NCBI RefSeq assembly: GCF_003201355.1
Contig: NZ_QICL01000001.1
Span: forward strand, 1 to 64,000
Length of the DNA stretch: 64,000 bases
Origin: Indolivaga alginatilytica
GTDB taxonomy: Bacteria; Bacteroidota; Bacteroidia; Bacteroidales; Dysgonomonadaceae
Direction of reading: 5' to 3'
Positions 1 through 64,000 of the stretch are shown in pieces; the first letter of the stretch is position 1; every line of letters starts with the position of its first letter. Under the pieces are notes generated by a model, which saw only the letters and a list, made by a program, of their open reading frames with translations, made no database searches and was not told the origin of the DNA. Both the position numbers and the translations under genes were made by a program.

Positions 1-107
1 TAGCTGATGGCATTATCATAGCCCCATTGTATTTGCTCTTTAGTAATAGATGGTAAGGTTTTGCTTGCCTCTACGATTTGTTGTTGGAATTTATTCTTTG
101 GTTTCAT
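1..107 (-). CDS. PcfJ-like protein, N-terminal fragment (runs off the window)
   Basis: The minus-strand frame opens with ATG at 107 and stays open for 35 codons to the window edge. The N-terminus (MKPKNKFQQQIVEASKTLP, then ITKEQIQWGYDNA) resembles PcfJ-like proteins, which lie directly downstream of pcfK-like genes in Bacteroidetes conjugative elements. The biochemical role of PcfJ is not established. It follows the PcfK-like gene by 12 bp on the same strand and so is probably in the same operon. Only the first 35 residues are visible, so the family call rests on this short match and on the neighbour. Confidence 0.6.
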   Translation of the reverse strand, partial: MKPKNKFQQQIVEASKTLPSITKEQIQWGYDNAIS

Positions 108-119
108 ATTGCTGCCATT

Positions 120-530
120 TTAAAAGTCAAATAGACTTGGTTGGTTATTTATTTCTACTCGTTTGGCTTTCTTCTTGGGTTGCATCGCTCGGTTATAGGC
201 TTCGTTATGTGCTTTTTGGATAGCTTCTTTACGTACTTCTTCTTTTTCTTCTTCGGTCAAAACTACTGTGTGATTAACCACAACGCCACAATTTACAGGT
301 TTGCCCACTTCGATATTATCTTCATCGTAATAATGCACTGCCAACGAATATATTTCTTCGTCTGTGAAACCGTTGCAACCGCTTTTTTGAACAGCATTCA
401 AAATATAGGTGATGCAATCTTCGATGTTCTTGTTCTCTTTTGTATATACCCATTCAAATTGTGTATCGCTTGCTACTCGTTCTTCTAAATAGGCTTTTAT
501 AGTATTCTTGAAATGATCGGTTGATTTCAT
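120..530 (-). CDS. PcfK-like mobile-element protein
   Basis: This 136-residue protein matches the PcfK-like family of Bacteroidetes conjugative and mobilisable elements. Recognisable features are the N-terminal MKSTDHFKNTIKAYLEER block, the central CITYILNAVQKSGCNGF segment, a DEEIYSLAVHYYDED block, a lysine- and glutamate-rich helix around residues 92-125, and the terminal QPSLFDF tail. PcfK is named after a gene of plasmid pCF10; its function is unknown. It sits between a small membrane protein gene and a PcfJ-like gene, all on the minus strand. Start and length agree with the family as I know it. Confidence 0.8.
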   Translation of the reverse strand: MKSTDHFKNTIKAYLEERVASDTQFEWVYTKENKNIEDCITYILNAVQKSGCNGFTDEEIYSLAVHYYDEDNIEVGKPVNCGVVVNHTVVLTEEEKEEVRKEAIQKAHNEAYNRAMQPKKKAKRVEINNQPSLFDF

Positions 531-541
531 AGTTGGAAGTT

Positions 542-850
542 TTAAAAGATTAATACCAGAATCAGGGAGAGAATTGTCATCAGTACCATGACTGAGAGTA
601 TTGAAAAGAATATGCTGACTGACAGGCGAATGATTTTAAGCACACTGCGAAGAAGTATATACACTCCAATTACACAGATTGCCGATGCACCGATTTTGTA
701 GAAAAACCACGCACACAACGCTAATAGAGCCACTCTCAGACACAATTTTATGTTAATTCCGGCAGGAGCGTCATTTTGTTTCATTCTTTCTTTTTCGTTT
801 CTCATAATCATGACTTTTTTTTCTTCTGCGGCATCCGACAGGTCGGTCAT
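542..850 (-). CDS. small membrane protein of the mobile element, unknown function
   Basis: The open frame extends up to 1081, but its first 77 residues are of unlikely composition. I place the start at the ATG ending at 850, giving 102 residues beginning MTDLSDAAEEKKVMIMRN. The protein has a charged N-terminal third followed by two or three closely spaced hydrophobic segments (about residues 35-60 and 65-102), so it should be an inner-membrane protein. It lies 11 bp upstream of the PcfK-like gene on the same strand and probably belongs to that operon. I do not recognise a family. Confidence 0.5.
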   Translation of the reverse strand: MTDLSDAAEEKKVMIMRNEKERMKQNDAPAGINIKLCLRVALLALCAWFFYKIGASAICVIGVYILLRSVLKIIRLSVSIFFSILSVMVLMTILSLILVLIF

Positions 851-1613
851 TTTTGTTTCATAGAGCAACAAGAGGTATTGTGATTTTTGACAGGGATATT
901 TTTTTGAGATAAATACGCTCGCCCAAAGGGAAAGAGGAAGATTTTCACGAAAAATGCGAAGCGGAATATCTATGACAAAAACACCATCATACCTTTGCTC
1001 TATGGACAAATGACCGACTTTGGATAAAGGAAGAATTGAGGAATGATTATAGGAGAAATGAAAAAGAAATGCAATAATCAATCATTTCAAAATATATGGT
1101 TTAGACCATATCAATAAGAAGGAGATGAGTTTTTTAAATCAAGGGTACACGAGGTACGCTTGGTTCAAAATCCGAGACTGTCTTTGAAGAGGATAGTTGT
1201 GTGATGCAGCAGGAATATTCAGTAATAGTGTATATTTCCGCTGTAAATTACAGAACAAACGAAAAAGAGGGTCGCAGGATTCTTATTACAATAATAGGGA
1301 CTAGATGAAGAAATGAAGTTTTGCTAAATGGATGATATGTATTAGATTTGTAGAGTGTTCATCTGTTTGGATACAGATAAACCTGAATAGTAAAAAGGGT
1401 TCAACTTCTTAGGATATGAAAACAGAACAGACCAAAGCCGATCGTATTGTCAAAACCATAGGCATGGTACAGAATAGCGAGAAATTCTATAACTGAAAAC
1501 AATAACTATAATTGTATATTAAATTAAGTAAAGTTTTTAATGCAAGAAAAGGAGCATTTCTATAAGTTTGGTTTCATAAAACGTAAAATTGATAATTATT
1601 TGAAGATATCATT
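851..1613. other. 763-bp stretch without a convincing gene
   Basis: No long open frame looks coding here. A 26-codon plus-strand ORF (ATG 1416 to TGA 1496, beginning MKTEQTKADRIVKTIG) has ordinary codon use and could be a truncated gene start. Otherwise the stretch is A/T-rich with no clear hairpins. It may be decayed element DNA. Confidence 0.4.
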
Positions 1614-2204
1614 ATGGGATTAACAATACATTATAGTGGTCGAATCAAGACACCTGAATCATTATATTCACTGATTGAGGAGGTTAAAGACATTTCTAAT
1701 ATTTATGGTTGGAAATATCGTATCCATGAGAGTAAATTTCCTAATGATACTTTTGATGAGAATATTTCTTACGAGGCTATATATGGTATCACTTTCACTC
1801 CTCCTGAAAGTGAAAGCATATCATTGACTTTTCTATCCAATGGGCAAATAGTTTGTCCCTCCCGAGTATACTTCTTCAAGGACTCTAAAAATGAGTCAGA
1901 AAAAGCATCCGTTTTCATAGTTTCTACAAAGACTCAATATGCTGGAGTTATAGTCCACCAATTGGTAATTCATCTTCTCAAATATCTAGATGAAAATTAT
2001 TTGCAAGATTTTAAAGTTAGAGATGAAAGTCATTATTGGGAAACAGGTGATGAGAGTTTGATGAAATATCAATTCAAAGAATACGACAAATTGTTAGATA
2101 ATTTCGTATTATCTCTCCAAACTTTTCCTATGGAACCGGGAGAATCCTTTGAAATGTATTTTGATCGCCTGATAAAACATTTAAATAAAATCAAGGGAAA
2201 ATAA
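1614..2204 (+). CDS. hypothetical protein, mobile-element cargo
   Basis: This 196-residue protein begins MGLTIHYSGRI. It has no signal peptide or membrane segment and should be cytoplasmic. The composition is that of a mixed alpha/beta globular protein, with a glutamate-rich C-terminal half. Similar short proteins starting with this motif occur as uncharacterised genes in several bacteria, but I cannot assign a fold or function. It stands alone on the plus strand within the minus-oriented element, flanked by non-coding DNA, as expected for a cargo gene. The ATG at 1614 is the first in frame. Confidence 0.6.
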   Translation: MGLTIHYSGRIKTPESLYSLIEEVKDISNIYGWKYRIHESKFPNDTFDENISYEAIYGITFTPPESESISLTFLSNGQIVCPSRVYFFKDSKNESEKASVFIVSTKTQYAGVIVHQLVIHLLKYLDENYLQDFKVRDESHYWETGDESLMKYQFKEYDKLLDNFVLSLQTFPMEPGESFEMYFDRLIKHLNKIKGK

Positions 2205-2381
2205 TAGAACTATAGCTATGCGTTCAGTGAGGTCGACTAAGAATAGAAAACCATTGAATAAAACCCTCAATTTCATTTTTATGCCAAATTAGAAATATTG
2301 TCTCCATGAATAATCATATCCGCATTAGGCAGGCTCAACAATCCATGTGTGTCTGAAATGAATAACTATTTTCATATATGA

Positions 2382-3467
2382 TTAAAAAATTGACCTATCG
2401 ATATTTTTCAACACATCATCTTCTGCTTCAATGAATGGATCATACCAGTCTATTTTACTTTTAGCCCAAGCAACCCACTCCAAGCTTTCTTTAGTCCATA
2501 GATTATGTTTTTCTATATTAACCAGATACTCGTCTATATATGATCGAAGTATCTTAGTTTTATGTAATCGATCTGCTAAAGAAAATAACTCTTTAAATTT
2601 CTTCAATTCTTCTTTTTTTCTGGCTTCATATTCTTTTTCGACTAACCTTTCTTGATCGGCTATAGCCTGTTTTGCATCTTGGGCCATGCGTTCTAATTTA
2701 TCATTCTCCCCTTTAACCTCTAGAAAAGCAATTATATGTCCCAATCTTTCTTCAATAAGAGTCTCTGTTGAATCAATCCATTCTTTATATACAGAAAACA
2801 TCCCATATCTAAAGCTTAATTTCCCATTATATACTAAATTATGCCTGGTCCAAGAAGCATCATTAGATATTTGTTGATCGGATTTTTCAATTAAACTTAT
2901 GGTACACCAGTATCTTGTGTTACTTTCATAATAAAAGTATGTTTCTCCATTTTTATGCATTACCTTATGTCCTCTTATTTCTACAGCTTTAATAAAAGTA
3001 TCCATTATACTCAGAGCTCTTGACTCTAATGGTTTGGAAGTTCTTATTGCTAAAAAATCACCAAAGGAAGATATCCTATATTCAGGTTGTTTGAACTTCT
3101 GAATAGAAGGGATAGGGTTTTTTACTGTTTGTGGTACTTTCAGATTTATTCTTTTATCCTTTAATACTTCCTTTTCTTTTTGCCTAATTTTGGCTCTAGT
3201 AGAAATATCTTCATCATTAAATGATTCTAGATTGTTAAAGTCAACTTCAATTATTTTCCCTGAAAAATCGGGCAGAGGAGTCTGTATCACTTGTTTGCCA
3301 AATTTAATTTTTGTCCAATAATCATTTTTAGGTTGAGGAATAGCCAATTTTTCACAAATTCGCTTTAAATCAATTGTTGTAATATTGAATCTGATCGATA
3401 GTTTGGATGCAGTTTCTTTCCATACCAAGTTGTATAGCTCTTCTCTCCTGAATTTAGTCTGTTCCAT
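2382..3467 (-). CDS. hypothetical protein with N-terminal HTH-like domain and coiled coil
   Basis: This is a 361-residue cytoplasmic protein. Residues about 5-60 (REELYNLVWKETASKLS, then a segment ending PKNDYWTK) match an N-terminal helix-turn-helix-like module seen in uncharacterised proteins, where the pattern is usually EELY.LVW...., then KLNIP.P..GYWAK. Residues about 255-300 form a charged coiled coil, and the C-terminus is tryptophan-rich. The combination suggests DNA association, but function is unknown. It lies between cargo and the ORF6N gene in the element. There is no nearby operon partner: 155 bp separate it from the next gene. Confidence 0.6.
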   Translation of the reverse strand: MEQTKFRREELYNLVWKETASKLSIRFNITTIDLKRICEKLAIPQPKNDYWTKIKFGKQVIQTPLPDFSGKIIEVDFNNLESFNDEDISTRAKIRQKEKEVLKDKRINLKVPQTVKNPIPSIQKFKQPEYRISSFGDFLAIRTSKPLESRALSIMDTFIKAVEIRGHKVMHKNGETYFYYESNTRYWCTISLIEKSDQQISNDASWTRHNLVYNGKLSFRYGMFSVYKEWIDSTETLIEERLGHIIAFLEVKGENDKLERMAQDAKQAIADQERLVEKEYEARKKEELKKFKELFSLADRLHKTKILRSYIDEYLVNIEKHNLWTKESLEWVAWAKSKIDWYDPFIEAEDDVLKNIDRSIF

Positions 3468-3622
3468 GCTTTTATATTTTAATATTATGCGATAAAATAA
3501 AATAAAAAAGTTCAGTTGTCAAGTATTACTTAACAACTGAACTTGATATATAGGATTAATATAAGTGATTTATAGAAAGGCAATAGAAAATTAACGGTAG
3601 GTTGCAAAAAATATTAAGTCCA

Positions 3623-4204
3623 TTATTCTATATCATCTTGTACATATCCGACACGCTTTCGAGGTTTGCTTTCTATTTTATTTTGCTTGTTTGCCAATTC
3701 CGAAAGAGCAATGTATATTTCATCAAAGGCATTTTGATTATCTTCACTCAAATCATTTATTGCCTTTAGATTTTCCTCGCTATATGTCTCCAGAGTCCTG
3801 AGATGTTTCCATAAGTTCTCTATTTCTTTGGAAATAGAGGAATAATCAGCTAAATACTTACGTGTAGCAACAAAAGCTCTCATAATAGAGATGTTTACTT
3901 CAATGGCAATTTCACTTCTAAGCACACTCGACAACATGGCTACACCAGATTCGGTAAAAACCATCGGGTTGACAGAGCTATGTTTCAGAGTTTTGGGTAA
4001 CCGGTCACAATTTGTGACCAGTTCACTCCATTCATTATCAGTTAATTCGAACATGAAATCGGATGGAAAACGCAATACATTACGTTTTACGGCTTGCTTC
4101 AATACCTTTGTCTTTACATCATAGAGTTCAGCCAAATGAAAATCAACCATAACTCGTAAGCCCCGAACTTCGAATATCTTATTCTGTATTACTTGCAGTT
4201 CCAT
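3623..4204 (-). CDS. ORF6N domain-containing protein
   Basis: Residues about 8-95 match the ORF6N domain: an IFEVRGLRVMVDFHLAELYDV-like start, a KQAVKRNVLRFP segment, FMFELTDNEW, and a TESGVAMLSSVLRS block. The domain is found in phage and mobile-element proteins related to KilA-N/Bro antirepressors and probably binds DNA. A coiled-coil region (about residues 125-170) and a basic tail follow. It starts 1 bp after the stop of the RhuM-like gene, so the pair is translationally linked and lies just downstream of the integrase in one minus-strand unit. A regulatory role in the element is an inference. Confidence 0.8.
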   Translation of the reverse strand: MELQVIQNKIFEVRGLRVMVDFHLAELYDVKTKVLKQAVKRNVLRFPSDFMFELTDNEWSELVTNCDRLPKTLKHSSVNPMVFTESGVAMLSSVLRSEIAIEVNISIMRAFVATRKYLADYSSISKEIENLWKHLRTLETYSEENLKAINDLSEDNQNAFDEIYIALSELANKQNKIESKPRKRVGYVQDDIE

Positions 4205-4205
4205 A

Positions 4206-4625
4206 TCAATTCAACGTTTTAAGTGAATACTCGTCCATTTTAGTATTGAATATCACAATAACTTCATGCTCTTTCTTTCTCCGGCTATATTCGCAAAAGG
4301 CATTGAGTACCCATTCCCGAAAAACTTTGATATAAATCGATTGAATACGAAATGATAAAAAGATAATTACCTCTAGGTTATAATATACCCGTATGTACTC
4401 GCCACCATTTAAAGCTGAATATGTGTATTCTTTGGTTACTTCTCTTTCCCGCAGTAAATTATCCTTGAACATCCCTCTTAGATGTTTGTAGATTGTCGGG
4501 GTATAAACCCCGAACAATTCCGCTATTTCGTTTACTGTCATCCAAACTGTACCATCAACGAGTTTTACCTCGATGATGGGCTTATCAGTTTCTACATTTG
4601 AAAATTTGATATATCCTGTTTCCAT
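4206..4625 (-). CDS. RhuM-like protein, short
   Basis: This 139-residue protein resembles the N-terminal part of the RhuM family. It has a small beta-rich start (IIEVKLVDGTVWMTVNEIAELF), a predicted helix-turn-helix at about residues 30-60, and a YNLEVIIFLSFRIQS-like segment matching the YNLDVIISVGYRV block of RhuM. Full RhuM proteins are roughly twice this length, so this is a short version. RhuM function is not established; the HTH suggests DNA binding. It lies 5 bp after the integrase stop and 1 bp before the ORF6N gene, in one operon. Confidence 0.6.
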   Translation of the reverse strand: METGYIKFSNVETDKPIIEVKLVDGTVWMTVNEIAELFGVYTPTIYKHLRGMFKDNLLREREVTKEYTYSALNGGEYIRVYYNLEVIIFLSFRIQSIYIKVFREWVLNAFCEYSRRKKEHEVIVIFNTKMDEYSLKTLN

Positions 4626-4630
4626 AAGGC

Positions 4631-5869
4631 TTATTTATTAGTGTATTTTTTTCTTTTGTAGGTCTTAGCTAAACTATCCATGTCTGAACTTAGCTTTTGG
4701 TCAACTATCTTGGCATATATCTGCGTGGTTTTTATATCGGTATGTCCGAGCATTTTCGATACTGTTTCAATAGGTACACCGTTGGCGAGCGTAACCGTCG
4801 TTCCGAAAGTATGTCTTGCAATATGGCAGGTCACGCATTTATCTATACCACAGATAGTTGCGATTTCCTTCAGGTATTCATTCATCTTTTGATTGGAGCA
4901 GATAGGAAATAATTTACCATTGGTTTGTTGCCCTCTATACTTCTCCATAATCTCCCTCGGTATTTCCAACAGACGGATATTTGATGGTACACTGGTCTTT
5001 TGCCGTTGAATCATTATCCATTTGTGTCCGTCAAAAGCCGTTTTTACAGAATCTTCTGTCAGTCGTGCTACATCTATGTACGACAACCCGCTATAGCACA
5101 TAAAAATAAACATATCCCTTACCAAGGTTAGTCTTTCCGTCAGGAACTCTTTTCTGTATATCACATCAATCTCTTCTTGGGAAAGTACCTCACGAACAAC
5201 CTTAGTCGTACGGAATCTAAAACTGCCAAAAGGGTTTATCTTAATATCTGCTCCGGTGTCCTTAATGTAGTAAAAGACTGCCCTGAACCGCTGAATAAAT
5301 TTCAGAGCCGTATTGTTGCTGCAACTGTGGGTATTTCTAAGGAATAGGAAAAACTTCTCCACAAAAATGGGAGTCAACTCAAATACGGGAATATCCGAAA
5401 GATTATACTCTGTCTTTAGGAATTCCTGCAAACGAAGTTTCGTCAGTTTATAGCGGTTGGCGGTAATCAATGAGGTGTCTTTACCTATTTTTAATACATA
5501 GAACTCATTGTATTCACCAAAATGCTCTAGGAGCATTTTCCTACGGTCGGTATCGATTCCTAAAATAATATTCTTTATTTTCTCGGGTAGGACGTAACCG
5601 TATTCGCTCAGGTGCTTGTGGTACAACTCATTTGCTTTTACACTGATAGCATCCAACAAACGGTTAGTGTTCATTGCTTCAACACTCCGTCCGAGTGCTT
5701 TCCCGTTCTTGGTATCCCAAAACTCGGGTTTGATTTGCAACTTGGAGCTGAATTGTACTTTTTCTCCATTTACTGTAATTCTGACCATGATCGAAGAATT
5801 ACCGGATTTGTTCACTTCATTTTTTCTGAGGTAAAACAATACACGAAAAGTTGACTTCATAACATTCAT
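4631..5869 (-). CDS. tyrosine recombinase (integrase) of the mobile element
   Basis: This 412-residue protein has an N-terminal arm-binding region (about 1-100), a SAM-like core-binding domain (about 110-215) and a catalytic domain (about 225-395). Visible catalytic residues are K291, H349 and R352 in CHIARH, H376 in MLGHTD, and the nucleophile Y385 in TTQIYAK. In box I the usual arginine (TGLR) is replaced by serine: CYSGLSYIDV, S263. The same substitution is known in IntDOT of the Bacteroides element CTnDOT. The gene starts 282 bp from the 3' end of tRNA-Arg, the probable target. It heads a unit with the RhuM-like and ORF6N genes. Confidence 0.93.
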   Translation of the reverse strand: MNVMKSTFRVLFYLRKNEVNKSGNSSIMVRITVNGEKVQFSSKLQIKPEFWDTKNGKALGRSVEAMNTNRLLDAISVKANELYHKHLSEYGYVLPEKIKNIILGIDTDRRKMLLEHFGEYNEFYVLKIGKDTSLITANRYKLTKLRLQEFLKTEYNLSDIPVFELTPIFVEKFFLFLRNTHSCSNNTALKFIQRFRAVFYYIKDTGADIKINPFGSFRFRTTKVVREVLSQEEIDVIYRKEFLTERLTLVRDMFIFMCYSGLSYIDVARLTEDSVKTAFDGHKWIMIQRQKTSVPSNIRLLEIPREIMEKYRGQQTNGKLFPICSNQKMNEYLKEIATICGIDKCVTCHIARHTFGTTVTLANGVPIETVSKMLGHTDIKTTQIYAKIVDQKLSSDMDSLAKTYKRKKYTNK

Positions 5870-5970
5870 AACACATCATTTTTTAGTGTTCAAAACTAGA
5901 ATTAATTGTTAGAAGTCAGGGAGACAAACGACTGCCAATAATCGACAAATGAGAAGCTTACAATCTTAAT

Positions 5971-6016
5971 CGTTACGGTTTTTGTCTTTGGCGAAATCCG
6001 TAACGAATCCGTAACG
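5971..6016. repeat. CCGTAACG repeats between integrase gene and tRNA, candidate arm-type sites
   Basis: The 11-bp unit AATCCGTAACG occurs twice in tandem at 5995-6005 and 6006-6016. An inverted copy of the core (CGTTACGG) lies at 5971-5978. Such clustered short repeats between an integrase gene and its attachment site are typical positions for integrase arm-binding or excisionase sites. The role is inferred from position only. Confidence 0.45.
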
Positions 6017-6076
6017 AATGACTGTCTGATATCGGCATTTAAATGACTGATTATGTCTGAGGGAGAGAATAAAAAA

Positions 6077-6103
6077 ACTCCCTAAGAATCTATCTTAGAG
6101 AGT
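6077..6103 (-). terminator. terminator downstream of tRNA-Arg
   Basis: Arms ACTCCCTAAGA (6077-6087) and TCTTAGAGAGT (6093-6103) pair with one mismatch around a 5-nt loop. On the minus strand the hairpin is followed by a run of Ts (AAAAAA at 6071-6076 on the plus strand), so it should end the tRNA transcript. It lies inside the presumed element end. Confidence 0.7.
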
Positions 6104-6151
6104 TTTGTCTTGTTTTGTCAGAAATAAGTCGCTTAGTTTCTGATCTTTCAG

Positions 6152-6225
<74 letters not shown>

Positions 6226-6577
6226 TCACCTTTTCGGTTTAGCGAGTGCAAAGATAGGTATTTTTATTAAAAAAGAAAATATAAAACGAAAAAATATTGA
6301 TATTAAACAAAGAAATAATTTCACGAACTCTATAGTATGGTATAGATAAATTAATTAGATTAAAATAAATCATAATTATAAATTTTAGAAATATTCTTTC
6401 TTCTCAATATAGGCATAGAATATTAAGATTGAAATACAAAATTTTAACATCTGGCTTTATTTCTGATGATTAAATAATATACATCTGTTTGATCAGACAT
6501 AAATAGCTGACCATACTTTCAGATCATATTATTTACCTGTTGTCTAATCGTCGCTATTTAAAAGGCTTGTTATTTTC
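6226..6577. other. 352-bp A/T-rich intergenic region
   Basis: This stretch separates tRNA-Arg from the esterase gene. Apart from the tRNA promoter box I see no gene, strong hairpin or repeat. It probably holds the 3' untranslated end of the esterase transcript. Confidence 0.5.
6249..6256 (-). promoter_or_regulatory. -7 promoter box for tRNA-Arg
   Basis: TATCTTTG on the minus strand matches the Bacteroidetes -7 consensus TAnnTTTG and lies 23 bp upstream of the mature tRNA 5' end. A convincing -33 TTTG is not seen. Confidence 0.55.
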
Positions 6578-7471
6578 TTAATCAATTATATTCTGGGCAA
6601 TTAGAAAATCAATAATAGCCTTACTTAATTTCGATTTATCCTCATCCTTGAATTTGCCGTGCCCTCCATCTTTAACAGTCATAAACTCGATTTTCACACC
6701 ATTCTTTTTCAATACATTATACAACTCTACAGACTGAGAATAAGGAACAATAGGATCGGCATCGCCATGAACAATAAAAGTTGGAGGAGTTTTTTTGTTG
6801 ATATAAGTAACGGGCGAAACCGACTTCATAAACTCAATATTTCCGGATTCATCACCTAACCATCTTACTGCTGATTTATAAGCTTTATCTCCTGTTGAAA
6901 ACGGAACCATATCAGCAATACCATATTTATTGATAACAGCTGCTACTTTAATGTTTTTCAAATTACCCCTGTCTGTATCAAAAATCGGATTATCAGCAAT
7001 ATAACCTCCACAAAGAGCTAAATGTCCTCCGGCTGATCCGCCCATTATTACTATCTTATCGGTATCTATATTTAATATTTTTGCATTCTTTATCAAATAG
7101 ATTAACACCGATCTTACATCTTCAATAGCGGCAGGAGCAGGAGCTACATCCACCAAACGGTAACCTATGTTTGCCACAGCCATTCCCTTTTTGAAGAATG
7201 AGGTAAAACCTGTTTGTTGGTCTTTGCTTCCGTGATTCCATCCTCCACCATGAATATTGATTATAACAGGAGTCGGTTTTCCGAGGTTAGGAGGCAGGTA
7301 CAAATCCATCTTACCCTCCCACCCTTCTACTGTTTTATATACTACATCTGTTTTTGCGGTATAATTTTCGGGCATCGATACACCGTATTGGGTATCGATA
7401 TATTTGACTTTCTGAGCAGAAAGAGAGAATGTAAAACAGACGAAAGTTAATAATAGAAATAAATTTTTCAT
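6578..7471 (-). CDS. secreted alpha/beta-hydrolase esterase
   Basis: This 297-residue carboxylesterase-type alpha/beta hydrolase has a signal peptide (residues 1-19, cleavage after SLSA). It shows the oxyanion-hole motif HGGGW (74-78), the nucleophile elbow GGSAGG (S146), a probable acid in HGDADP (D239) and the catalytic histidine in GGHGKF (H271). This is the fold of BD-FAE and acetyl-xylan-type esterases. It lies on the same strand as the alginate catabolic arm but 363 bp beyond its terminator, so it is probably transcribed separately. Removal of O-acetyl groups from acetylated alginate is one possible role, inferred from location only. Confidence 0.8.
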   Translation of the reverse strand: MKNLFLLLTFVCFTFSLSAQKVKYIDTQYGVSMPENYTAKTDVVYKTVEGWEGKMDLYLPPNLGKPTPVIINIHGGGWNHGSKDQQTGFTSFFKKGMAVANIGYRLVDVAPAPAAIEDVRSVLIYLIKNAKILNIDTDKIVIMGGSAGGHLALCGGYIADNPIFDTDRGNLKNIKVAAVINKYGIADMVPFSTGDKAYKSAVRWLGDESGNIEFMKSVSPVTYINKKTPPTFIVHGDADPIVPYSQSVELYNVLKKNGVKIEFMTVKDGGHGKFKDEDKSKLSKAIIDFLIAQNIID

Positions 7472-7834
7472 AACTATAAGGTTTTAAAATTTACAGACCT
7501 GTTTTTGGCTAGTTTGCCTGATAAGCAGAATTAGTATACAATATGGATACAAATGTTACAAAGTATACAAATAAGGTAACAAAATACACTCTTTACTTGG
7601 TACAAGTGTCACTTTTCAGAGAACTCATTATCAATAACTAACCTCATAAAAAGTAACAAAAGTGACAAAAGTAACACCTTTCAGACTGTTCTTATTTTCT
7701 GCTTTATTCAATGAGGTTGTTACTTCCGAAGTATAGATAAATTATACACCGTTTTATCTATGTAGTATTCTTGCACTCTCTGCAAAAAATAATTCCACCA
7801 ACCCTATATGGCATTGGTGGAATTAAAATATTAG
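7472..7834. other. 363-bp intergenic region with short GTAACA/GTGACA repeats
   Basis: Between the esterase and SDR genes lie several imperfect copies of AAAAGTGACAAAAGTAACA-like text on both strands (about 7550-7680). They may be regulator-binding sites for the esterase promoter or simple low-complexity sequence. The SDR terminator occupies the right end. Confidence 0.35.
7791..7824 (-). terminator. terminator of the alginate catabolic operon
   Basis: A perfect 11-bp inverted repeat, AATTCCACCAA (7791-7801) and TTGGTGGAATT (7814-7824). On the minus strand it is followed by ATTTTTTG. It lies 10 bp after the SDR stop codon. Confidence 0.9.
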
Positions 7835-8587
7835 TTACGAGAAGAATATACCACCGTTGATGTCGATGTTCGTTCCTGTAATATAATCCGAATCATCCGC
7901 TGCAAGGAATGCAACAAGATCGGCAACATCGCCTGCATCACCTTCGCGGCGAAGAGGATATACGCTTTTCATTTTCTCTCTGTTTTCGGGAGTATTGAAT
8001 CTGTCATGGAAAGAAGTTGCAATAGTTCCCGGAGCCAACGCATTCACACGAATACCTTTTGGACCAAGTTCCTTTGCCATAGAGCGGGTAAATGTCATAA
8101 CCGCAGCTTTTGCCGTAGCATACATAGAAGCACCGGGACCTCCGCCATCGCGAGCCGCCAAAGACGAGAAGTTAATAATAGAACCGCCTTCTGTAATATA
8201 AGGAACCGCCTCACGGGTACACAACCAACAGCTACGCATGTTTACGTCCATCAGGAAGTCATACCAAGCTTCGTCCTGTTCCGTAATTTGCTTACGTCCC
8301 ACTAAACCGCCTACCACATTCACCAGAATATCGAGTTTGCTGCCAAAAGCTTCCTTACCTGCATCAAACAATTTTTTCACGTCAGTAGCTTTTGTCATAT
8401 CACCTTGTACAATGATACACTCTCCACCAACTGTTTCGATAAGAGATTTAGTTTCTTCGGCTTCTTCTATTTTATCGAAGTAGTTTACCACCACTTTTGC
8501 TCCTTCTTTAGCCAATTTCAAAGAGATTTCACGTCCTAAATCTCTTGCACCACCTGTAACAACAGCTACTTTTCCTTTTAATTTCAT
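7835..8587 (-). CDS. SDR-family oxidoreductase, probable DEH reductase
   Basis: This 250-residue classical short-chain dehydrogenase has the cofactor motif TGGARDLG (11-18), N116, and the catalytic S142, Y156 and K160 (YATAK). In alginate loci an SDR of this kind reduces 4-deoxy-L-erythro-5-hexoseulose uronate (DEH) to 2-keto-3-deoxygluconate using NAD(P)H in the cytoplasm. The gene is last in the minus-strand operon (GntR, PL17, KdgF, MFS, SDR), 33 bp after the MFS gene, which supports this role. Cofactor preference cannot be read with certainty: VVVNYFDK lacks a clear acidic residue at the end of beta-2, so NADPH is possible. Confidence 0.82.
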   Translation of the reverse strand: MKLKGKVAVVTGGARDLGREISLKLAKEGAKVVVNYFDKIEEAEETKSLIETVGGECIIVQGDMTKATDVKKLFDAGKEAFGSKLDILVNVVGGLVGRKQITEQDEAWYDFLMDVNMRSCWLCTREAVPYITEGGSIINFSSLAARDGGGPGASMYATAKAAVMTFTRSMAKELGPKGIRVNALAPGTIATSFHDRFNTPENREKMKSVYPLRREGDAGDVADLVAFLAADDSDYITGTNIDINGGIFFS

Positions 8588-8620
8588 TGCTTTAATTTTT
8601 TTTTATGATTAAAAAAATGT

Positions 8621-10090
8621 TTATTTTATTTGTTCAATTTTTCCGATAGTCAGAAAAATAGAGAGTAAAGAAAGAGGCACTAATGCAGCCAATAAACCGA
8701 ATAATAGCGGCCAGCTTTCGATCTGTCCCGAAAATAGAATTGCCAGAATCGTACCCAATACGGCAGATGCCCCACCTAAGCCTGCTAATGATCCTACTGA
8801 TTTACCCGAATGTAAATCGCTCGGGATTGTTTGAATATTAGTCATTGTGAATTGGAAGCCTCCCAAAACCAAAGCCATCAATACGACTGCCACCACTGCA
8901 TTTGTAGCCATCACCGAAGCAATAACAGAAGGCACTATTATTACTCCTCCGATAAGCATAGCTATCTTTCGGGAATAATTAACCGTTTTTCCTCTTCTGA
9001 TAAGAAATCCTGAGAACCAACCGCCCGATAAACTGCCAACCATAGCACCTACATAGGGTATCCAAGCCGAAAAGGCAAGTTCTTTGATATTCAGCCCGAA
9101 CTGATCTACCAGATACATAGGCAGGAATGTGACAAACATCCACCAGATAGGATCGAGAAAGAATCGTCCTAAAATCACCGAGTAGTTTTTCTTATTAGCT
9201 AATAATTCTCCCCACGATTTACCTTTATCGTCGGCAGGTTTCATATTGGCTTCGGGTTGTCCGCTTAATATATATTCCCTTTCCTCTTCTGTAATCCAAG
9301 GATGTTCTTTAGGTCCTTTCTTGTTGATGATAAGCCAAGGGATAAGCCATAGAATACCCAGTCCCCCAACTACAATGAATGTAGTTTTCCAGCCTAAAGA
9401 AATGTATAGCATCAGTATGACGATAGGTGCAAGAATAGATCCTATAGAGGCTGCCGCACCAAATAATCCCTGAGCAAAAGCACGTTCTTTCTGCGGAAAC
9501 CATTCGGCATTACTCTTGGTTGTACCCGGCCATGGACCAGCTTCACCCAATCCAAGCATCATACGGAAAGCCGTCAACGATATTTTCCCTTGGGCAAGCG
9601 ATGTAAGAGCATCAGCCGTCCCCCAAAGGAGAACCGAGATAGCAAACCCTTTTCTTGTTCCGATTTTATCATACAATTTTCCTGAAAACAGCTGGCTTAT
9701 ACCATAAGCAATCATAAAGAAAATAGTGATAGTACCCAGTATCTCTTTGGCTTGTTTTGTCGATTCTTCGGGTGACGAATTTACGTCTACCATACCCAGA
9801 TCGTATGCAATACCTTCTCTGTTTACAACTATCTTCCCATCGTTCTTGAATGCAACATTCTCCGCATTTTGTATAATCTCATTTCCATTTTTGGCTACAA
9901 GCTTATACGCGTTTTGTTCGGAAAGATACCGGGCTGTATTATCATCCAAAGCATCAGAAGCCTGATCTACCAAATGATATTCAATATTAGCAACCCACAT
10001 ATAATTGAGCGTACCACGATCAAGATAATTGATAATCGTTATCAACATAATCAGACCGATAATCCACCATCGCAATCCTTTTAATTTCAT
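8621..10090 (-). CDS. MFS transporter, hexuronate/DEH uptake, with an unusual TM1-TM2 insert
   Basis: This 489-residue major facilitator of the anion:cation symporter type (ExuT/glucarate-like) carries the N-terminal motif NYLDRG (21-26) in TM1 and motif A (GKLYDKIGTRKG, about 137-148) after TM2. About twelve hydrophobic segments are present. Between TM1 and TM2 there is a hydrophilic stretch of about 85 residues (31-115), far longer than the usual short periplasmic loop. It should import unsaturated uronate or DEH across the inner membrane for the neighbouring KdgF and SDR. It starts 12 bp after kdgF in the same operon. Confidence 0.85.
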   Translation of the reverse strand: MKLKGLRWWIIGLIMLITIINYLDRGTLNYMWVANIEYHLVDQASDALDDNTARYLSEQNAYKLVAKNGNEIIQNAENVAFKNDGKIVVNREGIAYDLGMVDVNSSPEESTKQAKEILGTITIFFMIAYGISQLFSGKLYDKIGTRKGFAISVLLWGTADALTSLAQGKISLTAFRMMLGLGEAGPWPGTTKSNAEWFPQKERAFAQGLFGAAASIGSILAPIVILMLYISLGWKTTFIVVGGLGILWLIPWLIINKKGPKEHPWITEEEREYILSGQPEANMKPADDKGKSWGELLANKKNYSVILGRFFLDPIWWMFVTFLPMYLVDQFGLNIKELAFSAWIPYVGAMVGSLSGGWFSGFLIRRGKTVNYSRKIAMLIGGVIIVPSVIASVMATNAVVAVVLMALVLGGFQFTMTNIQTIPSDLHSGKSVGSLAGLGGASAVLGTILAILFSGQIESWPLLFGLLAALVPLSLLSIFLTIGKIEQIK

Positions 10091-10102
10091 AAGATTGAGG
10101 TG

Positions 10103-10453
10103 TTAGATGGTTGCTATAAAATCTTCTCTTACAGGGCTGAATACATCAATAAGAATACCTGCTTCCAAACACACGCATCCGTGTATAATATCAGGCTCGG
10201 TATAGAATCCGTCTCCGGCTTGCAATACCTTTGTCTCGGTGCCGATTGTCATTTCGAATTTACCCGAAACCACATAAGTTGTTTGTGCATGAAAATGTTC
10301 GTGCTGATAGCCGATAGCTCCTTTTTCGAACATTACTTTCACCATCATTATCGTATCGTCATAACCCACAAATTGACGGGTTATACCTTCTCCTGCGACA
10401 TACACTTTCTCTTCCGTTCCAATAAAGAACGGCGCACTTTTTATCTTTTTCAT
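10103..10453 (-). CDS. kdgF: KdgF-like cupin, uronate ring-opening enzyme
   Basis: This 116-residue single-domain cupin has metal-ligand residues H51, H53, Q57 and H91 and a D103-x-F105-x3-R109 motif. Both sets match those described for KdgF, which speeds conversion of 4,5-unsaturated uronates from pectin or alginate lyases into the linear keto-acid. Length is typical for KdgF (about 110 residues). It lies between the PL17 lyase, which makes the unsaturated monomer, and the transporter and SDR that handle the product, which strongly supports the assignment. No signal peptide, so it acts in the cytoplasm. Confidence 0.88.
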   Translation of the reverse strand: MKKIKSAPFFIGTEEKVYVAGEGITRQFVGYDDTIMMVKVMFEKGAIGYQHEHFHAQTTYVVSGKFEMTIGTETKVLQAGDGFYTEPDIIHGCVCLEAGILIDVFSPVREDFIATI

Positions 10454-10472
10454 ATCTTTAATATTTAGGATT

Positions 10473-10512
10473 AAAGGTCTTAGACCTCATTTGTTTATTT
10501 GATATGGGCAAT
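10473..10512 (+). repeat. dispersed repeat copy (AGGTCTTAGACCT type)
   Basis: The palindrome AGGTCTTAGACCT (10475-10487) is followed by a degenerate tail ending GATATGGGCAAT. It lies between the PL17 and kdgF genes. It belongs to the window-wide family with consensus AAGGTCTnAGACCTT followed by TTTATTACTTTGGCAAGTAT. Confidence 0.6.
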
Positions 10513-10544
10513 CCCTCCGGCTACCCACAGGTGGAGTGGACTAT

Positions 10545-12668
10545 CTATTGCTGTTTTTTTATTACACAAGTTTTATTTCTTGTATCTACTTTAATTATAT
10601 CACCGTTTATTTTCTGAATTTCGATTTGGGTTTTATCAACATCAGTAAAACGGATATCTTTTATATAAGAAGCCGAACTGCTTGTTTTTTCAGCATCTGC
10701 ATTAAAATTGCCATGGGGCTCAATTATCGTCAGAAAGGTTCTGTCTTTCGATCTATCTCTGAGCATAAACGAAGGCTCATTTCTTAAGTTGAAACTAGGG
10801 TCGTTAGCTCCGATTCGGTTTAGAAATAACGATGTTTCGGGATTCGTTGAAGTTGTTATTGTATAAAACCGTGAATCGTTAAGAAAGGTCATACTTGCAG
10901 AACTTTTCTTACTTTTCCCCAAAGCTTCTTTCCATAGATATTGGTATCCCTCTTTTGTTCCTAACGGCTCTCTAGAAGTAGTAAATGCATCATACTCGTA
11001 ATCGGTTGACATCAATTGTCCTGCAAAATAATAGGAAAGATCGTATTGATGTTCGGTCATTGATTTTACTTTGAAAACATCAACAATCAAAGGATTTTTT
11101 GCACCTTCGGGTTTCACCATAATCAAATTACGCTCCATCTTTACCCCCTCATAAGCATTCTCTTCCGTAGCTGAAACCTCCTTGTAATTTTCTTTGTCAA
11201 CAAATCCTGTTATCGTGGGTGCATATTTTTCAGCCACTTTCAGCTTACCGTCATAGTGAGAAGTTTCATTTACTGTCAACGTATTGTGTGCAATAGTTTG
11301 TTTTGCCCAAGCATCGTTTTCGGGCAGATAATGACCTCCGTTTTTGGCTTCTATATTTACATAACGAGCCGCACCATAATCTTTCAGTATTTCATTTCCA
11401 TTGTCATATAATGAAATAGTCAGCTTATCGAAATGTCCGTGTCCCATGCCCTGCGAAGTAGCTTTCATCAATACACAAGTCTGATTATCGCCATCCTCCA
11501 TTCGCAATACACCGAGTCCACCTTGTGAACCATCGGCACCGTCTCGGATAAGAATTGTTTTTTGCTGAAATGGTTTAGCTTCTCCTTTCAACAGATCGTT
11601 GGCTACTGCTAAACCTGCCTCGGTAAGTATTACCCTGTTCTGGTCTGCAGCTATACTCAGTAATGTTTTATCTTTTGTGATATTGTAAATAATATCTGTG
11701 CCATAAACCAATTCGGTATTTCTCCATGTTTTGTATAGGGCATCATTCAATAGAAAGAATGCTCCGTTAGAATCTGCCATTTGCAATAATGTACCAACCG
11801 CTTTTTCTAAAATATGATCCCGATGTTCGAATATCTTTCGTTGCGGATCATTGTTTTGAATAGCCTGTGCATACACTATAAATGGTTGCATCGAATAACG
11901 CTGATAATAAGGCCCTTCAGTAAAATATCCGTCAGGAGAAAAAAGCTCATCCAATTGACGCATAAATCCGCCTTTTCCGTCTTTAGATAATCCATACAAT
12001 GATTTTTCGACCAGATCGTTGTCATTCATCACATAACCGATCATACCTACGGCGGCTACCGCCCAAGTACCGTGATTATGGATTTTATTGAAAGTGGCTT
12101 TGTTATCTTCGGAGAAAAATTTCACCATCGGATAAAAAAGGTTTTTCTCTAAATATTCCCTGTCTTTGGGCGACAGATAATCATAAATACAATCGTATGC
12201 CTGAGATACATGCACCAACCACACACATTCATTAAGCCCCTGCCAGAAAAGTTTCCCTCGGTAGTTCGACATCTGAACGGGATGTAATGGCAATGCAGGA
12301 TACATTTTAGCATACTCCATCAACATATTTTTCACAAATGCCGCATATTTATCATCCTGATACAATTGGTAAAGAATACCCATTTGCTGCATCTCTTCAT
12401 AGTTCTTTTTGTGCCGCTCGTGCGTGTATCCGCCTCCTGCATCTTTGGGCATGGGCACAACAACAGGTTGTGCTAAAACCGCATCCATCTCCAGCTTTGT
12501 TTTCGTCAGCGTTTTGTTGAACAACGATTTACCTTCGATACCTTTGCGGATATCCTGCACACCGTTTTTAGTAAGCAGCAGGCAAGGATGATCTTTACTT
12601 CTCACTCCCATAGAAATGAGAAGTAAAGCAAATACAATCAAACTACTATATACCAATTTAAATTTCAC
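10545..12668 (-). CDS. PL17 oligoalginate lyase (heparinase II/III fold)
   Basis: This 707-residue secreted enzyme has a signal peptide at residues 1-24, an alpha/alpha-toroid lyase domain (about 25-360) and a heparinase II/III-like beta-sandwich (about 370-680). Residues matching the active site described for PL17 Alg17C are N198-H199 (HNHGTW), Y254 in TEGPYYQRY, Y436 in GAARYVN, and metal-site histidines H410/H412 (GMGHGHFD) and H461. PL17 enzymes act exolytically on alginate oligomers and release unsaturated monouronate, the substrate for KdgF. It starts 29 bp after the GntR regulator gene, so the two are probably cotranscribed. It is likely periplasmic, as no lipobox is seen. Confidence 0.92.
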   Translation of the reverse strand: MKFKLVYSSLIVFALLLISMGVRSKDHPCLLLTKNGVQDIRKGIEGKSLFNKTLTKTKLEMDAVLAQPVVVPMPKDAGGGYTHERHKKNYEEMQQMGILYQLYQDDKYAAFVKNMLMEYAKMYPALPLHPVQMSNYRGKLFWQGLNECVWLVHVSQAYDCIYDYLSPKDREYLEKNLFYPMVKFFSEDNKATFNKIHNHGTWAVAAVGMIGYVMNDNDLVEKSLYGLSKDGKGGFMRQLDELFSPDGYFTEGPYYQRYSMQPFIVYAQAIQNNDPQRKIFEHRDHILEKAVGTLLQMADSNGAFFLLNDALYKTWRNTELVYGTDIIYNITKDKTLLSIAADQNRVILTEAGLAVANDLLKGEAKPFQQKTILIRDGADGSQGGLGVLRMEDGDNQTCVLMKATSQGMGHGHFDKLTISLYDNGNEILKDYGAARYVNIEAKNGGHYLPENDAWAKQTIAHNTLTVNETSHYDGKLKVAEKYAPTITGFVDKENYKEVSATEENAYEGVKMERNLIMVKPEGAKNPLIVDVFKVKSMTEHQYDLSYYFAGQLMSTDYEYDAFTTSREPLGTKEGYQYLWKEALGKSKKSSASMTFLNDSRFYTITTSTNPETSLFLNRIGANDPSFNLRNEPSFMLRDRSKDRTFLTIIEPHGNFNADAEKTSSSASYIKDIRFTDVDKTQIEIQKINGDIIKVDTRNKTCVIKKQQ

Positions 12669-12697
12669 AGTATTCTTTCTTTAAGGTTCTATTTTAG

Positions 12698-13432
12698 CTA
12701 CTCAACTTTCTGTTGGCTCGCAAACTCCATAACCCCTGCCAAGTGTTGCCTCATTATTATCTCCGCAGCATCAGCATCCTGTTTTCGTATGTACTCAAAC
12801 ATCAATTCGTGCTCCAGTGCTGTTATCGAACTGTTTTGTCTGCGGCTATTGTCACAAATCCAAAACTTCCGGTAATTAGTCATCAAATCGGGGGTTATAA
12901 TCAACATCATCGATTTTAAAACCTGATTTTTAGATGCAGTAGCTATCTGTCTGTGAAAATTAAGATCCTCTTCTACGGCAGGCTCCCCTGCTCTGATTTT
13001 CGCATCACACAGTCTTAACCGCATTTCTATCAGTTTCAAATCTTCCTCAGTACGTCTCTCGCAACATAATCTTATTGCGCTCACTTCCAGCAATAATCTG
13101 GTTTCGGCTAACGAATAGAAATCGTATGTTTCGATATGCAAGGCATCAGATATAAGACCCTCCAAAGCCGAAATATCCAGAGCAGCTACAAAAGTTCCAC
13201 TTTGTGGCAGTGTTTTAAAAATCCCGTAGAATTCTAATTTCTTAATAGCTTCTCTAACATGCGATCTGCTTGCGCCAAACTGTTCTGCCAATTTTCGTTC
13301 CGAAAGCAATCTGTCCCCTGGCTTTAATTGACCTGTATTCAGCCAGCTTTTCAATTGCTCAATTATTAAGTCTACCGGTTTGTCTTTGTCAGAATCTGTT
13401 TCTACTTTTTCTATTTCCATAGCTTGTTTCAA
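12698..13432 (-). CDS. GntR-family (FCD) regulator of the alginate locus
   Basis: This 244-residue cytoplasmic regulator has an N-terminal winged helix (about 20-85, including LLSERKLAEQFGASRSHVRE) and a C-terminal FCD ligand domain (about 105-235). The FCD metal-binding set is visible: D156 and H160 in DLNFH, H208 and H230. FCD regulators such as ExuR, UxuR and LldR bind hexuronates or other organic acids. It lies first in the minus-strand catabolic arm, divergent from susC. The intergenic region carries four UxuR-like palindromes, so it most likely represses both arms until DEH or KDG accumulates. The effector is inferred. Confidence 0.9.
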   Translation of the reverse strand: MKQAMEIEKVETDSDKDKPVDLIIEQLKSWLNTGQLKPGDRLLSERKLAEQFGASRSHVREAIKKLEFYGIFKTLPQSGTFVAALDISALEGLISDALHIETYDFYSLAETRLLLEVSAIRLCCERRTEEDLKLIEMRLRLCDAKIRAGEPAVEEDLNFHRQIATASKNQVLKSMMLIITPDLMTNYRKFWICDNSRRQNSSITALEHELMFEYIRKQDADAAEIIMRQHLAGVMEFASQQKVE

Positions 13433-13481
13433 ATTATTCTACACATTAAAATTGATGTGTATTAGGTAATCAAAATATTTT

Positions 13482-13495
13482 TTTGGAAGACCAAT
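13482..13495. promoter_or_regulatory. GntR operator 1 (gntR-proximal)
   Basis: TTTGGAAGACCAAT is a 14-bp near-palindrome of the form wTTGGnnnnCCAAw. It lies 50 bp upstream of the gntR start and suggests autoregulation. Confidence 0.6.
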
Positions 13496-13631
13496 TCTTT
13501 TACAGAAATTATATTTTCAATAATAGAATCTTAAAAATTCCGATTCAAAATTAACTAATTTCAGTCATAAATACTTATTTGTTACCTGTTAATACACATT
13601 TTACTCCATATGAAAAATCCAAAAGCTATAA

Positions 13632-13658
13632 ATTGGATTACCAGATTGGTTTTCCAAA
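13632..13658. promoter_or_regulatory. GntR operators 2 and 3 (tandem pair)
   Basis: ATTGGATTACCAGA (13632-13645) and ATTGGTTTTCCAAA (13645-13658) share one base and both fit wTTGGnnnnCCAAw, the first with one deviation. The tandem arrangement in the middle of the divergent region suggests cooperative binding. Confidence 0.6.
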
Positions 13659-13788
13659 ATTATATAATTATATTTGATAAGTAACAACATCACGCACCAA
13701 TTAGATACATGCTTTATAACATAAACACATTAATACACTTACAATCAAATACATACATCATACCACTGTCTTTTTTTTAAATAAAACG

Positions 13789-13819
13789 CTTGTGGGTTTA
13801 TAAAATATTCGCTTATTTG
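13789..13819 (+). promoter_or_regulatory. candidate susC promoter
   Basis: CTTG (13789-13792), a 19-bp gap, and CTTATTTG (13812-13819) each differ by one base from the Bacteroidetes -33 TTTG and -7 TAnnTTTG boxes. Transcription would start near 13825, just before operator 4, an arrangement suited to repression. Confidence 0.35.
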
Positions 13820-13830
13820 CAGTGCTATAA

Positions 13831-13844
13831 ATTGGTAGACCAAT
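13831..13844. promoter_or_regulatory. GntR operator 4 (susC-proximal, perfect palindrome)
   Basis: ATTGGTAGACCAAT has perfect 6-bp arms around a 2-bp centre and differs by one central base from ATTGGTATACCAAT, the known core of the ExuR/UxuR operator. It lies 55 bp upstream of the susC start. Confidence 0.7.
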
Positions 13845-13899
13845 ATTGACCTAAAAATTATTCTGTTTAAAAGTTAGACGTTTCATTAAAATTATTACC

Positions 13900-16800
13900 A
13901 TGAAAAATACCTGGTCTTTTTTACTTATCCCAAAGATCTTCATGCTGCTGACATTAGGTTTATTATGCCTTAGTGCACAGAATATTGCAGCACAATCTTC
14001 GAAAGGGAGTATCTCTGGAACCGTTATCGATTCCAATAAAGATCCTCTTATAGGTGTTGCCATTCATGTATTGGGCACATCTAAAGGAACAATTACCGAT
14101 CTTGACGGAAATTATACGATTGAAATAGATAACCCTAAATCTATACTAAGATTCTCCTATACAGGATTTGTCTCCAGAGAAATCCCTGTAGAAAATAACC
14201 GAAAAATAGATGTAACCTTATCCGAAGACTTACAACAGCTTGATGAAGTAGTTGTGGTTGGGTATGGTATACAAAGAAAATCACACCTGACGGGTTCGAT
14301 AACCAAAGTGAAAACCGATGGACTCGAAGACATTCCCGCGTCCCGCGTCGATCAGGCTTTACAGGGAAGAATCGCCGGAGTACAAATACAGAATGTAACA
14401 TCCGAAGTAGGCGAAGCCCCCAAAGTAAAGGTAAGAGGCATGGGATCGATCAGTGCGGGGGCAGAACCTTTGATTATTGTGGACGGGTTTCCTGTTGCCG
14501 AAGGGTTGGGAGTTGTTAATATGAATGACGTTGAAAGTATCGAAGTACTTAAAGATGCCGCTTCGGCCGCTATTTACGGATCACGTGCTGCAAACGGAGT
14601 TATTATGATCACCACTAAACAAGGTACGATAAATAAACCGAAGTACACTTTAAGAACTTTATGGGGAACAAAAAGTGCCTATAAAGTACATCCCATAATG
14701 ACCTCTAAAGAGTATGTGGATATGCGTACCAATGAAGAACGGCTCAAAGGTTCGAAGCAACTACCCGATGCAGAATTAGCTTTTTTAGCAATCGAAAACA
14801 ATACCGATTGGCAAGACGAAGGGCTTAGATCGGCTAATATTTACAACATACAGTTGGGGATATCAGGAGGTAGCAAAGACGTTAAATATTATATATCGGG
14901 ATCGCATATCAAAGATCAGGGCATAATGATCAAAAACGAATACGAAAAAACGAACATAAGGGTTAAAGTGGATGCTAATCTTTCGAAAAGAGTTGTCTTG
15001 GGAGTGAATATCGCTCCTACATATGCAAACAGACAACGACCTACTACTAATTTTATCGATTTCTACCGTACCCCCTCATGGATGCCTGTAAAACATACTG
15101 CTCAAACAGCAGCCCTTACAGGGTACGAAGAAGGAAGCTATGCCAACGGAGCTCATTTCAATAATAAAAATTATACAGTTACCGATCCGATAACGGGAGA
15201 AGAGCGTACCATAAAAGCTTCACCCTTTAATACGGCAAACCACAATCCGAGAATGATTCTCGACAACGAAAGCAGCTTCCAGAAAGATTACCGCCTGCAA
15301 TCGTCTGCATACTTAAACATTAATCTGATGAAGGGGCTGGACTTTAAAACATCCAACGGGTTTGATATCGTATACAATGATATTGATATATACAGAAACA
15401 AGGCTTCCCGCAAAGATGGTGAGACAAATAGAGGATTGTATCAGAATAATCTTCTGATAGACCTTATCACGGAGAATACATTGACTTATGCAACCAAAAT
15501 AAACAAATCGCACGATATCAACATATTACTGGGAGCATCGGCACAAAAAACAACCCAAAAGCAAGCCGGAATATTGGGTATAAACTTTTCTACCGACCGA
15601 ATCCAAACGTTGAATGCAGCCGGCTCTATCGTTCAATCCGAGACAACAAGCTCGGGAATAAATCAATATACCGGAACATGGAGGCAGGAACATGCGTTAG
15701 TTTCTTATTTCAGCCGTTTTACATACGCATATGAAGACCGCTATCTGATGTCGGCAAGTATACGTACGGATGGAAGTTCGAAATTCGGTAAAGACAACCA
15801 ATGGGGATGGTTCCCGTCCATTTCTTTGGGTTGGAGACCTTCCGAAGAAGCCTTTATCAAAAACAATCCCGACTTCGCATGGCTTAATCAATTGAAAGTG
15901 AGAACCAGCTACGGTGTTACCGGAACAAACTCAATCCCAAATTACGCCAATACCGACAAATTACAATCGGCTAATTATATTTGGGGTACCGGCAATGGAA
16001 CTGTAGGTGCAGGTTTAGCAAATAATTCGCTCATTTTGGGTAATTCGAAACTGAGATGGGAACAAACCAACGAATATAATGCGGGATTGGACTTATCGGT
16101 ATTCAATAGCAGAATAGGACTTAACCTCGATTTATATTATTCGACAACTAAAAGCTTATTGTTCGCAAAGAATATAAATTCCATCTCGGGATATCTGAGA
16201 GGATGGAGTAACGAAGGAAAACTAAGAAACAAAGGTATCGAAATTGAAATGACAACATTTAATGTTCAGAATAAAGATTTCACATGGAATACTTCGTTGA
16301 ACTTCTCGAAAAACGATAACAAGCTTTTAGATTTGGGAGGTTCGCCTCAACTTATTTTTCAAGGAGAAAGAAATGAAATGTATATTTCACGTATAGGAGG
16401 CCCAACCATTCAGTTCTATGGCTTTAAAACTATCGGAGTTTGGAAAAGTCAGGAGGAGATAGACAGTAATCCACATCACCTTACCGATGCACCGGGAGGA
16501 CTAAGAGTCCAAAACACCAATGGAGACAATGTTATCGACGACAATGATATGGTTCCTCTGGGAAATCCATTTCCCGACTTCTCATGGGGTATAAACAACA
16601 ACTTAAAGTATAAAGACATAGACCTTTCGTTTTTGGTACAAGGTGCACAGGGGGTCGATGTATGGAACGGAGACGAATACTACAACGAAACCCGCAAGTG
16701 GAACCGAAATTATGTTACTAACCGCTGGGTAAATGCAGACAATCCCGGAGACGGTAAAACACCTTACTTCAACAATGGAATAGACCATTTCCTTACCGAC

Positions 16801-17076
16801 CACGCTATTCAGGACGGTTCATATATTGCTTTGAGAGATATCACTATCGGGTATACATTACCGAAGAAGTTTGTCAAAAAAGCAATGTTATCGAGAATGA
16901 GAGTATTCACATCTATCCAAAATCTGGGATATTGGTTTACGGGAGACTATAAAGGAATAAATCCCGAAGCACGCTTAACATCGAGCCCATATGACAGCCC
17001 ACTGATTTCGGGTTATCAACGAGGAGCATTCCCGCTGCAAAGAACATTCAGTTTCGGTATCGATATTAATTTTTAA
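13900..17076 (+). CDS. SusC-family TonB-dependent transporter, alginate oligomer uptake
   Basis: This 1058-residue outer-membrane transporter has a signal peptide at about 1-31, a carboxypeptidase D regulatory-like domain (about 36-112), a plug domain (about 120-240; the SusC signature LDEVVVVGYG at 113-122 and SVEVLKDAASAAIYGSRAANG-like segment near 200-225), and a 22-strand barrel ending in phenylalanine (GIDINF). There is no N-terminal STN domain, so it is not wired to a sigma/anti-sigma pair, unlike the other SusC in the window. It is first in the plus arm, 11 bp before susD. The alginate substrate is inferred from the lyases of the locus. Confidence 0.93.
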   Translation: MKNTWSFLLIPKIFMLLTLGLLCLSAQNIAAQSSKGSISGTVIDSNKDPLIGVAIHVLGTSKGTITDLDGNYTIEIDNPKSILRFSYTGFVSREIPVENNRKIDVTLSEDLQQLDEVVVVGYGIQRKSHLTGSITKVKTDGLEDIPASRVDQALQGRIAGVQIQNVTSEVGEAPKVKVRGMGSISAGAEPLIIVDGFPVAEGLGVVNMNDVESIEVLKDAASAAIYGSRAANGVIMITTKQGTINKPKYTLRTLWGTKSAYKVHPIMTSKEYVDMRTNEERLKGSKQLPDAELAFLAIENNTDWQDEGLRSANIYNIQLGISGGSKDVKYYISGSHIKDQGIMIKNEYEKTNIRVKVDANLSKRVVLGVNIAPTYANRQRPTTNFIDFYRTPSWMPVKHTAQTAALTGYEEGSYANGAHFNNKNYTVTDPITGEERTIKASPFNTANHNPRMILDNESSFQKDYRLQSSAYLNINLMKGLDFKTSNGFDIVYNDIDIYRNKASRKDGETNRGLYQNNLLIDLITENTLTYATKINKSHDINILLGASAQKTTQKQAGILGINFSTDRIQTLNAAGSIVQSETTSSGINQYTGTWRQEHALVSYFSRFTYAYEDRYLMSASIRTDGSSKFGKDNQWGWFPSISLGWRPSEEAFIKNNPDFAWLNQLKVRTSYGVTGTNSIPNYANTDKLQSANYIWGTGNGTVGAGLANNSLILGNSKLRWEQTNEYNAGLDLSVFNSRIGLNLDLYYSTTKSLLFAKNINSISGYLRGWSNEGKLRNKGIEIEMTTFNVQNKDFTWNTSLNFSKNDNKLLDLGGSPQLIFQGERNEMYISRIGGPTIQFYGFKTIGVWKSQEEIDSNPHHLTDAPGGLRVQNTNGDNVIDDNDMVPLGNPFPDFSWGINNNLKYKDIDLSFLVQGAQGVDVWNGDEYYNETRKWNRNYVTNRWVNADNPGDGKTPYFNNGIDHFLTDHAIQDGSYIALRDITIGYTLPKKFVKKAMLSRMRVFTSIQNLGYWFTGDYKGINPEARLTSSPYDSPLISGYQRGAFPLQRTFSFGIDINF

Positions 17077-17087
17077 AATCCAAACTC

Positions 17088-18596
17088 ATGAAAAATATTC
17101 TGAAATATATATTCATATTCTGCCTTGTTTTCGCAACAGGCAGCTGTAACGATATTCTGGATACAAATCCTATTGATGAAATCGGTGCAGGCGATTTCTA
17201 TAAAAATACGGAAGATATAAATCAATCTGTAACAGCCTGTTACAACGGTATGCAGATAACTCTTAAAAATGAATGGTATCTGACCGAATTACGTTCGGAC
17301 AATACACGCAGCTATGCCAATAATTCAACGGCTGTTACCAGTAAAAACGTCTATGCAATGGATATGTTCCGTGTAGAAACCACCCATCCTCTCAATAAAG
17401 AGTATTGGGAATCTGTTTATCACAATATTGCCAACTGCAATACGGTGCTTAAATATCTTGATGTAGTTTCCGATGCTACAACAAAAGATCAGTTTGAAGG
17501 AGAAGCCCTTTTTATCCGAGCTTATCACTACTTTAATTTAGTGCGACTGTATGGCCCTCTGTTTAAGGTTACAGAGAGAATCACTATCGATGAAGCCAAT
17601 AAAAGTGAAAGAAGTTCTGTTGAAGATATATATGCTTTGATCGAAAACGATTTAAAAACGGCTGTAAGCAAACTACCGGCAGGTTATCCCGACCTTCAAA
17701 AAGGGCGTGTTGATATTTGGGGAGCCAAAGCATTACTTGCCAAAGTATATTTAACCCTCAGCCGTTTTGATGAAGCTAAAGTGTTATTGGCTGAGGTGAA
17801 GGACAATAATAAAGGATACGGGCTCCTACCCTCGTATAAAGATATATTCAGCATTTCAAATGAAATGAATAAGGAAATACTTTTTACGGTAAGGTATAAA
17901 GCCGGCGGTTTAGGATTAGGTTCGCCATTTGCCAGCTCCTTTGCTCCTGCCAATAGTTTCGACTTTGTAATTACAGCAGGCGGCGATGGAAATAACTGCC
18001 CGACCGAAAGTTTACTAAACTCGTACGAAGCAAACGATTCAAGAAAGGATGTAACATTGGCTGCGACATGGGATAATGTGGGAAGTACGGTATATATTGC
18101 TTACCCTAAAAAATACCTGTCGCAGGTTGCAACCAAGTACGATGCAGAAAACGATTGGCCTATCCTTCGTTTTGCCGATGTTCTTTTGATGTTAGGAGAA
18201 GTTGAGAATGAATTAACGGGACCTTCTGCCGGACTTCCTTATCTTAATCAAATCAGAAACCGTGCAGGATTACCTTCATTAACAACGACTGAAATCCCAA
18301 ACAAACTATCGTTCAGAAATGCAATGGAGAAAGAAAGACGCGTGGAATTTGCTCTTGAAAACCAACGCTTCTTTGATCTTCAAAGAACCAATAAATTAGT
18401 TTCGGTGATGGAGAATCATTTCGAAACCGAAGAGTTCAGAAATGCCAATTCAGGAGCAATTATTGCTTATTATACCAATCCGTCGAACGAGTCGTATTTA
18501 CCGGATAGAAAACTACACTCTTGGCAATTGCTGTTACCTATTCCGTTTAGCGTAATATCTGTTGCTACTAATGCAAGTCAAAATCCCGGATATTAA
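17088..18596 (+). CDS. SusD-family surface glycan-binding lipoprotein
   Basis: This 502-residue SusD/RagB-type lipoprotein has a signal peptide with lipobox ending at C20 (FATGSC), followed by NDILDTNPID. TPR-like helices (about 50-240) include the FIRAYHYFNLVRLYG signature near 145, and the C-terminal half has IRNRAGLP and EKERRVEFALENQRFFDLQR blocks. It caps the SusC barrel on the cell surface and delivers alginate oligomers. The gene lies 11 bp after susC. A stem-loop after its stop may separate its expression from the downstream lyases. Confidence 0.93.
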   Translation: MKNILKYIFIFCLVFATGSCNDILDTNPIDEIGAGDFYKNTEDINQSVTACYNGMQITLKNEWYLTELRSDNTRSYANNSTAVTSKNVYAMDMFRVETTHPLNKEYWESVYHNIANCNTVLKYLDVVSDATTKDQFEGEALFIRAYHYFNLVRLYGPLFKVTERITIDEANKSERSSVEDIYALIENDLKTAVSKLPAGYPDLQKGRVDIWGAKALLAKVYLTLSRFDEAKVLLAEVKDNNKGYGLLPSYKDIFSISNEMNKEILFTVRYKAGGLGLGSPFASSFAPANSFDFVITAGGDGNNCPTESLLNSYEANDSRKDVTLAATWDNVGSTVYIAYPKKYLSQVATKYDAENDWPILRFADVLLMLGEVENELTGPSAGLPYLNQIRNRAGLPSLTTTEIPNKLSFRNAMEKERRVEFALENQRFFDLQRTNKLVSVMENHFETEEFRNANSGAIIAYYTNPSNESYLPDRKLHSWQLLLPIPFSVISVATNASQNPGY

Positions 18597-18622
18597 TCCT
18601 GCAGAATATTTATCGTTGCATT

Positions 18623-18657
18623 TTGCAGGTATAACAACTTACAAATTATACCTGCAA
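18623..18657 (+). other. stem-loop between susD and the first PL6 gene
   Basis: TTGCAGGTATAA (18623-18634) pairs perfectly with TTATACCTGCAA (18646-18657) around an 11-nt loop. There is no T-run afterwards, so it is not a standard terminator. It may stabilise the susCD part of the message or attenuate the lyase genes. Confidence 0.55.
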
Positions 18658-18684
18658 GAGCAACAAACAGGCTTAGACCTTAAC
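18643..18684 (-). repeat. dispersed repeat copy upstream of PL6
   Basis: Read on the minus strand this is TTAAGGTCTAAGCCTG followed by TTTGTTGCTCTTGCAGGTAT, matching the family consensus with several changes. It overlaps the right arm of the susD stem-loop. Confidence 0.5.
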
Positions 18685-18693
18685 TGAAAAAAC

Positions 18694-21081
18694 ATGAGAA
18701 AATTTATATATACACTATTGTTATCTTGCTTGATATTGCCATTAACGGCAAAAGATTACAAGGTTGCAACTACCGCCGAATTCAATTCTACGGTTAAGAC
18801 TCTTCAACCCGGCGACTGCATTATTCTGGCTAAAGGAATATGGAAAGATGCAGAGCTTGTATTCTTTGGAGAGGGAACAAAAGAACAACCGATCACGCTC
18901 CGGGTAGAAGAATCCGGAAAAACTACTCTGGAAGGATTATCTTCGTTAAAACTATACGGAAATTACCTTATAGTGGACGGACTTGTATTCGTGAATGGGT
19001 ATACTCCCAATGGAGATGTTATCGAATTTAGAAAAGGAACTGCTAAAACAGCCAATAACTCCATCGTGCGCAATTGTGTAATCGATCGTTATAATCAACC
19101 CAACAGGCTCGAACAAGATACATGGATAAGTCTTTGGGGACAAAACAATCAGGTCGTAAACTGCTATCTTGGAGGTAAAACCAATTTAGGGACAACCTTA
19201 ATAGTCTGGCCCAACGGCGAAGGACACAGTCAGAATTATCATCGTATTTACCGCAATTACTTTGCGGCTCGTCCTCGTCTGGGTTCTAATGGAGGAGAGA
19301 CTATGCGGATAGGCACAAGCCATTATTCGATGGAAAACTCAAATACAATCGTCGAGGGTAATTACTTTGAACATTGTAATGGAGAGGTAGAAGTATTATC
19401 CGTAAAATCGTGTGAAAACCGTATTATCAATAATACTTTCTTCGAATGCGAAGGTAGTGTAGTGCTGCGTCATGGTAATAGAAATGAAGTCTCGGGCAAT
19501 TATTTTCTGGGAAATCACAAACCAAGTACAGGTGGAGTTCGCGTCATTAACGAAGGACATAAGGTATTCAATAATTACTTTCATGCTTTGAAGGGAAAAG
19601 ATTTCAGAGGTCCGTTAGTTATTATGAACGGAGTACCCAATTCGGTACAAAACCGTTACCATCAGGTAAAAAATGTTGAAATATATTTCAATACATGGGT
19701 AGATTGCGAATTACCCTGGCAGCTATGTGTGGGTAGTGACGAAGAAAGAACAGCTATTCCGCTGACTACAAAAATTGCTCATAACATTGTCTATTGCCCC
19801 GAAGAAACCGAACTGATTAAAGCATTCGATAAAACTACCGGAATACAATTTGCAGATAATCTGCTTATTGGAAGTAAAGGCGTGGAAAAAGGAACAGGCT
19901 TTGTTCAAGGATCAGTCGAAAAAAGTAAAAGCGCTAATGAGCTTCCTCAGATTTCGAGCAATTTAAAAACAAACGACAATGTACCCTTCGTCACAACAGA
20001 TATAGACGGACGGTCTCGTGGAAACGAGAAAGCCATCGGGGCTATAGAAAATAAAGGCAAAGCAACTATCGAGATTGCATCCTCTAAAAACTGTGGTCCA
20101 TCGTGGTATACCCCGGCACCTGCACCCACTCCCAATGGTAAAATTATATCGGTGAAACCCGAAAAAGATGCACTTCTGGAAGCTGTCAAGACTTCAAAAC
20201 AGGGAGATATTATCGAATTAAAAGAAGGCGTATACTTCAACTCCAAGAAAATAGCAATACCTCATACATTAACGATCAGAGCTGCAAAGGATGCAAAAAG
20301 CAAGCCTGTTTTACAAGTCGACCCTGCGAATAATGCCTTGTCGGTATTGGAAGTTGGCAGCAACCTCAATTTAAATCTGAACGGTATCACCTTAGACGGA
20401 AACCTAAGCAACGGATCGGTAAAATATGCCATTGCTACCATAAAAGAAGGTATAGCTTCGTCCTATAATATGTATATCGACAATTGTGAGTTTGCCAACT
20501 TCAAAAATGAAGAAGGGGGAGCTATCTATAAAGCCTATAAAGGTTCTTTTGCCGATACATTGACGGTTACAAATTCAATATTCAGAGATTCATACCGTGG
20601 GTTTGCCTTAAATGACGAAAAGGAAGCACAAGGATTCTACAGCGCCGAATTTATGACTTTCGAGAACGTAGTATTCAAAAACATTCAACAATGGGCTATA
20701 GATTTCTTACGTGGAGGCAATGACGAATCTACACTTGGCGGACATCTGACAATCAATCACTGTGTATTCGATAATGTCAATAACAATGACGGTCAAACTA
20801 TAATCAAACAAACAGGATTGGTAACTATAAACATCACGAACAGCGTATTTTTCAATTCTCCGAAGGTTAAATATCCTGTACGTTTAGCAGGCAGACACAA
20901 CAAGATAAGTTTTAGTAATATCTATAATGCCGGAAAAACAAGCCTGACAAACGAAGCCACAGAAGGAGCGGGAATGATCTATACTGACCCTAAATTCAAA
21001 ACGGGTACTTATGTGCCCGAACCTAAATCGCCTCTTATAAATAAAGCTTCTGATAGTACCAATATCGGACTGAAGCATTAA
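18694..21081 (+). CDS. PL6 alginate lyase with extra C-terminal beta-helix domain
   Basis: This 795-residue secreted enzyme has a signal peptide at 1-19 and an N-terminal PL6 (chondroitinase B-like) parallel beta-helix at about 20-470. The expected catalytic pair is present: K238 in SVKSCENR and R259 in VVLRHGNR. Acidic Ca-site residues E231 and E233 precede it. A second right-handed beta-helix domain follows (about 475-795), as in two-domain PL6 enzymes such as AlyGC, where it aids dimerisation. PL6 enzymes cleave alginate, mostly at MG or G-rich bonds. A second PL6 gene follows after 13 bp. No lipobox, so periplasmic or released. Confidence 0.9.
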   Translation: MRKFIYTLLLSCLILPLTAKDYKVATTAEFNSTVKTLQPGDCIILAKGIWKDAELVFFGEGTKEQPITLRVEESGKTTLEGLSSLKLYGNYLIVDGLVFVNGYTPNGDVIEFRKGTAKTANNSIVRNCVIDRYNQPNRLEQDTWISLWGQNNQVVNCYLGGKTNLGTTLIVWPNGEGHSQNYHRIYRNYFAARPRLGSNGGETMRIGTSHYSMENSNTIVEGNYFEHCNGEVEVLSVKSCENRIINNTFFECEGSVVLRHGNRNEVSGNYFLGNHKPSTGGVRVINEGHKVFNNYFHALKGKDFRGPLVIMNGVPNSVQNRYHQVKNVEIYFNTWVDCELPWQLCVGSDEERTAIPLTTKIAHNIVYCPEETELIKAFDKTTGIQFADNLLIGSKGVEKGTGFVQGSVEKSKSANELPQISSNLKTNDNVPFVTTDIDGRSRGNEKAIGAIENKGKATIEIASSKNCGPSWYTPAPAPTPNGKIISVKPEKDALLEAVKTSKQGDIIELKEGVYFNSKKIAIPHTLTIRAAKDAKSKPVLQVDPANNALSVLEVGSNLNLNLNGITLDGNLSNGSVKYAIATIKEGIASSYNMYIDNCEFANFKNEEGGAIYKAYKGSFADTLTVTNSIFRDSYRGFALNDEKEAQGFYSAEFMTFENVVFKNIQQWAIDFLRGGNDESTLGGHLTINHCVFDNVNNNDGQTIIKQTGLVTINITNSVFFNSPKVKYPVRLAGRHNKISFSNIYNAGKTSLTNEATEGAGMIYTDPKFKTGTYVPEPKSPLINKASDSTNIGLKH

Positions 21082-21094
21082 AATTTATTCCAAT

Positions 21095-22594
21095 ATGAAA
21101 CAATCGAATAAATGGTTAGATGGGTTGACATCAATTGTTATTTGTTTCGCAATTTTTTTAGGTTGTCAAGGCAGCACAACGGAAGGGGAAATACCTTCTC
21201 CCTCCCCTGTGCCCGCTTTTACTGCTAAAAATTATATCGTTTCCAACATTGCCGAATATAACAGCAAAGTAAAATTGCTCACAGCAGGCGACACCATTAC
21301 TTTAGCTAAAGGTGTATGGAAAGATAGCAAGATCATTTTTTACGGTGAAGGAACAGCAGACAAACCGATAGTTCTCACAGTGGAAGAGTATGGAAAAACA
21401 ACAATCGAAGGATTATCTAATCTCCAAATACATGGGAATTACCTCATCATAGACGGATTGATTTTCACGAACGGACACTCTGCTACGGAGCAGCTTATCG
21501 AGTTCCGTAAAGGATCGTCTCTTACAGCTAATAACTCGATCTTGAAGAATTGCGTGATTGACAACTACAACAGACCTTTATCTACCGATAAGGATGCGTG
21601 GGTTAATTTATGGGGGCGTAACAACAAAGTAGAACATTGTTACTTCGGAACGAAAACCAACTTGGGAGTAACTCTCATTGTGTGGCCTAATGGTGACGGA
21701 CATAACAAAAACTATCACCACATCTCGAACAATTACTTTGCAGGTCGCCCTAATCTCGATGTAAACGGAGCCGAAACCATCCGTATCGGAACCAGTGATT
21801 ATTCGATGGAAATATCGGGAACTATCGTTGAATCCAACTATTTCGAATATTGTAACGGCGAAAGCGAACTTATATCCATCAAATCCTGTGAGAATCGTAT
21901 TATAGATAATACTTTCTTTGAATGCGAAGGCAGTGTTGTTTTACGTCATGGCAACAGAAACGAAATCTCGGGCAATTACTTTATCGGTAACCGTAAAGAA
22001 AATACAGGAGGAGTACGTGTCATAAATCAGGGACACAAGATATTCAACAATTATTTCTACGGATGCAGGGGTGAGACACACCGTGCCCCATTGAATATCA
22101 TGAAAGGCTTGGTCGATTCTCCCATCAACGGCTATCATCAGGTAAAAGACATAGAGATCTGTTTCAATACATGGGTAGATTGTGATACGCCGTGGCTGTT
22201 ATCTTTTGGAGTAAGAGAGCATCAGGATTTATTACCTGTGAATGTAAAAATAGCACACAACATCGTTTATAGTCCCAATGAATCCAATCTGATTGAGGCA
22301 TATGATAATATAGACGGTATCACTTTCGAAAATAATCTTTTAAAAGGAAAGAACGGTTTTGAGAAAGGTACGGGATTCATAGAAGGAAGCATTCAACAAG
22401 AATCAACTACCAATGGATATCCATTAGTTCTCACTGATATAAAGACGCCTGTGATCTCTTATATCTCTACTGATATTGAGGATCGAAAACGTATAGAACT
22501 CACCTCAATCGGAGCCTTCGACATGAATGGCTCCCGATCAACTAAAACACAGGCTGCAAGAAGTAATTCAGGTCCTGTTTGGTATAAAAAGTAA
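21095..22594 (+). CDS. PL6 alginate lyase, lipoprotein, single domain
   Basis: This 499-residue lipoprotein has a lipobox ending at C24 (FLGC) and a proline/serine-rich linker, then a PL6 beta-helix from about residue 45 to the end. The catalytic pair K263 (SIKSCENR) and R284 (VVLRHGNR) and the acidic pair E256/E258 are present. It is clearly a paralogue of the preceding gene's N-terminal domain but lacks the second helix domain. The lipid anchor suggests a surface position beside SusCD, where it could make the first cuts in alginate, leaving the 795-residue enzyme for oligomers. That division of labour is an inference. Confidence 0.92.
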   Translation: MKQSNKWLDGLTSIVICFAIFLGCQGSTTEGEIPSPSPVPAFTAKNYIVSNIAEYNSKVKLLTAGDTITLAKGVWKDSKIIFYGEGTADKPIVLTVEEYGKTTIEGLSNLQIHGNYLIIDGLIFTNGHSATEQLIEFRKGSSLTANNSILKNCVIDNYNRPLSTDKDAWVNLWGRNNKVEHCYFGTKTNLGVTLIVWPNGDGHNKNYHHISNNYFAGRPNLDVNGAETIRIGTSDYSMEISGTIVESNYFEYCNGESELISIKSCENRIIDNTFFECEGSVVLRHGNRNEISGNYFIGNRKENTGGVRVINQGHKIFNNYFYGCRGETHRAPLNIMKGLVDSPINGYHQVKDIEICFNTWVDCDTPWLLSFGVREHQDLLPVNVKIAHNIVYSPNESNLIEAYDNIDGITFENNLLKGKNGFEKGTGFIEGSIQQESTTNGYPLVLTDIKTPVISYISTDIEDRKRIELTSIGAFDMNGSRSTKTQAARSNSGPVWYKK

Positions 22595-22610
22595 TATAAA
22601 AGCAATAAAC

Positions 22611-24077
22611 ATGAAAAATACAAACATCTTTTTTAAAGCGGTTTATATATTAAGCTTCTTTTTGTTAGCATGCACGAGTTGCAACGAAAATCTGGTGGAA
22701 GATGCCACCAATACAAGTGCACCTAATATCACCGATTTTAGTCCAAAATCGGGTAAAGTAGGAACGGAAATTAAAATAACAGGCGAAAATCTGCTAAAAC
22801 TAGACACTATCTATATCGGAGGTGGAATGGCTACCGTAAAATATCTGATTAATTCCAGAGAAGCAGTTGCCACGGTTACTTCGACATCCAAAACAGGTAA
22901 ATTGAAAGTATCCGGAGTATATGGCGCTTTCGAAAGCAGCGATGTATTCACCGTAACTTATGTAGCTCCCGTAATAAATATGTCTACATTTCCTTCCGAA
23001 GGAAAAGCAAACGACAATGTTCTTATAGAAGGTACTGACATGGATGCTGTAATAGAGGTATATTTCGAAACCACAAAAGCAGAGATTATAACTCAAACTA
23101 CTACCGAACTGATTGTAAAAGTTCCGTACTTCGAAGAAAATAATGTGGATGTTTTCTTGTCTTACAATACCGAAAGCGGAGTTAAGAAAACAGGGACTAC
23201 AGGAAAACCATTCTCTCTTGATAAGCCTCAACCCACTGTTGAATCTTACGATAAAAGTGCAGAAGTCGGAGAAACTATTATCATCAAAGGAACTAATCTT
23301 AGTCTGGTAGATAAGGTTATGTTTGATAAGAAAGAAGCCACTATATCACTAAAAGAAGATAAATCAATCAGCGTAATAGTTCCATCGGGTTATACTGCGA
23401 CAAGTAAGGCAGTACTTAAGTTAATCTATTATGTAGATCGTGAATTGATTGTAACTTCTGATTTTCAGGTTATCGTACCACAGATCAACTATTGGCCTGA
23501 TGTTACCCTTTTTGCCAATGATGTAACTACGACCGACAATTTCTTTAATGCCATGAGTGGTAAAATCTATAATCCGTGTAACTATTCGGGCAATGCAAAG
23601 AATGTTTATTTCTACCTGACTATAACAAGCACGAGCTTAGCATTTAATAACCCTCGTAACGGAATCAATCAGATAAAAAACTTCAAATGCGAAAATGTAG
23701 CACTTCCTTCCGATACCGTAGGAACATTAAATGTGAAGTTCCGACGTATGGATCCAACTAATAGTGCAGACAATATTTTTATAGAAAAAGTAAAAAACAA
23801 AACTCTTACTTCTATATCACAAGCCGAGCTTGAGGAAGCCGGAGTTATAAAAGCCGGAACAAGCAGCTTCCGCCATAATGGAGTGCCGGGTGATCCAAAC
23901 AATATGTATTCAGTAGGAGATATAATTTTATTTCAACATTATAATACTACCAATCTGACAAATACAACTGCCCCCATTATCGGCACGGGATTCTTAGAAG
24001 TTGTGAAAATAACATCAAAAGATCCCAAGACAGATAAAACATCATCAGTGACATTTAATTGTTACTTCCAGAAGTAA
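22611..24077 (+). CDS. surface glycan-binding lipoprotein with IPT/TIG repeats
   Basis: I use the ATG at 22611, just after the PL6 stop, rather than earlier in-frame starts inside the lyase gene. The 488-residue product starts with a signal peptide and lipobox (LLAC, C21). Three IPT/TIG-like immunoglobulin domains follow (about 38-112, 115-195 and 200-285; PNITDFSPKSGKVGTEIKI is typical), then a distinct C-terminal beta-rich domain (about 290-488). This is the architecture of surface glycan-binding proteins at the SusE/F position of many loci. It is the last gene of the plus arm, followed by a strong terminator. Confidence 0.85.
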   Translation: MKNTNIFFKAVYILSFFLLACTSCNENLVEDATNTSAPNITDFSPKSGKVGTEIKITGENLLKLDTIYIGGGMATVKYLINSREAVATVTSTSKTGKLKVSGVYGAFESSDVFTVTYVAPVINMSTFPSEGKANDNVLIEGTDMDAVIEVYFETTKAEIITQTTTELIVKVPYFEENNVDVFLSYNTESGVKKTGTTGKPFSLDKPQPTVESYDKSAEVGETIIIKGTNLSLVDKVMFDKKEATISLKEDKSISVIVPSGYTATSKAVLKLIYYVDRELIVTSDFQVIVPQINYWPDVTLFANDVTTTDNFFNAMSGKIYNPCNYSGNAKNVYFYLTITSTSLAFNNPRNGINQIKNFKCENVALPSDTVGTLNVKFRRMDPTNSADNIFIEKVKNKTLTSISQAELEEAGVIKAGTSSFRHNGVPGDPNNMYSVGDIILFQHYNTTNLTNTTAPIIGTGFLEVVKITSKDPKTDKTSSVTFNCYFQK

Positions 24078-24108
24078 GGTTTAAGATCTTAGTATTCACT
24101 AAAAATTC

Positions 24109-24148
24109 ATAAAGAAAGGCAGACTTTTAAAGGTCTGCCTTTCTTTAT
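24109..24148. terminator. strong hairpin between convergent transcription units
   Basis: ATAAAGAAAGGCAGAC (24109-24124) pairs perfectly over 16 bp with GTCTGCCTTTCTTTAT (24133-24148). The T-rich arm serves the plus strand. It lies between the end of the alginate plus arm and the convergent phosphoesterase gene and may serve both. Confidence 0.85.
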
Positions 24149-24192
24149 GATACTATACGAATTTATCGAACAGAAATTTTAGTTTTTCAAAA

Positions 24193-26679
24193 TCAAAACT
24201 TATCCACGGATGAAAAACCGTACACATTACCACCAAAATCTGTTACGAATAAAGTATTGCCCGATATAGCTACAGTGCTGAATACAGGTGCTCCCGTAGC
24301 ATGTTTCCATTCTACCTTTCCTGTATTTACGTTTACTCCATAAAGAATACCATCCGAAGCCCCGAAGAAAATAGTACTGCCTGCCAGCACAGGGCTGGTT
24401 TCTATTGTCGTTACCGGAAAACGTGTATAAGGAGCAGTATAAATAAGTGCAGGAAGTGTGGGTACATTCCATTTCTGTTCTAATGTTTCCCGATCCAAAG
24501 CAATCAGACCATTATCCACAGAACCAAAAACAATTAATTTATCGGTTACTAAAGGGGTAGATGTAACATCTACACTTACTTTCAGTTCTTTACGGCTCAC
24601 TATAGCACCCGTTTTCACATCCATGATAAACAACGATTCGCCGGATATGATGTAAAATAAACCACCATGAATGGCGGGTGAAGCCCCTCTGCTCGATAAA
24701 CCATAGCTTGTATGCTGCCAAAGCAGTTTCCCTGTCTTAGCATCATTACCGTACAAACCCCTCCATTGCGAGCCCGACACCACCACATCGCTTCCCAGAG
24801 TCGGAGTCGATGTAGTACCTTCGCCCTGCCCCCATCCGTTGTTTTTCCAGATTTCGTTTCCGTTTTCGGCATTATAGGCCGCAAAACCTTTCCCTGTACC
24901 TGCAAACACAGTTCCATTGTCGACAGTAAGACCATCTACCAGAGCAGGCAAACCATTTATTCCGAGTTTTTTCTCCCAGCTTAGTTTACCACTTTCAGCA
25001 TCAATTGCGTACAAATACCCTTCCGCATCTTGTGCGTAGATAGTCCCATTGCCGCAAGCAATCGAATTTTTCACAGAGTTGCGTGTATTGTATTTCCATA
25101 ACAATTTTCCTGTCACAGCATCAAGAGCATATACCCCACCCTCACCGCTTAGTTTCTCATCCACTGAACCTACATATACAGTATTATTATAAACTATTGG
25201 TGACGAAAAGAATAAATTAGCTTTAATATTAGTTATCCAGTTCAAATTAAGAGGTAAGCTCAATGTATCTGCAGAAATACCCATACGAGACGAATTATTT
25301 AATAATGTCAGCCAATCCTGATTTGTTTTAACTGAATGCTTCCCATCAGGTTGATAAATAAACGATTCCGAAGTTTTAGCAATCTCTCCGTTATTAAATA
25401 TAACTTTTGCCTCAACAAATACACGCCTGTTCTTAGCCGATGAAGGCAATTGTAATTCGCCCGACCAATTCCAGTCTGTATTCTGAGTAAGAGCAACATC
25501 ACCCGCTTGTTTTTTATCGTCTATTGTACAAGTATAAGATACACTTCGAGCCGGCGATACGGCACTGTATGTATTTACGGAAACAGGCACTTTCCCATTT
25601 GCATTTATAGAAGCCCTTTCATTTCCGATAGATGCTATCTGAATAGAATTATTTATATATGTATAACGTAACTGAGTTTTCACATCACCCTTTTTATCTA
25701 CCGATACTATCCGATATGCCGATGTAGAATGATCTATACCACCTTTATCCAGATTAGCGGTAGAGATAGCCAAAACATTGCCTTGTCTACGAACAAAATT
25801 GATATGCCAGTGCCCATATAACCAAGCCTTGAGGTTATGCTCATTCAAATCGACATACTCCGTATCATTTATTCCGAAAATAAACTTGTCATCATACGAT
25901 AACAAATCGTGATTAAATACAATTACAGGGGTATTCTTGTTAACATGAGCCAGATCGTTTTTCAACCAACGGTATACATCTTCTTTGGTATATCCGGGCT
26001 TATAGTCTCCTCCTGCCATAGGAGTTACTACATAGTGTACATTGCCTGCTTCGAACGAAAAATAGACAGGTCCGTAGATACTTTCGAATAATTCTTCTCC
26101 ATATTTACCTTTCACTAAATCGTGATTACCGATACTATAAAACACGGGACAATTCATATTGCTCGTATTCATTAAACCGATATGTGCTTTCAGACCATTT
26201 TCATAACAGATATCTCCCGTATGCATTATAAATGCTGTTTTTTCATCTGCCACATAATCACGTATATTGTTTGCCCAACGTTCCATATCCACCGAATTGT
26301 GTATCTCGGTATCTGCTATGTGAACAAAATTATGGCTGCCATCGGCATCTATTTTTCCGGTTAATACATCTAATCCGAAATCGTAACTTTTGTTTTTGTC
26401 CGAGATAGCCCTATAATGAGCATTATCCGTTTTGTATCCCGAAGGTGTAGTTATAAAGACGAAGCGTTCTTTTGCATGTCCCGGTAATTCGAATGTGCCG
26501 TCTACGGCTGTTACAACCACATTTAAACCATCTGAAACCATTACATTTTTAAGCAGTTTCTCACCTTTGTCGTAAACCCCGTTTTTATTGGCATCTACAT
26601 ACACTCTTCCTGTATGCACAGCAAAAGTGCTGACCAATGGTAAGACTGTAGAGATGAAGATTAAAATTAGTTTTTTCAT
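24193..26679 (-). CDS. secreted calcineurin-like phosphoesterase fused to a PQQ-like beta-propeller
   Basis: This is an 828-residue protein with a signal peptide (about 1-20). An N-terminal beta-sandwich of the MetallophosN type (about 22-105) precedes a metallophosphoesterase domain (about 115-335) with D123/H127 (DTEIH), GD 155-156, GNHD 184-187, H257 (FNHD) and GHWH 289-292, the complete two-metal set. A C-terminal calcineurin domain (about 340-450) follows, then a PQQ_2-type propeller (about 470-828) with repeated YALDAVTGKLLWK-like blades. It should hydrolyse phosphate mono- or diesters outside the cytoplasm. It lies downstream of a nuclease-like gene and SusC/D on the same strand. The substrate is unknown. 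Confidence 0.88.
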   Translation of the reverse strand: MKKLILIFISTVLPLVSTFAVHTGRVYVDANKNGVYDKGEKLLKNVMVSDGLNVVVTAVDGTFELPGHAKERFVFITTPSGYKTDNAHYRAISDKNKSYDFGLDVLTGKIDADGSHNFVHIADTEIHNSVDMERWANNIRDYVADEKTAFIMHTGDICYENGLKAHIGLMNTSNMNCPVFYSIGNHDLVKGKYGEELFESIYGPVYFSFEAGNVHYVVTPMAGGDYKPGYTKEDVYRWLKNDLAHVNKNTPVIVFNHDLLSYDDKFIFGINDTEYVDLNEHNLKAWLYGHWHINFVRRQGNVLAISTANLDKGGIDHSTSAYRIVSVDKKGDVKTQLRYTYINNSIQIASIGNERASINANGKVPVSVNTYSAVSPARSVSYTCTIDDKKQAGDVALTQNTDWNWSGELQLPSSAKNRRVFVEAKVIFNNGEIAKTSESFIYQPDGKHSVKTNQDWLTLLNNSSRMGISADTLSLPLNLNWITNIKANLFFSSPIVYNNTVYVGSVDEKLSGEGGVYALDAVTGKLLWKYNTRNSVKNSIACGNGTIYAQDAEGYLYAIDAESGKLSWEKKLGINGLPALVDGLTVDNGTVFAGTGKGFAAYNAENGNEIWKNNGWGQGEGTTSTPTLGSDVVVSGSQWRGLYGNDAKTGKLLWQHTSYGLSSRGASPAIHGGLFYIISGESLFIMDVKTGAIVSRKELKVSVDVTSTPLVTDKLIVFGSVDNGLIALDRETLEQKWNVPTLPALIYTAPYTRFPVTTIETSPVLAGSTIFFGASDGILYGVNVNTGKVEWKHATGAPVFSTVAISGNTLFVTDFGGNVYGFSSVDKF

Positions 26680-26982
26680 TTAAGTATTTATTTCTTTGAT
26701 TAATACATTTCTATATTGGAATTGTCTATAAAGGTGACCTTTTTTTACTGACGCACCCTCTCGGGTTTGTCTTTCATTTTGCCTTGATGCAAAACGAAAC
26801 AAAAGATCAAGACTATGCCTCTTTGCACGACCCGATACGTGCTCGAAAGCGAAAACAAAAAAACACATTTGACTTTGACCCCTTTTTGTTTTTTACGCTT
26901 TCTTCTCACATCGGGTTCCCCGTGCAACCGCCAAGGTCGGTAGCCTGACGGGCATAAACAAGCCAAGATTTAAACTGCAACC
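26680..26982. repeat. GC-richer intergenic island, probable dispersed Bacteroidetes repeat
   Basis: About 26745-26955 is much richer in G+C than its surroundings and contains TTGATGCAAAACGAAACAAA followed by AGATCAAG, text I associate with recurrent intergenic sequences in Bacteroidetes genomes. An uninterrupted plus-strand frame crosses it without a good start, and short minus-strand frames look spurious. It lies between the two phosphoesterase genes. Confidence 0.45.
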
Positions 26983-28587
26983 TTATTTATTCTGATTTAA
27001 ATAGAAATAAGTAATAACGCTACCATGATCCGAAGGCCAGAAAGGCGGATGATGATCGAGAGTTTTACTCCAATAAGGCTGTATATTTTTCCCTTTATAG
27101 TAGATATAATCTATTCGATCACGTATACAGGTAGGTTTTACAGACGAATTACTTATGAGCGGAGACCATGTAAAACCGGGATCGGTTAACGGATTCAAAT
27201 TGATTTCTCTGTAACTATCCTTATATTTTGCGTTTTCCATTTCTAGAGAAGCAGGCCACTTTATAATTCTGCCCTTGTGAATAACTTTAGTTGCATCGTT
27301 CCAATCGAGGTGAGAGCCGCTATTGAAATCACCTACCATAAATACAGGCACATTATCTGCATTTAGCGTATAGGGTTCTATCTGTTTTAATATTGCTTTT
27401 ATTTCTTTGCCTCTTCTATTGTGCTCTTCTTTCATAAAATCAGTAAGATTCACTTTATCATCAATCAAATCACACATATTAGGCAGATAGTCGAGCCAGA
27501 TATCAAAAAATGCCATTTTATTACCATTCCCTAGATTAAGAACAGCACCTCCCGAATTGAAACTCTTGTACACTTTTATAGTTTCATCTATCGGGTATTT
27601 ACTCATAATACTCAGGTTAGAACTGATTAAATAGAAATAATACCCTAGAGAATCGGCTATTACTTCTCCCGAACCATATGTTTCGATAAGACCTATCACA
27701 TCTGCATTCTCTTTCTTCAATACATTTATCACACGTTCCAATCCAACATGTTCACCAAAACGATGCCCTCCATGCCAGATATTCCACACCTGAACTTTTA
27801 ATTCATTAGGAGAAATAACTTTTACATCCTTTTCTTTAGTTGATACAAATTCACTGTATAAAGATTTGACCGTAGATGATGTAAGAGTGCCATTGTACAT
27901 TTTCACCTCATCTATCATACCATTGAAAGCTGTCCATTCCCTGCGTGACGACCAATCGTTATATTCGTCCGACCCTCCGATTATTGTTGCCAGTTCACTG
28001 CGTGCAGTCGAAAGTCCTTCAACATTGTAAATACCAACATTCTTACCATCATAATAAAACCAAACCTCTTTCTTATCCAAATCTACACTTATTGCAATCT
28101 GATGCCAGTTTCCATCATTTATGGGCTGACGATCAGCCGTAGGGGCATAGTTATAGGTCGATTTACCATCGCTTATATTGAAAAACCAAGCACCTCTGTC
28201 ATTAGTGCCCAGCATCCATCCTGCTTTGTTTTTATCTTCGACTTTCTTATTACTCATTATGGGTGTTCCCTGACGGGCATTCTTCTTCGTCTTTACCCAT
28301 AGCACCATGGCGAAACTCTTATCATATGGCAAGGTCTCATTTGCATCCAACGCAACAGGTAAACGAACGGCGACATCACTCGTAAGATCTAAACACAATC
28401 CTTTGAGACCTTTGCTAAATGTGGGCACAAAAGCCATTCGGGAATCTTCCGCTTCATTCAGATTCTCTTTCACTTTAGAGAAGTCGACCGATCCGTTATC
28501 AAATGATTTATAAATAAACGACTCTTGGGCAGATGTCAATCCGACGAGAAATGAAACAATCAGCATGGTTATGCATCTTTTTTTCAT
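26983..28587 (-). CDS. secreted LamG plus endonuclease/exonuclease/phosphatase protein
   Basis: I start at the ATG ending at 28587, which gives a signal peptide (MKKRCITMLIV, cleaved near residue 20); an earlier in-frame start adds 11 unlikely residues. The 534-residue protein has a concanavalin/LamG-type domain (about 45-250) and a C-terminal endonuclease/exonuclease/phosphatase domain (about 270-534). Visible motifs of the latter are the metal-binding glutamate in GLIET, GDFNSGSHLDW, DRIDYIY and the catalytic SDHGSV. Members cleave phosphodiesters, such as DNA, sphingomyelin or inositol phosphates. The lectin-like domain suggests a carbohydrate-linked substrate. It follows the susD gene and precedes the propeller phosphoesterase. 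Confidence 0.85.
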   Translation of the reverse strand: MKKRCITMLIVSFLVGLTSAQESFIYKSFDNGSVDFSKVKENLNEAEDSRMAFVPTFSKGLKGLCLDLTSDVAVRLPVALDANETLPYDKSFAMVLWVKTKKNARQGTPIMSNKKVEDKNKAGWMLGTNDRGAWFFNISDGKSTYNYAPTADRQPINDGNWHQIAISVDLDKKEVWFYYDGKNVGIYNVEGLSTARSELATIIGGSDEYNDWSSRREWTAFNGMIDEVKMYNGTLTSSTVKSLYSEFVSTKEKDVKVISPNELKVQVWNIWHGGHRFGEHVGLERVINVLKKENADVIGLIETYGSGEVIADSLGYYFYLISSNLSIMSKYPIDETIKVYKSFNSGGAVLNLGNGNKMAFFDIWLDYLPNMCDLIDDKVNLTDFMKEEHNRRGKEIKAILKQIEPYTLNADNVPVFMVGDFNSGSHLDWNDATKVIHKGRIIKWPASLEMENAKYKDSYREINLNPLTDPGFTWSPLISNSSVKPTCIRDRIDYIYYKGKNIQPYWSKTLDHHPPFWPSDHGSVITYFYLNQNK

Positions 28588-28618
28588 ATTATTATATTTT
28601 ATGGTTATCGCATTTATC

Positions 28619-28660
28619 AAATTAGACTAGAAGTTTCGCCCGATTCTTCTAGTCTAATTT
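28619..28660 (-). other. 15-bp stem-loop in the leader of the nuclease-like gene
   Basis: AAATTAGACTAGAAG and CTTCTAGTCTAATTT pair perfectly over 15 bp around a 12-nt loop. It lies between a -7 box (28675-28682) and the start codon at 28587. It could be a weak terminator for the upstream susD transcript or a leader structure. Confidence 0.6.
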
Positions 28661-28674
28661 TACATTCAATTATC

Positions 28675-28682
28675 CAAATATA
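28675..28682 (-). promoter_or_regulatory. -7 promoter box upstream of the nuclease-like gene
   Basis: TATATTTG on the minus strand matches TAnnTTTG exactly. It would start transcription near 28669, about 80 nt before the start codon. No clear -33 box. Confidence 0.4.
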
Positions 28683-28778
28683 GGACAATTCTCCCCATTT
28701 TTTCAATTACCCTCTGTTCAATGTAGCAATATTAAGTAATGGGAAATATTTATTGCTACACTTTATGACTATAATAAT

Positions 28779-28820
28779 TTTCGGTTATTGTACTTGCCAA
28801 AGCAGTAAAAAGGTCTTGGA
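28779..28820 (-). repeat. dispersed repeat copy after susD
   Basis: On the minus strand: GTCCAAGACCTTTT followed by TACTGCTTTGGCAAGTACAA. The tail is one of the best matches to the copy at 36111. It begins within about 20 bp of the susD stop. Confidence 0.7.
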
Positions 28821-28822
28821 CA

Positions 28823-30622
28823 TTACTTCCAATATTTGTTTTGAACCAGATTACTGTTTATCAGAATATCCTGATCGCTTATCGGTTTGTAATAATATTT
28901 AGGCTCTTGGAATGTAAATCTATTCTTATGAGCTGTAATTTTCACATAACCGTGATCTCCTTCCGATAAATAGAAAGTATTGCCATCCAAGATATAAATA
29001 GTCAATTTGTATTTTTGCTTATCATCTTCCGGTATCTTATCGGCATCTGCCTGTGTCTTAACGACTGCAATATCAGGTAAACCATCGCCTGTAATATCAT
29101 GATATCCCAATCCGCTGATATAGATTCCTTCCGATTCTTTAGCCATCAGTGTACCCACTTTCCAGCGATAGATATCATTAGCTCTGAATCCTTCGCAAGC
29201 CAATTCTATTCTTCGTTCGCGTCTTACTTCAAGAATAGCTCCTCTTTGAGTTCCTGATACATTCGGATAACGGTTCGCCTGAACAGGATCAATAGCAGAC
29301 AATACATTCGATAGTATCATATGGGGCATCCCTACTCTATCACGCAGCAGATTGATTGTAATATCTAAATCGCTTTGAGTCAGTTCACCCAATTCTGCAC
29401 GAGCTTCTGCATAAACAAGCAATACTTCAGCCAATCTGATTAGCGGCAGAGCGGTATAAGACTTGTTCCACGATATTTGATCGTATGTCAACGGATCATA
29501 TTTTACCTGTACATAACCACCTATACCAAATTTTGCTTTGGTGGGTATCGTAACACCGGCACGAATATGTCCCGGTTTCATGAAGGTATAACCCAGTCTG
29601 GGATCACGGTTGGTAAATATATCGTTTACACTCATTTTATCATAGCCGGGTACTTGCTGAAATGTTTTGGTTGTATTGCCATTTATTACCAGATAATCCT
29701 CCATCAAGTCTCTTGTTAAGCCATAATAATTGTTATACATTACCTGAACATTATGAAAGCTGTTTAAATCTTGTTTATATTGTTCATACCATATAATCTC
29801 AGGATTGGTTGATAAATCGAGGCTTACAAACAATGCCTGATAAGGCTCTAATGTACCTTTAGCCTTGTACAACGAAAATTGATTGTTTTCAATAAAAATT
29901 TTCTTTGCGGCATCACGTGCTAATTCAAGAAAACGCTTATGGTCTGTCAATTCCAATTCCGCATGATACTTTCTGTAAGTACCCTCCTCCAATGCTATGC
30001 GAGCCTGCAATGCCAATGCTGCCCACTTCGTTACACGTGTTTTAGAAGAAAAATTTCCGACAGATTGAATATTTTCCACAGCAAATGCCAAATCTTCGAG
30101 AATCTTATCCACCACTACAGCTCTGCTGTCTTGTGTTTTATATAATTCTTCCGTATCACCGGTCTGAAGTGTTTTTGAATACCAAGGCACATCCGAAAAA
30201 GTCCGAACTTTGCCATAGTAATGATAAGCTCTGAATAGACGGGCAATGCCAACATAATGATTAATTTCTGTTTGATCGCCTACGGCTGTCACATGATTTT
30301 CGATCAGGAAATTTATTTTCCTCAGTTTCTCCCAGTTCCACGTACCTTCGGTTTGGGGTTTCACATCACCCCTCATCATCTTGTACATACTCTCGTCCTC
30401 ATTCGAATTTTCGTTATCACTCACCTGATCACCATACGAAGAAGTTATAATATCACCATATAAACCATTCAGATATGTATTGAGATCCTGAGGATTCTTA
30501 AAGAAGTTCTTGGGACTGATTTCGGATTCCGGGTAACGCTCCATAAATTCATCATTACATGAGACAAAAAATATTCCTATAAGCAATGATGCTATTATTA
30601 CTATTTTATTTTTAAGGTTCAT
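28823..30622 (-). CDS. SusD-family lipoprotein of the phosphoesterase locus
   Basis: This 599-residue SusD/RagB lipoprotein has a lipobox ending at C22 (FFVSC), followed by NDEFMERYPESEISP, a typical SusD start. The RLFRAYHYYGKVRTF block near residue 130 is the expected TPR signature, and EVRRERRIELACEGFRANDIYRWK near 470 is the conserved C-terminal block. It is about 100 residues longer than the alginate SusD. It forms a pair with the SusC 11 bp upstream. The ligand is unknown; the linked phosphoesterases suggest a phosphorylated substrate. Confidence 0.93.
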   Translation of the reverse strand: MNLKNKIVIIASLLIGIFFVSCNDEFMERYPESEISPKNFFKNPQDLNTYLNGLYGDIITSSYGDQVSDNENSNEDESMYKMMRGDVKPQTEGTWNWEKLRKINFLIENHVTAVGDQTEINHYVGIARLFRAYHYYGKVRTFSDVPWYSKTLQTGDTEELYKTQDSRAVVVDKILEDLAFAVENIQSVGNFSSKTRVTKWAALALQARIALEEGTYRKYHAELELTDHKRFLELARDAAKKIFIENNQFSLYKAKGTLEPYQALFVSLDLSTNPEIIWYEQYKQDLNSFHNVQVMYNNYYGLTRDLMEDYLVINGNTTKTFQQVPGYDKMSVNDIFTNRDPRLGYTFMKPGHIRAGVTIPTKAKFGIGGYVQVKYDPLTYDQISWNKSYTALPLIRLAEVLLVYAEARAELGELTQSDLDITINLLRDRVGMPHMILSNVLSAIDPVQANRYPNVSGTQRGAILEVRRERRIELACEGFRANDIYRWKVGTLMAKESEGIYISGLGYHDITGDGLPDIAVVKTQADADKIPEDDKQKYKLTIYILDGNTFYLSEGDHGYVKITAHKNRFTFQEPKYYYKPISDQDILINSNLVQNKYWK

Positions 30623-30633
30623 AGTTGTAGATT

Positions 30634-33600
30634 TTAGAATGAAACATTAAGACCAAAAGAGTACGATCTTTGGAATGGATACATTTGTCCATTAAGACCT
30701 TCGGGGTCTGCCTTGTAATGACTATCCAAGCCACTCAGTTCAGCCAGATTCTCACCGGAGAAAAATACTCGTACACGACTGAGACCTGCTTTCTTCACCC
30801 AATATTGCGGCAATGTATATCCTATCGTTATATTTTTGAGCCTCATATATGCCGCACTTTGAAGATATTTAGTTTGCGGAGCAGCTAACTCCCTACCACC
30901 TTCAGCAACATAAGATTTCCTTCTGGGAAAATAAGCATTTGTATTTTCAGGAGTCCAATAATCCAGATTCTGCTTACTCACATTAGTCCAGGGTTGTGAA
31001 TACACTCCCCAGAATAACAAGTCGCTACCACCCGGATAATAATCTCTCTTACCTACACCTTGCAAGAAGAAACTAAAATCGATATTATTCCAATCGGCAC
31101 TACCTAAAAAGCTAAAGTTGTAGCGAGGAGTTGTATTTCCAATCCTATAATAATCGCCCGGATTACTGAGAGTCCAATCTCCCCAGTCCACTTTTTCATC
31201 TCCATTCTTATCCCAGAATTTTAAATCTCCCGGTTCTATAGAATGCGTTCCCGGATAAGCTGATACCGTAGTCTGATCGGCATGGTTCTTTATTTCCTCT
31301 TCCGATTGGAAATAACCCAGAGTTTTCATACCCCATATCTCACCAAGCTTTTGTCCTACATAAAATTTATCAAGACTTCCCGTAGGATTGTCAAACTTAG
31401 TAACTGTAGTTTCGTTATCAGACAATACGAAATTCATATTGTATACGAAAGGTTTTCCTTTCACCTGAAACTGATCTTTCCATTTGATTGTCAACTCCCA
31501 TCCATTAGTCCGCATATCCACTGCATTCTCTAAAGGTTGAGTTGAAACCCCCAATACGTTGGGTAGTTTTTTTCCCGCAGCAAGCATATCTTTAACATCT
31601 CTCCGATATATATCGAAAACCGTAGTTAATCTGTTATTCAAGAAATTTACGTCTACACCAAAGTTCAAAGTCTGTACAGTTTCCCATGTCAGAGACGAGG
31701 ATACCAGATTAGGAACCTTCACATATACAGGTTGTTTACCATCAAGTAACAAAGTAGTTTGTCCTTTCGACATAATCGGGATATAAGGATAGTTGGAAAC
31801 ATCCTGATTACCCAAACTTCCATAAGACGCACGGAACTTAAGGCTACTAACAACAGGAGATATAAAGTTCATAAAACTTTCCTGAGAAGCTACCCAAGCT
31901 GCTGACACGGAAGGATTAAAAGCAAAGCGATCATCTTTAGGGAAACGCGATGTACCATCATAACGACCATTGGTTTCTATTATATATTTATTATCGAATA
32001 TATAATTAACTCTGTAGAACAATCCGCGTAAAGCATATTCGCTACTACTTGAACTTACCCGCTGATCGCCTGTTCCTAAGTTAATGCTTGGCAGGTTATC
32101 GGATATTAAATCTTTTACTTCTCCGTTAAATCTTCGGTATTTATACTCTTCCTGATTAAAACCTCCTACCACATTCACAAAATGCTTCTTATTAAATGTT
32201 TTATTGAAATTTGTGAAAACATCAAACACCAGATTGTCGGTATGATCCGATCTTTCACCGGCAGAAGATGTTGTATTGTGGTATTTCATTTGCATATCAG
32301 GACCTTCGCGATATCCAATAGGCAGATAAGCATATTGTTCGCTGTATTCGCTTCTATTCAGGGCGAAACTGCCGTTTACCGTCCACACATCCTTTACTAA
32401 CTCATATTTAGTAGAAAACTGGGTAGTAAATATCGAGTTAAGCGTATTTCTACGTCCTCCATCTCTCATACGTCCCAATAAATCAGCTCCGGTACTAGTC
32501 CACGTACCATCGGGATTGGTTGGTATATCCAATGTGTTCTTACGGGAAATATTCCAGTAATAATCACTCCCCAAATAACTGGGTGCATCATAATCGGCCG
32601 TAGAATAACTGGTATTATTACCTATAGTCCAACGATCATTTACATGAAAGTTCAGCTTACTTCTTAAATTATATCTGTTAAATTTATCATTATCCTGTTT
32701 CAACATACCGTTTTGCAGGAAGTAATTACCGGAGAAAAAATAAGACACCAATTTTGTAGCTCCCGATATATCTATACCATGATTAGTTGCAAATCCGGCA
32801 TCTTTATAAGCTTCGTCATACCAGTTTGTATTACCGAAATACTCCCATTGTCCGTTAGTATTCACGAAATAAGGAGAAATTGATGGATCTGCAGAACGTT
32901 TTTTTGCATATGCAATTGAATTTTCGTCGTACAGATTATACCAAGGGTATGAAAAAATATTTCTCATATCCACCACAGTAGCAGGATCTGTAACAACATC
33001 GGGTCTGTTAGTTAGTCTGTTAAATGTAAAATTGTTGTTATAATTTACCTTCACTTTTTCGCTTTCGCCATTCTTGGTTGTTACCAATATAACTCCAAAT
33101 GCAGCCCGCGAACCGTAGATCGCTGCGGATGCCGCATCTTTCAGCACCGATATATTCTCAATATCCGCAGAATTCATATTATTTAATTCCTGAATGGAAG
33201 ATACGATACCATCTATCACTATCAGAGGGCTTCTTTCATTCGCACTTTCCAAAGCGGTAGCTCCACGAATATTAAACTTGGGAGTGCTGTTAGCCTGTCC
33301 GCTAGGCATCGTAATATTAAGGTTTCCCACAGCACCTTGCAACCCTTGTCCTATATTTACAAGAGGACGGTCTTCCAGTACTTTTTTAGAGATTCCTTCT
33401 ACTGCACCCGAAAGGTTGGCTTTTTTCTGAATACCGTACCCGACAACCACAACTTCATCCAAAAGCTCTGTATTTTCGGCTAATGATATATTTAAATTGG
33501 TTTTACCGGCTACCGGCACTGTAATTTCTTTGTATCCGATATACGAAACAACTAGTTCTCCCTTATCAGGGACATTTAATGAAAAATGACCATCTATATC

Positions 33601-34095
33601 GGTAACAGTACCAATAGTAGAACTTCCTTTCAGCTTCACCGAAACTCCTATGAGCGGATCGCCGGACGCATCAGAAATAGTACCTGCAACCATTTTAGAT
33701 TGTTGGGGAGACTTAGAAATTATATCCTCTTCTGTTTTTCCTTGGGGGATAAGTATTATTTTTGTATTATTTAGTTTAAAAGTAAATCCGGGTAGGATTT
33801 GAGATAAAGCAGTGTTAATATCCTTATCTTCGATTTTTACATCGATTTTCTTTCCACTATCAACATCAGCATCATTGTAAAATAAGGTGTATTTACTTTG
33901 AGCTTCTATCTCTTTGAGGGCTTGTTTCACACTTATCTGTTTCTTATTGATGGACACTGTGCCTTGTTGGGCAAAAGCACTTGTGAAAGACTGAATCACC
34001 AATAATATGAAAATCAGATAAAATGCTCTTGTGTTTTTTAACTTTTTTTGAGTTATTGGAGAGCATACGTTCTTCTTTGAATCTATTTTATTCAT
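30634..34095 (-). CDS. SusC-family TonB-dependent transducer with STN domain
   Basis: I take the ATG ending at 34095; the frame extends 16 residues further without a plausible start. The 1153-residue protein has a long signal region (about 1-43), an N-terminal STN domain (about 45-115) that contacts an anti-sigma factor, a carboxypeptidase D regulatory-like domain (about 135-215), a plug with LDEVVVVGYG near 216, and a barrel ending NVSF. STN-bearing SusC proteins signal to FecR-type anti-sigma factors. The genes for FecR and an ECF sigma lie directly upstream, so ligand uptake should switch on the locus. Confidence 0.93.
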   Translation of the reverse strand: MNKIDSKKNVCSPITQKKLKNTRAFYLIFILLVIQSFTSAFAQQGTVSINKKQISVKQALKEIEAQSKYTLFYNDADVDSGKKIDVKIEDKDINTALSQILPGFTFKLNNTKIILIPQGKTEEDIISKSPQQSKMVAGTISDASGDPLIGVSVKLKGSSTIGTVTDIDGHFSLNVPDKGELVVSYIGYKEITVPVAGKTNLNISLAENTELLDEVVVVGYGIQKKANLSGAVEGISKKVLEDRPLVNIGQGLQGAVGNLNITMPSGQANSTPKFNIRGATALESANERSPLIVIDGIVSSIQELNNMNSADIENISVLKDAASAAIYGSRAAFGVILVTTKNGESEKVKVNYNNNFTFNRLTNRPDVVTDPATVVDMRNIFSYPWYNLYDENSIAYAKKRSADPSISPYFVNTNGQWEYFGNTNWYDEAYKDAGFATNHGIDISGATKLVSYFFSGNYFLQNGMLKQDNDKFNRYNLRSKLNFHVNDRWTIGNNTSYSTADYDAPSYLGSDYYWNISRKNTLDIPTNPDGTWTSTGADLLGRMRDGGRRNTLNSIFTTQFSTKYELVKDVWTVNGSFALNRSEYSEQYAYLPIGYREGPDMQMKYHNTTSSAGERSDHTDNLVFDVFTNFNKTFNKKHFVNVVGGFNQEEYKYRRFNGEVKDLISDNLPSINLGTGDQRVSSSSSEYALRGLFYRVNYIFDNKYIIETNGRYDGTSRFPKDDRFAFNPSVSAAWVASQESFMNFISPVVSSLKFRASYGSLGNQDVSNYPYIPIMSKGQTTLLLDGKQPVYVKVPNLVSSSLTWETVQTLNFGVDVNFLNNRLTTVFDIYRRDVKDMLAAGKKLPNVLGVSTQPLENAVDMRTNGWELTIKWKDQFQVKGKPFVYNMNFVLSDNETTVTKFDNPTGSLDKFYVGQKLGEIWGMKTLGYFQSEEEIKNHADQTTVSAYPGTHSIEPGDLKFWDKNGDEKVDWGDWTLSNPGDYYRIGNTTPRYNFSFLGSADWNNIDFSFFLQGVGKRDYYPGGSDLLFWGVYSQPWTNVSKQNLDYWTPENTNAYFPRRKSYVAEGGRELAAPQTKYLQSAAYMRLKNITIGYTLPQYWVKKAGLSRVRVFFSGENLAELSGLDSHYKADPEGLNGQMYPFQRSYSFGLNVSF

Positions 34096-34164
34096 AGATT
34101 TGTATTGATTTAAGTTGGTTACTAAAATACGGCACTTAATCATTGTGCCTAAATAATTTAAATC

Positions 34165-34211
34165 ATCCGAATAGGTGAGCGTTGCGAGCGTTCACCTATT
34201 TTTATTCGGAT
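34165..34211. other. nested inverted repeats in the susC leader
   Basis: An outer pair ATCCGAATA (34165-34173) / TATTCGGAT (34203-34211) encloses an inner pair AATAGGTGAGCG / CGTTCACCTATT around TTGCGAG. On the plus strand a TATTTTT run follows the inner stem. On the minus strand, the direction of fecR and susC, there is no T-run, so this is more likely a leader structure or operator than a terminator of fecR. Confidence 0.55.
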
Positions 34212-34275
34212 ATCTCACTTAGTCTTAGATTGTAGGTTAAAATTAAAGAGTGGTTTAAAAATTAATAAATTTGTT

Positions 34276-35274
34276 TTATTTTCCTCCTTTCTTTGTTATG
34301 TAAACTTTATATCCTTCATGTTTATATCTTATCGGGGCTATTTCTTCCATAGCTTCCAATATTTCATCCAATGATTCGCGACATACAGTAAACGACATGT
34401 TTGTAGATTCTGCAATATCTTTAGAGCATTCTATATCTACTCCATACCATTTATTCAAATTAATAATAATGTTAGCTAAGGATAAATTATCGAATACAAG
34501 TTTTTCATTTATCCAGCTAGTGTAATAATTAGTGTTTACGATTTCACACTTCAGTGAATCTCCTTTTTTTAAATATAAGACCCGCTCATTAGGCACAATG
34601 GCCATTTCTTTAAAATGCGAGCTTGTTATATTTACGGCTCCTTCGGTTAGTATAGTTTCTACGTAATCGTTTTTATCGTAATTCTGTACAAGGAAACTTG
34701 TTCCTAACACTCTCACTTTTATATCATCTGCATTTACCCAAAAAGGTGCAGCAGAATCCTTTTTCACTTCAAAATATGCCTCTCCCTTTAGGTGTACCTC
34801 GCGCTTGTCTTCTGCAAAATGTTCCGGATACTCCAAAACACTGTGAGCATTCAACCAGACTACAGTACTATCGGGCAGTATAAATTTACCTTTACTATCC
34901 GCTGTCAGTAAACGGTTTATTATTCGGATCTCATTTTCCTTATCATCTTTATATAAAAAATATACTACATTAAAGAGAATCAGAAATATGGCTGCCACTT
35001 GTAATATTTTGTAAAGAAGAGGTAATTTTACTTTTTGTACCTCTCTAATCGAGGACTTTTCTGTACCTATTCTTTCTCTGAATCTAGCCAGTGCCAATTC
35101 GGTTTCCAAATCATCTTCCAACTCTGCTTTACTCATAAGCCAGAGACTTGATAAGCTTGAAAATAACTCCTTATTTTCCTCCGATACTTCCAACCAAGCT
35201 AACAATTCTTCCTCTTCTTCCCGGGTACAGGATTTATCTAAATATTTTACTATTAGCTCTTCGTGCTTCAACAT
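34276..35274 (-). CDS. FecR-family anti-sigma factor
   Basis: This 332-residue protein has an N-terminal cytoplasmic anti-sigma region (about 1-85) and one transmembrane helix at about 89-108 (ILQVAAIFLILFNVVYFLY). A periplasmic FecR domain follows (about 125-220; GKFILPDSTVVWLNAHSVLEYP is typical), then a C-terminal DUF4974-type domain (about 255-328; DNLSLANIIINLNKWYGV) that interacts with the STN domain of SusC. It holds the ECF sigma inactive until the transporter signals. It lies 77 bp after the sigma gene and 180 bp before susC on the same strand. Confidence 0.93.
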   Translation of the reverse strand: MLKHEELIVKYLDKSCTREEEEELLAWLEVSEENKELFSSLSSLWLMSKAELEDDLETELALARFRERIGTEKSSIREVQKVKLPLLYKILQVAAIFLILFNVVYFLYKDDKENEIRIINRLLTADSKGKFILPDSTVVWLNAHSVLEYPEHFAEDKREVHLKGEAYFEVKKDSAAPFWVNADDIKVRVLGTSFLVQNYDKNDYVETILTEGAVNITSSHFKEMAIVPNERVLYLKKGDSLKCEIVNTNYYTSWINEKLVFDNLSLANIIINLNKWYGVDIECSKDIAESTNMSFTVCRESLDEILEAMEEIAPIRYKHEGYKVYITKKGGK

Positions 35275-35351
35275 GAACTTGTGATCTTAATGGTATATTT
35301 ATAATACAAATTGGAAATAAAATACCCCCCCTCGAATAATAAAAAAATTAT

Positions 35352-35927
35352 TCAATATGATATTTTTAAAATAAAGAGGATAATAATAAAGAGAAGAAAG
35401 CCGCTTTTATACAAATGCGTTCTTAGTTCAAAAAGGGCTTTAGTTATCTGTTTTTCAACACTTTTAACGGAAATCCCCAGAAGTTCGGCAATTTCTCGAT
35501 TCTTTAAATCTTTGTTTCGGCTTAATAAAAAAATTCTTTTGCACTGCGGTGGTAAAGTTTCTATATGCACTCGTATTATTTCCTGAAGTTCTTTAACATG
35601 CAATACCTCATCCTGACTATCGGCTCCATCAGTATGAGATAAAAAGGTATCATTTTCAATTGAACTTTGACTTGTAGTAGCCTTGCTATTTAAATGATTT
35701 AAGCATTTGTTGTATAAGGTTTTATACAAATAAGCTTTTACAGTTCCATCCAACTCAATATAATCCCGTCTGTTCCACAACTCAACGAAGGTATCCTGAA
35801 CAAGATCTTCAACAACATCAAGATCTCTGACAAAACGTAATGCATATATTTTTAGAGATTTATAATTATTCCTAAATAAGTCTTCAACCCGATCTTTGGC
35901 TGACTCTTCAATATGCTCTTCCATCAT
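35352..35927 (-). CDS. ECF sigma factor with C-terminal hydrophobic tail
   Basis: This 191-residue sigma-70 factor of the ECF class has region 2 at about 15-80 (FVRDLDVVEDLVQDTFVELW) and region 4 at about 110-170 (LPPQCKRIFLLSRNKDLKNR, then EIAELLGISVKSVEKQI). The last 18 residues (SGFLLFIIILFILKISY) form a hydrophobic helix that could anchor the protein in the inner membrane. That tail lies outside the two sigma domains. It leads the fecR/susC/susD unit and should direct its transcription on release from FecR. Confidence 0.92.
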   Translation of the reverse strand: MMEEHIEESAKDRVEDLFRNNYKSLKIYALRFVRDLDVVEDLVQDTFVELWNRRDYIELDGTVKAYLYKTLYNKCLNHLNSKATTSQSSIENDTFLSHTDGADSQDEVLHVKELQEIIRVHIETLPPQCKRIFLLSRNKDLKNREIAELLGISVKSVEKQITKALFELRTHLYKSGFLLFIIILFILKISY

Positions 35928-36110
35928 AATAATCTATAATACAACAACATCAGTAATTAAGCAAGAACTTATCTGCGTCAAGCAGACTAATCCCTCAGTA
36001 AGAGTATAATATTTGATTTTTGAATCAAATGCCAAAATACATAAAATAATCGGTAGATACTTCAAGAAATAAAAAAAGTTAAACAATAAAATCATATGTT
36101 TAATAAATCA

Positions 36111-36150
36111 GGGTCTCAGACCTATTTATTGCTTTGGCAAGCATAAGCAT
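36111..36150 (+). repeat. dispersed repeat copy upstream of the rhomboid gene
   Basis: GGGTCTCAGACCTATTTATT followed by GCTTTGGCAAGCATAAG. Core and tail closely match the copy at 28779, including a following AATAnCGGTTAT-like extension. Confidence 0.7.
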
Positions 36151-36230
36151 AAATAGCGGTTATCAATAAATAATATTACATTAAATACCTACTGTTACTT
36201 AGGTATGCTTTATCAATACAAATAATATGC

Positions 36231-36238
36231 TATTTTTG
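36231..36238 (+). promoter_or_regulatory. -7 promoter box of the rhomboid gene
   Basis: TATTTTTG fits TAnnTTTG exactly and lies 23 bp before the start codon, so the leader would be short. Confidence 0.55.
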
Positions 36239-36260
36239 CATCGAACTAAAAAAGATTCAA

Positions 36261-36905
36261 ATGGATTTAGGTACTCTTGTAATTTTTGCGATTATAATTA
36301 TTACGGCAATAACAAGCTATATAGGTTTTAATAACAGACAATTTTTCGATCGTTATAAGTTCAGTACTTATGCAATTCTCGAAATGAAGCAATATGACAG
36401 GATGCTAACTGCCGCTTTCCTTCATGCTGATCTTATGCACTTGCTATTCAATATGCTGACGTTGTATTTTTTTGCACCTGTATTGGTAGCTTATATAGGA
36501 CCGGTCAAGTTTCTTGTACTTTATCTGGCTGCTATTATAGGAGGAAATACATTATCTCTGTGGATGTATAGACGAGACTCCATATACACTGCCATAGGAG
36601 CCTCCGGTGGAGTTTGCGGGGTATTATTTGCCTCTATTGCAACAGATCCCGAACGTATGATGGGATTTTTTTTCATACCTATGCCGGGATGGGTATTCGG
36701 AATATTGTATTTAGCATATTCGGTATATGGAATGAAAAGATCAATCGGTAATATAGGCCATGCAGCACACTTAGGCGGAGCAATTGTAGGATTACTTCTA
36801 TTAATATTATTTTTACCCCAAGTTCTATTAATACATGGTTATTTTATAGCTTTAATATCATTGCCTATTATCGCTTTAGGATATTTCGTTTATAAGGAAA
36901 AATAA
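36261..36905 (+). CDS. rhomboid-family intramembrane serine protease
   Basis: This 214-residue integral membrane protein has six or seven hydrophobic helices. Rhomboid hallmarks are HLLFN (60-64, oxyanion asparagine N64), the catalytic serine S115 in GASGGVCG, and the catalytic histidine H170 in GHAAHLGG. Rhomboids cleave transmembrane substrates within the bilayer; the substrate cannot be inferred. The usual R near loop 1 is not obvious. The gene is monocistronic: promoter box close upstream, strong terminator 22 bp downstream. Confidence 0.92.
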   Translation: MDLGTLVIFAIIIITAITSYIGFNNRQFFDRYKFSTYAILEMKQYDRMLTAAFLHADLMHLLFNMLTLYFFAPVLVAYIGPVKFLVLYLAAIIGGNTLSLWMYRRDSIYTAIGASGGVCGVLFASIATDPERMMGFFFIPMPGWVFGILYLAYSVYGMKRSIGNIGHAAHLGGAIVGLLLLILFLPQVLLIHGYFIALISLPIIALGYFVYKEK

Positions 36906-36926
36906 AATAAATGGTACTTATATAAA

Positions 36927-36956
36927 AACCCGATCATCCTTAAGTATGATCGGGTT
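36927..36956. terminator. bidirectional terminator
   Basis: AACCCGATCAT (36927-36937) and ATGATCGGGTT (36946-36956) pair perfectly, flanked by AAAA on the left and TTTT on the right. It serves the rhomboid gene and the convergent PLP-enzyme gene. Confidence 0.93.
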
Positions 36957-36991
36957 TTTATTTTATAGTCAAAAGTGCAAATTAGTACACT

Positions 36992-38245
36992 TCAAAAAGC
37001 TAATGCTTGTAGAATATCTTTTTTCAAATCTTCGACATCTTCAATACCTACAGACAAACGTAATAGATTATCTTCAATACCCATCACTTGTTTCATTTCG
37101 GGTGTGAATGTTCCATAGATTGTTGATTCTGGATGTATTATTAAAGTTTTATTATCAAATAAGTTTGTAGCTCTGTGGATCACTTTTAATCTATCCATAA
37201 AGCGATAACAGTCTTGTTTCGTTGCCAAATTAAATGTCAACATCGCTCCCGGATTAGAGGGGAATAACTGATCCGAAATCTTCTTATATGGAGAACTTTC
37301 TAATTTGGTATATCCTACCCTTTTCACTTTACTGTTTTCAGAAAGATACAAAGCTAAATAATAAGCCGATTGAGACATACGTTCGAAACGAAGTTCTAAT
37401 GACTCCATACCTAAGGCCTGTAATGAGGCTGTCTCAGAATCCATACAAGCACCTATATTACGGGCAATCTCGCGTTTGATCTTATACATAAAAGCCGACA
37501 TAGATGTATTGTTAGATACTGCTTTTGCCAACTTCTTACTCTTCGACCAATCGAATGTTCCATAATCGAGGATAGCTCCACCTACACTGGTTGCACCACC
37601 CGATATATATTTAGTGGTAGAAACAATCTCTATATCCACACCATGTTTCTTTGCAGAGAATCCGCACCAAGGGACGATAGTAGTATCTACAATTAAAGGA
37701 ACACCCTTGGCTTTAGTTATAGCTGCTATCTTAGGTAAATCAGCTATTTCCATATGAGGATTAGTAATCAATTCGCAAAAGAAAGCACATGTATTTTCGT
37801 CAATTGCAGCTTCTATTTCCGACAGATTATCAGTATTCACGAAACGAACTTCTACGCCAAATTCAGCCAGAGTAAATTGAAACAAAGAAAAAGTATTGCC
37901 AAATAAGTGAGGCGATGTTACAATATTACTACCTGCATAAGCCAATGCCATAAATGTATTGGAGATTGAAGCCATACCCGAACTAACAGCCATCACACTT
38001 TCGGCCCCTGAAGCAATTTTCATTCTCAACTCCAGATTTTCGACTGTAGGGTTGGATATTCGAGAATAAGTGTGGCTATCGGTTTTATTCTGAAAAGCAT
38101 TCGCAATAGCTTCCGAAGAAGGATATTCAAATGCGGCATTCCGATAGATAGGCATACTTATAGCTCCATGTGCATCTTCCTTTTTAAATTTAGCACCTAT
38201 AATACGAGTAGCAAATTTCTCGCTTTGACAATCTTCTAATTCCAT
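36992..38245 (-). CDS. Cys/Met-metabolism PLP-dependent enzyme (trans-sulfuration family)
   Basis: This 417-residue fold-type I enzyme has its PLP lysine at K212 (STTKYISGG). Other family residues visible are Y60-S-R62 (HTYSRISNPT), the SSGMASIS phosphate/cofactor loop (88-95) and D187 in PLIVDTT. Members include O-acetylhomoserine sulfhydrylase, methionine gamma-lyase and cystathionine gamma-synthase. Motifs alone do not separate these, though the sequence reads most like the O-acetylhomoserine sulfhydrylase/methionine gamma-lyase branch. It is cytoplasmic and monocistronic, with its own -7 box upstream and a shared terminator downstream. Confidence 0.88.
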   Translation of the reverse strand: MELEDCQSEKFATRIIGAKFKKEDAHGAISMPIYRNAAFEYPSSEAIANAFQNKTDSHTYSRISNPTVENLELRMKIASGAESVMAVSSGMASISNTFMALAYAGSNIVTSPHLFGNTFSLFQFTLAEFGVEVRFVNTDNLSEIEAAIDENTCAFFCELITNPHMEIADLPKIAAITKAKGVPLIVDTTIVPWCGFSAKKHGVDIEIVSTTKYISGGATSVGGAILDYGTFDWSKSKKLAKAVSNNTSMSAFMYKIKREIARNIGACMDSETASLQALGMESLELRFERMSQSAYYLALYLSENSKVKRVGYTKLESSPYKKISDQLFPSNPGAMLTFNLATKQDCYRFMDRLKVIHRATNLFDNKTLIIHPESTIYGTFTPEMKQVMGIEDNLLRLSVGIEDVEDLKKDILQALAF

Positions 38246-38275
38246 AATAACAATACTCTATATGATTTCTATAAT

Positions 38276-38283
38276 CAAAGGTA
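38276..38283 (-). promoter_or_regulatory. -7 promoter box of the PLP-enzyme gene
   Basis: TACCTTTG on the minus strand fits TAnnTTTG and lies 30 bp upstream of the start codon. Confidence 0.5.
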
Positions 38284-38350
38284 GTGTATTTACAAATAAG
38301 CTGTCCCTTTTTCATAAAATAAATCTAGCTGAATAATAAAATATTTTCTA

Positions 38351-38932
38351 TTATTTCACTACAAAAACCACATTCATATACGTATCATAATCTGCTTTTT
38401 TTACGATCGAATAAGTCATCTTTCCATCGTCCGTAATATTGTTTATTTTCAAGACACTGGTATCATAGTAGGTGATATAGTAATGCAACTGATTGGCAGT
38501 AGTATAGTGAGGGATTACACTAGGGGCAGTAGCGTTCTTTCCTGAGGGCGTATTAAACTGTTTCTTGTATTCGGCATACAAGTCCAGAGGTGTTGCTACT
38601 GCACCTAAATTGGGAGTAGGAATATTAATGGATGGCATATAAAAGAAACGTGTTGCATTCTGGGTCAAACACATCCATTGAGGATTGGTTTCCGTTCCTA
38701 TGTTTTGAGATATACATTGCTTATCGGTATCATATACCAAAAGCCCATTTGAAGGTGACGGCATGGCTTCCTTATCTAGAGTTGTTAGTCGTGGCAAAAG
38801 TACTCCTCTATTGGTACTACTAACTTCTAGAATAGCACTGGTATGAGGATTTTCAGTATTAACTCCTATCTGACAATATGCCAGATTGGAAATCAAAAGA
38901 GTTAGTGTAAGTAATATTATTTTATTCATCAT
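38351..38932 (-). CDS. secreted protein, paralogue A of the PKD cassette
   Basis: This 193-residue protein has a signal peptide (1-20, ending AYCQ). The segment IGVNTENPHTSAILEVSS followed by NRGVLLPRL is the widespread Bacteroidetes IGIGTxNPxxxAxLDI surface-protein motif. The remaining about 140 residues, with the tail YMNVVFVVK, are shared with the 194-residue paralogue on the far side of the PKD gene. The C-terminal domain contains LHYYITYYD and VLKINNI blocks and is probably a beta-rich surface module. Function unknown. It starts 9 bp after the PKD gene stop, third in a three-gene operon. Confidence 0.75.
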   Translation of the reverse strand: MMNKIILLTLTLLISNLAYCQIGVNTENPHTSAILEVSSTNRGVLLPRLTTLDKEAMPSPSNGLLVYDTDKQCISQNIGTETNPQWMCLTQNATRFFYMPSINIPTPNLGAVATPLDLYAEYKKQFNTPSGKNATAPSVIPHYTTANQLHYYITYYDTSVLKINNITDDGKMTYSIVKKADYDTYMNVVFVVK

Positions 38933-38941
38933 TATTCTATT

Positions 38942-40438
38942 TTAGTTTGGAAGAAGATCTGATCGGATCATTCTATTCGTAACCACTTTACATTCGGCTA
39001 CAGTATTTGTGATAGTAGTTATTTTACTGCTTTCGGCTAGTCCATTAACCAGATAGGGAGTTACCCTGATGGTGTACACTCCTTCAATATTATAAGTATG
39101 GCTTTGTTTATAAGTGGTGATAGAACTACTCATATTGTAATCTTTTACGACGGGAGTACCATCGCCAAAGTTCCATTCTAAGTACGCTATTTGCTGAGTG
39201 CCACTACCAATTGAGGGAATCTCGACCGAATATTCCGCACTGTTACCAACACAGACTATTTCTTTTCCTTTTATCGGTTTAATGTTAAAGAAAGAAGTAA
39301 TAAACGGAGGCAATCCCAAGCGAGGCAAACGAGGAGAGATAAATTTATTAGGAACTTCGGCTATTTGAGTACCTCCATTATCCGGATCCAAAATAATCCA
39401 TAAAGAAGATTGTTGATTTCCAATAGCATATATCCTATTATCCGGACCAAGCTGCACATTATCGATATTTGCATTCGGCAAAATCCTTGTAAATGGGGCT
39501 GATATATTATTAATAGGCTTCATATACAGTCCTCTATCTCCTCTCTCGATTGCAGTAAAATAAAGATAGTTTGCTGTAGGCGAAAATTCGAGACTGTATA
39601 GGTTCTCAAGATAAGTAGAAATAAACTGAAAACTCGAAGCCTTACCCGTAGAAGTGTCAAAATTCCCTATTGTCAGATAATGGTTTGAATCGAATCTGTA
39701 ATCCGCATGAATAATACGTTTGCCATCTGGTGATATTTTAGTAGTACCTACACCAATACTGCTGGGAGCAATTGTAGGAATCCCCAAATCCATACCTATT
39801 TCTGAAATCACGGGAGTAACATTAATTCCGGCAGAAGTTATCAGCCACGCAAATATTTTACTTCTTACACGACTTACTACCCAATAATCTTTTCCATTGG
39901 CATGCCCCACTGCTGTTAGGTTTTCATAAGCATGAGTGATTGGGTACCCTGAACTTCCGAAGGTAAGGGATACATTTTTTAATACCACTGCTCCCAACCC
40001 TCCATTTGCAGACATATTTACTGTTGAATAACAAAGTCCCGGAGCTGTATTATTTCGGTCGGGAGCCGTAATAATATAATATAAAGAAGGGTTATCGGGC
40101 ACAGGAATCACAATACCCGAATTAGTAGAGGATGGATGCCCTAAAAGCCCTGTTCCATTCTGCATAGTAACCAAGTTCTTATTATATACCGTAATACCAT
40201 CAGACGCAAACAAAAAATTACCATCCTTGTCTGATATAGAAAAGCAACCTTCGAAAGTACTTATAGGACCCTGCACTGTACTTGGTACTCCTAAAACATT
40301 TCCTAATGAGGTTGATTCTGTATGTGTATTAGAAAAGTCAAGCCCTGTGTTAGTTCCAAAATACCAATGGTACGCTTCTTTTTGGCAGTAAGCGTGTTGA
40401 GTAAATACAAGTAATAGTATGAATATTATTTTTTTCAT
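38942..40438 (-). CDS. secreted PKD-domain protein
   Basis: This 498-residue protein has a signal peptide (1-18, ending AYCQ). The N-terminal about 380 residues form a repetitive beta-propeller-like region (WYFGTNTGLDFSN, SDGITVYNK, LEFSPTANYLYFTA, LGPDNRIYAIG). The C-terminal about 100 residues are a PKD domain (CVGNSAEYSVEIP, WNFGDGTPVVKDY). The N-terminal part resembles that of PKD proteins from gliding Bacteroidetes, but no type IX sorting domain is visible at the C-terminus (ends RSDLLPN). It is likely surface or periplasmic and possibly adhesive. It is flanked in the operon by two paralogous small secreted proteins. Confidence 0.78.
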   Translation of the reverse strand: MKKIIFILLLVFTQHAYCQKEAYHWYFGTNTGLDFSNTHTESTSLGNVLGVPSTVQGPISTFEGCFSISDKDGNFLFASDGITVYNKNLVTMQNGTGLLGHPSSTNSGIVIPVPDNPSLYYIITAPDRNNTAPGLCYSTVNMSANGGLGAVVLKNVSLTFGSSGYPITHAYENLTAVGHANGKDYWVVSRVRSKIFAWLITSAGINVTPVISEIGMDLGIPTIAPSSIGVGTTKISPDGKRIIHADYRFDSNHYLTIGNFDTSTGKASSFQFISTYLENLYSLEFSPTANYLYFTAIERGDRGLYMKPINNISAPFTRILPNANIDNVQLGPDNRIYAIGNQQSSLWIILDPDNGGTQIAEVPNKFISPRLPRLGLPPFITSFFNIKPIKGKEIVCVGNSAEYSVEIPSIGSGTQQIAYLEWNFGDGTPVVKDYNMSSSITTYKQSHTYNIEGVYTIRVTPYLVNGLAESSKITTITNTVAECKVVTNRMIRSDLLPN

Positions 40439-40457
40439 TGTAGTATATTTAATGCAC

Positions 40458-41042
40458 TTATTTTACGACAAATACAACATTGAGAAACGAGTTGTAGTCG
40501 GCTACTTTAATGATTTCGTAAGTAACCTTCCCGTCATTACTTACATTATTTATTTTAAGAACATTGGCATCGTAATAAGTTATATAATAATGTAAATCGG
40601 TAGCTACAGGGAAATAAGGGATATTAGCAGGTGCGCTGGTATTCTTTACCATGGGCGTGGCAAATTGCTTTTTATACTCATTGTACAAATCCAAAGGAGT
40701 AGCCACAACCCCTAACGTTTTTGCGCTGATGGCTACTGAAGGCATATAAAAAAATCTTGTCTGATTCTGAGCCAAGCAAATCCAGATAGGACTGGCTTCT
40801 GTTCCTACGTTTTGCGACAAACATTGCTTGTCGGTATCGTAAACGATTAATCCTGATGCCGGATTGGGAATAGCTTCCTTAGCCGCAGTACCCATACGAG
40901 GTAATAATACTCCTTGATTATTGGCAGGGCTCATAATATCAAGGGCAGCACTTGCATGTGGCACTTTAGTGTTAATACCTACCTGTGAATAGATGGGACT
41001 GAAAAAACCGATTACGATAAGTAATAGAATTATTCTTTTCAT
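40458..41042 (-). CDS. secreted protein, paralogue B of the PKD cassette
   Basis: The frame runs on to 41297, but the ATG ending at 41042 gives a clean signal peptide (MKRIILLLIVIGFFSPIYSQ), so I start there: 194 residues. VGINTKVPHASAALDIMS is the Bacteroidetes surface-protein motif. The rest aligns along its whole length with the 193-residue paralogue (RFFYMPSV, LDLYNEYKKQF, LHYYITYYDANVLKINN, NVVFVVK). It is first in the operon, 19 bp before the PKD gene. A (CT)24 tract lies 324 bp upstream. Confidence 0.75.
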   Translation of the reverse strand: MKRIILLLIVIGFFSPIYSQVGINTKVPHASAALDIMSPANNQGVLLPRMGTAAKEAIPNPASGLIVYDTDKQCLSQNVGTEASPIWICLAQNQTRFFYMPSVAISAKTLGVVATPLDLYNEYKKQFATPMVKNTSAPANIPYFPVATDLHYYITYYDANVLKINNVSNDGKVTYEIIKVADYNSFLNVVFVVK

Positions 41043-41361
41043 TGTTGTATGTGATAAATTAGTTAGTAAATTTTCAGTATAAGAATAAGAAAAGCAGTAG
41101 CGTGTAATCACTACACACCACTGCTGCACATAGCTATGCCATAGGTCAGGATATTTTGCAGTAAAGCTTTTGAACGACAACAAAAAAAACAAAATGCTTG
41201 TACTACAATCCAGACCGGCTAATCTATGATTGTTGTATTTATGGGGAAAATATTGTATTTTAGGAAATTGGCTTGTGCTTGGAGCTGACAACAACAAAAG
41301 ACAGAAAAATCTGCCTAAAATGATAAAAGAAATGTTTTGTGAATAGGTATGGAGGTTATCT

Positions 41362-41414
<53 letters not shown>

Positions 41415-41546
41415 ATATTTCAACGCACATAGGCAAACCTAAATAGTTAAAATTTAGATTATTAATCACTGATATGTTTGTTAAATAATTAGTCATTCCG
41501 AACGTAAATAGTTATTGCACAATGGCAAATATACTACAAATTTGTT

Positions 41547-41581
41547 AAGAGACAAATCGGATCACCTCAAATTTGTCTCTT
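41547..41581 (-). terminator. probable thyA terminator
   Basis: AAGAGACAAAT (41547-41557) pairs with ATTTGTCTCTT (41571-41581). It lies 8 bp after the thyA stop. The T-run on the minus strand is weak (AACAAATTTG). Confidence 0.6.
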
Positions 41582-41588
41582 TATATTA

Positions 41589-42383
41589 TTATATAGCAAC
41601 CTCACCTTTAATATGCGGATGGGGATCATACCCTTCTAGTTTGAAGTCTTCGAATTTAAAATCGAATATACTTTTTACATCAGGGTTGATAATCATTTGA
41701 GGTAAAGTACGCAATTCGCGTTCCATTTGCATTTTCAACTGATCGATGTGATTTGTATAAATATGAGCATCTCCTAAAGTATGCACAAAATCTCCCGCTT
41801 CAAGTCCAGTAACCTGAGCCATCATTTTTAGCAACAAAGCATAAGAGGCAATATTGAAAGGTACTCCCAAGAAAATATCGGCACTACGCTGATACAATTG
41901 CAAGCTCAGTTTACCATCTGCTACATAGAACTGAAAAAATGCATGGCAAGGCGGTAAATTCATGTTAGGAATATCAGCTACATTCCAAGCACTTACTATT
42001 ATACGACGCGAATCAGGATTATTCTTAATTGTGTTCACAACTTCGGTAATCTGGTCGATATGTCCTCCGTTATAATCTGGCCACGAACGCCATTGAAATC
42101 CGTAGATATGCCCCAAATCGCCGTTCTCGTCTGCCCATTCGTTCCAGATACGTACTCCATTATCCTGTAAATATTTGGCATTGGTATCACCTGCCAAAAA
42201 CCACAGTAATTCGTAAACGATAGATTTCAGGTGTAATTTTTTGGTGGTAAGCATCGGAAAACCATCTGCCATATTATAACGGCTTTGATGCCCAAATACG
42301 CTGATAGTACCAGTGCCGGTTCTATCTTCTTTTTGCACTCCTTCGCTCAGAACGCGTTGTACTAAATCTATATATTGCTTCAT
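41589..42383 (-). CDS. thyA: thymidylate synthase
   Basis: This 264-residue enzyme has the same length as E. coli ThyA. The nucleophile C146 lies in [12 protein letters not shown]. Other conserved blocks are the phosphate-binding R21 in [41 protein letters not shown] and the C-terminal GEVAI. It methylates dUMP to dTMP with methylene-tetrahydrofolate. folA, often next to thyA, is absent here. It is a single-gene unit with its own promoter box and terminator. Confidence 0.97.
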
Positions 42384-42701
42384 CGTTTCGTTAATTAATT
42401 AAGGTATGAGACTCATTGATTTATAAGAAAGTATAAAACTAAAAACTTTGGATAATTCTAAAGTAATCCGTCAAATACTTTCATTTAATTTCAACCATAT
42501 TCATTGTCGCATTACAAAGGTAAAACAAACTTTCATTATGACATTTATAATAGCCGAAAATGAGTCAAAAACTACAAAACATGCTTTATAAATATGTTCA
42601 AAAATAGCATATTTTTAAATCATTGTCAATAATATATTTCATATATTGCATCCCTTAGCTAAAAATCGAATACTTTTTTAACGCCAAACTTTAATTATAA
42701 T
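42384..42701. other. 318-bp divergent intergenic region
   Basis: Very A/T-rich DNA between thyA and an unknown plus-strand gene. The thyA promoter box is the only recognisable element. Confidence 0.5.
42515..42522 (-). promoter_or_regulatory. -7 promoter box of thyA
   Basis: TACCTTTG on the minus strand fits TAnnTTTG exactly and gives a leader of about 125 nt. Confidence 0.5.
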
Positions 42702-43319
42702 ATGGAATACTGTATATTTTCGTTCGCCGCCGATATTGAGCAGGTAAAAAAAGTCTTTGATTCACACGATTCATTATTATTCGATCAAATTCAAGATAAT
42801 GATGTGTTTAAAAATTATGCAAGTCAAGACTTGGAGAATCAGGTATCAACCAAAGAAGCTCTTAGACAAATAATACATGGGGAGCCTTATAAGAAACATT
42901 CTGCACATGCCTACTGGTATGCTCTGATTTCTATTTTCGCTTTTCTGGGACAACAGCTACCATATAATCAGGATATAGAACTGGATAACGAAACCGAAAT
43001 GATAGATAGTTACCTTAGGTCTGACTTTGGCATCGAAACTACTGTTGCTGAAGTATTATTAAATAATTTTCCCGATTTAGGGTTACCCGATGTTGCGACC
43101 TTTCCATTAGCCGGAGCAATCTCTCCTCTACAAATATCTTTACTATCTGACGAATTGCAAAACGTCATACTAACCAATAGCCAAATAGATTTGTTATGGC
43201 AAACCCAAAAAGAAAAAGATGAGACTAAAGCCTTTGTCTATAACAGCATCAAGGGATTCAAAGAAAACATTGATTTCTGTAATGAAAATAACCTTAGTCT
43301 CATCTCATTTTGTCATTGA
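42702..43319 (+). CDS. hypothetical cytoplasmic protein
   Basis: This 205-residue protein starts MEYCIFSFAADIEQVKKVF. It has no signal peptide or strong membrane segment and is acidic. An all-alpha middle region includes HAYWYALISIFAFLG and an aspartate-rich stretch. The layout recalls small uncharacterised single-domain proteins of the DUF7691 kind, but I would not assign a family. Its stop overlaps the convergent EamA gene by 7 bp, so the two transcripts run into each other with no terminator between. Confidence 0.6.
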   Translation: MEYCIFSFAADIEQVKKVFDSHDSLLFDQIQDNDVFKNYASQDLENQVSTKEALRQIIHGEPYKKHSAHAYWYALISIFAFLGQQLPYNQDIELDNETEMIDSYLRSDFGIETTVAEVLLNNFPDLGLPDVATFPLAGAISPLQISLLSDELQNVILTNSQIDLLWQTQKEKDETKAFVYNSIKGFKENIDFCNENNLSLISFCH

Positions 43320-44215
43320 TGCACCTTATCCACAGTCCTTAAAAAAGGAATATATTTAAATCTATATTCTGAAATAAACATTGATAACAGAATAAGACCT
43401 CCTCCTATAATGGTGCGTATGGTAATAGGTTCGCTAATCAATACATAGGCTGCCAGCGTTGCGAAAACGGGTTCACATAGATAAGTAAGCGCCACCTTTT
43501 CTTCTTCTATATATTTTTGAGAAACATTTTGTATTCCATACATATAAGCTGTTGCGAAAATTCCGGTAAATAGAACTGCTTTCCATACATTCCAATCCAT
43601 AGGCAATACCATGTGGCTGAAATCGACAGTAGCAAAAGCCAATACCGCATAAACTATTGTACAAGTATATAATTGCACAATAACCAACGATATAGTTTCT
43701 ACCTTGTTATTGTATTTTCCAACCATCAACACATAGGCTGCGAAGGCTATTGCACCACCCACAGCATACATATCACCTCTATTGAAACTACTACCGGCAG
43801 AAGCCATCGCAATTACATACAAACCCGCCAAAGCCATTGTACAAGCAAGCCATGTTTTGGGTTTAATAGCTTTACGAAATACACAAAACTTAAGAATAGG
43901 TATCAACAATACGTCCATACCCGAAATAAAAGAAGCATTAGCCGACGATGTATATTGCAAACCAATTGTTTGTAATAAAATAGCCAAAAGTAGGGGTATA
44001 CCTACCCATACACCATATTTGATTGTTTGCCAATTTATCTGTTTCAATTGCTTAGAAAACAAGATTGACAACACCAGTGCTGCAAGCAGGAAACGATACA
44101 TTAAAAATGAAAATGGATGGACGATAGAGATGCCTTCCTTAACAAGAGGGAACGAGATTCCCCAAAAAGCTGTACCTAGCACTAAAAGACCTAAGTAAAT
44201 TCTACTTTTCTTCAT
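43313..44215 (-). CDS. EamA/DMT-family transporter
   Basis: This 300-residue integral membrane protein has ten hydrophobic segments in two EamA repeats (about 8-138 and 152-290). The first begins LGTAFWGISFPLVKEGI, the family's usual opening; the second carries the YLCEPVFATLAAYVLISEPIT block typical of repeat 2. Members export metabolites, amino acids or drugs; the substrate cannot be read from sequence. It overlaps the convergent hypothetical gene by 7 bp at the 3' end. Confidence 0.9.
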   Translation of the reverse strand: MKKSRIYLGLLVLGTAFWGISFPLVKEGISIVHPFSFLMYRFLLAALVLSILFSKQLKQINWQTIKYGVWVGIPLLLAILLQTIGLQYTSSANASFISGMDVLLIPILKFCVFRKAIKPKTWLACTMALAGLYVIAMASAGSSFNRGDMYAVGGAIAFAAYVLMVGKYNNKVETISLVIVQLYTCTIVYAVLAFATVDFSHMVLPMDWNVWKAVLFTGIFATAYMYGIQNVSQKYIEEEKVALTYLCEPVFATLAAYVLISEPITIRTIIGGGLILLSMFISEYRFKYIPFLRTVDKVHQ

Positions 44216-44346
44216 TACTCAAATAATTTAAATTTTACATTAAACTATTAGGGCATGTAAAAACAAAAATTTACAAAAAGTTTGCATATATCCCCGATTC
44301 TCTTCCCTAATGTTGGGATACAGCGCAAAAAACCTTATCTAAGGTG

Positions 44347-44354
44347 CAAAGTTA
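44347..44354 (-). promoter_or_regulatory. -7 promoter box of the EamA gene
   Basis: TAACTTTG on the minus strand fits TAnnTTTG and lies 132 bp upstream of the start codon. A GTTG 20 bp further upstream is a near match to the -33 TTTG box. Confidence 0.45.
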
Positions 44355-44374
44355 TAACACTTTGATCAAAAAAA

Positions 44375-44406
44375 CAACCCCCTACAATAAAAAATTGAGG
44401 GGGCTG
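44375..44406 (-). terminator. terminator of the TonB receptor/DUF4249 operon
   Basis: CAACCCCCT and AGGGGGCTG form a GC-rich stem. On the minus strand it is followed by GTTTTTTT. It lies 25 bp after the DUF4249 stop. Confidence 0.8.
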
Positions 44407-44430
44407 TCTGTATAAGTTGAAGTATTAACC

Positions 44431-45240
44431 TTATTCAGTCCAATCGGCAATTATTGTTTGACGATCGTAAGTATATGCACTGAAATATCCTAAGGCTCCA
44501 CCTTTAATATTACTTGTAGGATTGGTCAACGAAGAACTTATTCTTCCTAAAGTTTCGAAGAAGGTATAAGCTCCTTTATCCAAAAGCTGGTGCTCTATTG
44601 TAATAGTATCACCTTTCTTGATCGGGTCTTCAGTACTGCCGTTTTCTTTATAAGCAGGAACTATACGGCTCATATAAAACCCTTCGCGATCGTCTGTATC
44701 TGTTGCATCCTCATCGAGTTTCTTACGTTTGCCGTTTATATACAACAGCTCTCTGTAATAATTCTTCGATCCTTTAGGATCTTGAAAGTGAATCATCGGA
44801 AACGCGTATTTAAATAAAGGAATAGGATACATGGTAATAGAATCGATCTTCACTGTGTGTGGAGACATCGCAGATGATGCTGTATACTCTTGCCCCTCTA
44901 CAGTAACTTTCAGGTTGTAAGTCCGTCCGGGAACTCCTTTCAGATTTTTAGACCTGTACATACCATCATCAGACATCTGTAAAATTTCAGAATTTCCTGT
45001 ATTATCCGAAACAGAAACAAGGGCTCCTAAAACCGGATCGAACGTATTATCACTAATAAAGTTTTTCGACATCGTAAGTTTTACCTTGGCAAGCGAATCG
45101 GCTGTTACAAGCCCTTCGATCACCAATTTGGGCTCAGCGGATTTAAGATCAACATCTATTTCTTTTTCACACGACGTGAATACGAAAAGCGATATTATTG
45201 CTGCAATTGTTGTTATATGTTTATTGATATTGATATTCAT
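44431..45240 (-). CDS. DUF4249 lipoprotein
   Basis: This 269-residue lipoprotein has a lipobox ending at C24 (FVFTSC), followed by EKEIDVDLKSAEPKLVIEGLVT, the characteristic DUF4249 start. The rest is beta-rich, with VKLTMSKNFISDN and TYNLKVTVEGQEY segments recalling Ig-like folds. DUF4249 genes usually follow a TonB-dependent receptor, as here (35 bp downstream), and probably encode a surface partner of the receptor. Ligand unknown. Confidence 0.87.
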   Translation of the reverse strand: MNININKHITTIAAIISLFVFTSCEKEIDVDLKSAEPKLVIEGLVTADSLAKVKLTMSKNFISDNTFDPVLGALVSVSDNTGNSEILQMSDDGMYRSKNLKGVPGRTYNLKVTVEGQEYTASSAMSPHTVKIDSITMYPIPLFKYAFPMIHFQDPKGSKNYYRELLYINGKRKKLDEDATDTDDREGFYMSRIVPAYKENGSTEDPIKKGDTITIEHQLLDKGAYTFFETLGRISSSLTNPTSNIKGGALGYFSAYTYDRQTIIADWTE

Positions 45241-45275
45241 ATTTTATTTGAACTTTAATTTATAAAATGATACGC

Positions 45276-47600
45276 TTAGAATCGGAAATTCCACGAAATA
45301 GATGGAACAAAACGGAATAATGAATATTGGTACGCCGATGATTTCGAAGGATCGTCGTCATTCGTTCGGAACTCAATAAAATAAGTATTCTCACGACCAT
45401 AGGCATTGTACAAGCTAAATGCCAGTTCCGAATAGAATTTCTTTGTTTTTTTCAATACACAAGTTGCACCTAAATCGAGACGATGATAATCAGGAGCTCT
45501 GTAGCCGTTTCTTTCGGCATAATATACTATTTCTTTGCCATCTACCTGATATTTTCCACTGGGATATGTGACTGCATTTCCGGTGTAATATATCCAGGCA
45601 CCCGAAAGCGTCCATTTATCATTCAAATTATACATTGCCACCATCGAAATTTCGTGTGTTCTGTCCTGAACAGCATCATACCATTCATTATTATTGATAC
45701 CATCAATCTTCTTTTCGGATTTCGACAAGGTATAACCAACCCATCCGCTCAACCTTCCAACTCGTTTTTTGAAGAGAAATTCAATACCGTATGCCCTACC
45801 CTTACCGAATAAAAGTTCGGTTTCCACATCATCATTACCGTATGTCAGTGCATTGTCCTTAAAATCGATTTGATTTCTCATATCCTTATAATATACCTCT
45901 GCACTAAATTCGAAAAGATTGTTGGCGAAATTACGGAAATACCCTAATGTAAACTGATCGGCAATCTGAGGTTTTATATTGTTAGAGGTGGATACCCAAC
46001 GGTCGTAAGGCGTTGCAAATGTTGAATTCGACAACAAGTGCATACTTTGAGTAGTTCTTGCATAGGCTGCCTTTATTGACGATACATTGTTCAACCTGTA
46101 AGCCGTAGAAAAGCGTGGCTCCAAATTAAGGTATGTTTTTACAAACTCACCCGATTTATAAGATACCGTATCGATAACTTCATGGTTTTCATTGAGATTA
46201 TAAAAATCGCCTGCACCTAAAACCGAGAATGCCGACACCCTCAATCCATACATTATTTCGAGACGATCGGTAGCCTTCAATGTGTTTGAAGCAAAGACAC
46301 CGTTTTCCCAGGAATATCTGTTTTGTAAACGTCTGGAAACACCTTTATCCAACGGTATATCTAATTTTCCGGGAGCAATATCATGGTATGTAGAGTGTAC
46401 CCCCAGTTTCCATGTAGAAGCCGCACTTTGCAAATAAGTAAACTCCTGTTTCAAAGCATAATCATTTATTATAGACGCTATATGTATATCCTGATTCATA
46501 TCCACAGCTATATTATATGAATACCTGTTGTAGATTAGAGCCGTAGATGAATTCCACTTATTACTCATCGTTCTGTTCCACTTAAGAGTTCCAACGGTAT
46601 TACCCCAATCGGTATCTACCACATCGGCTATGCCCAATTTATCCTGACCGGTATATGCTGTGAAAGTCAAACGATCTTTATCCGAAAGCTGAAAATTCAA
46701 TTTCATATTCAAGTCATAAAAATACAAAGTTGTATTCTTAATATCTTCCGACCCGAACGCACGAGCTATTACATCGGCATATGTGCGTCTCGCACCTACG
46801 ATAAAGCTCGATTTTCCTTTCTTTATAGGACCTTCCACATTCAGTTTAGAAGAAATAAGCCCCAGTCCTCCGTTCACATGATAGTCTTGATTATCCCCGT
46901 CACGCATCTGAACATCCAGAATCGAAGACAAACGCTCTCCGTATTGAGAAGGTAAAGCTCCTTTATATAAAGTAACATCCCTTACCATATCTGAGTTAAA
47001 TGCCGAGAAGAAACCCATCAAGTGAGAGGCATTATACACACCTACGTTGTCAAGCAATACAAGATTCTGGTCGGAACTACCTCCACGAACATAGAAACCT
47101 GTCCCCCCTTCTCCTGCCGATTTAACACCCGGCATCAATTGGATTGCTTTTACTAAATCGCGTTCTCCAAATAGTACAGGTAATTTATTTATTTCCTGAA
47201 TACTCATCTTTTCTACGCCTGTTTGTACACTCGCAATATTCTCATCAGCTCTTCTTGATGAAACTACTACTTCATTCAAATCGATAGAGGAAGATTCAAG
47301 CGATATATTCTCTACAATATCTTTAGTTAAAGAAATCTTCACTTTTTTATCTTCATACCCAACATACCTGACAATTAAAGAATAGTTTCCTTTGGGTAAA
47401 GTAATTTTATACTCACCGTTATTGTTAGTAAAAACGCCTGTTGCCGTTTTTTCAAGTACTCCGACAGGCACTCCCGCGAGAACCTCATTTGTCTTTTCGT
47501 CTACAATCTTACCTCGTACAGTATAGTTTTGTGCAATTGCCGAAAGTGGCAATAAAAAGAATAGGATAAACCCAAAACTTAGCCTAAAAAACTTGCTCAT
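45276..47600 (-). CDS. TonB-dependent receptor (non-SusC) with CarboxypepD_reg-like domain
   Basis: The ATG ending at 47600 gives a good signal peptide (MSKFFRLSFGFILFFLLPLS, cleaved after AIAQ), so I drop 23 upstream residues. The 774-residue product has a carboxypeptidase-regulatory-like domain (about 25-110), a plug (about 120-225, including FYVRGGSSDQNLVLLDNVGVYNA) and a barrel ending in WNFRF. It is shorter than SusC proteins and lacks their signature. It forms a pair with the DUF4249 lipoprotein. A LytTR/LytS-type system lies immediately upstream on the same strand and may control it. Confidence 0.92.
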   Translation of the reverse strand: MSKFFRLSFGFILFFLLPLSAIAQNYTVRGKIVDEKTNEVLAGVPVGVLEKTATGVFTNNNGEYKITLPKGNYSLIVRYVGYEDKKVKISLTKDIVENISLESSSIDLNEVVVSSRRADENIASVQTGVEKMSIQEINKLPVLFGERDLVKAIQLMPGVKSAGEGGTGFYVRGGSSDQNLVLLDNVGVYNASHLMGFFSAFNSDMVRDVTLYKGALPSQYGERLSSILDVQMRDGDNQDYHVNGGLGLISSKLNVEGPIKKGKSSFIVGARRTYADVIARAFGSEDIKNTTLYFYDLNMKLNFQLSDKDRLTFTAYTGQDKLGIADVVDTDWGNTVGTLKWNRTMSNKWNSSTALIYNRYSYNIAVDMNQDIHIASIINDYALKQEFTYLQSAASTWKLGVHSTYHDIAPGKLDIPLDKGVSRRLQNRYSWENGVFASNTLKATDRLEIMYGLRVSAFSVLGAGDFYNLNENHEVIDTVSYKSGEFVKTYLNLEPRFSTAYRLNNVSSIKAAYARTTQSMHLLSNSTFATPYDRWVSTSNNIKPQIADQFTLGYFRNFANNLFEFSAEVYYKDMRNQIDFKDNALTYGNDDVETELLFGKGRAYGIEFLFKKRVGRLSGWVGYTLSKSEKKIDGINNNEWYDAVQDRTHEISMVAMYNLNDKWTLSGAWIYYTGNAVTYPSGKYQVDGKEIVYYAERNGYRAPDYHRLDLGATCVLKKTKKFYSELAFSLYNAYGRENTYFIEFRTNDDDPSKSSAYQYSLFRFVPSISWNFRF

Positions 47601-47954
47601 ATTAGTATATAAAATTAGATATCGTTTCTCGTCAAAATTCTTTTGGAGTCGCAAAGATATTAAAAGCATAACTTTTAACAGCTAAATTACGTTAAACTCT
47701 CCCATTTAGTTCATAAATATAATTGATATGATCAATGTGTTACCCTTTTACTCTTGCAAGAAATAATATATAACCATAACATAGCAAAAGGAATACATCA
47801 AAAAAGCTTACTTTATTAACTTTTAGATAAAGTTCAGATTAAGAAATTTCCTTTCTGTTTCTTCTACAAAAGAATAACAAATAAACCTTACTTTAAAGAG
47901 ATTATCGACGAACTACATTATTAACAGGACAAACTGCAAAAATTCTATGTTGTT
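47601..47954. other. 354-bp region between the TonB receptor and histidine kinase genes
   Basis: A/T-rich, with a -7 box at 47652 near the receptor gene. No gene, strong hairpin or repeat seen. Confidence 0.5.
47652..47659 (-). promoter_or_regulatory. -7 promoter box of the TonB receptor gene
   Basis: TATCTTTG on the minus strand fits TAnnTTTG exactly, 52 bp upstream of the chosen start. This supports the start at 47600. Confidence 0.5.
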
Positions 47955-48986
47955 TTATAGATATGGAATTCTCACAATAAACCGACTTCTTGTTTTCGAA
48001 ACCTCTATTTCTTTATCATATAGCGTATATTGCTTTTGCAGATTGCTTAATCCATGCCCGCTCTCTTCTACATTAAGACGCGGTTGTATATTATTTGTTA
48101 CTTCGATATAATCTGAAGTTATACTTATCTCCACAAGAAGAGGTCTATCGACAGATACAACATTGTGCTTTATTGCATTCTCGATCAATAACTGAATGCT
48201 GACAGGAATTACCTGCTTTTGTATCTCGCGGTTTCCCGCTATATTTATTTGCAGAGCATCTTCAAATCTTATCAACAGCAAATAAAGATAAGACTCTACA
48301 AATGATATCTCGTCCTTCACCAATACGCTTTTCTGAGTATTGGTAGACAATAAGTATCTGTACACATTCGATAACTTCTTAGTGTATATATTTGCTCTTT
48401 GAGGATCTTCAAATATCAGCGAGGATAAAACATTCAGACTATTAAATAAAAAATGCGGATGCACCTGAGTTTTTAAGGTAGAGTACAAATACTCTATTTT
48501 TTCCTTCTCTATCACAGCAATGTGTTTTTGAGATTCCAATTGACGTTGATTATAGAAAAACAACTCAAGTATCAAAATAATAAAGGAATTACCCAATACT
48601 AATATAATAAGGGATGGTAGTTCCGGATAGACAGCCTCTTCAAAAAACAAGTTACCAAATACATAGTTAAGCAGAAAAGAATATGTACAAGCAAATACAA
48701 GAGATACAAATAGTTCGAAACTAACACGTATGTATATATTGTCTTTGTATTTAAAATATTTATTAGAAGTATGAACAATCAATAAGCTTACAAACCCCAT
48801 AATTATCACAAAAGGCAAGTCCGAAATAAGCCCTTTATAAAAGCTCTCCTCATCCAGACCGGTCATAACATAGTAGACCCACTCAAACAAAAATTCAAAA
48901 AAAGCAATAATGATGATGAAAATTATAATATTGCCTTTTCGACTATTTACCATAACCAATTTGCTTTTATTATACGATTCCATCAA
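47955..48986 (-). CDS. LytS/YehU-type sensor histidine kinase
   Basis: This 343-residue membrane protein has four or so transmembrane helices (about 20-150), a short coiled coil, and a His_kinase (PF06580-type) domain with the phospho-acceptor block KTQVHPHFLFNSLN near 170-185. A degenerate ATPase region follows, with the N-box LLIENAIKHN near 270 and a GHGLSNLQKQYT glycine box near 310. It lacks an obvious sensor domain outside the membrane. Its start overlaps the response regulator gene by 17 bp, so the two are translationally coupled. Confidence 0.92.
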   Translation of the reverse strand: MMESYNKSKLVMVNSRKGNIIIFIIIIAFFEFLFEWVYYVMTGLDEESFYKGLISDLPFVIIMGFVSLLIVHTSNKYFKYKDNIYIRVSFELFVSLVFACTYSFLLNYVFGNLFFEEAVYPELPSLIILVLGNSFIILILELFFYNQRQLESQKHIAVIEKEKIEYLYSTLKTQVHPHFLFNSLNVLSSLIFEDPQRANIYTKKLSNVYRYLLSTNTQKSVLVKDEISFVESYLYLLLIRFEDALQINIAGNREIQKQVIPVSIQLLIENAIKHNVVSVDRPLLVEISITSDYIEVTNNIQPRLNVEESGHGLSNLQKQYTLYDKEIEVSKTRSRFIVRIPYL

Positions 48987-49743
48987 CCCACTTCAAAAAG
49001 TCTGCAACCCGTATTCTACTAACCAGAATCTCGTGAGGACATTCGGGCTGAAAGGAAAGTTTGAGACGGCTATTAAAATATTTTGATATATCGCGTATTG
49101 CTTTTATATTAGTGATGCAATTACGTGAAGCCCGAAAGAAAATCGATTTTCCCAGAAGCTTTTCCAATTCATCCAATGTATAATCAATAATATACCGTTT
49201 GTTATCAAACGAATGCAGAAAAACAGCCTTATCTTCACTATAAAAAAACGCAATATCCTTTGCTTCAATATAGAAATAAGAATCTCCCTTTTGAATAAGA
49301 AAACGGCTTTTTACCTTTTGAGTTATCACTTCCCCCAACTGTCTATAATCAAAAGAAGTTTGTTTTGATTGGTAAAACTGCTCATATTTTATTAGAGCAT
49401 CTCTCAGGTCATTCTCTTCAATGGGCTTCAATAAATAATCAATACTATTCAATTTAAAAGCTTGCACAGCATGCTCATCATAAGCAGTCGTAAAAATAAC
49501 AGGTGTAGACACTGAGACATGGTTGAATATTTCGAAGCAGTCACCATCCGCCAACCTTATATCCAACATAATAAGATCTACCTTATTATTTCGGAGAAAA
49601 GAGATTGTTTGTTCAACAGTCTCCGTTCGCTCCGAAAATATGTATTCGGGGCGCAATTTACTTATCATTCGCTTTAGCTCCTCATATGCCAATCGCTCAT
49701 CTTCTACTATCAGGTATTTTATATGTTGTTGGGACTGAATCAT
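48970..49743 (-). CDS. LytTR-family response regulator
   Basis: I choose the ATG ending at 49743 (MIQSQQHIKYLIVEDE) rather than one 18 bp earlier: the predicted transcription start near 49764 leaves a normal leader only for this choice. The 257-residue product has a receiver domain (about 8-125) with acidic pair E14/D15, phospho-acceptor D61 (LIMLDIRL) and the lysine in YLLKPIEEND. A LytTR DNA-binding domain follows (about 145-255). It is the first gene of a regulator-kinase pair. The TonB receptor/DUF4249 genes downstream are plausible targets, by position only. Confidence 0.92.
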   Translation of the reverse strand: MIQSQQHIKYLIVEDERLAYEELKRMISKLRPEYIFSERTETVEQTISFLRNNKVDLIMLDIRLADGDCFEIFNHVSVSTPVIFTTAYDEHAVQAFKLNSIDYLLKPIEENDLRDALIKYEQFYQSKQTSFDYRQLGEVITQKVKSRFLIQKGDSYFYIEAKDIAFFYSEDKAVFLHSFDNKRYIIDYTLDELEKLLGKSIFFRASRNCITNIKAIRDISKYFNSRLKLSFQPECPHEILVSRIRVADFLKWVDGIV

Positions 49744-49769
49744 ATCAAAATAAATATACAATTTAGACT

Positions 49770-49801
49770 CAAAGGTATGACATTATAGATATTATCTCAA
49801 A
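49770..49801 (-). promoter_or_regulatory. complete Bacteroidetes promoter of the regulator-kinase operon
   Basis: On the minus strand: TTTG (49801-49798), 20 bp, then TACCTTTG (49777-49770). Both boxes match the Bacteroidetes -33/-7 consensus exactly. It overlaps nothing coding. Confidence 0.75.
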
Positions 49802-49890
49802 ATAACCATCCGATTTCAGATAAACTTTAATATTTTGAAGATCAATTTTAGAATATCTATACTAATCTTAAAAAAATTCAAGGCTAAAGT

Positions 49891-49898
49891 TAATTTTG
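49891..49898 (+). promoter_or_regulatory. -7 promoter box of the SGNH hydrolase gene
   Basis: TAATTTTG fits TAnnTTTG exactly and gives a leader of about 105 nt. Confidence 0.45.
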
Positions 49899-50007
49899 CA
49901 ACATCAACAACACAGTATGCTTAAAAGATCAAATACCTCTTTTTCTCCTCATAAGTCGAAATCTTATAACCATATTTTTTCTACCTTTATCAGTAAAAAA
50001 AATAAAG

Positions 50008-50703
50008 ATGAAATCAATAATACAAAAGGCACTTTTATATTCTATCTTATTCTTCACCACAATAACAGCTTCTGCACAAAATAAAGATTGGGCAAATATA
50101 AATCGTTATCAAGCCAACAACAAAGAACTTATGGGATCAACAAAGCAAATTGACGCAGTTTTTATAGGAAATTCTATTACTGAAAACTGGGTAGGCTTAG
50201 ACCGCGATTTTTTCATCAATAATAATTATATAGGACGAGGCATAAGTGGACAAACAAGTGCACAGATTCTGCTCAGAATGAGAGAAGATGTTATTAAACT
50301 AAAACCCCGTCTGGTTGTTATAAATGCAGGCACAAATGATATTGCCGAAGGTGCAGATACATATAATCCTGAAATTACTTTGGGAAACATAATTTCGATG
50401 GTTCAATTGGCACAAGCTAATAATATAAAGGTCGTTCTGGGATTACTTTTACCGACTAAGCAGTATCGATGGAGTCCTGATATTCCCGATGTAGCTAATA
50501 AAGTTATAGATCTCAATGTCAGAATAATAAATTATGCTGATGCAAACAACATCCCGTATATCGATTATCACTCGGCACTTAAAGACAAAGACAATGGTTT
50601 GGATATAAAATATGGAGACGACGGGGTTCATCCAAAAATAAAAGGATACCGCATTATGGAACCTTTGGCTAAAGAAGCTATTGAGAAAGCATTACAACAA
50701 TAA
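50008..50703 (+). CDS. secreted SGNH/GDSL hydrolase
   Basis: This 231-residue protein has a signal peptide (1-23, ending ITASAQ). All four SGNH blocks are visible: I, FIGNSIT with nucleophile S56; II, GRGISGQT with G81; III, NAGTNDIAE with N110; V, DDGVHP with D205 and H208. This family removes acyl groups from carbohydrates or lipids, and a role in deacetylating surface or dietary glycans is common in Bacteroidetes. No operon partner; clpB follows after 168 bp with its own signals. Confidence 0.9.
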   Translation: MKSIIQKALLYSILFFTTITASAQNKDWANINRYQANNKELMGSTKQIDAVFIGNSITENWVGLDRDFFINNNYIGRGISGQTSAQILLRMREDVIKLKPRLVVINAGTNDIAEGADTYNPEITLGNIISMVQLAQANNIKVVLGLLLPTKQYRWSPDIPDVANKVIDLNVRIINYADANNIPYIDYHSALKDKDNGLDIKYGDDGVHPKIKGYRIMEPLAKEAIEKALQQ

Positions 50704-50871
50704 GACAGTAACAATGCAAAATATAGTTCAAGCATAGCCTTATCAGGTTATGCTTTTTCATTTCGAAACCCCTCCTACTGACATTTTGACACAAAACAAG
50801 CTATGGCAAATAATTTGCAGAATGACTACTAAAATAGAATACAAACGAAATAAAGAAAGGAGATATAATAT

Positions 50872-53460
50872 ATGAATTTCAATAACTTTACTATTAAATC
50901 TCAAGAAACTTTACAAAAAGCAATTGAGATCGTAAGAGAGAGAAATCAACAAGCAGTGGAAACCAGCCACGTATTATTATCAGCTATTTTAACAGGCGAT
51001 AATATTGTGAATTTTCTCTTTCAGAAACAAGGAGTAAATCCTCAGAACCTAACTACTCTTCTCGAAAGGCAAATAGAATCCTATCCAAAAGTGATGGGAG
51101 GCGAACCCTATTTGAGCAGAGAAAGTAATGCTGCACTACAAAAAGCATCTGATCTAGCCAAAAAAATGGACGATCAGTATGTATCCATAGAGCATATTTT
51201 ACTCGGTATACTTGCTGAAAAAAGTACCGCTTCTCAAATAATGAAAGATGCAGGCATTACCGAAAACGGATTGCAACAAGCTATTATTGAATTGAGAAAA
51301 GGCAGCAAAGTAGACAGCCAATCGGCAGAAGACACCTATCAGTCACTTGAGAAATTTGCAATCAATCTGACTCAAAGAGCCAGAGACGGCAAACTCGATC
51401 CTGTGATTGGTCGTGACGAAGAAATCCGTCGTGTATTGCAGATATTAAGCCGCCGCACCAAGAATAATCCTATCCTCATAGGTGAACCCGGTACAGGAAA
51501 AACAGCCATAGCCGAAGGATTAGCCTATCGGATTATTCGTGGAGATGTACCCGAAAACTTAAAAAGCAAACAAATCTATTCTTTGGATATGGGTGCTTTA
51601 ATAGCAGGAGCTAAATATAAAGGAGAATTTGAAGAACGTCTCAAATCCGTAGTAAACGAAGTAACCAAAGCCGAAGGCGAAATCATCCTTTTCATCGACG
51701 AAATACACACTCTTGTAGGAGCAGGTAAAGGTGAAGGGGCAATGGATGCTGCTAACATATTAAAACCAGCTTTAGCTCGTGGCGAATTACGCTCCATCGG
51801 TGCGACAACTTTAGACGAATATCAAAAATATTTCGAAAAAGACAAGGCTCTAGAACGCAGGTTTCAGATAGTAATGGTAGACGAACCCAGCGAATTAGAT
51901 ACCATTTCTATCCTTAGAGGATTGAAAGAGAAGTACGAAAACCATCATCAGGTACGTATCAAAGACGAAGCTATTATTTCGGCAGTTCAGCTTTCGAGCC
52001 GCTATATAACCGACCGTTTTTTACCGGATAAAGCTATCGACTTGATGGATGAAGCCGCTGCTAAACTTCGGATGGAAGTTGATTCCGTTCCTGAAGAACT
52101 AGACGAAAAGAGCCGCCGTATCAAACAATTAGAAATTGAGCGTGAGGCTATCAAGCGTGAAAACGACAAAGATAAAGAGGCTCAACTTAGCAAAGAAATC
52201 AGTCTTCTGAAAGAAGAAGAAAAAAATTTAAGAGCCAAATGGCAATCCGAAAAAGATGTCATTAATAAAATTCAGCACAATAAAATAGAGATTGAAGACG
52301 CTAAGTTTCAAGCAGACAAAGCCGAACGCGAAGGCGATTACGGAAAAGTAGCCGAATTACGATATGGTAAAATAAAGGACCTCGAAAGTGAAATAGACAA
52401 ACTGCAGTCTCAATTACACAGTATGCAAGGAAGCACTGCAATGGTAAAAGAAGAAGTAGATGCTTTTGACATAGCCGATGTGGTGTCGCGCTGGACTGGC
52501 ATACCTGTCAACAAGATGCTACAAAGCGAACGCGAGAAACTACTAAATCTGGAAGATGAATTACACGAACGGGTAGTTGGTCAGAACGAAGCTATTATAG
52601 GAATCTCGAATGCCATAAGACGCAGTCGTGCAGGCTTGCAAGACCCTAAACGTCCCATAGGATCATTTATCTTTTTGGGTACAACAGGAGTTGGGAAAAC
52701 CGAGTTGGCAAAAGCATTGGCTGAGTTTCTATTCGATGATGAGAATATGATGACTCGTATCGACATGAGCGAGTATCAGGAAAAATTCAGTGCTACCCGT
52801 CTGATCGGAGCACCTCCCGGATACGTAGGATATGATGAAGGTGGACAATTAACCGAAGCGATTCGGCGTAAGCCATATTCCGTAGTGCTGTTTGATGAGA
52901 TAGAAAAAGCTCATCCGGATGTATTCAACATCTTGCTACAAGTATTGGATGACGGACGTTTGACCGACAATAAAGGACGAGTAGTTAATTTCAAGAACAC
53001 AATTATCATCATGACCTCAAATATGGGATCAGGACTAATCAGGGAAAATTTTGCAACAATTACTCCCGAAAATCACGATGAAGTTGTAGAAACAACTAAA
53101 AAAGAAGTCTTAAGCATGTTGAAATCCAACATTCGTCCGGAGTTCTTGAATCGTATCGATGAGATAATTATGTTTGAACCTTTAAGCGAAAAGGACATCG
53201 AAAAAGTAGTCAAGATTCAATTGGAAGGTCTTGTCAAACTCCTCAAAGGAAATGGTGTTAGACTCGAATTTTCGGACGAAGCTATATCATGGATCGCTCA
53301 CAAAGGATATGATCCTGAATTTGGAGCCCGTCCTGTGAAGCGTGTAATACAACGTCAGGTACTTGATACTCTGTCTAAGCGATTATTAGCTCAGTCGGTA
53401 GATAAGTCAACCCCTATCACTGTAGATATAAAAGATGGTGAATTAGAGTTCCGAAACTAA
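50872..53460 (+). CDS. clpB: ClpB disaggregase chaperone
   Basis: This 862-residue Hsp100 ATPase is of normal length for ClpB. It has a double Clp N-domain (about 1-145), NBD1 with Walker A GEPGTGKT (204-211) and Walker B FIDEIH, and the middle coiled coil specific to ClpB (about 400-525). NBD2 follows with Walker A GTTGVGKT (603-610) and Walker [10 protein letters not shown]. It works with DnaK to solubilise aggregates. An unusual feature for this genome is a good Shine-Dalgarno sequence (AAAGGAG) 10 bp before the ATG. A TTTTG/TAATTTG pair further upstream (about 50790-50820) may be the promoter. Confidence 0.98.
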
Positions 53461-53480
53461 GGCAAAACTCTGCACATTAA

Positions 53481-53517
53481 AAACTCCGCTTCTCTTATTT
53501 TCAGAAAGGCGGAGTTT
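53481..53517 (+). terminator. clpB terminator
   Basis: AAACTCCGC (53481-53489) pairs with GCGGAGTTT (53509-53517), with partial pairing (TTCT/AGAA) inside, and is followed by ATTTTTATTT. Confidence 0.85.
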
Positions 53518-53597
53518 ATTTTTATTTACCAGTATCAAGATAGATACAACAAATTATAGTTGTTACACTTGAAAGAACACTGAATTGACCTGAATTT

Positions 53598-53765
53598 TTA
53601 CTCCTTTTGATGAGAAGAACGCCCCAAATAATAAAAAGCTATTAATGAACTGATTTGCAATGCAGCAATAAGCAACATTCCTCTACGGCGTCTATTTTCC
53701 CTCTTCAATTTCTTTAATTCCTCCAACGTTTGCTTCTCTATGGAAATATCCTTATTTTCAGACAT
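53598..53765 (-). CDS. small single-pass membrane protein (55 aa)
   Basis: ATG ending at 53765, stop at 53598. The product begins MSENKDISIEKQTLEELKKL, has a strongly basic stretch (KRENRRRRG), one hydrophobic helix (about 30-47, LLIAALQISSLIAFYYLG) and a short polar tail. The layout, a charged coiled N-terminus, a basic stop and one helix, is typical of real small membrane proteins, and the composition differs from the A/T-rich DNA beside it. Function unknown. It is convergent with clpB. Confidence 0.6.
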   Translation of the reverse strand: MSENKDISIEKQTLEELKKLKRENRRRRGMLLIAALQISSLIAFYYLGRSSHQKE

Positions 53766-54755
53766 AACATATTATTTTTTTAGAGGTGACAGATCATCAC
53801 TTCCTATTTATTTGTTATAAACAAACCCAAACTAATTATAGTTCATTTTATAGCGACAAAGTCATCATCTAATTCTATATATTCTAAGCTTTCACTCATA
53901 ATAGTTAATATCTACTAATACGAGATGATTAAATTTAGAATACACAATAAACATAAGACACAAACAACTATATATCAAAAATTTAAACTTTATATAATTA
54001 GTTATATATAATACCATAATATCTAAATTAACACGAAATACTATACTTACCTATATTAATATAACATAAAATATAAAAAGTATATATTTAAAGAAAAACT
54101 ATCCAGATAAAACAAAATAGAATATTCTCCGATAAAAAGGGCAAATAAAGAAGATAATTCACTCATTATTCATAAATTAGAAAACAAAACCCAAACAAAC
54201 AGATAGAATATTTAACACATTGAAAAACATCAATATAACAATTATTTCAACTATAAATCCAAACAAATTATAAAACAACAAGAGAGAGCCTTTCCATCGT
54301 AGAAGATATTTTACTCAAATAAAAGATAAGATAAGGGAAAACAGTGTAGTAAACATATATTAACATTATATGTTTCCCCTAAAAGTTATAGAATATATTA
54401 TATCAATACAGATACTAACAATCAAACATCTAAAAAACATAGATACATAAGCCAAAAACATTGATTTCATCGATAATATTAACAATTAAGGCACCCTTAA
54501 ATCACATATATTTAAGATATCGAACAGATATAAGTTAACATACTCATTATAAGAATTAATATAGATATATAGATAATTATATCTACAGAAAAACTATCGA
54601 TGAAATCGTAAATAGAAGATAAATAAAAAAAGAAGATAAATAAAGAAGCAATTAGAAATAAAATAACCTTATAATTTTCAAAAAAGACAACGGTAAAATA
54701 TGTAAGAATACAAAAATATAGCTATATTTACCTCATTTCCAATCAACTCTCATAT
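53766..54755. other. 990-bp extremely A/T-rich non-coding region
   Basis: This is the longest gene-free stretch in the window and by eye the most A/T-rich. It has many short near-repeats (AGAAGATAAATAAA occurs twice near 54617-54650; ATCGATGAAATCG-like text occurs twice) and stop codons in all frames. I see no tRNA, GC-rich hairpin or DnaA-box cluster. It may be decayed DNA or a curved, protein-binding region. Confidence 0.6.
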
Positions 54756-55511
54756 ATGAACATCATAACACTCAATCACGAAAATCTTATAGAAGAACAT
54801 ATCTGCTGTGCCTTAGACAGTAAAACGAGTGCCATTGGAATAGCCGAAAAAAAGGAATGGCTCAAAAACAGGATAAACGAAGGACTAAAATTCAAGAAAT
54901 TGGATGCCCGAGGCAAGGTATTTATTGAATATATTCCCGTTGAAATGGGATGGTTACCGATCGAAGCAAAAGGATATATGCTTATAAACTGTCATTGGGT
55001 ATCGGGTAGCTACAAAGGAAAAGGTTATGGCTCGGAATTGCTGAAAGAATGCGAAAATGAAGCAAAAAGCTCTGGAATGAAAGGAATCGTCATCTTAACG
55101 GCAAATAAGAAAAAACCTTTTTTATCAGACAAATCATTCTATTTAAAATCTGGATATGAAACAGTTGACTCCGCTCCACCCTACTTTGAGCTGATTGCTA
55201 AACGCTTTGACAATAGAGCAGAATTACCGAAGTTTGCCGATTCTGCGAAGAGAGGCTTTCCTGAAGAGATAAAAGGTATTGATATATTCTACACAGCCCA
55301 ATGCCCCTTCACTGTTCCTTATATAGAACTTTTAAAGCCCATAATATTATCTTCTGATGTTCCTGTTCGTACACATCAAATAAAATCACGAGAAGAGGCT
55401 CAAAATCATTTTTGTCCCGCAACAACATACAGCGTATTTATAGATGGAAAATTCCACACCCAAGAAATACTTACCCCAACGAAGTTGAAGCAACTGATTA
55501 CTAAATTATAA
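54756..55511 (+). CDS. GNAT acetyltransferase with C-terminal YoaP-like domain
   Basis: This 251-residue cytoplasmic protein has an N-terminal GNAT domain (about 1-150) whose acetyl-CoA loop is SGSYKGKGYGSELL (motif A, Q/RxxGxG/A). A C-terminal YoaP-like domain follows (about 180-251: IDIFYTAQCPFTVPYIELL, thioredoxin-like, with a single cysteine in the AQCPF position, then YSVFIDGKFHTQEILTPTKL). The two-domain layout matches YoaP-type N-acetyltransferases. The acetyl acceptor is unknown. It is monocistronic, with a terminator 9 bp downstream. Confidence 0.85.
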   Translation: MNIITLNHENLIEEHICCALDSKTSAIGIAEKKEWLKNRINEGLKFKKLDARGKVFIEYIPVEMGWLPIEAKGYMLINCHWVSGSYKGKGYGSELLKECENEAKSSGMKGIVILTANKKKPFLSDKSFYLKSGYETVDSAPPYFELIAKRFDNRAELPKFADSAKRGFPEEIKGIDIFYTAQCPFTVPYIELLKPIILSSDVPVRTHQIKSREEAQNHFCPATTYSVFIDGKFHTQEILTPTKLKQLITKL

Positions 55512-55520
55512 TAAATACAA

Positions 55521-55555
55521 AAAGATCCCTGTCCTAAATATGAACAGGGATCTTT
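55521..55555 (+). terminator. terminator of the GNAT-YoaP gene
   Basis: AAAGATCCCTGT (55521-55532) pairs perfectly with ACAGGGATCTTT (55544-55555), which ends in a short T-run. Confidence 0.88.
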
Positions 55556-55559
55556 AGTT

Positions 55560-55598
55560 AAGGTTGTAGACCTTGCTATTATTCTTATGAGTATAACC
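55560..55598 (+). repeat. dispersed repeat copy between the GNAT and gdhA genes
   Basis: AAGGTTGTAGACCTT (55560-55574) followed by GCTATTATTCTTATGAGTAT, matching core and tail of the family. Confidence 0.6.
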
Positions 55599-55672
55599 AA
55601 AATAGCCTGATTCAAAATATCATAACAGACATAAAGACCACCTTACTATTTATCCGGTATTACGAAATCTAA

Positions 55673-57010
55673 TTAAATAATCCCCTGACTAATAGTAGCT
55701 CTTGCAACCTTCATAAATCCGGCGATATTTGCACCTTTCACATAGTTGATATAACCATCGCTTTCAGCTCCATGTTTTACACATTGCTCGTGGATGCTAT
55801 ACATAATCTGATGAAGCTTTTGATCTACCTCCTCCGCAGTCCATTGATAATGCATTGCATTCTGAGTCATTTCCAAACCAGAAGTTGCAACTCCTCCTGC
55901 ATTAACCGCCTTACCCGGTGCAAAAAGAATTTTGTTCTCTATAAATAATTTAATAGCCTCTTCGGTACATCCCATATTAGAAATTTCGGCCACACACTGA
56001 ACACCATTCGACAGAAGTAATTTTGCATCCTCTTCTCCCAACTCATTTTGAGTGGCACAAGCAAGAGCGATATCCACTTTCTGTTCCCATGGACGCTTTC
56101 CTTCATAAAATTTAGCTTCCGGAAAAGCTTTTGCATAAGGTGCAACAATATCCTCACCCGTATAGCGCAATTCGAGCATATAATCTATCTTTCTGGACGA
56201 AAGACCTTCCGGATCGTGAATATACCCATCGGGACCCGAAATAGTAACCACCTTAGCCCCCAATTCGGTAGCTTTTAGTGCTGCCCCCCAAGCTACGTTA
56301 CCAAACCCTGATATTGCAACAGTTTTTCCCGCAAGAGTAAGTCCTTTAGCTGCAAGCATTTCTTTTACAAAATAAAGTCCTCCAAATCCGGTAGCTTCAG
56401 GACGAACAAGCGAACCTCCATACTCCATACCTTTTCCTGTGAAAGCTCCTGTATTCTCACGAGCCAACTTCTTATACATACCATATAGATATCCTATTTC
56501 GCGTGCACCAACCCCTATATCTCCGGCAGGTACATCCGTATTGGGTCCTATATTACGCCACAATTCCAACATAAAGGATTGGCAAAAACGCATCACCTCT
56601 CCATCAGATTTTCCTTTACAATTGAAGTCTGAACCTCCCTTGGCTCCACCCATTGGCAAAGTAGTCAGAGCATTCTTAAAAGTTTGCTCGAAACCCAGAA
56701 ATTTCATAATTGACAGGTTTACAGAAGGGTGAAACCTCAAACCACCTTTATATGGACCTATAGCATTATTAAATTGTACCCGATAACCGATATTTACATG
56801 GATAGCTCCTTTATCGTCAACCCAAGGTACCTTAAACATAAGAACACGATCGGGCTCTACAAGCCTTTCTATGATCTGAGCTTTTTCAAATTGAGGATGT
56901 TGTTCATAAACATCTTTTATTGAGATTAATACTTCTCTTACGGCTTGAATATACTCTACTTCTCCCGGGTGCTTGGCTTCCAAGGATGACAAAATGTTGT
57001 TAATATCCAT
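55673..57010 (-). CDS. gdhA: NADP-type glutamate dehydrogenase
   Basis: This 445-residue protein is of standard length for hexameric GdhA. The substrate-binding and catalytic lysines lie in GPYKGGLRFHP and LPMGGAKGGSDFN (K124). The Rossmann part has SGFGNVAWGAA. It assimilates ammonium into glutamate. The length and opening (LEAKHPGEVEYIQAV) fit the NADP-dependent biosynthetic class. It is monocistronic, with a -7 box 35 bp upstream. Confidence 0.95.
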   Translation of the reverse strand: MDINNILSSLEAKHPGEVEYIQAVREVLISIKDVYEQHPQFEKAQIIERLVEPDRVLMFKVPWVDDKGAIHVNIGYRVQFNNAIGPYKGGLRFHPSVNLSIMKFLGFEQTFKNALTTLPMGGAKGGSDFNCKGKSDGEVMRFCQSFMLELWRNIGPNTDVPAGDIGVGAREIGYLYGMYKKLARENTGAFTGKGMEYGGSLVRPEATGFGGLYFVKEMLAAKGLTLAGKTVAISGFGNVAWGAALKATELGAKVVTISGPDGYIHDPEGLSSRKIDYMLELRYTGEDIVAPYAKAFPEAKFYEGKRPWEQKVDIALACATQNELGEEDAKLLLSNGVQCVAEISNMGCTEEAIKLFIENKILFAPGKAVNAGGVATSGLEMTQNAMHYQWTAEEVDQKLHQIMYSIHEQCVKHGAESDGYINYVKGANIAGFMKVARATISQGII

Positions 57011-57043
57011 ATCAGACTAATTTTTTAAGTCATTTTTTCATTC

Positions 57044-57051
57044 CAAATATA
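57044..57051 (-). promoter_or_regulatory. -7 promoter box of gdhA
   Basis: TATATTTG on the minus strand fits TAnnTTTG exactly, 34 bp before the gdhA start. Confidence 0.5.
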
Positions 57052-57185
57052 CTAATAAAGAGAATAAAGTATCATTATAACAATGCAAAAAATCACTCAT
57101 TTCAAGAAAAAAATATAGCAGAAGCAATACCGCTTCTGCTACAAACAAAAAAAGTTTTATTCTATTGATTTTTCAACCAGTTTTA

Positions 57186-57210
57186 GAAAAACAAAAGGGT
57201 TCGAGACCTT
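57186..57210 (-). repeat. dispersed repeat copy at the tsaB stop codon
   Basis: On the minus strand: AAGGTCTCGAACCCTTTTGT then TTTTC, a degenerate copy that starts at the tsaB stop codon. Confidence 0.45.
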
Positions 57211-57901
57211 AAAAAATATTCTTTTTAGGAGTGGTGGCTACAAAATCCTTCAGATAAAAAGGTTCGAAATAAGCAACATCAACAAATTGCTTAGCAGCAT
57301 ACGCATCCTCTGACAATTGAACCATATATTTTGCCGAAGGATATACACCTTTCAGAAAACGAGCATTACTATCTGTTATGCAATCATCGCATTTATCAGC
57401 TCCATTACCCAAAAACAGAACTTTCGATTTTGATAAATACTCTTTATAAGAATCACCTTCGACAATATCCGCAGCAATATCTCTCACTACATTCAACTGC
57501 TTGTCATATAAAGCGGCATATACTTCCATACGGCGCGCATCTATCATCGGACATAAAAGGACATCAGCATCTACCTCTTCTGTCTCAATAACCTTTTGAG
57601 CTAATATAAGAGGTGTTTTAATAGCTATCATAGGAATACCCAGACCATAACAAAGACCCTTTGCCTCCGAAATCCCAATTCTTAAACCGGTATACGATCC
57701 GGGACCACAACTAACCGACACTGCATCTAATGTTAGCCCCGAAGCTCTCACTTCCACCATAGCATCAGCAACAAATACCCCTAGCAAACTCGCATGAGAA
57801 GGCCCTACGGTATTTTCTCGTTCAAATATAATCTTCCCATTATCTGAAACAACTACCGAACATACAGGCGTGGCTGTTTCTATATTTAAAATACATGACA
57901 T
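57209..57901 (-). CDS. tsaB: tRNA threonylcarbamoyladenosine biosynthesis protein TsaB
   Basis: The ATG ending at 57901 gives the family's usual opening (MSCILNIETATPVCSVVV); a start 9 codons earlier is less likely. The 230-residue protein belongs to the ASKHA/Gcp-like family. It shows HASLLGVFVADAM in the place of the metal-binding helix and the conserved VSCGPGSYTGLRIGISEAKG block. TsaB dimerises with TsaD and supports t6A37 formation in tRNAs that read ANN codons. Monocistronic. Confidence 0.93.
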   Translation of the reverse strand: MSCILNIETATPVCSVVVSDNGKIIFERENTVGPSHASLLGVFVADAMVEVRASGLTLDAVSVSCGPGSYTGLRIGISEAKGLCYGLGIPMIAIKTPLILAQKVIETEEVDADVLLCPMIDARRMEVYAALYDKQLNVVRDIAADIVEGDSYKEYLSKSKVLFLGNGADKCDDCITDSNARFLKGVYPSAKYMVQLSEDAYAAKQFVDVAYFEPFYLKDFVATTPKKNIF

Positions 57902-58066
57902 ATATCTTTCTGCTTTTTTTAAAGACACAAAGTTAAGATTTTCCTATATAATAAAAGTATGATCAGATCAAAAACGAAAATGCACCGTTAAATAGTCTCA
58001 ATTACCCCATATCAACTTGAATGAAAAAAAATTCACCAAAACAAAAGATCATAGACCAAAAATTGA

Positions 58067-58074
58067 TATATTTG
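58067..58074 (+). promoter_or_regulatory. -7 promoter box of the pyrBI leader
   Basis: TATATTTG fits TAnnTTTG exactly. Transcription would start near 58080, 14 nt before the leader-peptide ATG. No clear -33 box. Confidence 0.5.
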
Positions 58075-58093
58075 TTACCAGAAAAAAATAGCA

Positions 58094-58177
58094 ATGAGAA
58101 GTGATCATCTATACCTATATGTAATGCATTTACAAAAATCATTCTTTAGATTGAGTTTTCATTTTTTATTCATATAA
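58094..58177 (+). CDS. candidate pyrBI leader peptide (27 aa, Phe-rich)
   Basis: ATG at 58094, stop TAA at 58175-58177. The product starts MRSDHLYLYVMHLQKS and ends FFRLSFHFLFI. The second half is encoded by a U-rich stretch (58141-58172), directly before a terminator hairpin at 58183 and 119 bp before pyrB. This order of U-rich coded leader, hairpin and pyrBI is that of the E. coli pyrL attenuator, in which low UTP slows RNA polymerase and lets the ribosome block the hairpin. The stop codon is 5 nt before the stem, close enough for a ribosome to cover it. Function is inferred from layout. Confidence 0.5.
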   Translation: MRSDHLYLYVMHLQKSFFRLSFHFLFI

Positions 58178-58182
58178 TATAC

Positions 58183-58214
58183 CCTCGGAAATTTTATTTT
58201 TCGAGGTTTTTTTT
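58183..58214 (+). terminator. orphan terminator upstream of pyrB, candidate attenuator
   Basis: CCTCGGAAA (58183-58191) pairs with TTTTTCGAGG (58197-58206) and is followed by eight Ts (58207-58214), a canonical intrinsic terminator on the plus strand. No gene ends here on the plus strand other than the short leader ORF. Confidence 0.8.
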
Positions 58215-58229
58215 GATGTAAAAACAGTA

Positions 58230-58275
58230 AGTGTTTATTTACACTTACAAAAGCAATAGAAAGGTCTGAGACCTT
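58230..58275 (-). repeat. dispersed repeat copy in the pyrB leader
   Basis: A perfect 15-bp palindrome AAGGTCTGAGACCTT (58261-58275). On the minus strand its tail reads TCTATTGCTTTTGTAAGTGT. The tail also forms a GTAAGTGT/ACACTTAC hairpin at 58227-58248. Confidence 0.7.
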
Positions 58276-58296
58276 AATTTATAAATTCGGCTGCAT

Positions 58297-59214
58297 ATGG
58301 AAAATAAAAGTTTGGTTTCGATTACCGATTATACGAAAAGCGATATAATCAGAATACTTCAATTAGCAGAAAAATTCGACGAGAATCCCAATCGTCGCCT
58401 TCTGGAAGGAAAAGTATGTGCTACACTATTTTTTGAGCCATCGACCCGCACCCGTTTAAGCTTCGAAACTGCTGTTCATAGGCTGGGTGGACGTATTATC
58501 GGGTTCTCCGATGTTTCGACTACCAGTTCAACTAAAGGTGAAACACTGAAAGATACCATAGCAATGGTAAATAACTATGCCGATCTAATCATTATGCGCC
58601 ATCATCTGGAAGGTGCTGCCCGGTATGCTTCGGAACTTTCTAGCGTACCTATCATCAATGCAGGTGACGGAGCTAATCAGCACCCCACTCAAACCATGCT
58701 CGATATGTATTCTATTTACAAAACGCAGGGTACACTCGAAAACCGTACAATTACCATAGTAGGCGATCTTAAGTACGGGCGAACAGTGCATTCGTTAATA
58801 ATAGGTATGTCTCACTTTAATCCGACATTCAGATTTGTTGCACCCGAAGAATTAAGGCTTCCCGATGCCTACAAACGCTTTTGCGACGAACATCATATCA
58901 AATACGAAGAGTCAGCTGATTTCTCGGAAGACATACTTAACGAATCGGATATCTTATATATGACTCGCGTACAACGCGAACGCTTTACCGATCTGATGGA
59001 ATACGAAAAGGTCAAGAACGTATATATCCTTCGTAAGAATATGTTAGAGAAAACACGGGAGAACCTCAGAATATTACATCCGCTACCTCGTGTAAACGAG
59101 ATTCAGCAGGATGTAGACGACAGTCCTAAAGCCTATTATTTTGAGCAAGCGCGTAATGGTGTCTTTGCCCGTCAGGCAATTATTTGCGACAGTTTAGGAA
59201 TCGATATTCAATAA
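58297..59214 (+). CDS. pyrB: aspartate carbamoyltransferase, catalytic subunit
   Basis: This 305-residue enzyme has the carbamoyl-phosphate loop STRTR (49-53, [12 protein letters not shown]), S78/K80 of the 80s loop ([10 protein letters not shown]), HHLEGA, and the 240s/HPLPR block ([10 protein letters not shown]). It condenses carbamoyl phosphate with aspartate in pyrimidine synthesis. The regulatory subunit gene pyrI follows, so the enzyme should be the allosteric dodecamer. An attenuator-like leader precedes it. Confidence 0.97.
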
Positions 59215-59255
59215 GATCACAGACCTTCTTACTATTTTAGCAAGTATAAAAACTG
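59214..59255 (+). repeat. dispersed repeat copy between pyrB and pyrI
   Basis: GATCACAGACCTTCTTACTA followed by TTTTAGCAAGTATAAAAACT. The left half of the palindrome is degraded and the tail is well kept. It begins at the pyrB stop codon. Confidence 0.6.
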
Positions 59256-59317
59256 TATCTTGTTATAAATCTAAAAGATATTATTAAGTACTTTCATTAA
59301 AGCAGAAATTGAGAATC

Positions 59318-59779
59318 ATGAGCGAAATAAGAAAAGAACTTCAGGTAGCCGCACTTTGCAATGGAACAGCTATCGATCATATACCTTCCAATCAAGTATT
59401 CAAAGTGTTATCCCTTCTCGATCTGGGTGATCTGAAAAACCCTGTTACAATAGGGAATAATCTGGAAAGTAAGAAAATGGGAACTAAAGGTATTATCAAG
59501 ATTTCCGACAAATTTTTTGAAGAAGAAGAAATTAACCGTATTGCCCTGATTGCACCCAACGTTATACTCAATATCATCAAAGATTATCAGGTAGTAGAAA
59601 AAAAGAAAATCAGCCTCCCACAGACTATTGTAGGCATCGTAAAATGCAACAATCCTAAATGTATAACCAACAACGAACCGATGTTGACCCGATTTGAGGT
59701 TCTCGATAACAACAAGGTTGTATTAAACTGTCATTACTGCGACATAAAGATCCAGAAAGAAGATATTATCCTAAAATAA
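59318..59779 (+). CDS. pyrI: aspartate carbamoyltransferase, regulatory subunit
   Basis: I take the ATG at 59318 (MSEIRKELQVAAL). The 153-residue protein has an N-terminal allosteric domain (about 1-97; IDHIP near the effector site) and a C-terminal zinc domain with C110, C115, C138 and C141 in the C-x4-C, C-x2-C pattern known from E. coli PyrI. It binds nucleotides and adjusts PyrB activity. It lies 103 bp after pyrB, with a repeat copy between. Cotranscription is likely because no terminator is seen. Confidence 0.96.
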   Translation: MSEIRKELQVAALCNGTAIDHIPSNQVFKVLSLLDLGDLKNPVTIGNNLESKKMGTKGIIKISDKFFEEEEINRIALIAPNVILNIIKDYQVVEKKKISLPQTIVGIVKCNNPKCITNNEPMLTRFEVLDNNKVVLNCHYCDIKIQKEDIILK

Positions 59780-59807
59780 AATCATAAAAATAAAAAGACA
59801 CAATCTA

Positions 59808-59845
59808 GTACCTCAGTCCTGTTTGTTACTTTGGCGAATATAATA
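59808..59845 (+). repeat. dispersed repeat copy after pyrI
   Basis: AGTACCTCAGTCCTGTTTGT followed by TACTTTGGCGAATATAAT. The core is degraded; the tail is well kept. Confidence 0.55.
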
Positions 59846-59954
59846 AAACAATTGTAATTATAAAATGTAATAATATTAACTGAAAATAAAGAATTCGCAC
59901 GATAACGTTTAAGATTTTAAAGACTTTTTCTCTTCCATACAAAGAGAAAATATT

Positions 59955-59962
59955 TATCTTTG
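59955..59962 (+). promoter_or_regulatory. -7 promoter box upstream of the methyltransferase-like gene
   Basis: TATCTTTG fits TAnnTTTG exactly. The leader would be about 210 nt. Confidence 0.4.
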
Positions 59963-60178
59963 TATTAATAAGAACTCAGAACAGACTAAGACACGGACCT
60001 ATTAAATGACAATCCGAGATTAAATTCTTAATCTTATAAAGATTAATAGCCTGTATACAAAAAAGTGATATTCTTCAGTATACTTTAAGAAAGAATTAAT
60101 TTATTTTGATTCACTTAATATATATTTGTTGAAACTTCTTGTATCAACGTATTTGAGTGTAATTTTATTTATATAAAA

Positions 60179-60814
60179 ATGCCAGCATCCAAAAGATTAT
60201 TTAATATATTACCTGTATTTCTTCAACGGATATATCATTCGAGTAAGAATAAATCTCAAATCTCGAAATGGATTAGAAAAGGGAAACCTGTACCTGCACC
60301 TCATGCGGTAAAGCAAGAATTAGTTACACGCTACCGAAAGAAACATGAAATATCCACACTCGTAGAATCAGGTACTTATCTGGGTGACATGGTATGGGCT
60401 CAACAACATAATTTCGAAAAAATCTACACCATCGAATTGAGTAAACATCTGCAGGAAGCGGCAAAACTTCGCTTTCGCAATAGCTCACACATAGAATTCA
60501 TTCATGGAGATAGCGGAAAGTTGATGTCAACTTTAATAAAGGATTTACCTGAAAAAACTTTATTCTGGCTCGATGGACATTATTCGGGAGGAAAAACAGC
60601 CAGAGGAGATAAAGACTGTCCGATAACCGATGAAGTAAAAGCTATTTTATCTTCAAATATCGAACATGTATTGCTTATCGATGATGCCCGCTATTTTATA
60701 GGAGAAAGAGATTACCCTACTATCAACGGACTTTCGGCATACATACTCAGCGTATATCCCAACAGCAAAATCGATATAGAAAACGATTGTATTATAGTAG
60801 AACTTAAAAAATAA
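60179..60814 (+). CDS. SAM-methyltransferase-like protein, unassigned
   Basis: This 211-residue protein has a Rossmann-like methyltransferase pattern: STLVESGTYLGDMVWAQ (about 58-75) as the glycine motif I, IYTIELS (about 81-87, acidic end of strand 2), IEFIHGDSGK (about 100-112) and TLFWLDGHYSGG (about 127-140). The LDGHYSGG block is common in uncharacterised methyltransferases near polysaccharide genes. No signal peptide; the basic N-terminus may touch the membrane. Two small membrane-protein genes follow at 4 and 10 bp, suggesting one operon. Confidence 0.65.
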   Translation: MPASKRLFNILPVFLQRIYHSSKNKSQISKWIRKGKPVPAPHAVKQELVTRYRKKHEISTLVESGTYLGDMVWAQQHNFEKIYTIELSKHLQEAAKLRFRNSSHIEFIHGDSGKLMSTLIKDLPEKTLFWLDGHYSGGKTARGDKDCPITDEVKAILSSNIEHVLLIDDARYFIGERDYPTINGLSAYILSVYPNSKIDIENDCIIVELKK

Positions 60815-60818
60815 ATTT

Positions 60819-60995
60819 ATGTATAAACTCTGTGTAGGATTATTTATAGTATCTACAGTTTGTATTTTCATAAATATGACACTCATATTCAGGGATATGC
60901 AAGATACCAACCACTACGCAAGAGCCTGCACATTTATTATACTCTCCGCATCGTCATTCTATTTGATGAAATATTATAAATCGAGAAGAAAATAA
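60819..60995 (+). CDS. small membrane protein (58 aa)
   Basis: ATG at 60819, TAA at 60993-60995. The product begins MYKLCVGLFIVSTVCIFI and has two hydrophobic helices (about 3-24 and 33-50), separated by RDMQDTNHYAR, with a basic C-terminus (KYYKSRRK). It obeys the positive-inside rule with both ends cytoplasmic. It sits 4 bp after the preceding stop and 10 bp before the next gene, a tight operon context that supports it being real. Function unknown. Confidence 0.6.
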   Translation: MYKLCVGLFIVSTVCIFINMTLIFRDMQDTNHYARACTFIILSASSFYLMKYYKSRRK

Positions 60996-61005
60996 GGTGG
61001 AAAAT

Positions 61006-61521
61006 ATGAATACAAAAATTTTATTCTCAGAAACGCAAAAATTTAGACAATGGTGGCTGTGGATTTTATTACTAGCTGTCTTCTTCAAGTGTAACAGTTT
61101 ATTCCTTTACGGAATTTTTAAGCAAATAGTAAAAGGTGAACAGTTTGGAAATAACCCTATGAGCGATACGGGACTATTGTCTGTCTCGATAGTTACTTTT
61201 ATTATAACATCACTAATAATCTGTCTATTTGCTTATTTACGACTCGATACAAAGATAACCGAAGACGGAATTTATGTGAAATTTTTCCCATTTAATCTAA
61301 CTTATAAAAAACACGAATGGGAACAAATTTCAAAATCATTTGTGAGACAATATAACCCCATTTCTGAATATGGTGGTTGGGGATTACGATTGGGAGCATT
61401 GAATGTATCCGGAAACAAGGGTTTACAGCTTGTATTTAAAAATGGGAAAAAATTACTGATCGGAACAAACAAAGTTGCTGAACTGAATGAGTTGCTGACT
61501 AAAATAGGAAAAGTAAATTGA
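61006..61521 (+). CDS. DUF6141-like membrane protein with PH-like domain
   Basis: I use the ATG at 61006; a GTG at 60997 is an alternative. The 171-residue protein has two transmembrane helices (about 15-38 and 62-82). A C-terminal beta-rich, PH-like module follows (about 85-170) with ITEDGIYVKFFPFNLTYKKH, then VRQYNPISEYGGWGLRLG and GNKGLQLVFKNGKKLLIGT. The EYGGWGLR and GNKGLQL blocks are typical of a small uncharacterised family (DUF6141). Role unknown. Confidence 0.75.
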   Translation: MNTKILFSETQKFRQWWLWILLLAVFFKCNSLFLYGIFKQIVKGEQFGNNPMSDTGLLSVSIVTFIITSLIICLFAYLRLDTKITEDGIYVKFFPFNLTYKKHEWEQISKSFVRQYNPISEYGGWGLRLGALNVSGNKGLQLVFKNGKKLLIGTNKVAELNELLTKIGKVN

Positions 61522-61620
61522 TAGTAGCCAATAATAATTAATGCAGCATTTATTTGTAGAGGTTGGGCTCCGCCCTGCCTGCGTACTATAAGAAATACTA
61601 TACACTCGTACAAGATAGAA

Positions 61621-61650
61621 AAAGGAACTAACAACAATGCTAGTTCCTTT
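61621..61650. terminator. terminator of the ffs-tRNA-Thr transcript
   Basis: AAAGGAACTA (61621-61630) and TAGTTCCTTT (61641-61650) pair perfectly over 10 bp and have T-rich flanks on both strands. It lies 7 bp after the tRNA 3' end on the minus strand and also follows the plus-strand operon. Confidence 0.88.
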
Positions 61651-61657
61651 TCTTTTG

Positions 61658-61731
61658 AGCCTCTTGTCGGATTCGAACCAACGACCCCGAGATTACAAAT
61701 CACGTGCTCTGGCCAACTGAGCTAAAGAGGC
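61658..61731 (-). tRNA. tRNA-Thr (anticodon UGU)
   Basis: A full cloverleaf on the minus strand: acceptor GCCTCTT/AAGAGGC (perfect), D stem GCTC/GAGC, anticodon stem CGTGA/TCTCG with one U-U mismatch, loop TTTGTAA (anticodon UGU, Thr), T stem GTTGG/CCGAC with TTCGAAT loop. CCA is not encoded. Its 5' end lies 1 bp after the SRP RNA, with no room for its own promoter. Confidence 0.95.
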
Positions 61732-61732
61732 A

Positions 61733-61831
61733 GGTGGGTAAACTTACTATATCGCGCCGCTCAACCGACTACCCTTGCTGCGATCAAACCCTGGGGGATT
61801 AATCAGGAGCTGACCGTATAGGGCTTACCCG
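61733..61831 (-). ncRNA. ffs: signal recognition particle RNA (small bacterial type)
   Basis: On the minus strand the sequence contains the SRP domain IV pattern: GGTCAGCTCCTG, then CCCCCAGGG, and CGCAGCAAGGGTA, which form the conserved asymmetric and symmetric loops read by Ffh. The ends pair: GGGTAAGC at 61830 with GTTTACCC ending at 61736, then CTATA with TATAG. A matching -7/-33 promoter puts the 5' end near 61831. The length of about 95-99 nt fits the small bacterial SRP RNA. The apical loop (TTTGAT) departs from the common GGAA tetraloop. Confidence 0.85.
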
Positions 61832-61835
61832 GGCA

Positions 61836-61865
61836 CAAAGGTAGATATTTTTTTTACATTCCAAA
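61836..61865 (-). promoter_or_regulatory. promoter of ffs and tRNA-Thr
   Basis: On the minus strand TTTG (61865-61862), an 18-bp gap, and TACCTTTG (61843-61836) match the Bacteroidetes -33/-7 boxes exactly, about 5 bp before the predicted RNA 5' end. Confidence 0.75.
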
Positions 61866-61901
61866 ATGTCTAGTGCACTTTTTCCTTTGATTTCATTTTA
61901 G

Positions 61902-61909
61902 TATCTTTG
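61902..61909 (+). promoter_or_regulatory. -7 promoter box of pepT
   Basis: TATCTTTG fits TAnnTTTG exactly, with a leader of about 110 nt. Confidence 0.5.
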
Positions 61910-62026
61910 TTGATAAGAACCAGCCGATGGAATAATGTTTTTAAAAGCAATTAGTTATAATTCTAAAAAAGCTTTTTCGAAGCCGGTATTTTTTTTTCAA
62001 TTTAATTTAAAACTCGAACAAAAACG

Positions 62027-63250
62027 ATGAATGTAGTCGACAGATTTATCAAATATGTGAAATTTGACACCGAATCAAATACAGAAACTCTTACCACTCC
62101 CAGTACTCCGGGACAATTAGTACTAGCCGAGGAGCTGAAAAAAGAACTGATAGAAATAGGACTCGAAGATATATCATTAGACGGTAATGGATATTTGATG
62201 GCAACCTTACCTGCTAATTCGGATAAAAAAATACCGACTATCGGTTTTGTTGCACATATGGATACAAGTCCCGATCTAACAGGAAAGAATGTCAATCCAC
62301 GTATTGTAAAATCGTACGACGGCAAAGATATTATTCTCAACAAAGATCTTAATATCGTGCTTTCGCCAAACGACTTCCCCGAACTGTTGAAATTTACGGA
62401 TCAGGATATTATCGTAACCGATGGAACTACTTTATTAGGTGCTGATGATAAAGCAGGTATCGCTGAAATTATAACGGCAATGAAATACCTGAAAGACCAT
62501 CCCGAAATTAAACATGGAAAAATACGCATCTGCTTTACCCCTGACGAAGAAATAGGAGCAGGAGCTGATGACTTTGACGTAGAAAAATTCGGAGCCGAAT
62601 GGGCTTACACGATGGATGGTGGAGAGTTGGGCGAACTTGAATACGAAAACTTCAATGCAACCGGCGTAAAAATAAACATACAAGGACGCAGTGTACATCC
62701 CGGATCAGCTAAAAACAAGATGGTTAATGCACTTATTGTAGCCAATAAACTGGTATCGCTTATTCCTGCAAATGAAAGACCGGAACACACTTCTCATTAC
62801 GAAGGTTTCTTTCACCTGATGGGAATGTCTGGTTCGGTTGATTCTGCCTCGGTATCATTCATTATTCGCGACCATGACAAAGCATTGTTTGAAAACAGAA
62901 AGAAAATAATGACAGATGCTGTTGAATACCTTCAAAAGCTATACCCAAGCAGTACTATTTCACTTGAGATAAAAGATCAGTACTATAACATGCGCGAGAA
63001 AGTAGAACCTGTGATACAGATTGTAAACTACGCTTTCAATGCAATGCAGGAACTGGGTATAACACCTCTTGTAAAACCTATCAGAGGAGGCACAGATGGC
63101 GCCAGACTTTCATTTATGGGACTACCCTGCCCTAACATATTCGCAGGAGGATTAAATTTTCATGGACGCTACGAATACATACCTATCCCCTCTTTAGAAA
63201 AAGCGGTACAAGTAATCGTAAAGATTGCCGAATTAGTAGCTAAGGGTTAA
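62027..63250 (+). CDS. pepT: peptidase T (tripeptide aminopeptidase)
   Basis: This 407-residue M20B metallopeptidase is of standard length. Metal-site residues are visible: H77 and D79 (VAHMDTSPD), D140 (LGADDKAG), catalytic E174 with E175 (TPDEEIGAG), D197 (YTMDGGELG) and the C-terminal histidine in [12 protein letters not shown]. It removes the N-terminal residue from tripeptides in the cytoplasm. A pair of inverted repeat copies separates it from mgsA. Confidence 0.96.
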
Positions 63251-63275
63251 GACCTCTTTATTACTGCTTTTTCTT
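63244..63275 (+). repeat. dispersed repeat copy at the pepT stop codon
   Basis: GGTTAAGACCTCTTTATTAC followed by TGCTTTTTC. It overlaps the pepT stop codon and faces the inverted copy at 63307-63333. Confidence 0.6.
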
Positions 63276-63306
63276 AAAATGACAAATTATTATTCTGTAT
63301 ATTTAC

Positions 63307-63333
63307 CAAAACAACAAAAAGGTCTGCGACCTT
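63307..63333 (-). repeat. dispersed repeat copy upstream of mgsA
   Basis: On the minus strand: AAGGTCGCAGACCTTTTTGT then TGTTTTG. It is inverted relative to the copy at 63244, so the two tails face each other. Confidence 0.65.
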
Positions 63334-63362
63334 AAAGCATTATTGCTTTAAAACAAAAAAAT

Positions 63363-63842
63363 ATGAGAAAACGATTGACTATAGCTCTAGTTGCACACGA
63401 CCATCGCAAAGCCGATATGGTAGACTGGTGTTACTATAATTCAGATTTCCTATCAAGCCACCACTTGGTATGTACAGGAACAACAGGGCATCTTATCCGA
63501 CAGGCTTTCAGCGAAAAAGGTATCGATGCCGAAATAACCTGTATGAACTCGGGGCCTCTGGGGGGCGATGCCGAAATAGCGGCAATGGTAGTACGTCAGG
63601 AAATCAACATGGCCGTTTTCCTTATCGATGACTTGAATCCTCAACCTCACGAAGCAGACATTATGATGCTGTTGCGCCAGTGTCGCGTACATAACGTACC
63701 GATCGCCTGTAATCGTTACAGTGCCGACCTGATGATCACCAGTACTCTTTGGGACAATGAAGACTATACACCCACCAAACCTCGCTATGAACGTTTCGAT
63801 CGTGAAAAATTTGACGAGATATATGGCAAACTAAAAGGTTGA
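63363..63842 (+). CDS. mgsA: methylglyoxal synthase
   Basis: This 159-residue enzyme is of typical length. It has HDHRK (12-16), the phosphate loop TGTTG (38-42), the SGPLGGD block (63-69) with catalytic D69, and H96/D99 in PHEAD. It converts dihydroxyacetone phosphate to methylglyoxal, a phosphate-sensitive bypass of lower glycolysis. It is probably monocistronic: repeat copies flank it and a strong terminator follows. Confidence 0.96.
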   Translation: MRKRLTIALVAHDHRKADMVDWCYYNSDFLSSHHLVCTGTTGHLIRQAFSEKGIDAEITCMNSGPLGGDAEIAAMVVRQEINMAVFLIDDLNPQPHEADIMMLLRQCRVHNVPIACNRYSADLMITSTLWDNEDYTPTKPRYERFDREKFDEIYGKLKG

Positions 63843-63862
63843 AGACCTTTTTATTTAGTATA
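63835..63862 (+). repeat. dispersed repeat copy at the mgsA stop codon
   Basis: AAAGGTTGAAGACCTTTTTA followed by TTTAGTAT, with a shortened tail. It overlaps the mgsA stop codon. Confidence 0.6.
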
Positions 63863-63863
63863 A

Positions 63864-63895
63864 AAAAAGAGAGACAGCTTACTGTCTCTCTTTTT
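63864..63895. terminator. bidirectional terminator after mgsA
   Basis: AAAAAGAGAGACAG (63864-63877) and CTGTCTCTCTTTTT (63882-63895) pair perfectly over 14 bp around CTTA, with A- and T-runs in the arms, serving both mgsA and the convergent gene at 63915. Confidence 0.93.
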
Positions 63896-63914
63896 CATAT
63901 AATCCCTATGTAGT

Positions 63915-64000
63915 TTATTTATAATCTTCCGGAGTTATTTTGAAACGATATATCGTATTACCATCCAGACCTCTGTAAATATATTCGGTTGTAATTCCAT
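63915..64000 (-). CDS. C-terminal end of an unidentified gene
   Basis: A minus-strand frame enters from the right edge and stops at 63915. The last residues read ITTEYIYRGLDGNTIYRFKI then TPEDYK. The clean end just before a shared terminator suggests a real gene, but 28 residues are too few to name it. Confidence 0.45.
   Translation of the reverse strand, partial: GITTEYIYRGLDGNTIYRFKITPEDYK

Follow-up and report, generated by a model that had tools for sequence, protein, structure and literature searches.

The window analysed here comprises 64,000 nucleotides of Indolivaga alginatilytica (contig NZ_QICL01000001.1, positions 1 to 64,000). We found that positions 24193-35927 hold six genes, all on the minus strand, which encode an ECF sigma factor, a FecR-type protein, SusC, SusD, a LamG-EEP enzyme and a phosphoesterase fused to a propeller (table 1). 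This is the gene set that a first-pass annotation had described on one strand, and all six were recovered in place by profile matches. The transporter had also been called an STN-SusC; its SusC part held, and of the cell-surface signalling set the ECF and FecR matches were clear, whereas the STN domain (PF07660, residues 85-133) gave a weak match of 19.8 bits, below the cut-off of 28.4. The ECF sigma factor is the presumed activator of the locus and the SusD lipoprotein its presumed ligand-binding lid.

Table 1. Features of the six-gene locus and its borders (positions in the window)
Feature	Position	Strand	Length	Supporting matches
ECF sigma factor	35352..35927	-	191 aa	TIGR02985 155 bits (cut-off 126); PF04542, PF08281
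FecR-type anti-sigma factor	34276..35274	-	332 aa	PF04773 + PF16344
SusC-type TonB-dependent outer-membrane transporter	30634..34143	-	1169 aa	TIGR04056 871 bits, TIGR04057, PF07715, PF13715
SusD-type lipoprotein	28823..30622	-	599 aa	PF07980 + PF14322; lipobox-like FVSC near N-terminus
RNA hairpin in the SusD-EEP gap	28619..28660	-		20-nt arms, 90% complementary
LamG + EEP (endonuclease/exonuclease/phosphatase) enzyme	26983..28587	-		PF13385 + PF03372
Calcineurin-type phosphoesterase (MetallophosN + Metallophos) + PQQ_2/BamB-like propeller	24193..26679	-		PF16371 + PF00149 + PF13360
Hairpin terminator between the locus and the convergent alginate PUL	24107..24150			18-pair stem, T tail; -28.4 kcal/mol, z -9.6

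Only SusC and SusD are tightly spaced (11 bp). SusD and the EEP gene are separated by 238 bp containing a conserved hairpin, and the EEP and phosphoesterase genes by 303 bp occupied by a dispersed repeat; because of these two wide gaps, a single transcript for the locus is an assumption. The LamG-EEP reading frame spans 26983-28620, and its start is likely the ATG at 28587 rather than the TTG at 28620. The hairpin upstream of it was kept with altered bases in Dysgonomonas sp. HGC4 (fold z -4.8 in the window and -4.2 in HGC4), and a search of Rfam found no RNA family. Within the locus the Bacteroidales-type promoter pattern had no match, and sigma-70-like sites occurred at chance level. A 12-bp inverted TGCTTTGGCAAG at 28793 and 36130 flanks a block that is missing from HGC4; at such a length the pair may be due to chance.

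The adjacency of SusC and SusD (TIGR04056, PF07980/PF14322) is that of a Sus-like polysaccharide utilization locus (PUL). However, a domain profile search of the six genes detected no glycoside hydrolase (GH), polysaccharide lyase (PL), carbohydrate esterase or sulfatase, in agreement with the first-pass annotation for hydrolases, lyases and sulfatases, and the unit was therefore not classed as a locus for polysaccharides. On the opposite strand, a PUL of the alginate type that encodes two PL6 enzymes ends 115 bp away. Alginate was considered as the substrate of the six-gene locus and rejected, since the PL6 locus is convergent and terminator-separated, and since in the closest relative, HGC4, the alginate PUL does not adjoin the EEP-phosphoesterase pair.

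The EEP enzyme matched PF03372 with 60.8 bits (cut-off 24.5). Across 17 homologues its residues N280, E313, D431, N433, D531 and H532 were invariant and D504 nearly so, so that both the profile and the catalytic residues of the superfamily (N, E, DxN, D, DH) are present. It has an N-terminal signal peptide without a lipobox and is likely periplasmic. The phosphoesterase-propeller, which also lacks a lipobox and is likewise likely periplasmic, matched PF00149 with 41.6 bits (cut-off 21.5). It keeps the calcineurin-like motifs GD (155-156), GNHD (184-187), H257 and GHWH (289-292, of the form GHxH); its first metal motif, however, is D123-T-E125 rather than the canonical D-x-H, as it is in six close homologues. 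The calcineurin-like label follows the profile match, and a canonical metal site is not claimed. Both genes are under strong purifying selection against HGC4, with dN/dS of 0.07 for the EEP gene and 0.06 for the phosphoesterase gene. The first-pass annotation had suggested a phosphate polymer as the substrate; as neither hydrolase carries a lipobox, the locus appears suited rather to a small diester that is imported.

The predicted structure of the phosphoesterase was poor (pLDDT 46) and below use for a fold search. That of the EEP enzyme, of middling confidence (pLDDT 61.5), showed the EEP fold and matched neutral sphingomyelinase (Z 16.8), nocturnin, a Bacteroides EEP protein, inositol 5-phosphatases and TDP2, all tied within Z 15.5-16.8. 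With such a tie and such a model, the fold was rejected as a guide to the substrate. The enzyme shares fold and metal/catalytic residues with neutral sphingomyelinase, nocturnin, inositol 5-phosphatase and TDP2, but only about 10-18% identity, and its family has a signature of its own, GDFNxxSHLDW. A sequence search of the PDB with protein P0002 alone gave no match, and the profile search returned mostly general EEP nucleases.

The first-pass annotation had read the locus as SusCD logic applied to phosphodiester-linked material, and this is supported by the distribution of phosphoester enzymes around related SusD genes. Loci were picked by SusD similarity and called phospho-linked if an EEP, calcineurin-type, GDPD or phosphodiester-glycosidase gene lay at most six genes away, and other SusD loci of the same genomes served as controls. 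Phospho-linked loci made up 47 of the 61 Bacteroidales loci against 9 of the 40 controls; after removal of near-duplicates the counts were 25/32 and 9/39 (p 4e-6). In an independent set from outside Bacteroidales, 14 of 16 loci had phospho genes (p 1e-5). The local HMM seeds were drawn partly from the test loci, an overlap of which the Pfam count is free: in the first two genes 3' of SusD, the 90 proteins of the lineage included 22 EEP, 12 Metallophos and 4 NAGPA, while the 70 control proteins included 2 Metallophos and at most 2 EEP (the 25 families listed did not include EEP). For EEP and Metallophos together the enrichment gave a Fisher p of 1.3e-6. In the SusD tree, the window protein fell inside a clade of 59 rows, 47 of them phospho-labelled, and the label changed 19 times against 34 in shuffles, none of the 500 shuffles being as low.

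The phosphoesterases may nevertheless be passengers in an ordinary glycan PUL whose substrate is set by SusCD as in the nearest relative. The main counter-evidence to a phosphodiester ligand is indeed the nearest SusD (L083, 54%), which has GH3 and GH65 nearby and no phosphoesterase within six genes. In HGC4, moreover, the EEP-phosphoesterase pair is present and ECF-FecR-SusC-SusD is missing, which means that the enzymes do not need a SusCD of the window type. The closest EEP homologues after HGC4 adjoin unrelated SusCDs (L011, L027), so these modules shuffle, and in four more genomes homologues of the propeller-phosphoesterase are found without SusCD. Neighbours pointing to an ordinary glycan, which the first-pass annotation had named as a refutation, thus exist for the nearest relative and some others, but most loci of the lineage carry phosphoester enzymes. 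Given that strong linkage in and outside the order against same-genome controls, and given that the alginate PUL next door forms a unit of its own, we consider passengers improbable.

The gene content of the relatives gives some indication of the ligand. In two genomes of the same family, the gene immediately following SusD encodes a single protein with both EEP and calcineurin domains, and in L039 and L101 the two enzymes are encoded side by side. A GlpT equivalog scored above the cut-off in L098 and L100, and a GlpD-like enzyme was found in L091. One locus (L204) combines a MIP channel (GlpF-type) and an FGGY kinase (GlpK-type) with ECF-FecR-SusC-SusD, PhoD and GDPD; another (L201) has GDPD, alkaline phosphatase, SusCD and a phosphoesterase. 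The GlpT, GlpD-like, GlpF-, GlpK- and PhoD-type genes of some sister loci point to glycerol-phosphate-type products. Such linked catabolic genes were seen in sister loci only; the window locus has none of GDPD, PhoD, GlpT, GlpK and GlpF, and no GlpT above the cut-off was found in the window genome. Unlike the glycerophosphodiester and glycerol-3-phosphate systems (GlpQ/GDPD, GlpT, PhoD) that these relatives resemble, the window locus would combine TonB-driven import across the outer membrane with an EEP enzyme and one of calcineurin type.

Scavenging of nucleic acids or nucleotides, with the EEP enzyme as nuclease and the calcineurin-type enzyme as nucleotidase, would suit a superfamily that includes DNases and TDP2, which ranked high in Foldseek, and the EEP protein of L101 is weakly similar to exonuclease III. 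Lidbury et al. (PMC8115612) proposed nucleic acids, along with lipid head groups, for the phosphate utilisation system PUS I of Flavobacterium johnsoniae. But no nucleobase, nucleoside or ribose genes occur among the annotated neighbours of the window locus, deoC/ribokinase-like genes were seen by eye near one relative only (L086, opposite strand), glycerol-phosphate genes recur in the sister loci instead, and neither enzyme looks surface-anchored for cutting polymeric DNA; such scavenging is very improbable. A phosphorylated glycan or glycolipid (phosphomannan-like, GPI-like or a glycosyl-inositol-phospholipid), from which the EEP enzyme would remove a phosphate-linked head group while GHs encoded elsewhere finish the sugar, is rather unlikely. 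It is suggested by orthologous SusCD and EEP genes accompanied by GH20, GH2 and a GH123-NAGPA protein in L029 and L030 (the latter by matching order), which make a phosphorylated glycan possible. The same EEP subfamily also occurs with GH5 (PF18564 C-terminal domain), GH29, PhoD and GH20 in L028 and with GH84 in L012; the phosphodiester glycosidase NAGPA turns up repeatedly around the SusD lineage, and the sphingomyelinase match of the EEP model would fit as well, tied though it is with nocturnin and the inositol 5-phosphatases. The window operon, however, has no GH, and the SusD lineage occurs mostly with phosphoester enzymes and in some cases with glycerol-phosphate genes rather than with GHs.

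We therefore favour a SusCD-type system for the uptake and degradation of small organic phosphodiesters rather than a polysaccharide, probably with a glycerophosphodiester-type molecule or a lipid or glycan head group as ligand. Judged from the sequences, TonB-driven import, ECF/FecR sensing and periplasmic cleavage by two enzymes would be the best explanation. By analogy with their families, SusD would bind the phosphodiester on the outside of the cell, and SusC would import it with TonB energy; loaded SusC may signal to FecR so that the ECF sigma factor is released and turns the locus on, a step for which the STN match is weak. The EEP enzyme, with its conserved catalytic residues, would cut the diester in the periplasm, and the calcineurin-type enzyme might complete the breakdown as a phosphomonoesterase or second diesterase, its propeller serving as a binding or scaffold module. 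Phosphate and alcohol would then enter the cell. Relatives with GlpT, GlpK-type or GlpD-like genes may use glycerol-3-phosphate or glycerol as carbon; in the window genome, which has no GlpT above the cut-off, full dephosphorylation probably takes place outside the inner membrane.

The order ECF-FecR-SusC-SusD-enzymes, TonB import and periplasmic enzymes are shared with classical ECF/FecR Sus-like PULs, but here phosphoesterases (EEP and calcineurin-type, directly after SusD) take the place of CAZymes, which is the gene content of a PUS. The PusCD systems of Flavobacterium, reported in 2020, are induced by low phosphate and have periplasmic phosphodiesterases, and the six forms of PusD were reported to be polyphyletic (PMC8115612). 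By gene content, the window locus is likened to F. johnsoniae PUS I/PusCD1, which has a SusCD pair, an ECF sigma factor, two predicted periplasmic phosphodiesterases (one PF00149) and no CAZymes (PMC8115612). PUS I differs in its demonstrated induction by low phosphate and in its second enzyme, PF16670, whereas the window locus pairs LamG-EEP with phosphoesterase-propeller and includes FecR. "Undescribed", the first-pass annotation's word for the system, was thus too strong. Its observation is confirmed and its interpretation partly supported. The kind is already known from Flavobacterium PusCD, with which the logic is shared (PMC8115612); what may be new is how broad this SusD lineage is and that it is linked to glycerol phosphate. 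No paper connecting SusD to teichoic acid together with a phosphodiester or glycerol-3-phosphate, or to a phosphodiester glycosidase, turned up in our literature search.

It is conceivable, though we hold this more tentatively, that the SusC/SusD lineage is broad in Bacteroidota, beyond Flavobacterium or soil, and specialized in the whole import of glycerophosphodiester-type molecules (deacylated phospholipids, teichoic-acid fragments), which periplasmic EEP, calcineurin, GDPD and PhoD enzymes would feed into glycerol-phosphate catabolism as a source of carbon and phosphate. SusCD pairs are the signature of glycan feeding in gut and soil, and CAZymes encoded nearby are what one usually guesses their substrate from. 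If a SusD lineage can indicate phosphodiester substrates, many loci free of CAZymes would be re-annotated, the PusCD concept from Flavobacterium would reach into Bacteroidales, and there would be a direct way of testing how these bacteria use dead-cell phospholipids or Gram-positive teichoic acids.

The SusD lineage of the window was closely associated with phosphoester enzymes. Test loci were those whose SusD resembled that of the window (33-54% identity; three had been met first via the EEP search, and their SusD also qualifies them), and controls were 40 other SusD loci of the same genomes, which were better-scoring PF07980 matches rather than a random draw. In a Pfam scan of the first two co-directional genes downstream of SusD, EEP was found in 22 and Metallophos in 12 of 90 test proteins, while the control set gave Metallophos in 2 of 70 and EEP in at most 2 (it was absent from the 25 families listed); control proteins instead carried GH43, GH92, GH76, and GH2. 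When profiles built locally were used, 47 of 61 test loci but 9 of 40 controls had a gene of the EEP, calcineurin-type, GDPD, or NAGPA kind no more than six genes away; after SusDs more than 60% identical were collapsed, the counts were 25/32 versus 9/39 (p 4e-6). Some seeds of these profiles came from the test loci, which introduces a mild bias from which the Pfam count is free. A non-Bacteroidales set, retrieved after the prediction had been made, had a phosphoester gene in 14 of 16 loci (p 1e-5), some of which share a genome. In a SusD tree built by a quick method without bootstrap, the window fell in a 59-row clade (47 with a phosphoester gene, support 94) and within it a 17-row subclade (13, support 98), and the phosphoester label changed 19 times versus 34 in shuffles.

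The domain scan bore out the gene set claimed in the first-pass annotation: the minus strand carries, in order, ECF sigma, FecR, SusC, and SusD, then a LamG-EEP protein, and last a calcineurin-type phosphoesterase with a PQQ-like propeller attached. All main domains exceeded curated cut-offs except the STN of SusC (19.8 bits vs. 28.4), and, as had also been claimed, no glycoside hydrolase, lyase, or sulfatase was found within the six-gene unit. SusD has a lipobox-like FVSC; because the EEP protein and the phosphoesterase have signal peptides without a lipobox, both read as periplasmic. Such a placing suggests that a small ligand is imported intact, rather than a polymer digested at the surface.

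The predicted catalytic residues N280, E313, D431, N433, D504, D531, and H532 of the EEP protein were invariant or nearly so among 17 aligned homologues, whose family signature is GDFNxxSHLDW. A structure prediction of intermediate confidence shows the EEP fold for it, and the model's structural matches (neutral sphingomyelinase, nocturnin, a Bacteroides EEP structure, inositol 5-phosphatases, and TDP2) are tied, which makes them uninformative on substrate. LamG-EEP homologues without SusCD occur in another Bacteroidales family (L031-L033), in L031 and L032 immediately followed by an ECF-FecR pair, which suggests the same enzyme put to different use. The phosphoesterase retains the motifs GD, GNHD, H, and GHWH; motif I (residues 123-125) is D-T-E, not D-x-H, also in close homologues, hinting at an altered metal site.

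Positions of features in the window and in related loci
Feature	Position	Strand	Remark
Alginate-type utilisation locus	window 8621-24077	both	
Strong hairpin between the two loci	window 24107-24150
Phosphoesterase gene	window 24193-26679	-
Dispersed repeat copy, EEP-phosphoesterase gap	window 26705-26975
EEP gene start	window 28587	-	ATG, probable
Stable hairpin just upstream of EEP start	window 28619-28660
Block absent from HGC4	window 28710-36202		L038 733-886 instead
12-bp inverted TGCTTTGGCAAG	window 28793-28804, 36130-36141		near both block ends
LamG-EEP homologue	L031 9127-11345
LamG-EEP homologue	L032 9158-11319
LamG-EEP homologue	L033 9589-11325

The same gene order was partly recovered in other genomes. 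G166 and G109 retained ECF-FecR-SusC-SusD-EEP (SusC 45%, SusD 42-43% identity) and additionally hold GH20, GH2, and a GH123-NAGPA protein; G011 has, in this order, SusD (49%), EEP (41%), and two phosphoesterases (the second 58%). Around SusD homologues, directly after ECF-FecR-SusC-SusD stood, among other arrangements, a phosphoesterase-propeller (59%) in L093, a type I phosphodiesterase and a phosphoesterase-propeller (57%) in L096, and EEP with one further protein in L094, while L085 has two phosphoesterases after FecR-SusC-SusD, its ECF falling past the contig end. In two genomes of the same family a single 616-618 aa protein immediately after SusD unites EEP and calcineurin domains, a fused form of the window's two-gene pair. 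Elsewhere EEP homologues were accompanied by unrelated SusCDs. A sister arrangement recurs in L090, L097, and L100: a calcineurin-type protein (MetallophosN-Metallophos-MetallophosC in L100), SusC, SusD, and a protein of ~500-670 aa with a weak BACON match or no Pfam match.

In several relatives the neighbours point to glycerol-phosphate-type products, because the genes adjoining SusCD include GlpT above the equivalog cut-off (L098, L100), a glycerol-3-phosphate dehydrogenase-like protein (L091), and GDPDs (L087, L100). Outside Bacteroidales, L204 has side by side a MIP-family channel (GlpF-type), an FGGY kinase (GlpK-type), ECF-FecR-SusC-SusD, PhoD, and GDPD, and L201 has GDPD, alkaline phosphatase, SusCD, and phosphoesterase. 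For the window locus we infer the ligand class from these relatives, since its own genome has no GlpT over the cut-off and both of its GDPDs are unlinked to the locus.

The proposal that this SusCD serves phosphodiester-linked material is favored by the linkage counts; against it, the nearest SusD (L083, 54%) has GH3 and GH65 neighbours and no phosphoesterase. Neighbours of an ordinary glycan, named beforehand as contrary evidence, were thus found at L083 and at some other loci of the lineage. Dysgonomonas sp. HGC4 (L038), whose EEP and phosphoesterase proteins are 90-91% identical to those of the window, the source genome being Dysgonomonas-type, has ~150 unrelated bp in place of the ECF-FecR-SusC-SusD block, with a clean change between the rhomboid and EEP genes. 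Both enzymes persist there, and dN/dS values of 0.07 and 0.06 indicate strong purifying selection on them. A close EEP was found in only two of six Dysgonomonas genomes searched, the window's and HGC4, and propeller phosphoesterases lacked SusCD in four genomes. For these reasons, L083 included, the unit is modular and patchily distributed.

The alginate-type locus ends 115 bp from the six-gene unit. Its plus strand encodes SusC, SusD, two PL6-type lyases, and a TIG-domain protein, and its minus strand a lyase that combines alginate-lyase and heparinase-type domains, a GntR/FCD regulator, and an MFS transporter. We treated it as an independent neighbour because L038 has other genes beyond the phosphoesterase, with no alginate enzyme seen among them. 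A repeat of ~210-220 bp, dispersed and with a highly conserved core, fills the EEP-phosphoesterase gap. The window genome has 34 near-full copies, of which the others match this one at 82-92% identity; Dysgonomonas G133 has at least 40 matches, two further Dysgonomonas genomes have 16-17, and HGC4 has one, though none at this site. It matched no Rfam family; a MITE-like element and a non-coding RNA are candidates. The hairpin upstream of EEP, which HGC4 also has, with G-U and further substitutions, may act in processing or stabilising the mRNA.

In the open-licence papers searched, no description was found of how widely this SusD lineage is spread or of its links to glycerol phosphate. To call the locus an undescribed phosphate-scavenging system overstates the case, as SusCD complexes induced by low phosphate (PusCD) were already reported in Flavobacterium (Lidbury et al., PMC8115612). 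There, PUS I combines an ECF sigma with PusCD1 and with two phosphodiesterases predicted to be periplasmic, one of them PF00149, and lipid head groups and nucleic acids are its proposed targets (PMC8115612); on paper the window locus would work in a similar way, and it may be a member. In Bacteroides thetaiotaomicron, too, a published expression table places a SusC/SusD pair (BT4724-25) near the glycerophosphodiester phosphodiesterase BT4727 (PMC10434189). SusCD systems dedicated to phosphate compounds are therefore a known kind, and the phosphodiester reading of the window locus is partly supported and now more specific, the ligand being probably of the glycerol-phosphate type.
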